Positions 1 through 53,800 of a stretch of DNA of 53,800 nucleotides are shown in pieces. The DNA is taken from assembly GCA_030374765.1 (NCBI GenBank), contig JARGXX010000048.1, forward strand, positions 1-53,800, in the 5' to 3' direction. The notes under the pieces were generated by a model. That model ran no database searches. It was not told where the DNA came from and saw only the letters and a program-made list of their open reading frames with translations. Source of the stretch: Agarophyton chilense (Eukaryota > Rhodophyta > Florideophyceae > Gracilariales > Gracilariaceae). The number at the start of each line of letters is the position of its first letter. Position 1 is the first letter of the stretch. A program made the translations under genes and the position numbers.

Positions 1-1
1 C

Positions 2-905
2 AATTACGGATCCTATTGCGGTGATTGAGTTTCTACAGAAGTTCAAGCTTGCATGTGACCAAAATGGTTTTTCCGAGGGCGCTGCTATGTGGCTATTTCA
101 GTTTTACCTGAAATGACAAGCATACTACTTGCTGCAGGGAAGGCTCCGCGGCAATACCTTAGCGATGGATTAGGATGGCACAGAGATGTTGGAGTCATAC
201 CCAGAGGTGGTCAATTTCCTTTTGGAAACATACGCCACCGATGAGGTTATCCAAGAGACTTATTCGGAAGTCCTCGCTTACCATCAAAGGTCTGGGAAAA
301 CCGAATCGAAGTTTTCGCTCGCGCTGTGGAATCTGGCAACCCGCTGTGGTAATGTGTTCACTACCTCTAGGTTAAGGTCGCTATTGGCTGACAATGTCGA
401 CAAAGCGATCCGTTGCCAGGTACGCAACTACTTGGCCATTAACCGAAAGGTAGAATACAATGGGCTGGCTCGATACTCCCAGGGCCTTGGAGATACTCTT
501 CGGCTGGGAAAGAGACCAGCCATTCCTCAAACCTCGAAGGAAAAATCGAAAAGGTCCTTCTTGGAAATTGAAGAGACCACAACCTCAGAGTGCAGCTGGC
601 ACATCGAAGTACCTACAGGGACCGCTATCCACTTGGTAGCGACCCAGGGGCGGTTCTCGAAACTTTCGACGGTAGGGAATTGGTCGTCAACGCGTACACC
701 AAACTCGGTACAATCGCCGCCAAGTGCAATGAGCTTGCAGAGGATGCAGGGAACAAGCTCCCATAACTCGCCACCCACATCCTACGCCACTTCTCCTACC
801 AACCAGGTTTCGAAGCCCCCCTCAATGGTAACGCGAGACCCCCAAACTGGAGGCCTCGTTTGCTAGTTCTGTATTGCGACAGACCCTTTGGCAAGCAATT
901 GCGCT
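2..905 (+). pseudogene. gag: gag (capsid/nucleocapsid) remnant of the first gypsy element
   Basis: The frame starting at base 2 reads into a capsid-like helical domain, hits a stop near 114, and reopens as a 226-aa frame at 186-866. The segment with YHQRSGKTESKFSLALWNLA is typical of gypsy gag capsid domains. Near 868-905 a nucleocapsid zinc knuckle can be pieced together across a frame change: CDRP in one frame, then ASNC in the next. The start codon lies outside the window. The product would package element RNA in cytoplasmic particles. It is not functional as written. Confidence 0.72.
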
Positions 906-1099
906 AATTTACCCCCAGCGATGAGTGACCAGTTGACTCAGACTCGCATGCAGAATCACCAACGCCTCTATAAGTCTTCAACGCAAGCACCAAATAGGTT
1001 CCAACCCCGTACACCGGTACAGGTCAATACCATCGAGGAAACACCAAACTTGGACTCAACCCCTCCCGTACAGGAGGAAAACACCGAACGGTTGGCGTA

Positions 1100-2013
1100 A
1101 TGGCCGAACGCAACCTTCAATTGGAAGGCCAATCGATACCCAGAACCTTGAAGGTGGAAGACAACACGTCACAACCAGTTCCGGTTTGTCTTATGAAGTA
1201 CAACAACTATAAAGTACGTGCTTCAATGTGTTTATCCGATCGCCTTGCGGTCCCGGTCACCTGCGTGTGGAATACTGTGGCCGGCCCAAACGTCCTGAAC
1301 TCCCGCGTCATACCTGAGGCGGTACTTCGGAACTTGAGCTGACCTTCCGACAAAAACCCGCTGGTGGATGCAAATGAGTGCCCATTAAACCTTCGAGGTA
1401 TGCTCACCACTTGGTGCAGCTCGGACACCTCAAGGTAAGACTGCAATTCTTTTTTGTCTACCGTTTACCAACAGACTGCCTACTAGGTACGAACTTCATT
1501 GACAGACATGTCAAAGCAATTCTTCCTGGTTCCCGTACCGTCACCCTACGTCACGGGGGACGAATTGCCATTGTAGGTAATACGTAAACCAAACGGGGAT
1601 GGTTCTTTAAACCGGAGAAGACGATATCCACCGAAACGATCTCCAACAAAGTGCGCCTTACCAAACAGGTTGTTATCCCGCCATTGCACCAAATATTGGT
1701 ACCGGTGTCGTGTGCGACCCCAGGGCTGGTCATACTAGAAAACCATCCGAGGTTAGCACATCGATACCTCACCTTGATGGCCAACGGGATTGTCTACAGC
1801 ATCCCAAATCAACCCTTTAAGGTGTGTCTCAGCAACTTCAGCAGTCACAACGTGAAGTTGCCGAAGAATACCAATGTTGGCATCGCACTACCGGCATCAC
1901 AAGGGGACTTCACCGTAGCTCACACTGATCTCGGCGAGGTCGCCTTCGATAAGGAAGGGGGGGTGCGCAAATGCGTCCACAACTGCAAAGGTATCGATAA
2001 ACACCAACTTTAA
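1100..2013 (+). pseudogene. pro: aspartic protease and protease-RT spacer of the first gypsy element
   Basis: Two frames (1100-1342, then 1378-1587) carry a retropepsin-like fold: NTVAGPNVLN stands where D-T-G-A-G-P-N is expected, followed by the late LLGTNFI motif (1483-1500). The catalytic Asp is replaced by Asn and a Val is inserted, so cleavage activity is not expected. A third open frame, 1651-2013, holds the beta-rich spacer that sits between protease and RT in many gypsy polyproteins. At least two frame changes interrupt the region. Confidence 0.7.
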
Positions 2014-2284
2014 ACCAGAGCTAACCGATAAGGAATCGGTAGACAAGTAAGATGAACCTGACCCTGAGCAGCAATGGGAAGATGCAATCCAGATCGGTGA
2101 AGAAAACGGCGAACTGCGGGGCCGTATTATCGACCTTCTGGAGGAGTTCAAAACGACGTGGTCAGGCCATCTGGGCCAAATAAAGGCCACACAGCATCGC
2201 ATCGAGCTCCTCCCGGACTCGAAGCCTATTTATCAGCAACCATACCGCGCAGGTCCGAAGGCGAGAGAAGTAGAACTCAAAGAA

Positions 2285-3499
2285 ATGGAGCGAATGCTCC
2301 AAGAAGGTGTAATTGAACTAGCCAACGCAGATTGGGCTAGTCCCGTGGTTCTGGTTCAGAAGAAAGGGGATAACAGTATGAGGTTCTGTGTGGACTACAG
2401 GGGGCTCAATAGCGTGACCGTCAGGGATTCGTACCAGATACCTAGAATGGATGAGTGCATCGAATCCATGGGAGATGTGCAGATATTTACCATGTTGGAT
2501 GCCAATTGTGGTTATTGGCAGGTACCTGTAGGTGAAACAGATCGAGAAAAAACGACCTTCATGTGGCATTCAGGTTTGTTTCGCTTCACGCGGATGCCAT
2601 TCGGGTTGCGCAATGCTCCAGCCACCTTTCAAAGGGCGCTGGACATCATCCTTTCGAAGGGTAAGTGGACAACCGCCTTGGTATACATCGATGATGTAAT
2701 CATCTACTCCAGATCGGTAGAAGAGCATTTTGCTCACGTGCGCACCGTACTAAACCTCCTAGCTGAGGCGGGGGTGACGCTGAAGCTACGAAAATGCGTC
2801 TTCTTTACCAGAACGGTTGAATACCTGGGCCACATCATAAGCCCTGGTACCCTAGAGATTGCGCCGAGTAATACTAGAGCCGTACAGAAGGTCAAAGTGC
2901 CACGATACCAGACAGACGTACGATCCATTATAGGTTTATGCAACGTCTATCGTCGCTTCGTGAAGGGATTCGCGAAAATAGCGGTTCCCCTCAACAAGAA
3001 GCTCCAGAAAGGTGAACCTGAACGGTTTGAGAATCTATCGAACAACGAAATGGATACCTTTGAGGAATTGAAACGAGCGCCTTTGTCCCCGCCAATCTTA
3101 GCGTTACCGAAAACAGGTCTACCGTACACGCTGGATACGGATGCATCCCATGCCCAAATTGGATGTTGTCTCATGCAGGAGCAGCACAACGGAGACAAAT
3201 TACTTATAGGGGACTGCAGCCACGCTATTAATGAGGCGGAGCAGAACTACACGGTAACCGAGAAGAAATGTCTCGCAGTAGTGTGGAGCATGTTGATGCT
3301 CCGTCCATACCTGTATGGTGAGCGCTTTACGTTGCACACGGACCACAACGCCTTAAGGTGGATCCTCGGACTCGCAGAGGCCTCTGGTAGACTTGCCCGT
3401 TGGAGGTTGAGACTGACGGAGTTTGAATACGACGGACAATACCGTCCAGGTATCAAGCACAACATAGCTGATGCTATGTCACGCTTAAACTCCTCAGGG
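2285..3499 (+). CDS. pol: gypsy reverse transcriptase and RNase H (open frame)
   Basis: The open frame runs 2285-4510 (741 aa, counted from its first Met, which is internal to a polyprotein). RT occupies about residues 1-230 with LDANCGYW (catalytic Asp 72), MPFGLRNAPATFQ and YIDD (134-137). RNase H occupies about 270-400 with DTDAS, TVTEKK, HTDHNALRW and the final NIADAMSRL, so its acidic residues are all present. These two domains are the best preserved part of the element. Function: copying of element RNA into DNA and removal of the RNA strand. Upstream frames are broken, so no full polyprotein can be made from this copy. Confidence 0.93.
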
Positions 3500-3659
3500 T
3501 TAGAGACAGAACCTGTGGACGATGATATCCCTTGCTTTTGGGTATCATCAAACCAAAATGGTACCGGCGAACACCTAGAAGGATGTTGGTACTTACCTGA
3601 AAGTGGTGCTTTGCGGAACAACGACATCGCAACTAAGATACCGACCCTAGAGGAAACGA

Positions 3660-5067
3660 ACTTCATGCCCGTAACCCGCGAGGAATTCCTACGAGAACAG
3701 GTCCAGGATGCGTACTGCAGAAAAATGGATGACCAAATTGGTTTCAAAGGATCACAATTCGATGCGGACCACAATGGGTACATCGTGAGAAGGTCAACCT
3801 TGGATGGTGGCCTTCAAAATGTGGTTCCGAAAGCGCTTCGCCCGAAAGTCTTGTATCTCGCGCACTCCCTGCGACTATCGGGACACCCCGGTGCCACCAG
3901 TATATATTACACCTTGAGGCAACAGTTCTACTGGCCTCATATGGCCCATGATATCTATACCTTTGTAGGTCAATGCGAATCCTATGTTCGTACCCGCGGT
4001 GGTATTCAAAAGCATCGAAAATACCTCAAGCTGTTTCCAGCAGCGGGTCGGCTGGAGTTTGTTGCGAAAGGCCTTCTAGGACCACTTCCCAAGACCAAGA
4101 ATGGGTATCAGCACATTCTAGTGATCACCGACAGGATCTCGAAGCTCACGGGAGCGATTACTTTAAAGGATACGAAGTTAACAACGCCGGCGATCGCGTT
4201 CCTCAACAATTGGGTCTACCCGTATGGTGCAAAACTGTACTTCCTTACCGATAATGGTTCAAACCTGGCATTAAAGTTCTTCGAAGCAGTCTGTAACCTC
4301 TTGGTTACTTGGGTATCAAGCACTATTTCACTACTGCCTACCACCCGCAGACGAACGGACAGGTCGAGCGCTTTAACCACATATTGGTATCAAGGCTACG
4401 ACACTATACGGAAGAGCACCAAACTGGTTGGGATGAGCTGGTGCAACCGCTCACCTACTCCTATAATCTTCAGGTACACCGGTCAACGCAGACCACTCCA
4501 TTTGGTTTAGTTCTTTCGCGACACCACCCAGGTATTGTAGTGCAGGGAGATCATACCACCAGCACTGCAGCTGGCGCACTGACCCCTGCCCAGGTCAAGC
4601 GAAATACCCTTGTGAGGTTGAGGAGGGCTCTCAAAAATGCAGAGAGCCGCCTCACTGCAGCCCAGAAGCGGTGTAAGGCCGACTACGACCGTAGGGTATC
4701 CAAAGAGGTCTCTGCATCTTCGGGACAATATGTCTATATAGAAAACCCACCTTCAGGTAAAAGACCACGACCGGGTGATGAAGCGGGCGATGAAGCTATT
4801 GATAGAGATATCAATTCGAAGCTTCTACCCAAATCAGTGGGACCTTATAAGGTATTGAAGGCATCAGACCACACCGTTACCGTTGAACAAGATGGAATAC
4901 CGAATACGATGTCAATTGACCGTATTACGGTAGCACCTGAAACGGGTCAACATCGCATCGAGGTAGGCACCTCAGCCCGAAAGCCCAGAGCTGTAGCTCT
5001 ACGCGATCGAACCTCAGAGGACCCGTTTTATTGGCTACCCGCGAAGGAGAACTGGCAGGAATGCTAG
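3660..5067 (+). pseudogene. int: gypsy integrase, frameshifted and catalytically damaged
   Basis: The H2C2 domain (about 3835-4000) keeps SGHPGATSIYYTLRQQFYWP but the last Cys is Tyr (QCESY). In the core, the first catalytic Asp is Gly (FVAKGLLGPLP), the second is present (LTDNGSN, near 4245), and the Glu is present in the next frame (HPQTNGQVERFN, near 4340-4375). The frame changes near 4305, from the 2285 frame to the frame of 4309-5067. The C-terminal part continues with QTTPFGLVLSRHHPG and a chromo-less tail. Both the frameshift and the lost Asp make it inactive. Confidence 0.88.
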
Positions 5068-5563
5068 GAGCCATCGACATAGAAGGTAGCGAAGGAGCGG
5101 TAGCCCCGCTACTGGGGAGAGGAGTTGAAACCAACATAGGTTGAACGGAAGGACCCGCCAGAGCGGGTTGCAAAACCGCAGGGTTCAAGTTAGCACCTAG
5201 AAGGGGATCCGTCAAAGGATCAGATGGCGCAGCAGCAGAGACGCTGGCCAGAATGGCAACCTGACTGGTGGCCAATTGGTACATGTCCAACTGAAACTGA
5301 TTCCGTAACTCACCAAGTTGGTTCAGCGTCTTCATGTATTTCGTATGGCACGGCGGCAAACCTTCAAGGAGTGTTAATGCAGCAACCACGGAGGTACGCC
5401 CAGCCCTTTGAAAGTTGGTGACGCAAGCCTGGCGAATTCGAGCTAACAAACCAACCACGGCCGGAGAATCCATCATAGGGTGGGGCGGAGGATTAGCAAT
5501 ACCCTCCAAAAGAGGTCGAACTGGACCAGCAACCCGCGAGGAGCTCGGTTGAGTAGGAGTCAT
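4925..5563 (-). CDS. antisense ORF 2 overlapping the end of gypsy integrase
   Basis: A 212-aa open frame. Residues about 25-130 look helical and protein-like (ARIRQACVTNFQRAGRTSVV, then LGELRNQFQLDMYQLATSQV), followed by a Pro/Ser/Ala-rich tail that runs into the antisense of integrase. The last 45 residues or so overlap the pol 3' end and may be only a shadow. It is separated from antisense ORF 1 by a stop and 51 bases, in a different frame, so it may be a second exon or a broken continuation. No family recognised. Confidence 0.4.
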   Translation of the reverse strand: MTPTQPSSSRVAGPVRPLLEGIANPPPHPMMDSPAVVGLLARIRQACVTNFQRAGRTSVVAALTLLEGLPPCHTKYMKTLNQLGELRNQFQLDMYQLATSQVAILASVSAAAPSDPLTDPLLGANLNPAVLQPALAGPSVQPMLVSTPLPSSGATAPSLPSMSMAPSIPASSPSRVANKTGPLRFDRVELQLWAFGLRCLPRCDVDPFQVLP

Positions 5564-5614
5564 ACCCTTAGAGGCGACTTACGACCTTGAGGTAACGGCT
5601 CGGACGGGAAGGGA

Positions 5615-6142
5615 TCAGCATATCGACCAACAGGTGTCTAGTCGTGTCCAAGTCGCACGATCGAAAACCTCCCAACCTTGATGGGAATCCCAATGGTAAT
5701 TCTCGCTCTGCTCGAGATACGAGTCCAAATCCTTCACGGTATAATCGGTCCCCTGAACGATGTTCTTGTAACCAAATCGGCGAGTATCCTCCAGCGGGTA
5801 TTTACCCTTCTGAGGTGAGGCCTCCTCAGTACGTTCCGAAGAGACGGCAAACGTATCCAACCTTTCCGGTAGTCCCGACATCGATCTTTCAGGTGCAACA
5901 GTTGCCATCGTACGGGCGCGAGGGGTTCCTGATCTTTGAGGTATCGTGGAGCGCGACCAATCCGACCTTAAAGGCATAACTTCAGGGGTATCAATCCCCT
6001 CGGAATCGCCTAATTCTTCAACCTCAATGGTAACCGGCACCTCACGTCTCTCGAGCGCTGGTGCTGCGTATGGGGACGACCCACCCCTTCGAGTTTTCGG
6101 TAGCGAATCCACGATGCGGCGCAAGGTGCGTCGCCGTGGCAC
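5615..6142 (-). CDS. antisense ORF 1 downstream of gypsy pol, unknown function
   Basis: A 175-aa open frame lies on the strand opposite to pol, between integrase and the 3' LTR. It is rich in Arg, Pro, Ser and Glu at the start (MPRRRTLRRIVDSLPKTRRG) and ends in a more structured segment (DTRRFGYKNIVQGTDY). I do not recognise a family. Some plant gypsy elements carry an extra antisense gene at this place, and this could be a counterpart. It may form one gene with the next antisense ORF, 51 bases further on. The alternative is a fragment of another element inserted in reverse. Confidence 0.4.
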   Translation of the reverse strand: MPRRRTLRRIVDSLPKTRRGGSSPYAAPALERREVPVTIEVEELGDSEGIDTPEVMPLRSDWSRSTIPQRSGTPRARTMATVAPERSMSGLPERLDTFAVSSERTEEASPQKGKYPLEDTRRFGYKNIVQGTDYTVKDLDSYLEQSENYHWDSHQGWEVFDRATWTRLDTCWSIC

Positions 6143-7015
6143 CGAATGGGTTCAAACGCGAGCGTGGAGGCGTCGCGATCCTGTGATAGACTTAAAGGTA
6201 AACCGGAATGAAAAACCCGAGAAAGGTCGCGCGATTACCAACGGGGGCGCTCAACACCAATAAGGTCTCACAACCGGAAGCTTCCGCCACGGACCCAGGT
6301 CAATACCTCAATGGTTGTATCGACGCAGGCTCAGGCCCAACAGGCGCCAAGAATCAATCCTTAAAAGGTACACGAAACCTTAAAGGTCGAGAAGCCAGTG
6401 AACCTTCAAGGAAAGCTGCACAGCACGGTTAAGGTCGCGATGCCGCCAATTAAGGACAGCAATACCTGAAGGGTTGCCAAGCCGTGGGAACACCCAGAGG
6501 GCACGGCACGCGCAGGTACCTAGGAGGAATATTAAGTTTGAGCAACCGAAAAAGGTGCGATACCAACTTGGTTGAACGATGGGCTATGCAGAAGCAGAAT
6601 TGCAAGAACGCAGGGTCCAACAGCCGAAAAGGTGTCCGCGAGCGCGCTATTGACACTGCATCGTCCTCATGACAGTCCCTACCTGGATGGTTGTCGCTCA
6701 ATTCGTCCGCCGCCGTCATCACTCGCACTCCCCAACCGACACTGGCACCGATTTTTGAACCACAAGGGATCGCGCGTCGCGCACCGTGAGCAACCGCTGG
6801 CGGATACCACTCCGATGCCCGGGCTGCTGTCGCTCTCTATACCTTTATGGTTTGGTGGAAGGAGACACGGGGCGTGTCTCACGGGTAGGAAGGGGGTCTG
6901 TCGTATAGTGGCAGAAGGTTTGACCTTTGAGGTTGTCGATATACTACACTGACCTTGTAGGTGATGGATGCGAGGGATCATCGGCCACGCAGCTCCGGGC
7001 GAGTTACCATCTAGG
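6143..7015. other. 3' untranslated region of the first gypsy element
   Basis: No convincing coding frame. The stretch contains many short imperfect palindromes of the form ACCT-N-AGGT or ACCT-N-TGGT (for example near 6306, 6371-6386, 6468, 6580 and 6683), which also recur thinly through the element upstream. They may be compositional. No clear polypurine tract is seen just before the LTR. Confidence 0.45.
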
Positions 7016-7288
7016 TGTTGTTAGCCACGTGTAGTGTTGACATGTACCTTCTGGTTGAGTGATTGTTAGTAATTCAGTAGTGGAGTGGCCACCTGGCACT
7101 GTAGCCAGTGCTGGCCAGGTCTCTGAAACTAGGTCAGAGACCGTGCCTTGCTGGCACCTTCCGGGTGATCTGGAGGGTGCAGTCCACTGCATATAGGGAA
7201 CTGCACCTCCTCCACCCTAGTCTGATAAAGACAGACCCCACTTGGGTCACAACTATATCTTTTGGTTCATTGTTTCTCAACTAACACA
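7016..7288 (+). repeat. 3' LTR of the first gypsy element (candidate)
   Basis: 273 bp starting TGTTGTTAG and ending CTAACACA, which are near-inverted ends with the canonical TG...CA. A TATA-like GCATATAGGG (about 7188) and a second TATAAAG-like site near 7224 fit a promoter inside the LTR. The mate LTR lies outside the window, so the limits rest on the terminal motifs and on position after pol. Confidence 0.6.
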
Positions 7289-8571
7289 TAGGTTTTACCG
7301 CGCGTCGACGCCTACCATCGTTCACCTACACGGTGTAGGCTAGTTGCCCCGCCGTTTGCCCCTGCGGGTTTTCACGGTGACCTGTTACCATCAAGCTTTA
7401 TCATGTCTACCTTCTGAGGTTGAGCGTCAACATGCTCCTGAGACAAGACAGTAGCAGACCCCAGAGGTGATTGTACGACACGGGCTCGTTTATCTCGTTC
7501 CGATAGACCCTATTAGACATCCAAAAACAGGCGGTCATACAGCGGCCGGAAGCATATAAGCGCCAAAAGGTTGTGACCCGCCGGAGGAAATCGCACATGA
7601 GGCGGGATGAACTCCTTGTATAGGTCCGAAAGGAGTTTGGTCACCCTGAACTGGTATTGGGCTTCCTCCTCGCAGCGGACGTACGGCATGTCCGCTTGGA
7701 TTAAGGTGCAATATAGCGTCGCCGAACGTAGATCCACAGGACAATGAAACCATCGGTTATATTACGAGACGCTGGGCGCATTCATGCTGCCCTTCCAAAA
7801 ATCGGGTATTTTGGAAAACCTTCGGGCACCGAGATACATATGACCGAACCTTTAGGATTCTTCTACTGAGTACGGAAGAATGATATGACGCATTACTTGC
7901 GGATTCCGTCCGACTGTATGGTCGTAGCAGTCCCCGTGACGTTCGTAAGCCACTTGGTATCCCGAGAAGCTCCCCGTTTGGTTTTTCGAAGCTATAATGC
8001 CGCTCCCCACAGGCTGGTCAGCCGGGAAATGGATAGGAGAGCCGACGGAAGCGACATATTCCGGAGGGAGAATAGCGTATCTGACGGGCTTATAAGGCGA
8101 GTTTGGCATCGCGCGCGACTAATGAAAAATTACCGCGATGAGAAGACGAATGGAATTGACCTGAAAGTACTGACAGGCGTAAACCACAGTAGACGAAGCG
8201 CATTGGGTCGCCAAAGGAAGAGCAAAGACTAAGGAAGGCCCCAATGACGGTCAGGGGAGAATAAGCCAAGGGACGACCGGGATACCGCACCACGAGGAAT
8301 ACGCCGGCGATGTACCTATGGCCAGTGTCTACGGCGCGCGGGAGTTTCAGTCCTTAAGCAAATTAATTTTCCTTCGGCGCCAATGGTCAGCTCACGCTTC
8401 GTCGCATCCCCGCATGCGATGACCACGCGACGTCCCGTCGCGCCCAATGGTACTGGGAGCGACAAAGAGATCGCGTCCCCTCGGTCAATGATGAGGCCAT
8501 CTTGACTTCGCCGTAATGGCCGAATCCTAAGGAGGGAGATATGTGAAGAAGCGACGATAACGGTTGAGCCC
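7289..8571 (-). pseudogene. decayed reverse-strand reading frames, unrecognised
   Basis: Minus-strand frames follow one another from about 8293 to 7513 in shifting phase (8293-8090, 8109-7852, 7737-7513), as expected of one old gene with small indels. Readable pieces include GYQVAYERHGDCYDHTVGRN and LLSDLYKEFIPPHVRFP. I cannot assign a family. It could be the body of an older mobile element or a host gene remnant. The stretches 7289-7500 and 8300-8571 show nothing further. Confidence 0.3.
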
Positions 8572-8987
8572 TGTAAGCTGCCGGGCCCTGAGGGATCTTA
8601 CAGACGCCACGTCGACTGGCCGACCTCAGCTGGACTCAGGCAGATTATTATTTTATTTTAATTAGTGTCATACATTATCATTACAGTGCCAGGGAGATCC
8701 CAGCGCCTCGCCAGTACTATTCTCTTGGCTCGAGCGACACTTCTCCCTTAGATGAAGGTGGGCACAGTTAGGATACTAAAGAACCCCCTTTGGTATATTA
8801 GTTCTATTAATTAGTCTTCAAGCCATCGTTATTGTTGCTCCAACTTGTAGCAATAAGCAGTAAACGCCAGCCCATTGCACCAAGTACTCTGGGAGTGCCG
8901 CCATCAAGAATTCGAACCTTAGGACCCGGTCTACCACGCTACCACCAGTCGAGACCCGTACGCTGACCCACATGTCATTGCATTACA
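8572..8987 (+). repeat. LTR (left copy), TGTAA...TTACA
   Basis: Starts with a hairpin (TGTAAG ... CTTACA within 31 bases), ends TTACA, and is homologous over its length to 15338-15753 with scattered substitutions. No tRNA-complementary primer site follows. The first downstream sequence is already the middle of gag, so the leader and gag start have been deleted. Confidence 0.82.
8904..8955 (-). promoter_or_regulatory. tRNA-like A-box/B-box sequence inside the LTR, antisense
   Basis: On the minus strand the LTR reads GGTGGTAGCGTGGTAGA, then about ten bases, then GGTTCGAATTC. These resemble the D-arm (A box) and T-arm (B box) of a tRNA gene, but the anticodon arm is missing, so it is not a tRNA gene. 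The right LTR copy keeps both boxes (about 15670-15720), with an A box closer to consensus (GTAGAGC). It may be a captured tRNA fragment or a Pol III promoter remnant. Confidence 0.45.
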
Positions 8988-9385
8988 AGAAGGAAAGCAT
9001 ATCCTATTTTATGAAACGCGCCAGCGCTCTTTTCGTCGAAGTGCATAACGGCGAAACTGCACGAGTGCAGATAAAGCGGAGACACGAGCGCGACGGAGGA
9101 AACGTTTCGAAGAAGAGTGAACCCGAAGATATAGAGCGCAGTCGAAAACGTTCGAAACGAGATTCTTCGAACTCAGGAGCACAGAAAACCGCCGCAGACG
9201 GTACTGTGTGGACGAGGCCTTGCCTGAACAGGAACTGCGACAAAAAGCACCGTATCCAAGACTGTAGTATTACCTTTGCTGATGAACGGAAGCAGCTCCT
9301 GGACGATTTATTCGCAGAGAAGCAGGGGAAGAGAAGCATCAAAGTCGCCCGTTTGTCAAGCCATCCGAGCAGCAATGAAAGGTAA
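8972..9385 (+). pseudogene. gag: gag C-terminal fragment with variant zinc knuckle
   Basis: The frame opens inside the LTR end, so its Met is not the native start. It is strongly charged (KRRHERDGG, RSRKRSKRD) and carries a zinc-knuckle-like CLNRNCDKKHRIQDC near residue 80. A TAA at 9383-9385 separates it from the protease in the same frame. The N-terminal capsid part is absent. Confidence 0.7.
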
Positions 9386-9889
9386 AACATTTTAATCGAC
9401 GAAAGAGGCGCAGCAGTCACAATTAGAGACTCTTTTGCCGACTACAGTGCTATCTCAAAAGACTTGATGAAGCAAGTCATTGCAGGAAGCAACTTGGAAG
9501 TCATCAATCTCCCTGAGTCCATCGAACTCGAGACTGCTTTTGAGAGCAATGAAGAAGCCCTCATGGTGTTCACATCAAAGCAAAGGGTGGCGGTGCCCCT
9601 ATTTATAACCCTGCTCAGGACCAAGATACTTATACTTCCGCATGGAGTAGAGTTCTTCATTACGGATCAGAGTATGAAAGGGGTGATTCTTGGACGCCCC
9701 CTACTCAATGAAATAGAATTCAACTTAGACGACCACCTCGAGAAGGTCGGCCCGGCGATCAATGGTATGCGTATCAGCCGCCTCAGTGTACCTACTGAGA
9801 AGGGTAACTGCAGTGGTGTATCCTACAGAGACACAAAAGAAGACACAATTGCACCCCCGGCACATCACGCCACACGGCTAGCAAGCTAA
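9386..9889 (+). pseudogene. pro: gypsy aspartic protease with damaged active site
   Basis: Directly in frame after the gag stop, the sequence reads LIDERGAAVTIRDSFADYSA, which aligns to the retropepsin active-site strand (D-T/S-G-A) with an extra residue. It continues to VILGRPLLNEIEFNLDD (about 9683-9735), the second conserved protease strand. Translation ends at 9889. Reverse transcriptase should follow but is absent. Confidence 0.75.
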
Positions 9890-10179
9890 TGAGATGGGCA
9901 ATGAAGCTCAAACGTTTCAGGTATATCATACAGCATCTACCGGAGAAACGGAATGTTTGGGGTGATATTATGACACGTTGGGCCTCAAAAAGTCCTGACA
10001 AAGTCAAAGTAGCCACTCTGAGGGCATGCGAGACTGTTCTCATGGCGCCAATAAGCCCCGAACTGAAACCGAAACTCGACTGGCCAAAACTCAAAGACCT
10101 GGAGAACACACAACGTAGCAGTCCAGAGAAGCCACCCGGCAGTTTAAAGCAGAATCAAGGCATTTGGCGAAACAGTTGA
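9889..10179 (+). pseudogene. RNase H C-terminal end joined to protease (RT deleted)
   Basis: The frame reads MRWAMKLKRFRYIIQHLPEK then NVWGDIMTRW, the characteristic end of gypsy RNase H. Only about 10 bases separate it from the protease frame, so the whole RT and most of RNase H (roughly 1.5-2 kb) has been lost by internal deletion. Confidence 0.8.
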
Positions 10180-10227
10180 GGGCTTATATGGGTTCGGAAG
10201 TTAGGCACACTTTTTAAGCTAATAGTT

Positions 10228-10985
10228 TTAATCGCAGCACACACCGGATCCACAGGACACCGAGCAAAGGAAGTGTGAAAGGCAGACATCGAGACACACT
10301 TCTGGTGGGACTGTATGGACAAAGATGTGAACGACTCCGTGGCATCCTGTATCCACTGCCTCGCTATTCGACCAAGATTTACCGTGCCAAGGCCTGTATG
10401 GTTTGCAATTCACTCTACGAAACCCAACGAAGTAATCCATTTCGACTACTGCTACATTGGAAAAGGAGAAAAACATCACATCTACGTTCTGGTGATCAAA
10501 AACGACTTCTCTGGCTATCTATGGCTCGTACCTACAACCGAAGCAACGGCTGAAGTAACCGCTGAACTTCTTATAAAATGGTTGGCCGCCTTCGGAACTT
10601 CGAGGATATGGGTCTCCTATCAAGCCAGTCATTTTAAGAACACAGTGACACGTAGTCTCAAGGATCATTTGCACATTCAGCATACTACACCCTGTCCTAC
10701 GCATCGTGAAGCAACGGCATAGTTGAGGTAGTGTGCAGAGAGCTAGCAAGAGCGGCAAAAGAACTACTGTCAGAGTTTCAGCTTCCATTCGCCTCATGGC
10801 CCAGTGTGGTGTCACTGGTGCAGTCAGCACTGAATAACTCCCCGTTGAAGCGATTGAAGAATCGATATCCACTCGAAGTATTTACCGGGCTGAAGCAGGA
10901 CAGCCCGTTCGCCGGACTCACTGAAGGCAAAAGAGAGTCGGAAATTTTGTCCATCACCGAGGCACAGATTAGGCAATTGCGATAA
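10228..10985 (+). pseudogene. int: gypsy integrase core, frameshifted, second catalytic Asp lost
   Basis: The H2C2 domain appears as HTGSTGH ... SCIHC with one stop near 10276. The core has the first Asp (NEVIHFDYCYIGKGEKHH), but the second motif reads WVSYQASHFKN, with Tyr in place of Asp. A frame change near 10722 leads to VVCRELARAAKELLSEFQ, the helix holding the third acidic residue. These match the integrase type that carries a C-terminal chromodomain. Confidence 0.88.
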
Positions 10986-11015
10986 TTCAACCGGCGTAGA
11001 GAAGCAATAAAGCTC

Positions 11016-11558
11016 ATGCACCGGGAAGTCGCCACAGATTCTAACGGGAAACGAAAAGCAGCGGTAGAATCACCCAAGAGGAAAACGGGAGTACGGAACG
11101 TGAAATTTTCTGAGAGCGACTTTGTGTTGAAAGAATTGCTACAGAAGAAAGTTAAAAGGAAACTCTCGCTACACTGGACAGGTCCATATCGAGTGACAAG
11201 CTGCAATGTTGAATACATATTCGAAGTTGAACAGTTGCTTTCAGGAAAGAAGGAACTAGTGCACGGCCGGTGGTTAAAGTTTTACCGGAACAAGAATTTT
11301 CAAATCACCAAAGAACTTCTAAATCACCTCTATTATCAAGAAAACGAGCTACTAGTGTTCGAAGATTTCCAGAATATCATAAAGGAAGACGGCATATTGG
11401 ACATCTTGGTCAAATGGAAAGGCTTTGAAGACAGCGAAACATACTGGGTCCCATTGGAAAGGCTACAGCGCGATGTACCAGACTTGGTAGAAGAATATCT
11501 GGAACAAGTAAGGAAGGACGGTACAACACGACAAAAGAGACCGGTCAACTTTTTATGA
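11016..11558 (+). CDS. integrase C-terminal region with chromodomain (open frame)
   Basis: A 180-aa open frame. Residues 30-100 carry the integrase GPY-like module (LSLHWTGPYRVT). Residues about 124-170 are a chromodomain with ILVKWKGFEDSETYWVPLER, keeping the aromatic cage Trp and Tyr. Chromodomains direct integration to chromatin marks in chromoviruses. A stop at 10983-10985 separates it from the core, so it is part of a broken polyprotein. Confidence 0.88.
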   Translation: MHREVATDSNGKRKAAVESPKRKTGVRNVKFSESDFVLKELLQKKVKRKLSLHWTGPYRVTSCNVEYIFEVEQLLSGKKELVHGRWLKFYRNKNFQITKELLNHLYYQENELLVFEDFQNIIKEDGILDILVKWKGFEDSETYWVPLERLQRDVPDLVEEYLEQVRKDGTTRQKRPVNFL

Positions 11559-13857
11559 CCAATCTTCCATATTCCTTTCGAAAAATTGGTCATAGGGGGA
11601 CTGTTGACCACCCACGAGCACATCTGGGATGCGTAGGTGCACCCCAAAGCAGAGTGCTGCGAAACTGGGATGAAATAGCGCAACTTCAGCCCAGAGTGGA
11701 CTGCAGTCGGGAGTGAGATGCGGGCGCTTGGACTGCATAGGACCTCGAAGTAGACAGCTGCTGGACGACAGCGAAACCTACGCAGCGCACGCATCATAGA
11801 AAATCTAGAAACGCAACCTACGAGCTGGTCTTAGAGCACCAGAGACTACTATATAGTAAAGAATACCAGAATTTGTCAAAGAGTCTGGGGGCATCAGACA
11901 CAGCGCGGAACCTCTCTTGGTGCCCATCCTTTTGCGTCAGGTGCGACGAGCGCGAATCGCGACATGTCAACAACACCAAAGTTCTTCATAGCATGCCTCA
12001 AGATCTCATACGCAATTTTATAGCCATTTCATCGCCAACGAAGTTATTGATCACTGTCCTGACGATCTTTCACACGAGACAGAAATTGTTGAACAAGCTG
12101 AAGTCGTATATGTCCAAAATGGAATTGCGCTTCCTGCATTGAACCGAGTGGGCGGAAGACGGAATCTAGTGCTTGATAGACATATATGAAGTGCTCGAAA
12201 GCGCCCCAACTCAAAGTAGGAAAACTTTGATTGAAGAGCAGTTTGAACTCCTGTTCGGAAGGAGAAGACCTAGCATTTGAGTTCTGATATTATGACTTCT
12301 ACTGTTTAGAGCTCTGTTGTCATCAACTCCCAAAGCCCACTTCATTCTGACAGACGTTGACAGTTTTGCAGGCGCAAGTCTGAGGTTTACCGACGAGTAG
12401 TACAAAGCGTGGGCGTAGCAGCAACTGTTTTGTACCATGGTGTCCTTTCAGCTCCGTTTGAGAAGTTTAATATTACATTTCCTACAGATTTTCATTAATT
12501 TAAACATAGACACGATTCATCAAGAAAGCGAATTAATTATCACCTGCTGTCATGAAACAGATAGACATTTTTAAGGAGTATGCAAGAAGTTTCGAAATAG
12601 ACAAAGTCACATGTCAAAATTAATACCATCTCATCATTGATGACTTCAAGAAAGTGTCGAACTTTTTGATTTACTCTATTTCGAACTACTTCGCGCCAGA
12701 TTAAAGTTCACTGGCCTTCTCAGAGTGTCTGGAATTTATCTGAGATGTTAATTCTGCTGTTATACGGGGCTTTGGTGTCGTGAATTGTTCCGGGTTGTTT
12801 GTTCCTGTAGGCTGATAGTGCAGTCCTTGATTGCTCTCGTCTCCAATTTTAGTTGCAACTTTTTTTCCTGTGGTATGGAATTCCAATGAATTCGTGCCGC
12901 AGAGTTTTGTTCCGAAATGGGAATCTCTAGAAAGTATCATTCCATAGTCCAGTAATTCAACCAAATGGCGTGAATTCGTAGTGATGGATCGATTTTCTAT
13001 GTCACGTTCTGTGTAATGCTGATGGCGGGTGCACGGAAAAGAGTACGCCCTACTGAATTACGTATTTGATACGCACGACATTCCATCCTTTCCACTAAAA
13101 CAAAAGATGTCTATATGTTGGACTTTTCTGAACAACTAATAGCCTCTCTGTACGGGGTAGCAGGTCATCAGGTGCGTAGATTGAAACGGAAAGAATAGGC
13201 ATGGAACTTCACTTCGATCACGTATTGAGCTTTCGAAAGATCTTGGCTCTGAGACATGATTCGCCTCCTCCGCTTCTTTGTCTTCACGCTAGCCTTCGAA
13301 TATGCGTTGAGAGTACCGATAAAAAGGATGTTGGGGTTTGCTAGGAAAGGAAAACAAGTATCACCAAGCGAAACAGGTTTTTTGTTGCCAGAATTTCAAT
13401 CTCGACTGTTCAAAAGGTGCAGCGGTTAAAGATGATATGTTCTTTCGAAAGCTACAGAAAGAGAGGGCCCCGTGCATAAGACAAAGTTCAAAGTACATAT
13501 TTGAACTTCTGGGTACAAGTGCAATCCACAAATGGTGAGAGAGAAAGAAGACTCGCACCCGATTACAGCTTAGAATATGCTGCTTCCGAATGTGCTCAGA
13601 GTTGAGGCAGCTGAGAAACGGTTGTGTTTCTCTACTAAACCCGGATAGTTCATATGAGGGAATGCAATGCCCTGCTGAACAATGTTTCCGTGTTTTCGGA
13701 ATTCTAGTTAAGCCTAGATTTCATGCGGTGAGCATTTAAAAACTTCTCGGCATTTTCGTAATGCACATGTAGAAAACCGTATTTAATGTGGATTCGAATC
13801 AATCACTTTTCCCAGTTTGTAGCTTTAATTTCACAAACTGCATGTCTACAACCTAAT
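11559..13857. other. decayed sequence between two integrase copies
   Basis: No domain I can name with confidence. TTGGTCATAGGGGGACTG then TGTTGACCACCC near 11585-11610 looks like a polypurine-tract/LTR start, and a TATA-like ACTATATAGTAAAG lies near 11850, so a second LTR may begin at 11602. The rest (12150-13857) contains short frames only. Some may be RT/RNase H debris of the second element, but I see no diagnostic motif. Confidence 0.35.
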
Positions 13858-14900
13858 GAATTGTTTTACTTCGACTTTTGCTACATGTCACGTGGAGAGG
13901 ATGGCTTTTTGTATGTTCTGGTAGTCAAAAATGATCACAGCGGTTAGTTTTGGCTCACAACCACGACCGAAATCACAGCTGAAGTCGCAGCAAAATTTTT
14001 TGATAAACAGGTTTGCAGCGTTTGGTCTGTCTAACAAGGGGGTCTGTAAACGCGGCTCTCGTTTCAAGAACGAAGTCGTTCGTGTTCTGAAGAAAAGGAC
14101 CAAGCCATCTCATCATTCCACGTTGGCGTGTTGCACTTGGTCAAATGGAAGTGTTGAAGTAGTCTGCCCAGAGCTCCTAAGCGTATCTCGTGCTCTTCTT
14201 TCTGAGTACCAGCTCCCGAAAAGCTGTTGCCCCAGTATTTTGCCAGTTGTACAATATGCTTTGAACAATCCGATATTTACCGACTCGATAACCGTTGTCT
14301 TTGACGGTGTTTACTGATCATAACCAGGACTCGCCGCTTACTGCTATTCACCGGAAAGTTGGTGAGAAAGTGGGAGTTCTTGAACTCAAAGACATTAAAA
14401 AAGGCTCAACTATACCGCATTAGACAGCTGCAATTCGCCTTGGACGGAATCATATTTACCAAGGGTTACTCCATTCTTCGGGGTGTACTGCAGCGTGAGC
14501 GGACTAAAAAACAATCACTCAAGTGGGTTGGACCATATTGCGTACTCGAATGTCGAAACGAGTATATCATCCTTTTCGAGTCTTCACATGACGGTCATAA
14601 GGAAGAGTTACACGGTCGCAGGTTGAAATTCTCTCGAAACAAAAGTTTCGAAGTCACTGAAGAAGTTAGACACTATCTTGCCTCTCAAGAAAATGAACTG
14701 TTGGTTATTGACCGTTTTCTAAAATATCAAATGCCGATAAGAGAATATTGAGTTACTTCAAAAATGACGCTGATTCTCTGACGAGGAAACGGACTGGATA
14801 ACTTTGAACAGTCTACGCGGGGATGTCCCTATTCTGGTTTCCGGATACATGGATGAATTGGAGAAGACGGAAACTCAACGTAACCGCTCTATTGTTTCGT
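13858..14900 (+). pseudogene. second copy of the chromovirus-type integrase, heavily decayed
   Basis: In shifting frames the sequence reads FDFCYMSRGEDGFLYVLVVK (13862 on), then FAAFGLSNKG, then GSVEVVCPELLSVSRALLSE (14149 on), then SLKWVGPYCVLECRNEYI (14517 on) and ASQENELLVID. These parallel the integrase and GPY segments at 10430-11350 in order. A second catalytic Asp is not seen. It is older or faster decaying than the first copy and lies just before the right LTR, which probably belongs to it. Confidence 0.85.
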
Positions 14901-15337
14901 CTATATCGAAGTGACCTCCGTACGCTTGCACGTCACAACTCATAGGGCCCTGTTGTATCGACCGACTCCACGACATCGCGCACTATGATGACCGACGTAT
15001 TCAAATTCTTTCAGCGCTAACGGAGTGCGTGCTGCTTTGTCATGTGCATATTATACAAAGGCATGAATATGCATTCTGTTCTCGATACTGGTCATGAGAC
15101 TTTATTTCTGCTTTTCTGTCTTGAATTCGATGGTAGGCATCAGCAGTTTTTTCGGTTGCCTCTCGTTAGTAATTGCTCTTGCTAGAACTATCATTAGTAC
15201 CTCTTCAAGCACTATTAATAAATGCTTTCAGCAGCCACGCTGAAAGCAACCCTAAAGGGCATTGCAATGAATTTGCATCTGAGGTTTGCCTTATATTGTG
15301 CTCTTTGTGTTAAGGAGCGACGATAACGGTTGAGCTC

Positions 15338-15753
15338 TGTAAACCGCCGGGCCCTGAGGAATCTTACAGACGCCACGTCGACTGGCCGACCTCAGCTCGA
15401 CTCAGGGAGATTATTAATTAATTTTAATTATTGTTATAGATTAGCATTCCAGTATCAGGGAGATCCCAGCGCCTCGCCAGTACTATTTACTTGGCTCGAG
15501 CGACGCTTCTCCCTTAGAGTAAAATAGGCACCGTTAGGATACTAAGTAACCCCCTTTGGTATATTCGGTCCACCAATTGGTCTTCAAGCCATCGTTTCCG
15601 TAGCTCCAACCTGTAAGACTACGCAGTAAACGCCAGCCCATTGCACCAAGTACACTGGGAGTGCCGCCGTCAAGAATTCGAACCTTAGGACCCGCTCTAC
15701 CACGCTACCACCGGTCGATACCTGTACGCTGACCCACCCGTCATTGCGTTACA
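15338..15753 (+). repeat. LTR (right copy), TGTAA...TTACA
   Basis: 416 bp, homologous to 8572-8987 throughout, with the same terminal TGTAA/TTACA, the same start hairpin and the same internal tRNA-like boxes. The bases just upstream (AGCGACGATAACGGTTGAGC) are shared with the left copy, so either the repeat is slightly longer or both copies are 3' LTRs. Confidence 0.82.
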
Positions 15754-15822
15754 ATTTGCTGTCGAGACTACGAATCAGTACGATCTTTACCTGACGTTTT
15801 TCCCTTTTCCCTACACTCTGCT

Positions 15823-17613
15823 GTGCGGGTCTTAAGCCCCGTCAGCAACATAGCTTCCGCTGTGCAGGATACCATCTACGGCATGGGCAGAACCCGTGTA
15901 TATGAAATTATGGAGACGGAGCACAATCTAGACGAATACTTTGACACTGAAACCGTACATACCCACACTTCAGTACATCAGTTTCCAGAAGAAAAAATTG
16001 CTCCATCGGACAGCAATTTTCAAGTGTTGGAGACGAGATTAGGGTGCATTGGTGAGATCAAAAGCAGTATTACAGGGATATTTAACGCAGAAGGAGGTAC
16101 TAAACGGAGCAGAAGTGCAACTTTTCCCGGGACAGGAACTTCGCAGTACTGAAGGAAGTCACTCGTAATCACTACGAGGCCTTCAGGGCAACGTAGTTCA
16201 TGATTCACCAGACTCAGGGACCCCCTTCTCAGGCAACCGAAAATGCGTCCGCCAAAGAAGATAAGTCGTTATAGAGGATTGTCAAAGATATCCCTGTCTC
16301 AAACGTTCCTTCGAATGTAAACAATGTGTCTCGTCATGTAATCTACAAGGTGAAAAGGTATGAGGATGATCGTTTTACACTGAAAGCCCGCATGGCCTCG
16401 CATGAGAGCAAAGACAGAGACAGAGAAATGCTTAATACGGACTCTGCCAAATGCGCCCCGGTTGGAATTCGAATGTTGCTTTTCCCTGCAGTGATCTTCA
16501 ATTGGACACCAGCAAGAATCGATAAGAAGAGCGCCGTTTTGCAGACTGAGGCTCAGAGAGACGTCTACCTGATCACAGCGAGAGAATGCAACACAAAGTA
16601 GTACCATTACTGGTTACTTCTGTCCGCCGCACACGGACTTGCATGTGCAGCAGCGAAGTGGCAGCATCTTAGCCACAACGTACTTCGTGGATTAGGGTTT
16701 CAGCAATTATTCTACGTTTAACAGCTGTTCTATCGAATCAGCAACAGCCGAACATGTATCTAGACTGTCAAGCGGGTCGATGACATTCTTTATGCATCGT
16801 CAGGGCAGAAAATGTCAGCAGTGGTCAGGAAAATATCTGAAGAGCACCAACTCGGCACTGTTGTCAACAGACCAGCACAACTGAACTTTCATGGACTTCT
16901 TGTTCAGCAGTACGATGACGGTACTATCACTGTAGATGGTGAGGAAAAGTTGCTAAGCTACAAAAAGTATAAGGTCAGCAGACCAAGACGCAAAAATTTT
17001 GAAAAGCTTCTCAATAGGATTTAGGCATCTGCTTCTCACTCAATCATCTGTTAGATTGGGTGGTTAGGGATTTCTGCTTCGCCATTTTGTGCTTATGCTT
17101 CTTTTTCGCTTCAGCAAAAAATCTTATGCCACTAGTGAGAGACATTTTGTCAAAAAACAAGGTGATGGAAAACCTCAATAGACGTGGATCATTGATTAGG
17201 TGCAGTAAGCTTTCAGATGACAAGTAGTATGAAATGTCACTGGTTGTGTTCTCTGATGCCAGTAAAAGTATTAATAATGGAAAACCTGGACTCTTGGTAA
17301 GTGTACTGTTTGGGAGCTTGTCTATCCATCAAGTTTTCCACACACTCAGCTGGTCCTATCATAAATCTCAACACCCAGTTAAGTCCGTCGGATCTGCTGA
17401 AACCCTTGCCACAGGCGAAACTATAGACGAAGAGAAGGTTTTCACCAAAGCAATGCAAGTTCTTTGTGGTATCAAGAAGGATTTTTGGATTGTAGTAGAA
17501 TTCGAAGATGTATGCATAACGCTTTCTACATGCAGGAATACGACTGATCGATCCAGTCGTGGAGGTGTCAAAATCATCCGATAAGACTTCAAAACCGAGG
17601 AAATTTCCCCCAT
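15823..17613 (+). pseudogene. Ty1/copia RT and RNase H remnant
   Basis: Frame 16326-16601 reads FTLKARMASHESKDRDREML and PVGIRMLLFPAVIF, matching the N-terminal half of copia RT. 16812-17024 holds a thumb/connection segment (FHGLLVQQYDDGTITVD). 17234-17584 is copia RNase H: LVVFSDASKS, VFHTLSWSYHKSQHPVKSVG and TCRNTTDRS. The YVDD box lies in the gap around 16780 (VDDILYA-like, out of frame). Many stops. 15823-16152 may be the upstream integrase-RT linker. Confidence 0.78.
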
Positions 17614-18248
17614 GATATGGATTCCGTACAGGTGTAACTATACTGATCCTTCCATTAAGGCAGACCGCCCTATGACTGAAGCAATCCAGCTCGTGCTGCC
17701 AACCGGTAATATTTCCGTTGAATTTGATTGCTTGTTTCAAATCATTCAAACAAGTGGACAGGATAAATAAGTTACGAAAAGAGGTGAGTGTGAAGGCCGT
17801 GTCTTCCTGCTTGAGGCGGACAATATGCATGGGATTTGTTGCCGTGTTACCTGAGACATGGTATCGTGTATCTACTTTGTGCTGAATTGGATCATCGAAC
17901 AGGTAAACTTCTGCATGAGTTGTAATCTATAGTTCTACGACAGGTTTAGCATATGTAATCCGTAGTTCTGTGAATATTGGGAGCTCCAGAGGTCGAGGGA
18001 CCCAAAAAGTCTTACAGACGCGTATTAAACTGTTTTGATCTTGTTTGCTGTTGTGTTGATTCGGCGACCGGCGTCCAGATGTCAAAGATGAGCGTAGAGA
18101 TGTTAAACAATGTTGATCAAAAGTAAAGGTAGTTTTCTTGGTTGTGAACGTGATGAGGGAAATGTAAAAGTTGGGAAGACAATTCTCCTTATATAGACTA
18201 TATAAAATATATCATAGCAGAGAACCAGAAATTTACTGTTTCAGTGCT
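17614..18248. other. possible LTR remnant with TATA box, then copia insertion point
   Basis: No gene. A reverse-strand frame overlapping the RNase H (17830-17237) is a shadow. From about 17973 the sequence (TGTGAATATTGGGAGCTCC ... CTTACAGACGCG) resembles an LTR start, and CTTATATAGACTATATAAAA at 18190 is a strong TATA-like site. This may be the 3' LTR of the copia remnant, into whose end the next element inserted at 18249. Two near-repeats (TGTAATCTATAGTTCT, TGTAATCCGTAGTTCT) lie at about 17921 and 17956. Confidence 0.35.
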
Positions 18249-18350
18249 TGACTGCACACACACGACACACACATACAACACTGCACTAGACATTGTCCCG
18301 ACCGGCGTCGCACCCGAGAGTAACGAGAACGACCACCGTTGTCCGTCACA
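18249..18350 (+). repeat. 5' short LTR of the copia element
   Basis: Starts TGACTGCACACACACGAC and ends CCGTCACA. It matches 22899-23000 at nearly every base. At about 102 bp it is short for copia LTRs. The following GATTATGGAACCC may be the primer site, though it is not a standard initiator-Met tRNA complement. Confidence 0.75.
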
Positions 18351-18681
18351 GATTATGGAACCCACGATACGCTGACTCCACTCCAATTTCTTCTCTTCTC
18401 GTCATCACACCCTTTCTTCTCTCGATCTTCCTCCTTTACTTAACACGTCCTGCGACTATTTACCGTCACCACGCACTTTTCTCTATTCCCCAAATCAGCA
18501 CGGCGCCACACAACAGTCTTTTAAAACGGAATTCTCAACCGCTCGATCGAACAGACTCAAACGCCGTGAGCTTCTCAAAGCAAACAACGGTCATATACTT
18601 GAACTCTACAAAAACGCTCTGATCACCGATAGTGACAGACACATCCCTACAGATCGCACAACAAAATTTCATAACTCAGCC

Positions 18682-20028
18682 ATGGAAACAAAACATCATG
18701 TCCCCAAACTTGACGGCAACAACCCTGTCTACTGGAAAATGGCGCTAAAATCTACTGCAACAACTATTGATGCCGCTGATAACATCCGCCAAAATCCAGT
18801 CCCTCCCGTTGACCCTGCACAGTTAGAGACACACAACAAAAGAAAGCACACACTAAGGGCACCCATCCTATGAACCGTTCCACCAGACATCCTAAACCTC
18901 CTGAGCATAGGAAGTGACCCCACCCCAAACAACCTAGTCGATTCAATAATACAACATCTGCAGACAAAAACTGCCGCAGATCAGAAGTACTTGAAATCGG
19001 AGGCAGAATCTCTGCACCTTACTCCGGACATTTCTATGGATGACTAGGTATCCAATCACAACTCTATAAGAGCCCGAATGATCGCCTCAAAGTTCCCCAA
19101 CATCACGGACGAAACCACTACCATGGAATTACTCATAGACAGTCTCCGGTACAACCCCAGCACCGTTGACGTCGGACGACAACACCTTGCTATCAACCCC
19201 CCAACCGTGAAAGATTTCCTGCATCATTTCCACCTCCTCAGGTCGTATAGCACGCCCGTATCGCCCCCCCTGTCATCTACGCTTTACACAACCGTGCAAT
19301 TTCCCCAACAACCCCGAGCTGCACCTCAACCATACTAACAGCCCCGAATGCCTCCACGTTGCCAGCCACCTCAGCCAGCATTCTGGCCCTGTACATTCCA
19401 CCAACAGTTCATGCGAGTACCGCCTAGCCACACTGATGAACAGTGCAGGGATATACGCCATCCAAAATTCAACCAGCCAGGACAACCTCTCAAGAACGAA
19501 GCCCTGCCACGTGCCCCGCAAGCCAACCAAGTCGTAGCGATGCCACACCCCGTCCAAGTCCCCTACATCCACCCGAACCTGAACCCGTTCCCCCCCGCTC
19601 TGCCTCCAAACTGGGCATACGCGGCTTACCTAGCCAACCCTGCACCCCACGAACCGGACCTTCAACCAATTCAACGCAACGACGAACAAAATGATATCGA
19701 AGGTATGTTCGCATTAGACTTCGCTGCCCACCCCACACACATCCACACCCCCCCTCAATCATTATCACCAATATCAAACGTTTCCACACGCACCGCCGCT
19801 AACCACTTAACCCCATGCACCCATGCTGGTCCAATTCAGATCCGCCTGAGCAACAAACATGACCCACTGCAAGTCACGTGCGTTGCAACCAATGCGCTCC
19901 ATACCAACCTTCTCTCCGTTCATGACACCGCACGTAAGTCCGGCGCAGTGGTCTTCACTCCACGCCAATGTTTTATCCTAAACTTACAAAAACCACAGTT
20001 GCCCCTCATAGTCGCCACCGTTCCATAG
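18682..20028 (+). pseudogene. gag: copia gag and protease region, stops in frame
   Basis: One reading frame (18682-18873, 19078-19338, 19348-20028) is interrupted by in-frame stops at about 18871, 19045 and 19336. It starts METKHHVPKLDGNNPVYWKM, a typical copia gag start, and has a knuckle-like CTFH ... HTDEQC near 19390-19460 followed by a Pro-rich linker. At 19835-20010 ALHTNLLSVHDTARKSG matches the end of copia protease. Only nonsense changes separate it from an open frame. Confidence 0.75.
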
Positions 20029-20304
20029 AACAACCACTCCTATACTCTGCATACCATTAAATCCCCCAATGCCTCTGGCGCCCGAACAATCACACGGCGC
20101 AAGCGCCCCGCACAACCCAAAACCATACCATATTCCGGCCCCAAAAACCCGCTCATATTACGCCAAACCCCAGCGTTTCGATCCAAGAAACACCCAAGAC
20201 CAACTACCACCCCGCGTCTGAACTAAATACCACCAACATATCCCGCTCCCGACCTCAATCCAACAGCACATTCATATTACCACTGGCACGTCACACTCAA
20301 CCAC

Positions 20305-21430
20305 ATGAGCCTCAACAAGATCCATCGTATGGCCAATTCGAAAACGGTCCCCCTACTACCCACAACCTTCCGAAATACGCCTCCTCCTATTACGTGCTCC
20401 ACCTGCCCAACTGCGAAACAGAAACCCCTTGTACACAAAACCCAACACCACAACTACACATTAGGTTTATACATAAGCAGCGATACATGTGGCCCCTTTA
20501 AACCACGCTCCCGCCACGGAAACCCACACTACGTAAGCTACCTGGACATCGCAAGTAAATTTCTCATCATATTCTTCATACCAGAGCGCAGCAACGCCAA
20601 ACAAACAACCCCCTATAGCCATCGCCTACATCAGTGCTCAACAGGGCCAACCACCATCCATCTACCGCTCGGACAACGCCGGAGAATTTCAGAGCAACGA
20701 AATGAACGCATTGTACAACCAACACGGCATACAATACAGCTCCACCACTCCCCATAAACCACAAGAGAATTCGCTCTCTGAAAGAGTAAACCAAACCATC
20801 GTGACAGCAACCCAAGCAGAACTCCACCACTCCCAACTCAACGAGACATTCTGGGAGGATGCCAAGAAAGATGTGGTCTATAAATACAACATTACCCTCC
20901 ATGACGCCACAGGAAAGACACCTTTCCAAATCTGGCACAAAAGCACACCCGAACTCACACGCATGTTTTCATTTGGACAATTCGGCACCCTACCCAACTA
21001 CCATCAACAGAAAACCAAATTTGAAGCCCGCACAGATCCTGCTCGTTTCATGTACAACATCTCACAGACCCGTATATTGGCTATCAACCTCCACACCAAC
21101 CAATATACGCACCTCCGCTCTATCGACTTCCGCCCCTACTTCCACCATCTCGACGCCCTTTACCACCGGCCACAAGGGAATAAACAGGCCTTCATGTCAG
21201 TATTACCCATCCCGCAACCGATTCCTCTTACCATCACACCCAACACGCCACCTCCCCAAACCACCGACCAAGCCAAGCGATACACCGACGCAAACCACTG
21301 GGCTGCAGCGCATGATGGCGAACTAGAAACACTAGACAAACACGAAACAACTGAATGGATTCCAAACTCTGAACTACCACCACAAACCAAGACCATTCCA
21401 CTGAAAATGACCTACCGCTACAAACGATAG
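20305..21430 (+). pseudogene. int: copia GAG-pre-integrase and integrase, frameshifted
   Basis: The first frame (20305-20757) carries the zinc-binding region ITCSTCPTAKQK and the core start YISSDTCGPFKPRSRHG (catalytic Asp). The frame changes near 20640-20700. The second frame (20702-21430) continues NQHGIQYSSTTPHKPQENSL with catalytic Glu in SERVNQT, then FWEDAKKDVVYKYN and TGKTPFQIWH, and passes into the RT linker. The middle Asp motif falls in the damaged stretch (RSDNAGEF-like, third frame, about 20666). Confidence 0.85.
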
Positions 21431-22095
21431 GATGATGGCTCTACAACAAGACACAAAGCAAGATGCAACGTGCAAGGCGACTGCATGCTCCCACATGTAC
21501 ACTTTGATCCAGACCGCGTCACAACTTACACCGCTGAATGCCCCTCAACCAGATCCATTATGTGTCTAGCTGCCGCTTTCCATCTTAAACTAGAACAGTT
21601 TGATATATCATCTGCATTCTTCCACGAACGATATGAACACTCCACACCTGTATTCGTGCGACAAATCCCTCGCTTCGATGGTTCCTACAAACACAAGGGC
21701 CGAGCTGGGATACTCAAAGGAAACCTGTGCGGTATCCCTCCTGCCTCCCACATATACTTCGAGGCATTAGCATCATTCCTGAAAAGCAAAGGCTACATTC
21801 AAACTAACAGCGATCCCTGCCTCTTCCTCCGCCTCACATCGGACGGCTCCATCATAATAAGCGTGACCATCGATGACTTCTTAGCGGCTGCTCCAATAAA
21901 GTCCATGATAGATGATCTCTACGACACTCTCCGGTCCAGATACAAGATACGACGACTAGGCCCACCAAAACTCTTTCTCAATTGGCGCATTGAAAGATTC
22001 CCGAACTGTGCCATCCACATCTCCCAACCTCATACCATCCGTGCAATTCTCGAAAAACACAACCTTCTCCACTGTAGTCCCAAGCCAACCCCATA
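21431..22095 (+). pseudogene. copia reverse transcriptase
   Basis: After one stop at 21428 the same frame reopens (21470-22095, 208 aa): LEQFDISSAFFHERYE, FVRQIPRFDG, ILKGNLCGIPPASHIYFEAL, and the active site as SVTIDDFLAA, with Thr-Ile before the two Asp where Tyr-Val is usual. It stops at CCC-CAT-AAA near 22094. It is almost a full RT domain apart from the stop codons. Confidence 0.85.
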
Positions 22096-22857
22096 AATCG
22101 AACCAAACCCCAAAAAGCCACCCGACCAATCTGCACCACTGCCACCGGAGAAAGAATTCGCATACCGCCAAAGAATTGGAGAGCTTCGCTATGTAGCTGA
22201 TTCCACAAGACAGGACATAACCCACATTATAAGCCGCCTGGCTACCAACATGAAAACTCCAACACAAAAGAATTGGGAACAACTCCGCTACTCCCTGAAA
22301 TACCTCAAAGGCACAATAAGCCACGTAATTCTCTACAAGCAGGCCGCCCCTTCCACTCTAGTATCATACGCAGACGCGGTTTCGCAAATGCGTCAGATCG
22401 AAAGTCATACTCTGAAATAGTACACCTCTTAACAAAAAGCCCAGTAATGTGGCAATCGACAAAGCAGAAGAGGATCGCTCTATCGATATGCGAAGCAGAG
22501 TATCATGCGGCGTCAGCGGCCTCTCAGCAAACAATGTGGCTGCGCCGACTGCTGTGTTACATCGGCTACTCCCAGAAGTCCGCGACTCTACTACACATGG
22601 ACAATAATGCCCCAATCTTGGTAGCATACCAAACGGCCCCCACCAAGCACCGGAAGTATTGCCACCTCCGCAGACATTACCTCCATGACCTCATCAAAAG
22701 CAAGCGCATCCTTATCCAGCACACCCCCACCATATCCATGCTCGCAGACATTCTGACGAAAGCGCTCAAGAAACAGACGTTCACTCGACTTCGAAACGCC
22801 CTCAACATCGTGCCGCCACCCCCAAACTACCATCATCGTGCAGGGAAATGCTAGACT
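22096..22857 (+). pseudogene. copia RNase H, frame change near 22376
   Basis: The RT frame continues as YRQRIGELRYVADSTRQDI and reaches VSYADA, the first RNase H strand. The frame then changes near 22376 to FANASDRKSYSEIVHLLTKS, CEAEYHAASAASQQTMWLRR, HMDNNAPILVA and the usual end LADILTKALKKQTF. It ends at the TAG at 22852-22854, 45 bases before the 3' LTR. Confidence 0.85.
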
Positions 22858-22898
22858 GCACAAACAACCCACGCTGATGGCAGTTTTTCAGCGCAGCT

Positions 22899-23000
22899 AG
22901 ACTGCACACACACGACACACACGTGCAACACTGCACTAGACATAGTCTCGACCGGCGTCGCACCCGAGAGTAAAGAGAACGACCACCCTTGTCCGTCACA
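22899..23000 (+). repeat. 3' short LTR of the copia element
   Basis: Matches 18249-18350, ending GTCCGTCACA at 23000. The upstream stretch 22855-22898 does not contain an obvious polypurine tract. Confidence 0.75.
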
Positions 23001-24489
23001 GTCAGGAAGTATATGTAGGTGTACCTGATTGGTCACATACAATTTCCAACAACGCATTAGGCTGGCACATTAGTAAATCCCTGCTATTTCTATATGGATA
23101 TATTTACAGCAAGGCGCCAGCCTAACCGTAGCGATGAAGGTTCCATAACATTTGCAAACCGTAATTTTCATAGTTACTGTGGCATGCTTTGCGTGAGGTC
23201 TATGAGCCGTCAGTCTGAAGCGCTTTATGAGTGCCGTTTGCGCCTAACTCAAGAATATCTCCTACTTATGTCGCTAGGAAAGGCCTGCGATTGTGCGCAA
23301 GATTTTGTTACAGCTGTGTGGCGCATTTTTCATCTACGAAATTGTTTTCCTCCCCCCCATTTTCAAATCGCTAAAAGCCAGTAGACAGAATTCCGTCATT
23401 GTGGCGGGAAAAGGCCCAGTTATCTCAACCTCGTAGAAATGAGAGCAGCAGACTCGGTGGCTGCTTAAAGAGTGCTTTGGTTCGCACAAACTGCAGTTCG
23501 TTGCAGCATATTTCGCAGTTGCTCCGACACAGCATCGCTGCCGACAGCGGACAGCTTGGATTCGGATCACCGTCCAGTCTGATGGCACACAGGACTGACA
23601 GGAGCTGGGCGAAAACCGTGCTCGACGTCAAGGGCTCTATTTGTTACACATGCAACGATATTTTTTTCATGTTCCTTGATCACTCTTCGCGACCGGTCAT
23701 GTTTACGTTGTCTTTGAAATTGATCGGACAGACCAGTTCATTCAGATCTTCGAATCATCGTCACACCGCTTTTAATACAATCAGTACGCGCACACCGCCG
23801 ATTCTCTTATCGCTAGGAAGCAATGTTCTCGGAATAGGCACTCTTCCATACAAGAAACTTCATACTTTTTTTGAGTGATTGGCTGGAAGGATGCACAATG
23901 TCTGCACAGCGTTAAAGAACGTGACTGATTCACTGGGAGTAGACTGCTCGGGACGGCTCTACGTTCCAAAACGTGAACCGAGTGCAATACGGATGGGACC
24001 CTTGATACAGATGTGAGAGTTCTGGGGAATGAAAATACCACCAATGCCGCCGTTTGAGTATTGACTTATTATTCAAACTGTGGCTTTCGTCTTCTGCATC
24101 AAGTGCGCACAAGTTCCTTTCTCCACACGGTGGCGACACCGTAAGCTCCAGCAGCACCCACGCGCAGCATGAAGGGCCAGATTGTATACTGAAGCTTGTG
24201 CCCCAAAAAAGTCTGAATTGTGCCCAGAATCTCTGTACTAATATGAATTGCAAACTGCATTAGCTGCTATGGTTGCGTAGCAGCTTATCATAAGTAGATA
24301 TTTATTTTGCACTAAGTTTTCGTGGCAACAGAAATTTTAAGAGTAGAAGAGTTGTTCGTTGTTGAAAGGTACTTGTAAGAAAGCTTCAATAAATGGTTGA
24401 ATATAGACCCGAGATTAAGACTAACAACCAAAATGCAGTGTAATAAGACATCTTAAGCTCTGAAATGCCGAGAGGCTCCCGCGGTAGCA
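23001..24489. other. spacer without recognisable genes
   Basis: Frames of 96-159 aa exist on both strands (for example 23399-23878 plus, 24253-23930 minus), but none shows family features and the two strands look equally open. I would not call a gene here. Confidence 0.5.
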
Positions 24490-24703
24490 CTTGCCCAGCA
24501 CGGATTCTTGTTTCGTCGCTTCATTCTTGCACGCTCAACGCCGTGCTCTTTTGTTTCCCAACCCAAGGCCGACTGTTTCTACGCGATCATCATTGACATG
24601 GTGTATTCAAAAGTCTTCTGTTTCTTTCACTGCACTCTGATAGAACTTGGTTTGGTCTTCATGCATCACACAATGATACAAGGCCTGTGTGCAAGGATGC
24701 GGT

Positions 24704-24936
24704 TGTAAGTTGAGCTTCGGACATGTTGTTGAAGTTCATACGTGTGCAGTGTGGGGAGCGATCTCAACACAAGAAATAGTCGGCACAAAGGGTCTGCCTG
24801 GAGCTCTCGGAAGAGCTCCGAGGATAACGTGCCGGATTTATATAGGGATACTATGCGACCTTCCGGACACTTAAGGTGACGTACTGGTTATGTCAATCTG
24901 TACGTCACTGATGGATGTTGTACGTGTTTCACAGCG
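24704..24936. other. L0-specific insertion with two perfect inverted repeats
   Basis: Absent from the equivalent places near 34550 and 46930. It contains GGAGCTCT-CGGA-AGAGCTCC (24800-24819, 8-bp stem) and GTGACGTAC ... GTACGTCAC (24876-24884 with 24900-24908, 9-bp stem, 15-base loop), plus TTTATATAGGG between them. TGACGT is the core bound by many bZIP factors. It could be a small non-autonomous insertion or a regulatory segment lost from the other copies. Confidence 0.5.
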
Positions 24937-25809
24937 GTACAGCGTATCGCTGGTGCCTGTGGCATAGATAGACATGGGCATTGCGATATTGTTTAAAATT
25001 GTACAGGTACTCAACTCAATTCTTCAAAACGTACCAGATCGGGGCACTCTGTAGTGCAGTGGAGAGAAGAGAATAGCTTCAGTAGCGTTACTGCGTCGGG
25101 GTGAGCACCAGTGGGCTGGGTGCTGGTTCTAAACGGTTGGATGAAATGCTAATACATTGTAGTGGTTGGCAGATAATGCGATGCTAGGCTACTATCTTGC
25201 ATCGTGAGCGCTTGCACAGGAATGCGGCGGCTGCTCCAACAGGCAGACAGCGTTGGGCATGAGCACAGGATTTGTCAAGTCGAATGTGAATGTCGGCTCC
25301 GAAACGAATTTGGACCACAGCTATTGCTTTTTTGTCGCTCTTGAGACCGTTACCATCAAAGCTCGGCCGGGGTATTCACGTGCTAGATGAAGATGATGCC
25401 ACTGCAAGCTGGGCGCGAGGTACATGGGCCTTTTATTTGAAGGATTTCTGGTGCCCTCTGGGCGCGTCATTCCGTGTCCTGAGAGAGAAAATATTCGAAC
25501 AACAACGGCCTGCAGATGCAGGGGTTGCCGCTTCAATCGTTCACCTTCAAGTGGGGTGGGTAAGGTGAACAATTCTGTTGCCGGCGTGGACTCCCGCCAT
25601 TCTGACAGAGTTTCGAACCACTCAACATGCGTCCGCCACTCGGAGCAAAATCTTTCCAAGAAATAATTGCCATTCACAACGTAACAAAAATATAGCAACG
25701 CTACTATGTTTAGGACAGCTCGCTTCTTCTTTGTTATCGTGTGGTGTGGACTACATCACCCTTTCCTGTGATTTCGTGACCGAGGTTTCTTTCTCCGTCT
25801 TTTGAGGAC

Positions 25810-26613
25810 ATGATCCGGTCTTGCGTCCTGATAGAACGCGAGAAAAGTGTGGAAAAGAAGACAGCTTATAATGCGTGTCTTGTTATTTCGCGTACTAGAG
25901 AATTTCTCTCAGTTTACGATTGCCAGCGGTATCAAGATAGGTATACTAATTACTCACAAGGCCTTTCGGCATGTGGGCTGCACGACCCAAATCGCAGCAA
26001 CGAAAACAGAAGACTCCCAGATGGGTTTCCCCCCCGCTCTCCAACTAAACTACCGCCGCTTGGAAACCCTCAGACGGGCAGTCTTCCACGCTTAGAATCC
26101 ATCTCCGGCCGCCCGGAAGATTCAAGACTTCCATCCGTGTATCAAACCAGCTCTCTCCGAGAACACCCGCTTAGAACATCTCAACCGAGAACTCTCCCAA
26201 GTTTGGAATCTTCATTTGGCCGCCCGGAAGATTCAAGACTTGGATTTGGCCATAAATCCAGTTCTTGTGATGTCCAACGGAGTAGAAGTGGGACCTTTCG
26301 TCCGGTGTCTCTCAATTTGTCTCAGGAAGCAAGTTGCGCTTACCCCAACCAAGACTGCATTCCAGTCCCACGGAAATGCCACACAACAGCCACCATGAGG
26401 AAAAAGTGTGGCGAAGAGGCAACGTTCTGGAAGTACTTCAGGAACATAATAGTCTGGAAGAAGGAGCGCCAGAGATTTCACAGGGGGTTTCTTCAGAAAA
26501 CATTCACCAATATGCAGTTCCCGTGCCTTGTTCTGCCCCGCAAGCGTTGTATTCCACGCAAGAAGATTCCAAGCAGTTCTCCTGAGCATAACCTTCAGGC
26601 GATAGAACACTGA
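25810..26613 (+). pseudogene. forward copy of the zinc-finger gene, finger region missing (L0)
   Basis: A 267-aa open frame whose middle (about residues 58-165) matches the repeat array of the reverse-strand zinc-finger gene next to it: KLPPLGNPQTGSLPRLES, SGRPEDSRLPS and SSFGRPEDSRLGFGHK. Beyond the array this frame diverges, and the homologous sequence lies in the other frames (RRGNVLEVLQEHNSLEEG), because about 17 bases are missing near 26380. No zinc finger remains. It forms a tail-to-tail inverted pair with 26851-28062. Confidence 0.6.
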
Positions 26614-26850
26614 TAGAAGCTTGTAGATAACTTACTCCATTACGGCTAGAGTCGCAAGCTATACTTTCCTCACACCCGTTGGTAAACTGTGACGATTGGG
26701 GTGCTCTGCGCGTACATGGCTCAAATTATCCTCCATCTCCGTAAAGTAGATCTTGTACAGCCTACATGGCAAACGCTCAAAAGTTTAATGAGCAGTTTTC
26801 ATGTGGGTTTCGACCATCGCTCTTTGCGAAAACCGGATGCCGCAAATCTC

Positions 26851-28062
26851 TCAATTGAACCCCGCCTCAACGCAGTGAACAGTACTCAAATGCCTTTCTA
26901 GGTTCGGTTTCCGGTGAAATTGATGCGAGCATACGGGGCAGACAAAGGGACGCACCTGAGTTACCCGATCCAATATGGATATGTCAAAGAAGATGGTTTC
27001 AAAAGCAATTGCAAAGAGAAATGTTAGAAAAGACCGACGTGATTGAGATCCGCAGTGAAAGCTGAAGTAACTCACTTTTCGATGAATGGCTTGGATGTGT
27101 CGCACCTTATCATGCTTGCGACCAAACGACTTCGTACACCACTCACACTGGAAAATCTTCGGACGTTTGGTACGGGAGCCTGTGATGCCAAGTTTTTCGA
27201 GTCCTGGTTGATGGGTTGGAAATGATGAGCAACCAGCAGGAGCTGTACGTATCGGCAACAACGAATCTTCACGGAGGTTGTGCTCAGGAGACCGGTTGGA
27301 AACTTCTTGAACGAGACACGACGCTTCCGGGGCAGGATAAGGCACATGAACTGGAGATTGGCGAATGCTATCTGAACAAAATCTCTGTGCAATCTCTGGG
27401 GCGCCTCCATCCCGACTCTTGCGCTCCTGAGGTAGTTCCAGAACACTGTTTCTTCGCCACGCTGTTTCCCCATGGCGGTGTTGGTGTGGGATTTCCGTGT
27501 AGTGTTCATTTCCGTAGGACTGGAGTGCAAGAATGGGGTGAGTGCCCCTTGCTTCCTGAAACCATTCGAGAGACACGGGACGAGCGGTTCCACTTCCACT
27601 CCGACGGACATCGCAAGAAGTGGGTTGATGACCGAATCCAAGTCTTGAATCTTCCGGGCGGCCGAATAGAGATTGGAAACTCGGAAGACTTTGTGGTTGC
27701 GGGTTTCCAAGCGGCGGTAGTCGAAGAGATCTAAATTGATGGCGAGATGGAAGTCTGGAATCGTCTGGGCGGCCAAATGAAGATTCCAAACCCGGAAAAC
27801 TTCCCAGTTGAGATAATCCAAGCGGCGGTAGTCGTTGAGAAATAAATCGATGGCCGGATGGAAGTCTTGAATCTTCCGAGCGGCCGAATAGAGATTGAAA
27901 GCTTGGAAGACTCCCTGCTTGAGGGTTTCCAAGCGGCGGTAGTCGGAGAGCGCGGGGAAACTCATCTAAGCTTCTTCTGTTTTGGTTGCTGCGATTTGTG
28001 TAGTGCAATCGCCTTCTCTTGAGAAACCCCGAAAACTGGTGTGCAACAAGTTCATTGTCCAT
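26851..28062 (-). CDS. C2H2 zinc-finger protein with 37-aa repeats; best-preserved copy
   Basis: 403-aa frame. Residues 40-150 are three 37-aa repeats built on LPPLGNPQ-GSLPSFQSLFG and RPEDSRLPS. Finger 1 is at 306-327 (C-x2-C-x12-H-x4-H, CEWCTKSFGRKHDKVRHIQA) and finger 2 at 375-396 (CPVC ... HLSTVH). Codons 330-369 look like an unspliced intron (27075-26956): GTGAGT donor, CAG acceptor, 120 bases, no stop. Splicing joins HRK to VRPFVC, the normal inter-finger spacing. Likely a nuclear DNA-binding protein; target unknown. Relative to the other copies, a 4-base deletion near 27530 links the repeat frame to the finger frame, so the ancestral N-terminal frame is uncertain. Confidence 0.75.
   Translation of the reverse strand: MDNELVAHQFSGFLKRRRLHYTNRSNQNRRSLDEFPRALRLPPLGNPQAGSLPSFQSLFGRSEDSRLPSGHRFISQRLPPLGLSQLGSFPGLESSFGRPDDSRLPSRHQFRSLRLPPLGNPQPQSLPSFQSLFGRPEDSRLGFGHQPTSCDVRRSGSGTARPVSLEWFQEARGTHPILALQSYGNEHYTEIPHQHRHGETAWRRNSVLELPQERKSRDGGAPEIAQRFCSDSIRQSPVHVPYPAPEASCLVQEVSNRSPEHNLREDSLLPIRTAPAGCSSFPTHQPGLEKLGITGSRTKRPKIFQCEWCTKSFGRKHDKVRHIQAIHRKVSYFSFHCGSQSRRSFLTFLFAIAFETIFFDISILDRVTQVRPFVCPVCSHQFHRKPNLERHLSTVHCVEAGFN
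26956..27075 (-). other. predicted 120-nt phase-0 intron in the zinc-finger gene
   Basis: Minus strand: AAA|GTGAGTTACTT ... GTAACTCAG|GTGCGTCCC. It is exactly 40 codons long with no stop, so both the spliced and the retained transcript stay in frame. Splicing makes the two fingers adjacent with the usual seven-residue linker. Confidence 0.7.
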
Positions 28063-28129
28063 ATTAAATGATTGGGTTGTTTGTTGTGTGAGATGCCTTG
28101 CTTATTTCGAGGGAAGACGCAAGGAGTGA

Positions 28130-28907
28130 AACGCATGTAAAGTACACAGAACGAACGGTGAGAGAAACGCTTCAACACACAGAGGGCGATATTTCTCGAC
28201 CAACGTTGATGGCAAAGACGCAAGGTAGCTCGGTGTTCGCCGGCGACACCAGCGTCCAAGTACTGAAAAGTGTGATCTGTTTCACTTCAATCTAGTATCC
28301 GAAAGTACTCGAAGTTTTTCGTCACGGAGCATCATCTCTCATCGCAGCCAAAGAGCACACTGGTTTCCATCCTCTGTGAAAACCAAAATTTGAACGCGGT
28401 GTGAATCATCTTGGACCAGTTTTGTGTCAATAAATCAGAACAGAAAGAACTTCAGGAGCTGTGCTCTCCAACAAAATCACGGACTGAACAGCCGTTGATA
28501 TTCGTTCCAAAACAGAGGGAAGCGCATGGCAGCATGGATGTCGACCGCATGGCAAGACGCTGGTGTCTGTCATACGACAGCATTCGTTGGGTTCCAAGAG
28601 ACGCACATGCGTATGCAAATCAGAAGCTGGTGCAGATGACACGAACAAGCAGAACGAAATGCGCTCGGCGTTGCTCTGGGTGCAGTTGCCGCAGTTGGTG
28701 TCGTCGAAGGAAACAAAGTGATTCGAGATATCAACACAGTTGGACAGTAAGTGATTGTGGTGGTCACTGGCTTGTCTCCTGTAGTGGGGTAGAGGTACAT
28801 GTTGGAAAGCCCTCACGTGTATCGTTGCCATTCAAAAACGATACATACTACTATAACGTTGCTCGAAAAGTATCTTTTGCAGCTATGAACACACGAGTGA
28901 TCAGATG
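28130..28907 (+). repeat. block K, copy 1 of 5 (in L0)
   Basis: About 780 bp from GTAAAGTACACAGAACG to GATCAGATGTGAAA, repeated at 32503-33280, 37870-38645, 44884-45661 and 50251-51026. Near its end is a splice-donor-like ACA|GTAAGTG (about 28745) and an acceptor-like TTTTGCAG (about 28880), 134 bases apart. The frame MDVDRMARRWCLS and the frame with VVEGNKVIRDINTV are open before the donor. In three copies it precedes the RB N-terminal sequence, so it may hold the promoter and first exon of that gene. I could not confirm this by domain match. Confidence 0.6.
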
Positions 28908-30952
28908 TGAAAATACAAGGCCGAGCTTTGGATGATGCGCGGTTCTCAAGAGCTAGGATAAAAGCAACGTCATACGATTTTCAAAGCATCGCACACCGCC
29001 CTTCATGGTTGCACAGAGCGTTTGGAGAAAGCTACGCTGTTCTCATTGGTCGACGTTTGCTTCACGATCACCCCTGCGATGATTCACGAGCCCTAAGTGG
29101 GTGATGTTGATCATTGCAAGGCCTCGCTCTCACTCCGTCCGGGTCCAGGTACTATCTAGCCAAGAATACCATTTGCTGCTCGCCTGCCTCACGCAGTCCG
29201 GTCTCATTGCAGCCTACAATCCTGAGAACGCCGTATTTCGTATCACATGCGCCGTGTCGAGCGAGCCAATCCAATACCAACGCACAGTTGTAACTCTCCT
29301 ACCCCCCGCTGGCCTCACTCGGTTATCGTTCTTTCAGGCTACTGAAGAGGATATCGATGCCCATGGCAAGGGAATAGATGAAGTGTATGCACAACAACTC
29401 ACCGCTGTCGATGACCGTATTGTAAGCGACGAACGTATCTTTCTTCATGCGCCACAGCTTACTGCCGTTGCCGCTTTACCACTCTCGCTCCCCTTACCAC
29501 GTCAGTCTTCATGCGCTGGAACATCAAATTCGTGGCAAAGCCTCCGCCCAGTACAACCATCCGTCGCTGCACTGTTCAAACGCAACAAGGACCCGTCTGT
29601 GCCCGTACGATCTCCGGCCCGGTTCCACTACCCACGCAGCACCATCAACGCCTAAAGCCTCATCACAGCGGCTTCCACACCTCTCAATCGCAAACGTCGT
29701 ATGGACGGCGAAAACCAGTCTGCAGCACCTTTCCCACGCCCCCGAAATCTTCGGTAAGGCTTCCGACTTTGCCGTCACCCCATCATAAGCCCGCCCGCCT
29801 ACGCCGTCGTCGCACGCGCACTCAATCTGCCATGCATTCGTCACTGTCATTCCCGGTTCGCTTCTCACGCTATCTGTCCACTCACCCTGATGCATTGAGC
29901 GTGCACTGGCCACAGTAGCTGTCGTTACGCCGCACTGTACGACGTATCGTGCCTCCTATACCTCCATCATCAAACATTGCTCTCACTCCCGGCACTGACA
30001 ACAATCGATCTGCAACATATTCAGAAGCGTGATCATAAACCTCACTGAGCTGAAGCAGAAACGGCCAGAAACTCGAAGCAAAATCTGTCTCACATGCCCG
30101 CCAGAAAGTGTGGCTATATCGCACGATCTGAGAAGGGTCTTCAGGGGTGGTCGCCCATTAACGCTATCATTGATGTTGGCAGACGGTACTCTGATGCCTT
30201 GTGACGTGATTACGGATCTGAATAATGCCACGGTACAAACGTGAAGCTCTGGCTGCCTTTTTCTCAGTCCATCGACGGTATTCTCGAGAAGAAAAACTTC
30301 GTCGGCTGCGCGAACAGCCTGAAAAGTTTAATAGCAATGTACTTCACAACTACATCCTACACAAAAGTTTCTCACTTTCGCGGGGTAACCGCTGTCTATG
30401 CCTATGGGTAGAAGGGATCTTCACGTTTTCACAGTTGCCTATCGTGCGTTCAATGTATCTGCCCTTTGAGCTTACGAGGCGCTGTAAACATTCTATGCCC
30501 TTGTACCACAGATGCACATCGCTTGGTTAATCATTCGAATAGCTGTGACGCTCGTATTCTAGAATGGATGGCATGGAGACATGACTCGCCTCTGGTACGA
30601 GTTCTTCAAGCATGTAGTCGAGATTTCCTTTGTACGCAAGATGAGAAGAACCCGTTCTAACGAAAAGAAATTTGACGGAGCGAGTGTTGGTGAACACACA
30701 GATGTCCGATCAGTCACCAGAACATAATGAACAGCCAGAAAGTGTAGAACAATCCCCGATTACGCCGCAAAAGCAGAAGATCGAAGAAGGCCAACGTATG
30801 CTCAACAAAGGCGACCATCACACTAAGGTTGAAAGAAATGGGTCGTCCGGAACGACTGTACGGAGATGTTGAAGCCAGAGCAAGAGTTCTAGACTTCTTT
30901 TTTGAAAACTTGTTTGCCCTGGCAAGCTCTAGAATAGGGCCTTTGATAGGAA
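28906..30952 (+). pseudogene. RB-related N-terminal/pocket-A segment, mosaic copy (L0)
   Basis: The RB_N strand EYHLLLACLTQSGLIAAY opens at 29164, and pocket-A pieces follow: PESVAISHDLRR, YKREALAAFFSVHRR, NVLHNYILHKSF, CDARILEWMAWRHDSPLVRV and the linker ITPQKQKIEEGQRM. Relative to 38645-40657, this copy carries short patches from the unrelated sequence at 41348-43333, which cause most of its frame changes. Its join to pocket B at 30953 is out of frame. Not a usable gene as written. Confidence 0.8.
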
Positions 30953-30955
30953 GAT

Positions 30956-31846
30956 TTGGACACCCAAACCAACCTTCGTTCGGCAGTGTGGAAAAGCGTG
31001 CAGTATGCTCTGTGGTGCAGATGGAATTTGACAGTCAACAGACATATTGACTTGATCATCCTGTTTGTGATAGATGGCGTGGCCAAGATCCAACATATCC
31101 AACTGCAGTTCCGCCATATCGTGTGGCACTACAATCAATTGGAGCACACAAGTGATCCTACATTTCGGAGCAATTCTCCACCAGTGTCCCATAACATTTT
31201 TCTCGGAGATTTCGGGCATTTGTTGGCGGAAGATGCTGCCGATGATAGTGGGCCACGACCGGAATCGACGACTGAAGAGACAGGCGATATCATTCGCTTC
31301 TATAACGAAGTGTTTGTGCCTTACATGAGCAACTTCATCGTACTGACGGGCGAAGATATTGAAGGCCGAGATGCAAAGAGATTAGCGGAAGCATTGCGAG
31401 CAAGTAAGGCAGACGACCAAGCTTCAGAAGGTTTGAATGACCTTTCCAGACGGGCAAGCCGCCGTCAGGGAAGGGAACAAAAGAAAATGTTTGGGGATAT
31501 TGATCGTAAATTATTGCAGAGTGCTATGCGCATCATGAAGACACAAAGATCCCCAAAACAAATCGGATCGATTTTTGTTTCTCCCATGTCACCGTCCACG
31601 AGGAATATGGCTCTGAGTCGACAGCACAGCGTGCGGAGAAGTCAAGGCAACGATCTGGGTTCAATGACACCGGGTACTCGGTCACCATTCGCCTTTGGAG
31701 AAAGTCCTATCGGAAATGTTGCAGTGAGTCACAGAAGCCGGGAGAGAAGACGGTATCGACCACTGAGTTTCGACGGGCCGGTTGTCGACGCAAGATGTAC
31801 CGCAGTGCGGCGGGAGGTGCAAGAAGTCATCGGAAGATCAGGTTGA
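30956..31846 (+). CDS. retinoblastoma-related protein, pocket B and C-terminal region (copy R1)
   Basis: Open frame of 296 aa; the first Met is only the first in frame, since RB homology begins at NLRSAVWKSVQYALW. The cyclin-like fold of pocket B follows: NRHIDLIILFVIDGVAKIQ, FRHIVWHYNQ, then the hallmark IIRFYNEVFVPYMSNF (residues 112-127). Beyond the pocket are SP/TP sites (RSPKQIGSIFVSPMSP, MTPGTRSPF) like the cyclin-kinase sites of RB C-terminal regions. RB proteins bind E2F/DP factors and hold the G1-S switch in the nucleus. Pocket A lies upstream but joins out of frame at 30953. Stop at 31844. Confidence 0.87.
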   Translation: MDTQTNLRSAVWKSVQYALWCRWNLTVNRHIDLIILFVIDGVAKIQHIQLQFRHIVWHYNQLEHTSDPTFRSNSPPVSHNIFLGDFGHLLAEDAADDSGPRPESTTEETGDIIRFYNEVFVPYMSNFIVLTGEDIEGRDAKRLAEALRASKADDQASEGLNDLSRRASRRQGREQKKMFGDIDRKLLQSAMRIMKTQRSPKQIGSIFVSPMSPSTRNMALSRQHSVRRSQGNDLGSMTPGTRSPFAFGESPIGNVAVSHRSRERRRYRPLSFDGPVVDARCTAVRREVQEVIGRSG

Positions 31847-32007
31847 GTTGTGAGAAGTACAGAGACCGATTCAGGAGATGCGGAAGATGGTAATGTGTCG
31901 CAAGGTACCGATGGGGACGACATGGAGGTCTGAAGGTGAGTTTGGTGCAGCAGACAGTTGTAGCGCTCCGTAGGGATGTACATATCCGATTGAAACCGAA
32001 GGCAGTT

Positions 32008-32502
32008 CTGTCAAATTCCGTCTGCACCGCAAAGCATACTGCGCGCTTTTCCACACTGCCGAACGAAGGTTGGGTTGGGTGTCCAAATCAGGGGATCGCA
32101 GGCAAGAGAGAGAGCAGTGCTAAGAAACGAGTGCGCGCGGTTGGCAGCGTGCCGGGGCATTATGCGGGCGTACTGCTCGTCGCGCAAGACCGTGAGAAGG
32201 TTTTCCAGTGCGTGGTTGGGTTTGTTGAGCAAAGAGACGGCGTCCATGACGGCGCACATGAGCGTGGTGTGATGAGCGGTGAAATTGGGCTGATCGGATG
32301 CGCACAGGGACGAGAGCAAGTCGGGAAGTAGGGCGGCGACTACTTCAAAGTGATATTCGTGAGGGTGATGGAGCACGGCAAGAAGCGGGGAAAGGATGGC
32401 GTGCGCCAGGCGCGGATGCGGAGTGGCATCATGGAGCAAGCGCGCAATTTCTGTCCAAGCGGCATGACGAACGGCGTGATTCTGATGGTCGAGTTGATGA
32501 TG
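32008..32502 (-). pseudogene. HEAT-like helical gene fragment joined to RB start, reverse (R1)
   Basis: The reverse frame 32580-32011 reads HAVRHAAWTEIARLLHDATP, LSPLLAVLHHPHEYHFEVVA, LLSSLCASDQPNF and LLNKPNHALENLLTVLRDEQ, amphipathic helix pairs like HEAT/armadillo repeats. It ends in an inverted copy of the first 80 bases of the pocket-B segment (NLRSAVWKSAQYALRC in another frame). The first 26 residues of the open frame come from block K, so its Met is not native. The parent gene is unknown. Confidence 0.5.
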
Positions 32503-33280
32503 TAAAGTACACAGAACGCACGGTGAGAGAAACGCTTCAACACACAGAGGACGATATTTCTCGACCAACGTTGATGGCAAAGCCGCAAGGTAGCTCGGTG
32601 TTCGCCGGCGACACCAGCGACCAAGTACTGAAAAGTGTGATCCGTTTCACTTCGATCTAGTATCCGAAAGTACTCGAAGTTTTTCGTCACGGAGCATCAT
32701 CTCTCATCGCAGCCAAAGAGCACACTGGTTTCCATCCTCTGTGAAAACCAAAATTTGAACGCGGTGTGAATCATCTTGGACCAGTTTTGTGTCAATAAAC
32801 CAGAACAGAAAGAACTTCAGGAGCTGTGCTCTCCAACAAAATCACGGACTGAACAGCCGTTGATATTCGTTCCAAAACGGAGGGAAAGCGCATGTCAGCA
32901 TGGATGTCGACCGCATGGCAAGACGCTGGTGTCTGTCATACGACAGCATTCGTTGGGTTCCAAGAGACGCACATGCGTATGCAAATCAGAAGCTGGTGCA
33001 GATGACACGAACAAGCAGAACGAAATGCGCTCGGCGTTGCTCTGGGTGCAGTTGCCGCAGTTGGTGTCGTCGAAGGAAACAAAGTGATTCGAGATATCAA
33101 CACAGTTGGACAGTAAGTGATTGTGGTGGTCACTGGCTTGTCTCCTGTAGTGGGGTAGAGGTACATGTTGGAAAGCTCTCACGTGTATCGTTGCCATTCA
33201 AAAACGATACATACTACTATAACGTTGCTCGAAAAGTATCTTTTGCAGCTATGAACACACGAGTGATCAGATGTGAAACG
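32503..33280 (+). repeat. block K, copy 2 of 5 (R1)
   Basis: Same sequence as 28130-28907 but preceded by the HEAT-like fragment and followed by CGCGATTCGAAGATGG rather than the RB N-terminal sequence. It includes the donor-like ACA|GTAAGTG at about 33112 and acceptor-like TTTTGCAG at about 33248. Confidence 0.85.
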
Positions 33281-35660
33281 CGATTCGAAGATGGTACAGA
33301 ATTTGCGTTGTGGGTGCAGTTTACAGAATTGGGAGCGATTACTTAGCGGGGGAACGGAATTTAGGCTTGATGGAAAGCTGTGCGCTTTGGAAGCAATAAT
33401 GGACATCCATAGACAGATAGTGCTTAACGTGATGGATGATATCAGCTTTGGTAAAATGTACATGTTGTTGGCGACTGTGCCCCAAGCACAGAAACGTGCA
33501 CCGTAACCTTTCCGTCTCCAACCTCTTTGTCCCTCGACTGCATCTGAACAGATGCTGATTCGGCAGCGTATCTGAAACTGGCAGATGGGCAACTGTTTAC
33601 GTGCAGCACTTGCGTTTGTCTACGGGGATTGCGTACCTTCCGTACTGGTATACTTCCTCCCGAGCGTAGCGAAAGCAAACTGTATTCATGAGCTGGCGCA
33701 AATGTGGATATCAAGCAGTTTTGCAGGTGACACTGCAGCAAGTGTTCTAAAGAGGAAACGGATTGGCCAGTGTGACATCATTTGTTGGAAACTTAAAATG
33801 TCCCGGTGGGTGAGAATGCGATCAATGGGCCGTATATGCGTGCTCAAAGTTGGCCGAAACGGTGCACATTTAAAACAGTTTAGTGTACTGACTGTCTCAC
33901 ATCTCGTAGGGCAACCGCTGTAGATTTGGAACGCTCATAAATAGTTGTTCAGCACAGGCCGGGGCTTGATCATCTTTCTCCGCTCCTGTCTATTCTGCCA
34001 TCGACTTTGGTTTGCTCGATCGAGGCCGGGGTCTTTTCGATCGTTGTGGCGTGCCCTTTTGGCTTAGGCTTAACTGACATTCCACATCGGGCGTCCATGT
34101 CCTTCATCGTTGTTCAGGAAAACACAAATTCTTCTGAGAAATTCAGCGTACTCTTCCAGCAGTACGGTTGATATTCATAGAGCCCACAACAGTGCTGTTG
34201 TAAAACAGTTCGAGGGTTTTCTGTGAAATCTCGTGATGGTATCGCGACAGGTCAGTAGCATGTATTAACACTTGTCCAGCACAGGTTTTGGTTTTGCCGC
34301 TTCCCTCCTGCACGCTCAACGCCGTCCTCTTTGGTTTCCCAACCCAGTGCCCACTGCTTTTGATTTTATGCTGTGTCCCTACGCGCTTAGGTTCATGCCG
34401 AAAATCAGAAATGCGCGCCAATGCCCGTTCACCATTGACTGGGTGTAAGTTATTCCAAGTCTTCTGTTTGTTTCACTGCAGTCTGGTAGTACTTGGGTTG
34501 ATCGTCATGTACCACACAATTATACAAGGCCGGTGTGCGTGGATGCGGTACAGTGTGTCGCTGGTGCCCGTGGCATAGAGAGACCTGGGCATGACTTTCT
34601 TGTCTCAAATTGTACAGGTACTCTTCTCAATTCTTCAGAACGTACCAGAGCTTGGCGCTCTGTAGTGTAGTGGAGACAAGAGCGTAGTTTCAGTAACCTT
34701 AGTGCGTCGGGATGAGCAATAGTCGGCTGGGTTCTGGTTCTAAACGGTTAGATGAAATTCAAATACATTGTAGTGGTTGGCAGGTAAGGCGATGCTAGGC
34801 TACAATCTTGCATCGGGAGCGCTTGAATAGGAATGGGGCGGCTGATCCTACAGACAAATAGCGATGGGAATTAACACAGGATTTGTCGAGTCGAACTTGA
34901 ATGGCGGCTCCGAAACGAATTTGGACCACAACTACTACGTTTGTCGCCGTTCTCGAGACCATTGTCGTCAAAGCTCGACCGGGACGTCCAAGGTGCTAGA
35001 TGAAGATTGCGCCACTGAAAGCTGGGCACGAGGTACATAGCCCTTTTAGTTGAAGGAGTTCTGGTGCCCTCTTGGCGCGTCAGACCGTGTCCTGAGAGAG
35101 AAAACATTCCAACAACAACAGCCGGCGGACGCAAGGGTTGCCGCTTCAATCGTTCACTTTCCAAGTGCGGTGGGTAAGGTAAACAATGCTGTTGCGGGCG
35201 CGGGCTCCGCGCTCGCCGCCTGATCCTTTTCAACGGTCGAAGCTAGTGTGGAAGTTGGTCGGAGTTTTATCTGTTCTGTGGCCAAGCTGCGCTGAAACCA
35301 TTTCAGGGCGCATTTGTACAGTTGCGACCGCGTGCAGTTGCAGGCGCATCTTATCTCCAGATTTGCTAAATTTGACCATCGACAGCCTCTGGTGCAAGCA
35401 AGTATATCAAATAATCCGCAGATTGGTTGGCGCACACGGTGGACTTTCGCCATGGTGGCGGAGTTTCGGACCACTCAACATGCGTCCGCCACTCGGAGCA
35501 AATGTCTTTCCAAGAAATAATTGCCATTCACAACGTAACAAAAATATAGCAACGCTACTATGTTTAGGACAGCTCGCTTCTTCTTTGTTATCGTGTGGTG
35601 TGGACTACATCACCCTTTCCTATGATTTCGTGACCGAGGTTTCTTTCTCCGTCTTTTGAG
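33281..35660. other. non-coding stretch and unit leader (unit 1)
   Basis: 33281-34260 holds frames up to 112 aa on either strand with no recognisable family. 34260-35660 is the leader shared with 24490-25800, extended by about 240 bases at 35215-35455. Frames such as 35186-35659 are not conserved in the L0 copy, so I do not call them genes. Confidence 0.6.
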
Positions 35661-35663
35661 GAC

Positions 35664-36467
35664 ATGATCCGGTCTTGCGTCCTGATAGAACGCGAGAAAA
35701 GTGTGGAAAAGAAGACAGCTTATAATGCGTGTCTTGTTATTTCGCGTACTAGAGAATTTCTCTCAGTTTACGATTGCCAGCGGTATCAAGATAGGTATAC
35801 TAATTACTCACAAGGCCTTTCGGCATGTGGGCTGCACGACCCAAATCGCAGCAACGAAAACAGAAGACTCCCAGATGGGTTTCCCCCCCGCTCTCCAACT
35901 AAACTACCGCCGCTTGGAAACCCTCAGACGGGCAGTCTTCCACGCTTAGAATCCATCTCCGGCCGCCCGGAAGATTCAAGAATTCCATCCGTGTATCAAA
36001 CCAGCTCTCTCCGAGAACACCCGCTTAGAACATCTCAACCGAGAACTCTCCCAAGTTTGGAATCTTCATTTGGCCGCCCGGAAGATTCAAGACTTGGATT
36101 TGGCCATAAATCCATTTCTTGTGATGTCCAACGGAGTAGAAGTGGGACCTTTCGTCCGGTGTCTCTCAATTTGTCTCAGGAAGCAAGTTGCGCTTACCCC
36201 AACCAAGACTGCATTCCAGTCCCACGGAAATGCCACACAACAGCCACCATGAGGAAAAAGTGTGGCGAAGAGGCAACGTTCTGGAAGTACTTCAGGAACA
36301 TAATAGTCTGGAAGAAGGAGCGCCAGAGATTTCACAGGGGGTTTCTTCAGAAAACATTCACCAATATGCAGTTCCCGTGCCTTGTTCTGCCCCGCAAGCG
36401 TTGTATTCCACGCAAGAAGTTTCCAAGCAGTTCTCCTGAGCATAACCTTCAGGCGACAGAACACTGA
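35664..36467 (+). pseudogene. forward zinc-finger gene copy, finger region missing (unit 1)
   Basis: Same 267-aa frame as 25810-26613 with about five residue changes. It has the repeat array (LPPLGNPQTGSLPRLES, SSFGRPEDSRLGFGH) and no finger. Inverted, tail-to-tail, with 36782-37742. Confidence 0.6.
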
Positions 36468-36781
36468 TAGAAGTTTGTGGATAACTTACTACATTACGGC
36501 TAGAGTCGCAAGCTATACTTTCCTCACACCCGTTGATAAACTGTGACGATTGGGGTGCTCTGCGCATACATGGCTCAAATTATCCTCCATCTCCGTAAAG
36601 TAGATCTTGTACAGCCTAAATTGCAAATGCTCGAAAGCTTAATGAGCAGTTTTCATGTGGAATTCGATCAGTGCTCTTTGCAAAACCTGGCTACCCGATC
36701 CAATATGAATATGTCAAAGAAGATGGTTTCAAAAGCAATTGCAAAGAGAAATGTTAGAAAAGACCGACGTGATTGAGATCC

Positions 36782-37742
36782 GCAGTGAAAGCTGAAGTAA
36801 CTCACTTTTCGATGAATGGCTTGGATGTGTCGCACCTTATGATGCTTGCGACCAAACGACTTCGTACACTACTCACACTGGAAAATCTTGGGACGTTTGG
36901 TACGGGAGCCTGTGATGCCAAGTTTTTCGAGTCCTTGTCGATGATTTGGGAAAGCCGAGCAATCAGCAGGAGCTTTACTCTCCGGCAAAAACGAATCTTC
37001 ACGGAGGTTGTGCTCAGGAGACTGGTTGGGAACTTCTTGCGTGTAATACAACGCTTGCGGTGCAGAACAAAGCACATGAACTGCATATTGGTGAATTTTG
37101 CCTGAAGAAAATCTCTGTGCCATCTCTGGGGCTCCTTCTTCCGGGCTATTATGTTCCTGAAGTACTTCCAGAACGTTGCCTCTTCGCCACGCTGTTCCCC
37201 CATGGCGGTTTTGGTGTGGGATTTCCGTGTATTGTTCATTTCCGTGGGACTGGAATGCAGTCTTGGTTGGGGTAAGCGCAACTTGCTTCCTGAAACCATT
37301 CGAGAGACACGGGACGAACGGTTCCACTTCTACTCCGACGGACATCGCAAGAAGTGGGTTGATGACCGAATCCAAGTCTTAAATCTTCCGGGCGGCCGAA
37401 AAGAGATTCGAAACCAGGAAGACTTCCCGGTTGAGATATTCCAAGCGGCGGCAGTCGAAGAGATCTAGATTGATGGCCGGATGGAAGTCTGGAATCGCCT
37501 GGGCGGCCAAATGAAGATTCGAAACCCGGAAGACTTCCCGGTTGAGATATTCCAAGCGGCGATAGTCGTTGAGAAACAAATCGATGGCCGGATGGAAGTC
37601 TTGACTCTTCGTGGCGGCCGAATAGAGATTGGAAGCTCGGAAGACTCCCTGCTTGAGGGTTTCCAAGCGGCGGTAGTCGGAGAGCGCGGGGAAACTCATC
37701 TAAGCTTCTTCTGTTTTGGTTGCTGCGATTTGTGTAGTGCAA
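36782..37742 (-). pseudogene. reverse zinc-finger gene copy, broken (unit 1)
   Basis: The repeat array is in frame 37742-37236. The fingerward part is in frame 37375-36869. The Trp of finger 1 (CEWC) is a TAG stop at 36869, a deletion of about 125 bases near 36690 removes all of finger 2, and a TAG replaces the Lys of FLKRRR upstream, leaving a later Met. The donor site of the predicted intron is still there. Confidence 0.8.
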
Positions 37743-37869
37743 TCGCCTTCTCTAGAGAAACCCCGAAAACTGGTGTGCAACAAGTTCACTGTCCATATTA
37801 AACGATTGGGTTGTTTGTTGTGTGAGATGCCTTGCTTATTTCGAGGGAAGACCCAAGGATTGAAACGCA

Positions 37870-38645
37870 TGTAAAGTACACAGAACGAACGGTGAGAGAA
37901 ACGCTTCAACACACAGAGGGCGATATTTCTCGACCAACGTTGATGGCAAAGACGCAAGGTAGCTCGGTGTTCGCCGGCGACACCAGCGTCCAAGTACTGA
38001 AAAGTGTGATCTGTTTCAATTCGATCTAGTGTCCGAAAGTACTCGAAGTTTTTCGTCACGGAGCATCATCTCTCATCGCAGCCGAAAAGCACACTGGCTT
38101 CCATCCTCTGTGAAAACCAAAATTTGAACGCGATGTGAATCATCTTGGACCAGTTTTGTCGCAATAAACCAGAACAGAAAGAATTCAGGAGCTTTGCTCT
38201 CCAACAAAATCGCGGACTGAACAGCATTTGATATTCGTTCCAAAACAGAGGGAAGCGCATGGCAGCATGGATGTCGACCGCATGGCAAGGCGCCGGTGTC
38301 TGTCATACGACAGCATTCGTTGGGTTCCAAGAGACGCACATGCGTATGCAAATCAGAAGCTGGTGCAGATGACACGAACAAGCAGAACGAAATGCGCTCG
38401 GCGTTGCTCTGGGTGCAGTTGCCGCAGTTGGTGTCGTCGAAGGAAACAAAGTGATTCGAGATATCAACACAGTTGGACAGTAAGTGATTGTGGTGGTCAC
38501 TGGCTTGTCTCCTGTAGTGGGGTAGAGGTACATGTTGGAAAGCCCTCACGTGTATCGTTGCCATTCAAAAACGATACATACTACTATAACGTTGCTCGAA
38601 AAGTATCTTTTGCAGCTATGAACACACGAGTGATCAGATGTGAAA
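37870..38645 (+). repeat. block K, copy 3 of 5 (unit 1, before RB)
   Basis: Follows the reverse zinc-finger copy and leads directly into ACTCCGGCCGAGC and the RB N-terminal segment. Confidence 0.85.
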
Positions 38646-40657
38646 CTCCGGCCGAGCTTTGATGGTAGCGGTCTCAAGAGCTACAAAAAAGCAACACCAT
38701 ACGGTCGTGCATCGCACACCGCCTTCATGGTTGCAGCAAACGTTTGGAGAAAGCTACGCTTTCTCATTGGTCGCCGTTTGCTTCACAATCACCCCTCTGT
38801 TTCACGACCCTCGCATGGCTCTTGTTCATCATTGCAAAGGCCTCGCTCTCATCTCCGTCCGGGTCCTGGTACCACCATTTTTAAACCTACCATTTGCTGC
38901 TCGCCTGCCTCACGCAGTCCGGTCTCATTGCAGCATACAATCCTGAGAACGCCGTATTTCGTATCACATGCGCCGTGTCGAGCGAGTTGCACCAATACCA
39001 ACGCACAGTTGTAACTCTCCTACCCCCCGCTATCCTCACTCGGTTATCGTTCTTTCAGGCTACTGAAGATGATATCGATGCCCATGGCAAGTCAATAGAT
39101 GAAGTGTATGCACAACAACTCACCGCTGTCGATGACCGTATTGTAAGCGACGAACGTATCTTTCTTCATGCGCCACAGCTTACTGCCGTTGCCGCTTTAC
39201 CACTCTCGCTCCCCTTACCACGTCAGTCTTCATGCGCTGGAACATCAAATTCGTGGCAAAGCCTCCGCCCAGTACAACCATCCGTCGCTGCACTGTTCAA
39301 ACGCAACAAGGACCCGTCTGTGCCCGTACGATCTCCGGCCCAGCCCACTACCCACGCAGCACCATCAACGCCTAAAGCCTCATCACAGCCTTCCACACCT
39401 CTCAATCGCAAACGTCGTATGGACGGCGAAAACCAGTCTGCAGCACCTACCCCACGCCCCCGAAATCTTCGGAAGGCTTCCGACTTTGCCGTCACCCCAT
39501 CATAAGCCCGCCCGCCTACGCCGTGTCGCACGCGCACTCAATCTGCCATGCATTCGTCACTGTCATTCCCGGTTCGCTTCTCACGCTATCTGTCCACTCA
39601 CCCTGATGCATTGGAGGCACTGGCCACAGTAGCTGTCGTTACGCCGCACTGTACGACTATCGTGCCTCCTATACCTCCATCATCAAACATTGCTCTCACT
39701 CCCGGCACTGACAACAATCGATCTGCAACATGGATCAGTGAGCTGAAGCAGAAACGACCAGAAACTCGAAGCGAAACGTGTCTCACATGCCCGCCAGAAA
39801 GTGTGGCTATATCGCACGATCTGAGAAGGGTCACTGGGGGTGGTCGCCCATTATACGCTATCATTGATGTTGGCAGACGGTACTCTGATGCCTTGTGACG
39901 TGATTACGGATCTGAATAATTCCCGGTACAAACGTGAAGCTCTGGCTATCTGTTTCTCAACCATCGAAGGTATTCTCGAGAAGGAACTTCGTCGGTTACG
40001 CGAACAGCCTGAAAAGTTTAATAGCAATGTACTTCACAACTACATCCTACACAAAAGCTTTCTCACTTTCGCGTGGGATACCGCTGTCTATGCCTAGGGT
40101 AGAAGGGATCTTCACGTTTTCACAGTTGCCTATCGTGCGTTCAATGTATCACCCTTTGAGCTTACGAGGCGCTGTAAACATTTTATACCCTTGTACCACA
40201 GATGCCACATCGCTTGGTTAATCATTCGAATAGCTGTGACGCTCGTATTCTAGAATGGATGGCATGGAGACATGAATCGCCTCTGGTACGAGTTCTTCAA
40301 GCATGTAGTCGAGATTTCCTTTGTACGCAAGATGAGAAGAACCCGTTCTAACCAAAAGAGAAATTTGACGGAGCGAGTGTTGGTGAACACACAGATGTCC
40401 GATCAGTCACCAGAACATAATGAACAGCCAGAAAGTGTAGAAAAATCCCCGATTACGCCGCAAAAGCAGAAGATCGAAGAAGGACAACGTATAGAAACAA
40501 AGGCGATGATCACACTAAGGTTGAAAGAAATGGGGCGTCCGGAACGACTGTACGGAGATGTTGAAGCCAGAGCAAGAGTTCTTGAGTTCTTTTTTGAAAA
40601 GATGTGTACCCTGGCAAGCACTAGAATAGGAAAGTTGTTAGGAAGACTTGGCCCCAC
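38646..40657 (+). pseudogene. RB-related N-terminal and pocket-A segment (unit 1)
   Basis: Cleaner than the L0 copy. RB_N-like: LLACLTQSGLIAAYNPENAV (38894 on), running to a Pro/Ser/Thr-rich linker with SP/TP sites (VRSPAQP, APTPRPR). A TAA at 39503 interrupts the frame, which resumes in phase to RSATWISELKQKRPE and PESVAISHDLRRV (pocket-A start). A frame change near 39880 leads to YKREALAICFSTIEGILEKE and NVLHNYILHKSF, then ILEWMAW, and finally SPITPQKQK and LYGDVEARARVLEFFFEKM. The segment ends at 40657, where unrelated sequence begins before pocket B. Confidence 0.82.
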
Positions 40658-42400
40658 TCCGTTGCCCCGACGAGAAGAAGCGCCGCTCTCTGCTGGCGTT
40701 GTCGGAGACCGCCGCCAAGTGCCGTCGCCGACTTACCCTCTCTGCAGAGCGATCAGCGTTGATGTCTGCGCTGGCTGCCGACTTGAGCCTCAAGAAAACA
40801 TTGCGAATGATGTTATTCTTTCAATTAGTTGCGTTTTTAGCATGGCGACGGGGCGGCACGGCATGGAGCGGGATGTGAAGCTGCTTGCAATGATCTCGAA
40901 ATGCTCCAAGGAGAAACGCTTGTCCCCTCTGGTGGCTTGTGGGTGCCAGAAGTGAGCCACCCAACTTGCCCCGAACCCGGTAACTGCCTCCTGCATAGAC
41001 GTGGACTTGATCACGTGGGCAATGGAGTGCCGGGACACATTGTCCATTAAATGTAGCACGCAAAATTGATCCAGAAACAAGTGATCAATGCATACGAGGT
41101 CGTTGAATGCCGAGTTCAACGAGCTGATCGACACCTTCATCGTTGGAGGTGAAACTGTGCAATCGTTCACCATGTCTGCCACGTACTGGGCGACAGTGCG
41201 GTTTCACAGCTTGTTGCGCTGTAGCAAGAGTTTGAAGTCCGAAAAGCAGGTGTGGCCGCAAACATGCGCGTGCACATTGTCAATGATAGCCTCCACATCG
41301 CCCCACGGCGACTTTTCGAGCGCAACGGCGGACAGACAGTAGAGAGTAAATACAAGGTATCCTTTGGATGATGCGAAGCGTTCTACAGAGATATAGGATA
41401 GGAAGCCGTCATCAACGATTTTCAAAGGATCGTTCGCGCCGTTGGCATCGAAGCACAGAGCGTTCATACCAAAATGAACAATGTTCGCCTTGGGGGTGAC
41501 ATTTCTCCCGATCACCCACTGCGATGATCCTTCGAGCACTAAGTGGGTGATGTTGATGTCATTTCCGAGGTCAGACTTGGCGCGCAGGACTATCTAGCCA
41601 AGAATGCTGCGCTGGAGGCTTGCATGAGCACCCACGTCATATTGCTACCTGGTGTGGCCGTTGAGCGATGCAGGAATCGTTTCATGTGGAGTGTCGGGAG
41701 CCAATCCGAGTTCGATAGACAGGAGATGCAGCTCGACTTGTCCGCTGGCACTGTACGGTGCGCCGTCATCTAGGAGAGGACCGAGACGGGCAGGCGCGGG
41801 ATTTGCGGAGACAGCTGCCGTTGAACTGGTCATGGTGGCACAGTTAAAAGAAACAACCTTCTTCGGGGCATCATTCTGCTGTCCATACTTGTTCGGCGGC
41901 GACGTGTTCAGCGATGGAGCTGGGGAGTCGAGGCAGCGCACATGGGAGGGTAAGGAACCATCCGGGTTGTGGTTCTTTTTCCGTTGACCAAACTTCTTGA
42001 AAATGTCACAAGGATAGCGCATGGAAAGGAGTCTACCCTTGTTGCGACGGTCGGGGCGGTTCTAGTTGCGCGGCAGGAGCTGTGCTGCATTGGCAGCGAT
42101 TGAAAGCGGCTGTGGGGAGCCGATAGAGTGTGCATGAGGGACTTCATCACACTGGCGAAAGACAGACGCCATTTTCTCATACGACATAGTGTTGAGGTAA
42201 TCCGTCGTCGTCGCAGTAGCAGTCAAAGTGCTGTTCGTTGATGTCGCCGCAAGCACCGAGACACGCTGCCCATTGTCGACAGCTGAGTTTTTCAAAAGCA
42301 TGAAGGCTGTCAGCGACTCTGGCAACTTGGCGGATTCAGATTGAGCGTGAAACTTAGACGCCGAAGCATCTAATCTAAGTTCGAAATTGGGGAACGTTTA
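40658..42400 (-). pseudogene. reverse-strand retroelement fragment (gag, protease, integrase)
   Basis: Reading right to left: a gag-like frame (42325-42062), then 42022-41645 with GPLLDDGAPYSASGQVELHL, a protease-like D-D-G-A strand, then 41539-41204 with SQWVIGRNVTPKANIVHFGM and an integrase zinc-binding start (HVCGHTCFSDFKLLLQRNKL), then 41182-40790 with DHLFLDQFCVLHLMDNVSRH and ATRGDKRFSLEHF, an integrase core with two Asp motifs. RT is absent and the second Cys of the zinc module is Ser. The family is an LTR element I cannot place further. Confidence 0.65.
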
Positions 42401-43015
42401 ATTGCCGGAGCCCTTCATATTCAGAAGCGTGATAAAGTTCCCATAAACCTCACTGACAACAGACAGCGAATCTCACTTATAGATGGTTTTGACGATCTTG
42501 TCGGCTTCTTCATCTGAAGCAACATCTTCGTCACTGATCGTAGAACGCAGATCTCGAGACCTTCCATACAGCTGGCTCTTCAGAATTGTTCTGCGAATCG
42601 GTAACGCCATCTTGTTCGATTTTGAGTCGGGCAATTTCTCGTGAAATGAAGTCTTATAGTGCCACTGACTTTGCGTAATCTTCCTGGTTGCCTTTGCCGT
42701 CAGTCCACAGGACGTTTTTCAGGTCCTAAGAAAAACGTGGACGGCTGCGCGTGCCGGAGGATGAGGCTGGTGCTGGGCCCATAACTAAGTATTGAGCGGG
42801 GTAACAACTGTAGCTATGTTTCTTAGACAACTTGGGTGCCCCGGCGTCCGTGTAGTCAGATGACCTGCAGATTCATCTTGCTGTGTTTATGTAGACAATA
42901 GTAATTGCTCATGTAAAGGCACTAACTACGAATGCAAGTTGGAACGGGCGTCAGGGCACGTAAGTGCTCGCGTGCGCATTACATGGCATCCTGTCACTAG
43001 CTGTCGACATTCATA
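42401..43015. other. unassigned sequence between retroelement fragment and HEAT-like fragment
   Basis: No gene seen. This stretch is one of the two templates of the mosaic at 30016-30600 (for example CATATTCAGAAGCGTGAT at 42416). Confidence 0.5.
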
Positions 43016-43335
43016 CGCACGCCATCCTTTCCGCGCTTCTTGCCGTGCTCCATCACCTTCACGAAAATCACTTTGAAGTAGTCGCCGCCCTACTTCCCGA
43101 CTTGCTCTCGTCCCTGCGCGCATCCGATCAGCCCAATTTCACCGCTCATCACACCACGCTCATGTGCGCCGTCATGGACGCCGTCTCTTTGCTCAACAAA
43201 CCCAACCATGCACTCGAAACCCTTCTCACGGTCTTGCGCGACGAGCAGTACGCCCGCATAATGCCCCGGCACGCTGCCAACCGCGCGCACTCGTTGCTTA
43301 GCAATGCTCTCTCTCTCTTGCCTGCGATCCCCTGA
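43016..43335 (+). pseudogene. HEAT-like helical gene fragment, forward copy
   Basis: The frame reads LSALLAVLHHLHENHFEVVA, LLPDLLSSLRASDQPNF and LLNKPNHALETLLTVLRDEQ, close to the reverse copies at 32008 and 44389 with a few substitutions. It ends at the CTGATTTGG join to the pocket-B segment. With 44389-44786 it forms a 400-bp inverted repeat around pocket B. Confidence 0.5.
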
Positions 43336-43415
43336 TTTGGACACCCAAACCAACCTTCGTTCGGCAGTGTGGAAAAGCGTGCAGTATGCTCTGTGGTGCA
43401 GATGGAATTTGACAG
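43016..43415 (+). repeat. left arm of 400-bp inverted repeat
   Basis: Reverse complement of 44389-44786 with scattered substitutions. It covers the forward HEAT-like fragment and the first 80 bases of pocket B, ending at AATTTGACAG. Confidence 0.8.
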
Positions 43416-44227
43416 TCAACAGACATATTGACTTGATCATCCTGTTTGTGATAGATGGCGTGGCCAAGATCCAACATATCCAACTGCAGTTCCGCCATAT
43501 CGTGTGGCACTACAATCAATTGGAGCACACAAGTGATCCTACATTTCGGAGCAATTCTCCACCAGTGTCCCATAACATTTTTCTCGGAGATTTCGGGCAT
43601 TTGTTGGCGGAAGATGCTGCCGATGATAGTGGGCCACGACCGGAATCGACGACTGAAGAGACAGGCGATATCATTCGCTTCTATAACGAAGTGTTTGTGC
43701 CTTACATGAGCAACTTCATCGTACTGACGGGCGAAGATATTGAAGGCCGAGATGCAAAGAGATTAGCGGAAGCATTGCGAGCGAGTAAGGCAGACGACCA
43801 AGCTTCAGAAGGTTTGAATGACCTTTCCAGACGGGCAAGCCGCCGTCAGGGAAGGGAACAAAAGAAAATGTTTGGGGATATTGATCGTAAATTATTGCAG
43901 AGTGCTATGCGCATCATGAAGACACAAAGATCCCCAAAACAAATCGGATCGATTTTTGTTTCTCCCATGTCACCGTCCACGAGGAATATGGCTCTGAGTC
44001 GACAGCACAGCGTGCGGAGAAGTCAAGGCAACGATCTGGGTTCAATGACACCGGGTACTCGGTCACCATTCGCCTTTGGAGAAAGTCCTATCGGAAATGT
44101 TGCAGTGAGTCACAGAAGCCGGGAGAGAAGACGGTATCGACCACTGAGTTTCGACGGGCCGGTTGTCGACGCAAGATGTACCGCAGTGCGGCGGGAGGTG
44201 CAAGAAGTCATCGGAAGATCAGGTTGA
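43349..44227 (+). CDS. retinoblastoma-related protein, pocket B and C-terminal region (copy R2)
   Basis: Same protein as 30956-31846 from NLRSAVWKS to the stop. The open frame begins upstream at 43304, inside the HEAT-like arm, so no native start or pocket A precedes it here. All pocket-B landmarks (NRHIDLII, FYNEVF, VSPMSP) are kept. Confidence 0.87.
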   Translation, partial: TNLRSAVWKSVQYALWCRWNLTVNRHIDLIILFVIDGVAKIQHIQLQFRHIVWHYNQLEHTSDPTFRSNSPPVSHNIFLGDFGHLLAEDAADDSGPRPESTTEETGDIIRFYNEVFVPYMSNFIVLTGEDIEGRDAKRLAEALRASKADDQASEGLNDLSRRASRRQGREQKKMFGDIDRKLLQSAMRIMKTQRSPKQIGSIFVSPMSPSTRNMALSRQHSVRRSQGNDLGSMTPGTRSPFAFGESPIGNVAVSHRSRERRRYRPLSFDGPVVDARCTAVRREVQEVIGRSG

Positions 44228-44388
44228 GTTGTGAGAAGTACAGAGACCGATTCAGGAGATGCGGAAGATGGTAATGTGTCGCAAGGTACCGATGGGGACG
44301 ACATGGAGGTCTGAAGGTGAGTTTGGTGCAGCAGACAGTTGTAGCGCTCCGTAGGGATGTACATATCCGATTGCAACCGAAGGCAGTT

Positions 44389-44883
44389 CTGTCAAATTCC
44401 GTCTGCACCGCAAAGCATACTGCGCGCTTTTCCACACTGCCGAACGAAGGTTGGGTTGGGTGTCCAAATCAGGGGATCGCAGGCAAGAGAGAGAGCAGTG
44501 CTAAGAAACGAGTGCGCGCGGTTGGCAGCGTGCCGGGGCATTATGCGGGCGTACTGCTCGTCGCGCAAGACCGTGAGAAGGTTTTCCAGTGCGTGGTTGG
44601 GTTTGTTGAGCAAAGAGACGGCGTCCATGACGGCGCACATGAGCGTGGTGTGATGAGCGGTGAAATTGGGCTGATCGGATGCGCACAGGGACGAGAGCAA
44701 GTCGGGAAGTAGGGCGGCGACTACTTCAAAGTGATATTCGTGAGGGTGATGGAGCACGGCAAGAAGCGGGGAAAGGATGGCGTGCGCCAGGCGCGGATGC
44801 GGAGTGGCATCATGGAGCAAGCGCGCAATTTCTGTCCAAGCGGCATGACGAACGGCGTGATTCTGATGGTCGAGTTGATGATG
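44389..44883 (-). pseudogene. HEAT-like fragment joined to RB start, reverse (R2)
   Basis: Near-identical copy of 32008-32502; forms the right arm of the inverted repeat with 43016-43415. Confidence 0.5.
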
Positions 44884-45661
44884 TAAAGTACACAGAACGC
44901 ACGGTGAGAGAAACGCTTCAACACACAGAGGACGATATTTCTCGACCAACGTTGATGGCAAAGCCGCAAGGTAGCTCGGTGTTCGCCGGCGACACCAGCG
45001 ACCAAGTACTGAAAAGTGTGATCCGTTTCACTTCGATCTAGTATCCGAAAGTACTCGAAGTTTTTCGTCACGGAGCATCATCTCTCATCGCAGCCAAAGA
45101 GCACACTGGTTTCCATCCTCTGTGAAAACCAAAATTTGAACGCGGTGTGAATCATCTTGGACCAGTTTTGTGTCAATAAACCAGAACAGAAAGAACTTCA
45201 GGAGCTGTGCTCTCCAACAAAATCACGGACTGAACAGCCGTTGATATTCGTTCCAAAACGGAGGGAAAGCGCATGTCAGCATGGATGTCGACCGCATGGC
45301 AAGACGCTGGTGTCTGTCATACGACAGCATTCGTTGGGTTCCAAGAGACGCACATGCGTATGCAAATCAGAAGCTGGTGCAGATGACACGAACAAGCAGA
45401 ACGAAATGCGCTCGGCGTTGCTCTGGGTGCAGTTGCCGCAGTTGGTGTCGTCGAAGGAAACAAAGTGATTCGAGATATCAACACAGTTGGACAGTAAGTG
45501 ATTGTGGTGGTCACTGGCTTGTCTCCTGTAGTGGGGTAGAGGTACATGTTGGAAAGCTCTCACGTGTATCGTTGCCATTCAAAAACGATACATACTACTA
45601 TAACGTTGCTCGAAAAGTATCTTTTGCAGCTATGAACACACGAGTGATCAGATGTGAAACG
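44884..45661 (+). repeat. block K, copy 4 of 5 (R2)
   Basis: Near-identical to 32503-33280, same flanks. Confidence 0.85.
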
Positions 45662-48040
45662 CGATTCGAAGATGGTACAGAATTTGCGTTGTGGGTGCAG
45701 TTTACAGAATTGGGAGCGATTACTTAGCGGGGGAACGGAATTTAGGCTTGATGGAAAGCTGTGCGCTTTGGAAGCAATAATGGACATCCATAGACAGATA
45801 GTGCTTAACGTGATGGATGATATCAGCTTTGGTAAAATGTACATGTTGTTGGCGACTGTGCCCCAAGCACAGAAACGTGCACCGTAACCTTTCCGTCTCC
45901 AACCTCTTTGTCCCTCGACTGCATCTGAACAGATGCTGATTCGGCAGCGTATCTGAAACTGGCAGATGGGCAACTGTTTACGTGCAGCACTTGCGTTTGT
46001 CTACGGGGATTGCGTACCTTCCGTACTGGTATACTTCCTCCCGAGCGTAGCGAAAGCAAACTGTATTCATGAGCTGGCGCAAATGTGGATATCAAGCAGT
46101 TTTGCAGGTGACACTGCAGCAAGTGTTCTAAAGAGGAAACGGATTGGCCAGTGTGACATCATTTGTTGGAAACTTAAAATGTCCCGGTGGGTGAGAATGC
46201 GATCAATGGGCCGTATATGCGTGCTCAAAGTTGGCCGAAACGGTGCACATTTAAAACAGTTTAGTGTACTGACTGTCTCACATCTCGTAGGGCAACCGCT
46301 GTAGATTTGGAACGCTCATAAATAGTTGTTCAGCACAGGCCGGGGCTTGATCATCTTTCTCCGCTCCTGTCTATTCTGCCATCGACTTTGGTTTGCTCGA
46401 TCGAGGCCGGGGTCTTTTCGATCGTTGTGGCGTGCCCTTTTGGCTTAGGCTTAACTGACATTCCACATCGGGCGTCCATGTCCTTCATCGTTGTTCAGGA
46501 AAACACAAATTCTTCTGAGAAATTCAGCGTACTCTTCCAGCAGTACGGTTGATATTCATAGAGCCCACAACAGTGCTGTTGTAAAACAGTTCGAGGGTTT
46601 TCTGTGAAATCTCGTGATGGTATCGCGACAGGTCAGTAGCATGTATTAACACTTGTCCAGCACAGGTTTTGGTTTTGCCGCTTCCCTCCTGCACGCTCAA
46701 CGCCGTCCTCTTTGGTTTCCCAACCCAGTGCCCACTGCTTTTGATTTTATGCTGTGTCCCTACGCGCTTAGGTTCATGCCGAAAATCAGAAATGCGCGCC
46801 AATGCCCGTTCACCATTGACTGGGTGTAAGTTATTCCAAGTCTTCTGTTTGTTTCACTGCAGTCTGGTAGTACTTGGGTTGATCGTCATGTACCACACAA
46901 TTATACAAGGCCGGTGTGCGTGGATGCGGTACAGTGTGTCGCTGGTGCCCGTGGCATAGAGAGACCTGGGCATGACTTTCTTGTCTCAAATTGTACAGGT
47001 ACTCTTCTCAATTCTTCAGAACGTACCAGAGCTTGGCGCTCTGTAGTGTAGTGGAGACAAGAGCGTAGTTTCAGTAACCTTAGTGCGTCGGGATGAGCAA
47101 TAGTCGGCTGGGTTCTGGTTCTAAACGGTTAGATGAAATTCAAATACATTGTAGTGGTTGGCAGGTAAGGCGATGCTAGGCTACAATCTTGCATCGGGAG
47201 CGCTTGAATAGGAATGGGGCGGCTGATCCTACAGACAAATAGCGATGGGAATTAACACAGGATTTGTCGAGTCGAACTTGAATGGCGGCTCCGAAACGAA
47301 TTTGGACCACAACTACTACGTTTGTCGCCGTTCTCGAGACCATTGTCGTCAAAGCTCGACCGGGACGTCCAAGGTGCTAGATGAAGATTGCGCCACTGAA
47401 AGCTGGGCACGAGGTACATAGCCCTTTTAGTTGAAGGAGTTCTGGTGCCCTCTTGGCGCGTCAGACCGTGTCCTGAGAGAGAAAACATTCCAACAACAAC
47501 AGCCGGCGGACGCAAGGGTTGCCGCTTCAATCGTTCACTTTCCAAGTGCGGTGGGTAAGGTAAACAATGCTGTTGCGGGCGCGGGCTCCGCGCTCGCCGC
47601 CTGATCCTTTTCAACGGTCGAAGCTAGTGTGGAAGTTGGTCGGAGTTTTATCTGTTCTGTGGCCAAGCTGCGCTGAAACCATTTCAGGGCGCATTTGTAC
47701 AGTTGCGACCGCGTGCAGTTGCAGGCGCATCTTATCTCCAGATTTGCTAAATTTGACCATCGACAGCCTCTGGTGCAAGCAAGTATATCAAATAATCCGC
47801 AGATTGGTTGGCGCACACGGTGGACTTTCGCCATGGTGGCGGAGTTTCGGACCACTCAACATGCGTCCGCCACTCGGAGCAAATGTCTTTCCAAGAAATA
47901 ATTGCCATTCACAACGTAACAAAAATATAGCAACGCTACTATGTTTAGGACAGCTCGCTTCTTCTTTGTTATCGTGTGGTGTGGACTACATCACCCTTTC
48001 CTATGATTTCGTGACCGAGGTTTCTTTCTCCGTCTTTTGA
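45662..48040. other. non-coding stretch and unit leader (unit 2)
   Basis: Copy of 33281-35660; no recognisable gene. Confidence 0.6.
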
Positions 48041-48044
48041 GGAC

Positions 48045-48848
48045 ATGATCCGGTCTTGCGTCCTGATAGAACGCGAGAAAAGTGTGGAAAAGAAGACAGC
48101 TTATAATGCGTGTCTTGTTATTTCGCGTACTAGAGAATTTCTCTCAGTTTACGATTGCCAGCGGTATCAAGATAGGTATACTAATTACTCACAAGGCCTT
48201 TCGGCATGTGGGCTGCACGACCCAAATCGCAGCAACGAAAACAGAAGACTCCCAGATGGGTTTCCCCCCCGCTCTCCAACTAAACTACCGCCGCTTGGAA
48301 ACCCTCAGACGGGCAGTCTTCCACGCTTAGAATCCATCTCCGGCCGCCCGAAAGATTCAAGAATTCCATCCGTGTATCAAACCAGCTCTCTCCGAGAACA
48401 CCCGCTTAGAACATCTCAACCGAGAACTCTCCCAAGTTTGGAATCTTCATTTGGCCGCCCGGAAGATTCAAGACTTGGATTTGGCCATAAATCCAGTTCT
48501 TGTGATGTCCAACGGAGTAGAAGTGGGACCTTTCGTCCGGTGTCTCTCAATTTGTCTCAGGAAGCAAGTTGCGCTTACCCCAACCAAGACTGCATTCCAG
48601 TCCCACGGAAATGCCACACAACAGCCACCATGAGGAAAAAGTGTGGCGAAGAGGCAACGTTCTGGAAGTACTTCAGGAACATAATAGTCTGGAAGAAGGA
48701 GCGCCAGAGATTTCAAAGGGGGTTTCTTCAGAAAACATTCACCAATATGCAGTTCCCGTGCCTTGTTCTGCCCCGCAAGCGTTGTATTCCACGCAAGAAG
48801 TTTCCAAGCAGTTCTCCTGAGCATAACCTTCAGGCGACAGAACACTGA
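48045..48848 (+). pseudogene. forward zinc-finger gene copy, finger region missing (unit 2)
   Basis: Copy of 35664-36467, with substitutions such as Glu to Lys in GRPKDSRIPS and His to Gln in FQRGFL. Confidence 0.6.
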
Positions 48849-49162
48849 TAGAAGTTTGTGGATAACTTACTACATTACGGCTAGAGTCGCAAGCTATACT
48901 TTCCTCACACCCGTTGATAAACTGTGACGATTGGGGTGCTCTGCGCATACATGGCTCAAATTATCCTCCATCTCCGTAAAGTAGATCTTGTACAGCCTAA
49001 ATTGCAAATGCTCGAAAGCTTAATGAGCAGTTTTCATGTGGAATTCGATCAGTGCTCTTTGCAAAACCTGGCTACCCGATCCAATATGAATATGTCAAAG
49101 AAGATGGTTTCAAAAGCAATTGCAAAGAGAAATGTTAGAAAAGACCGACGTGATTGAGATCC

Positions 49163-50123
49163 GCAGTGAAAGCTGAAGTAACTCACTTTTCGATGAATGG
49201 CTTGGATGTGTCGCACCTTATGATGCTTGCGACCAAACGACTTCGTACACTACTCACACTGGAAAATCTTGGGACGTTTGGTACGGGAGCCTGTGATGCC
49301 AAGTTTTTCGAGTCCTTGTCGATGATTTGGGAAAGCCGAGCAATCAGCAGGAGCTTTACTCTCCGGCAAAAACGAATCTTCACGGAGGTTGTGCTCAGGA
49401 GACTGGTTGGGAACTTCTTGCGTGTAATACAACGCTTGCGGTGCAGAACAAAGCACATGAACTGCATATTGGTGAATTTTGCCTGAAGAAAATCTCTGTG
49501 CCATCTCTGGGGCTCCTTCTTCCGGGCTATTATGTTCCTGAAGTACTTCCAGAACGTTGCCTCTTCGCCACGCTGTTCCCCCATGGCGGTTTTGGTGTGG
49601 GATTTCCGTGTATTGTTCATTTCCGTGGGACTGGAATGCAGTCTTGGTTGGGGTAAGCGCAACTTGCTTCCTGAAACCATTCGAGAGACACGGGACGAAC
49701 GGTTCCACTTCTACTCCGACGGACATCGCAAGAAGTGGGTTGATGACCGAATCCAAGTCTTAAATCTTCCGGGCGGCCGAAAAGAGATTCGAAACCAGGA
49801 AGACTTCCCGGTTGAGATATTCCAAGCGGCGGCAGTCGAAGAGATCTAGATTGATGGCCGGATGGAAGTCTGGAATCGCCTGGGCGGCCAAATGAAGATT
49901 CGAAACCCGGAAGACTTCCCGGTTGAGATATTCCAAGCGGCGATAGTCGTTGAGAAACAAATCGATGGCCGGATGGAAGTCTTGACTCTTCGTGGCGGCC
50001 GAATAGAGATTGGAAGCTCGGAAGACTCCCTGCTTGAGGGTTTCCAAGCGGCGGTAGTCGGAGAGCGCGGGGAAACTCATCTAAGCTTCTTCTGTTTTGG
50101 TTGCTGCGATTTGTGTAGTGCAA
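49163..50123 (-). pseudogene. reverse zinc-finger gene copy, broken (unit 2)
   Basis: Same lesions as 36782-37742: TAG in finger 1 (49250), finger 2 deleted, TAG upstream of the start. Confidence 0.8.
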
Positions 50124-50250
50124 TCGCCTTCTCTAGAGAAACCCCGAAAACTGGTGTGCAACAAGTTCACTGTCCATATTAAACGATTGGGTTGTTTGTT
50201 GTGTGAGATGCCTTGCTTATTTCGAGGGAAGACCCAAGGATTGAAACGCA

Positions 50251-51026
50251 TGTAAAGTACACAGAACGAACGGTGAGAGAAACGCTTCAACACACAGAGG
50301 GCGATATTTCTCGACCAACGTTGATGGCAAAGACGCAAGGTAGCTCGGTGTTCGCCGGCGACACCAGCGTCCAAGTACTGAAAAGTGTGATCTGTTTCAA
50401 TTCGATCTAGTGTCCGAAAGTACTCGAAGTTTTTCGTCACGGAGCATCATCTCTCATCGCAGCCGAAAAGCACACTGGCTTCCATCCTCTGTGAAAACCA
50501 AAATTTGAACGCGATGTGAATCATCTTGGACCAGTTTTGTCGCAATAAACCAGAACAGAAAGAATTCAGGAGCTTTGCTCTCCAACAAAATCGCGGACTG
50601 AACAGCATTTGATATTCGTTCCAAAACAGAGGGAAGCGCATGGCAGCATGGATGTCGACCGCATGGCAAGGCGCCGGTGTCTGTCATACGACAGCATTCG
50701 TTGGGTTCCAAGAGACGCACATGCGTATGCAAATCAGAAGCTGGTGCAGATGACACGAACAAGCAGAACGAAATGCGCTCGGCGTTGCTCTGGGTGCAGT
50801 TGCCGCAGTTGGTGTCGTCGAAGGAAACAAAGTGATTCGAGATATCAACACAGTTGGACAGTAAGTGATTGTGGTGGTCACTGGCTTGTCTCCTGTAGTG
50901 GGGTAGAGGTACATGTTGGAAAGCTCTCACGTGTATCGTTGCCATTCAAAAACGATACATACTACTATAACGTTGCTCGAAAAGTATCTTTTGCAGCTAT
51001 GAACACACGAGTGATCAGATGTGAAA
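50251..51026 (+). repeat. block K, copy 5 of 5 (unit 2, before RB)
   Basis: Copy of 37870-38645. One base (AAGCTCTCACG near 50929) agrees with the R-type K copies rather than the unit 1 L-type copy. Confidence 0.85.
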
Positions 51027-53800
51027 CTCCGGCCGAGCTTTGATGGTAGCGGTCTCAAGAGCTACAAAAAAGCAACACCATACGGTCGTGCATCGCACAC
51101 CGCCTTCATGGTTGCAGCAAACGTTTGGAGAAAGCTACGCTTTCTCATTGGTCGCCGTTTGCTTCACAATCACACCCTCTGTTTCACGACCCTCGCATGG
51201 CTCTTGTTCATCATTGCAAAGGCCTCGCTCTCATCTCCGTCCGGGTCCTGGTACCACCATTTTTAAACCTACCATTTGCTGCTCGCCTGCCTCACGCAGT
51301 CCGGTCTCATTGCAGCATACAATCCTGAGAACGCCGTATTTCGTATCACATGCGCCGTGTCGAGCGAGTTGCACCAATACCAACGCACAGTTGTAACTCT
51401 CCTACCCCCCGCTATCCTCACTCGGTTATCGTTCTTTCAGGCTACTGAAGATGATATCGATGCCCATGGCAAGTCAATAGATGAATTGTATGCACAACAA
51501 CTCACCGCTGTCGATGACCGTATTGTAAGCGACGAACGTATCTTTCTTCACGCGCCACAGCTTACTGCCGTTGCCGCTTTACCACTCTCGCTCCCCTTAC
51601 CACGTCAGTCTTCATGCGCTGGAACATCAACTTCGTGGCAAAGCCTCCGCCCAGTACAACCATCCGTCGCTGCACCGTTCAAACGCAACAAGGACCCGTC
51701 TGTGCCCGTACGATCTCCGGCCCAGCCCACTACCCACGCAGCACCATCAACGCCTAAAGCCTCATCACAGCCTTCCACACCTCTCAATCGCAAACGTCGT
51801 ATGGACGGCGAAAACCAGTCTGCAGCACCTACCCCACGCCCCCGAAATCTTCGGAAGGCTTCCGACTTTGCCGTCACCCCATCATAAGCCCGCCCGCCTA
51901 CGCCGTGTCGCACGCGCACTCAATCTGCCATGCATTCGTCACTGTCATTCCCGGTTCGCTTCTCACGCTATCTGTCCACTCACCCTGATGCATTGGAGGC
52001 ACTGGCCACAGTAGCTGTCGTTACGCCGCACTGTACGACTATCGTGCCTCCTATACCTCCATCATCAAACATTGCTCTCACTCCCGGCACTGACAACAAT
52101 CGATCTGCAACATGGATCAGTGAGCTGAAGCAGAAACGACCAGAAACTCGAAGCGAAACGTGTCTCACATGCCCGCCAGAAAGTGTGGCTATATCGCACG
52201 ATCTGAGAAGGGTCACTGGGGGTGGTCGCCCATTATACGCTATCATTGATGTTGGCAGACGGTACTCTGATGCCTTGTGACGTGATTACGGATCTGAATA
52301 ATTCCCGGTACAAACGTGAAGCTCTGGCTATCTGTTTCTCAACCATCGAAGGTATTCTCGAGAAGGAACTTCGTCGGTTACGCGAACAGCCTGAAAAGTT
52401 TAATAGCAATGTACTTCACAACTACATCCTACACAAAAGCTTTCTCACTTTCGCGTGGGATACCGCTGTCTATGCCTAGGGTAGAAGGGATCTTCACGTT
52501 TTCACAGTTGCCTATCGTGCGTTCAATGTATCACCCTTTGAGCTTACGAGGCGCTGTAAACATTCTATACCCTTGTACCACAGATGCCACATCGCTTGGT
52601 TAATCATTCGAATAGCTGTGACGCTCGTATTCTAGAATGGATGGCATGGAGACATGACTCGCCTCTGGTACGAGTTCTTCAAGCATGTAGTCGAGATTTC
52701 CTTTGTACGCAAGATGAGAAGACCCGTTCTAACCAAAAGAGAAATTTGACGGAGCGAGTGTTGGTGAACACACAGATGTCCGATCAGTCACCAGAACATA
52801 ATGAACAGCCAGAAAGTGTAGAAAAATCCCCGATTACGCCGCAAAAGCAGAAGATCGAAGAAGGACAACGTATAGAAACAAAGGCGATGATCACACTAAG
52901 GTTGAAAGAAATGGGGCGTCCGGAACGACTGTACGGAGATGTTGAAGCCAGAGCAAGAGTTCTAGACTTCTTTTTTGAAAAATTGTTTGCCCTGGCAAGC
53001 ACTAGAATAGGGGATTTGTTAGGAAGACTTGGCCCCACCAACCTTCGTTCGGCAGTGTGGAAAAGCGTGCAGTATGCTCTGTGGTGCAGATGGAATTTGA
53101 CAGTCAACAGACATATTGACTTGATCATCCTGTTTGTGATAGATGGCGTGGCCAAGATCCAACATATCCAACTGCAGTTCCGCCATATCGTGTGGCACTA
53201 CAATCAATTGGAGCACACAAGTGATTCCACATTTCTGAGCAATTCTCCACCAGTGTCCCGTAACATTTTTTCTCGGAGATTTCGGGCATTTGTTGGCGGA
53301 AGATGCTGCCGATGATAGTGGGCCACGACCGGAATCGACGGCTGAAGAGACAGGCGATATCATTCGCTTCTATAACGAAGTGTTTGTGCCTTACATGAGC
53401 AACTTCATCGTACTGACGGGCGAAGTATATGGAGGCCGAGATGCAAAGAGATTAGCGAAGCATTGCGAGCGAGTAAGGCAGACGACCAAGCTTCAGAAGG
53501 CTTGATGACACCTTTCCAGTACGGGCAAGCCGCCGTCAGGGAAGGGAACAAAAGAAAATGTTTGAGGATATTGATCGTAAATTATTGCAGAGTCGCTATG
53601 GCATCATGAAGACACAGAATCCCCAAAACAAATCGGATCGATTTTTGTTTCTCTCATGTCACCGTCAACGAGGAATATGGCTCTGAGTTGACAGCACAGC
53701 GTGCGGAGAAGTCAAGGCAACGATCTGGGTTCAATGACACCGGGTACTCGGTCACCATTCGCCTTTGGGGAAAGTCCTATCGGAAATGTTGCAGTGAGTC
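51027..53800 (+). pseudogene. retinoblastoma-related gene, most continuous copy (unit 2 into R3)
   Basis: Only here does pocket A run into pocket B. Order: TLAWLLFIIAKASLSS (about 51185) and LLACLTQSGLIAAYNP (51276 on), RB_N-like; SP/TP-rich linker; TAA at 51885; RSATWISELKQKRP (pocket-A start); frame change near 52262; STIEGILEKELRRLREQ; then one 243-aa frame (52584-53315) with ILEWMAWRHDSPLVRVLQ, the inter-pocket linker SPITPQKQK, VLDFFFEKLFALASTRIG and NRHIDLIILFVIDGVAKIQ. A one-base expansion of a T run near 53270 breaks the frame before FYNEVF (53362 on). The role is cell-cycle repression through E2F. The stop and frame changes may be introns or errors rather than true lesions. Confidence 0.85.

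Follow-up and report, generated by a model that had tools for sequence, protein, structure and literature searches.

At positions 28906–30952 of the 53,800-base window analysed here, which is the whole of contig C48, the sequence appears to be woven from two others that do not resemble each other, and the question is whether such a patchwork is DNA of the organism or a product of assembly software. An earlier note on this DNA described an ordered alternation between a retinoblastoma (RB) copy and an unrelated sequence, and proposed that a consensus had been built from wrongly aligned repeat copies. The comparisons described below, which cover the window and a searched genome of 79.76 Mb in 135 contigs, lead us to regard the segment, called M, as very probably a consensus artefact of mixed repeat copies, arising from a false overlap or from mis-polishing of repeat classes. 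The letters argue strongly for the mosaic and in part for its computed origin.

Repeat copies occupy the window from 24.5 kb on, and M, its flanks X and R, the templates, the insertion and the tandem unit are all read on the plus strand. To the left of M lies X (26954–28905), an ordinary diverged copy of 36685–38644 in which no patches of the second template are seen; its portion 28135–28912 is 98.6% identical to 32500–33278. To the right lies R (30953–31327), a pocket-B (RB_B) exon of the insertion-bearing class, with a profile match at 30950–31327 that begins at profile position 22. R opens a single tandem unit of 12,381 bases (30953–43333), the first 9.7 kb of which (30953–40657) are 99.76% identical to 43334–53038, with a period of 12,381 bases. 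The first template, A, is a broken RB segment found twice: as A1 (38645–40657), recognized by similarity searches, a junction check and RB profiles, and as A2 (51026–53038), recognized by genome search, junctions and profiles. A2 belongs to an uninterrupted class joined directly to the pocket-B exon, while A1 is followed by an insertion of ~2.68 kb (40658–43333); in one class of array copies this insertion interrupts the pocket-B domain. Junctions delimit the part of this insertion that separates A1 from the second template (T, 40658–41347); the second template itself, B (41348–43333), is the right part of the insertion, as defined by junctions, genome search and a profile. The note had placed both templates just upstream of a pocket-B segment, which does not apply to the copy at 38645, where the 2.68 kb of 40658–43333, B included, intervene. 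At 2047 bases, M is longer than either parent (A, 2013; B, 1986).

The patchwork is present in the letters. All eight patches listed earlier are found at their positions in both places, and the alternation of A and B in order along M is confirmed by a count of departures: with A taken as 38645–40644, M differs from it at 178 columns, and B explains 132 of them (42 of 56 inserted bases, 82 of 113 substitutions and 8 of 9 deletions). Between patches M follows the RB copy, as had been claimed, with 1878 of 1991 aligned bases equal to A (94.3%). A and B themselves, forced together in a three-way alignment, agree at 806 of 1829 bases (44.1%), a level that we read as that of unrelated sequences, again in line with the note. 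The offset between patch and template, described as nearly constant at about 12.4 kb, holds approximately, ranging from 12391 to 12446 over the listed patches.

A patchwork of this kind might consist of chance matches selected by eye, and two of the eight listed words do recur: CAGTCCA lies also at 7180 and 10119, as well as on the other strand of the window, and GCTCAACAAA recurs on the reverse strand at 32221 and 44602. Both are weak patches because of these further copies; the remaining six are found nowhere else in the window. Chance is nevertheless refuted by the departure count and by the exact, ordered blocks. Under the same alignment, B reversed explains 32 departures, B reverse-complemented 32 of 177, 25 other segments of the window 50 ± 14 (maximum 67) and 15 shuffles 41 ± 13 (maximum 67), so that all 42 control alignments explain at most 67 departures against 132 of 178 for B. 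Moreover, M and B share exact blocks in order, up to 19 bases long, those of 15 to 19 bases occurring once in each template, and this evidence is free of any alignment. The probability left to chance is negligible.

Hardly more credible is shared ancestry, according to which A and B would be homologues that have diverged very far, and M, of intermediate age, would be their third paralogue. A blastn match of 73% between 28911–29111 and 41348–41557 speaks for it, but that match involves M, and the same list holds no match between A and B, whose agreement is 44% when forced. In addition, what M shares with B takes the form of exact blocks separated by near-perfect A. This explanation is rejected, as similarity between A and B is absent independent of M. 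The letters of M are drawn from two templates of the same assembly, as would be expected of a consensus artefact of mixed copies.

The comparison extends to other copies of A in the genome. A search with M, in which 40 of 74 candidates were scored, returned at least 40 places including M itself. Of the 39 others, two lie within the window and 37 elsewhere in the genome. Thirty-five were aligned, leaving aside the copy on contig C4 (90%) and three partial copies; 13 of the 35 cover the start of A and 10 begin ~350 bases into it. Relative to these 35 copies, 166 columns of M as far as 30952 are private, 132 with the letter of B and 34 with that of neither template; four more lie just beyond, all of them B. 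In this alignment M helps to place B. The private columns of the 35 copies themselves have no excess of B (12 of 54). When B is aligned by MAFFT to the 13 full-length A copies first and M is added later, just 39 of 177 private columns equal B; left alone, MAFFT does not put B onto A in the register of the patches. Because M helps to place B in the private-column alignment, the fair controls are the templates given the same freedom, which reach at most 67 of 178, together with the exact ordered blocks.

M is also unique among the sequences searched. Two junction probes, allowed up to two mismatches and up to one mismatch respectively, were run against all 79.8 Mb for a second mosaic and found M only, and the junction between X and B was not found elsewhere in the genome at up to one mismatch. 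Inspection by eye of the alignment of the left flank X reveals no contamination from the B side, that is, from the sequence to the left of B.

The departures of M from all A copies are unevenly spread, with counts of 61, 19, 3, 11, 33, 18, 4 and 12 per successive 250 bases. They peak at 28906 and again at 29906, a spacing that could reflect fixed consensus windows.

The position of the patches is informative as to their origin, since a minimum-edit path is the product of an alignment program and not of recombination. A and B were aligned at unit cost without M, and the extra edits of a path forced through each patch were counted, with patches found automatically as exact M–B matches of at least 8 bases containing at least two departures from A (n = 16). 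Ten of the 16 cost zero extra edits, nine of them within 28911–29313 and one at 30016, whereas 10.8% of 923 four-base A–B matches lying at most 60 bases from the diagonal do so by chance, with the caveat that adjacent patches depend on one another. For the remaining six the cost is 3–5 edits, no better than that of chance pairs (29% at three or fewer, 62% at seven or fewer). With the scoring changed, each of the nine left patches needed 0 to 3 edits, except that one required 6 in a single scheme. A stricter test, in which optimal A–B alignments were sampled and the frequency with which B predicts the substitutions of M relative to A1 was compared with 25 controls, separates the two halves of the pattern. 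To the left of 29400 the A–B path predicts 15 of 35 substitutions (controls 4.1 ± 1.7, maximum 7.8), a result with which two further scoring schemes agree, and on these figures the left part of M follows the minimum-edit path. To the right of 29400 the path predicts 3.4 of 40 substitutions against 4.5 ± 1.5 in controls, so there is no excess; reads entering in another register would explain the missing path sign in this part.

That the right-hand patches do not follow a computed A–B path is one of two observations favouring real DNA, in which repeated template switching between A and B, by microhomology-mediated break-induced replication or a similar process, would have interleaved the two at a scale of 10–20 bases, in register, over 2 kb; the other is that the patches are ordered and bounded by short A–B matches. 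Microhomology-mediated template switching is expected to involve few switches between templates, whereas M has ~16 patches within 2 kb; the two templates are unrelated, and after each patch almost the same register is resumed. Further, the left patches lie on the global minimum-edit path, and the probes find no second copy although the array has at least 39 other matching places. We consider template switching very improbable, and no recombination mechanism known to us would explain the mosaic if it were real.

The artefact reading draws further evidence from the repeat classes that meet at M. In 37 fetched copies the junction after A leads directly to the pocket-B exon in 21, to the insertion T–B in 14 and to neither in two. 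The RB_B profile begins at position 2 in most matches of the uninterrupted class and at position 23 in most of the insertion class, from which it follows that the insertion splits the pocket-B domain. Nine sites, all within 30891–30942, are fixed between two classes of X-bearing copies, and there M carries the uninterrupted letter at seven and neither letter at two; M then ends in the B-side junction. In the body of M (29383–30675), eight of ten linked A-polymorphic sites match five insertion-class copies (A1, L026, L028, L029 and L030), and the other two lie inside B patches. From R onwards, identity to the insertion-class copy at 43334 is 99.76% over 9.7 kb, compared with 96.7% over 768 columns to an uninterrupted copy. 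Body and tail point to different classes of A, and at least two classes seem to be mixed besides B: a tail of the uninterrupted class joined to a body and an R of the insertion class means that more than one repeat class is mixed in and around M. An assignment of the whole left side to the uninterrupted class, suggested by L024 with the fewest mismatches (8 of 67), was dropped, as it holds solely for the last bases of M.

The indels of M are biased towards insertions. Against all A copies, M has 56 insertions, 46 of them with the letters of B, and 10 deletions. A further apparent signature of voting, in which B seemed to tip A-polymorphic sites (7 of 14 against 1 of 29, Fisher p = 0.0007), was withdrawn, since these sites are linked to one another and the letters of M are those of A copies already present, apart from the two sites within patches.

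Two versions of the artefact can be told apart. In the one that we hold to be possible and clearly the lesser share, the join is right, a plain A or B allele stands here, and it was at the polishing step alone that reads of the wrong class garbled its letters. The start of M coincides with the boundary of X, where the first bases of B follow X, as this version would have it, and the HiCanu paper warns of polishing reads mapped to the wrong repeat copy (PMC7545148). Against it, the X–B junction is absent elsewhere at up to one mismatch, and the class letters switch at the right end of M.

A mixed consensus was also simulated. A small partial-order consensus program was given reads of both A and B, with noise added and flanks in common; the simulation presupposes B reads with X attached, an arrangement of which the genome search gave no instance. 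With eight runs in each of six settings, the number of M-private 11-mers recovered, out of 662, averaged 19.6, 3.3, 8.3, 17.8, 12 and 15.6; controls averaged between 0 and 3, and the real mean lay above every control mean in each setting. The most recovered in any of these eight-run settings was 37 of 662, and in one setting four of eight real runs recovered none. A noisier simulation with six runs per setting yielded 1–25 of the 662 11-mers, with single controls up to 12 and 17, and the first simulation, with three settings of one run each, yielded 17, 0 and 0 of 852 M-private 15-mers. The mean length of the simulated consensus ran from 2279 to 2478, and M with the same flanks, at 2311, is near the value of the 9:7, 6% setting (2313), among others. 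A mixed consensus yields such patchwork and some of the very junctions of M; it does not reproduce M.

Taken together, these results support the proposal that M is a consensus of wrongly aligned copies, through the path followed by its left part, the excess of insertions, the change of class at its end, the unique junction and the simulation; the proposal loses its path sign to the right of 29400, and it is also weakened by the six patches off the optimal path, the 39 of 177 columns under MAFFT, the 34 private columns of neither template, the differing classes of body and tail, and the low recovery in simulation. The sequence of events that we infer starts from two main classes in an array of probable RB pseudogenes, one uninterrupted, with A joined to a pocket-B exon (R'), and one insertion-bearing, with the order A–T–B–R. 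Reads, or the ends of contigs, with A in them would have been overlapped with B–R reads in the course of assembly or polishing, because the sequence to the right is common and the lengths are nearly equal (2013 and 1986). The aligner would then have forced the unrelated A and B onto each other, and the consensus step would have chosen the letter of A for most positions and that of B for the rest, with a bias towards insertions. Both the read-level event and the software step in this account are inferred.

The array itself is large. Broken RB copies fill the window from 24485 to 53800 and are present on contigs C26, C40, C42–C47, C50–C52, C54, C55, C59, C121, C122, C125 and C126; RB_B profile matches in the genome number 51, and a protein search with RB_B gave no match at E 0.001. 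The RB_A matches listed in the array contain one or two internal stop codons, whereas on C4 (70282–71385) RB_A and RB_B lie in a 1212-residue open frame without a stop. The C4 gene is thereby a candidate for the working RB and the array copies would be pseudogenes; some of the RB_A stops in the array could stem from introns or frameshifts. The first ~1.67 kb of B are dispersed at ~79–90% identity on C11, C16, C28, C34, C80, C100, C123 and C135, with pieces on C75 (among the best 40 of 184 candidates scored), and the right end of B (43016–43415) is an inverted copy, at 96%, of 32008–32405 within the array unit.

Other observations concern the rest of the window. A minus-strand open reading frame at 26851–28062, in the left flank, has two C2H2 zinc-finger matches. 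Retrotransposon-like frames lie at 2285–5067 and 20305–22854: the first encodes an LTR polyprotein whose closest named matches, among the best 120 listed, are proteins of Chondrus crispus (52% over 89%) and of Agarophyton chilense (up to 83% over 39%), and the second appears Copia-like as judged by eye. In a gamma-tubulin search (best 120 of 8000 scored candidates), the highest score goes to an entry under the name Camelus ferus (71% over 81%), which has probably been mislabelled or contaminated; among the matches listed, relatives reach up to 94%, and Rhodosorus marinus, among those with a name, 77%.

The locus suggests that a finished contig may contain a 2-kb stretch of letters with no counterpart in any cell. 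Suspicion can be raised from the letters alone, when departures come from one other template and fall partly on the minimum-edit path of that pair. No genes, copy numbers or recombination events should be read from M or from the join at 28905/30953, and M should not be taken as new biology before the raw reads are examined.

Among known assembly hazards, the literature on such artefacts that was searched yielded no described case of two unrelated stretches blended in this way. A Gracilaria paper describes a pipeline of PacBio reads, Canu or Flye, Racon and Pilon (PMC10388701); a pipeline of this type could produce such an artefact, and none of the present results ties this genome to that study. 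In Genome assembly forensics (PMC2397507), reads placed in the wrong repeat copy are described as giving correlated differences and false joins. Wrong-copy placement of reads is common to those signatures and to M, but the signals there are at the level of reads, whereas M is known from the finished consensus alone. Close to M is also the case made in the HiCanu paper (PMC7545148), which cautions that reads can be assigned to the wrong copy during polishing and that haplotypes as well as similar copies are blended when the consensus is permissive. As there, reads of different repeat copies would be mixed at M into a consensus that is no true copy; the copies mixed there are similar, whereas here unrelated stretches of nearly equal length were seemingly forced together, perhaps through their shared right flank.
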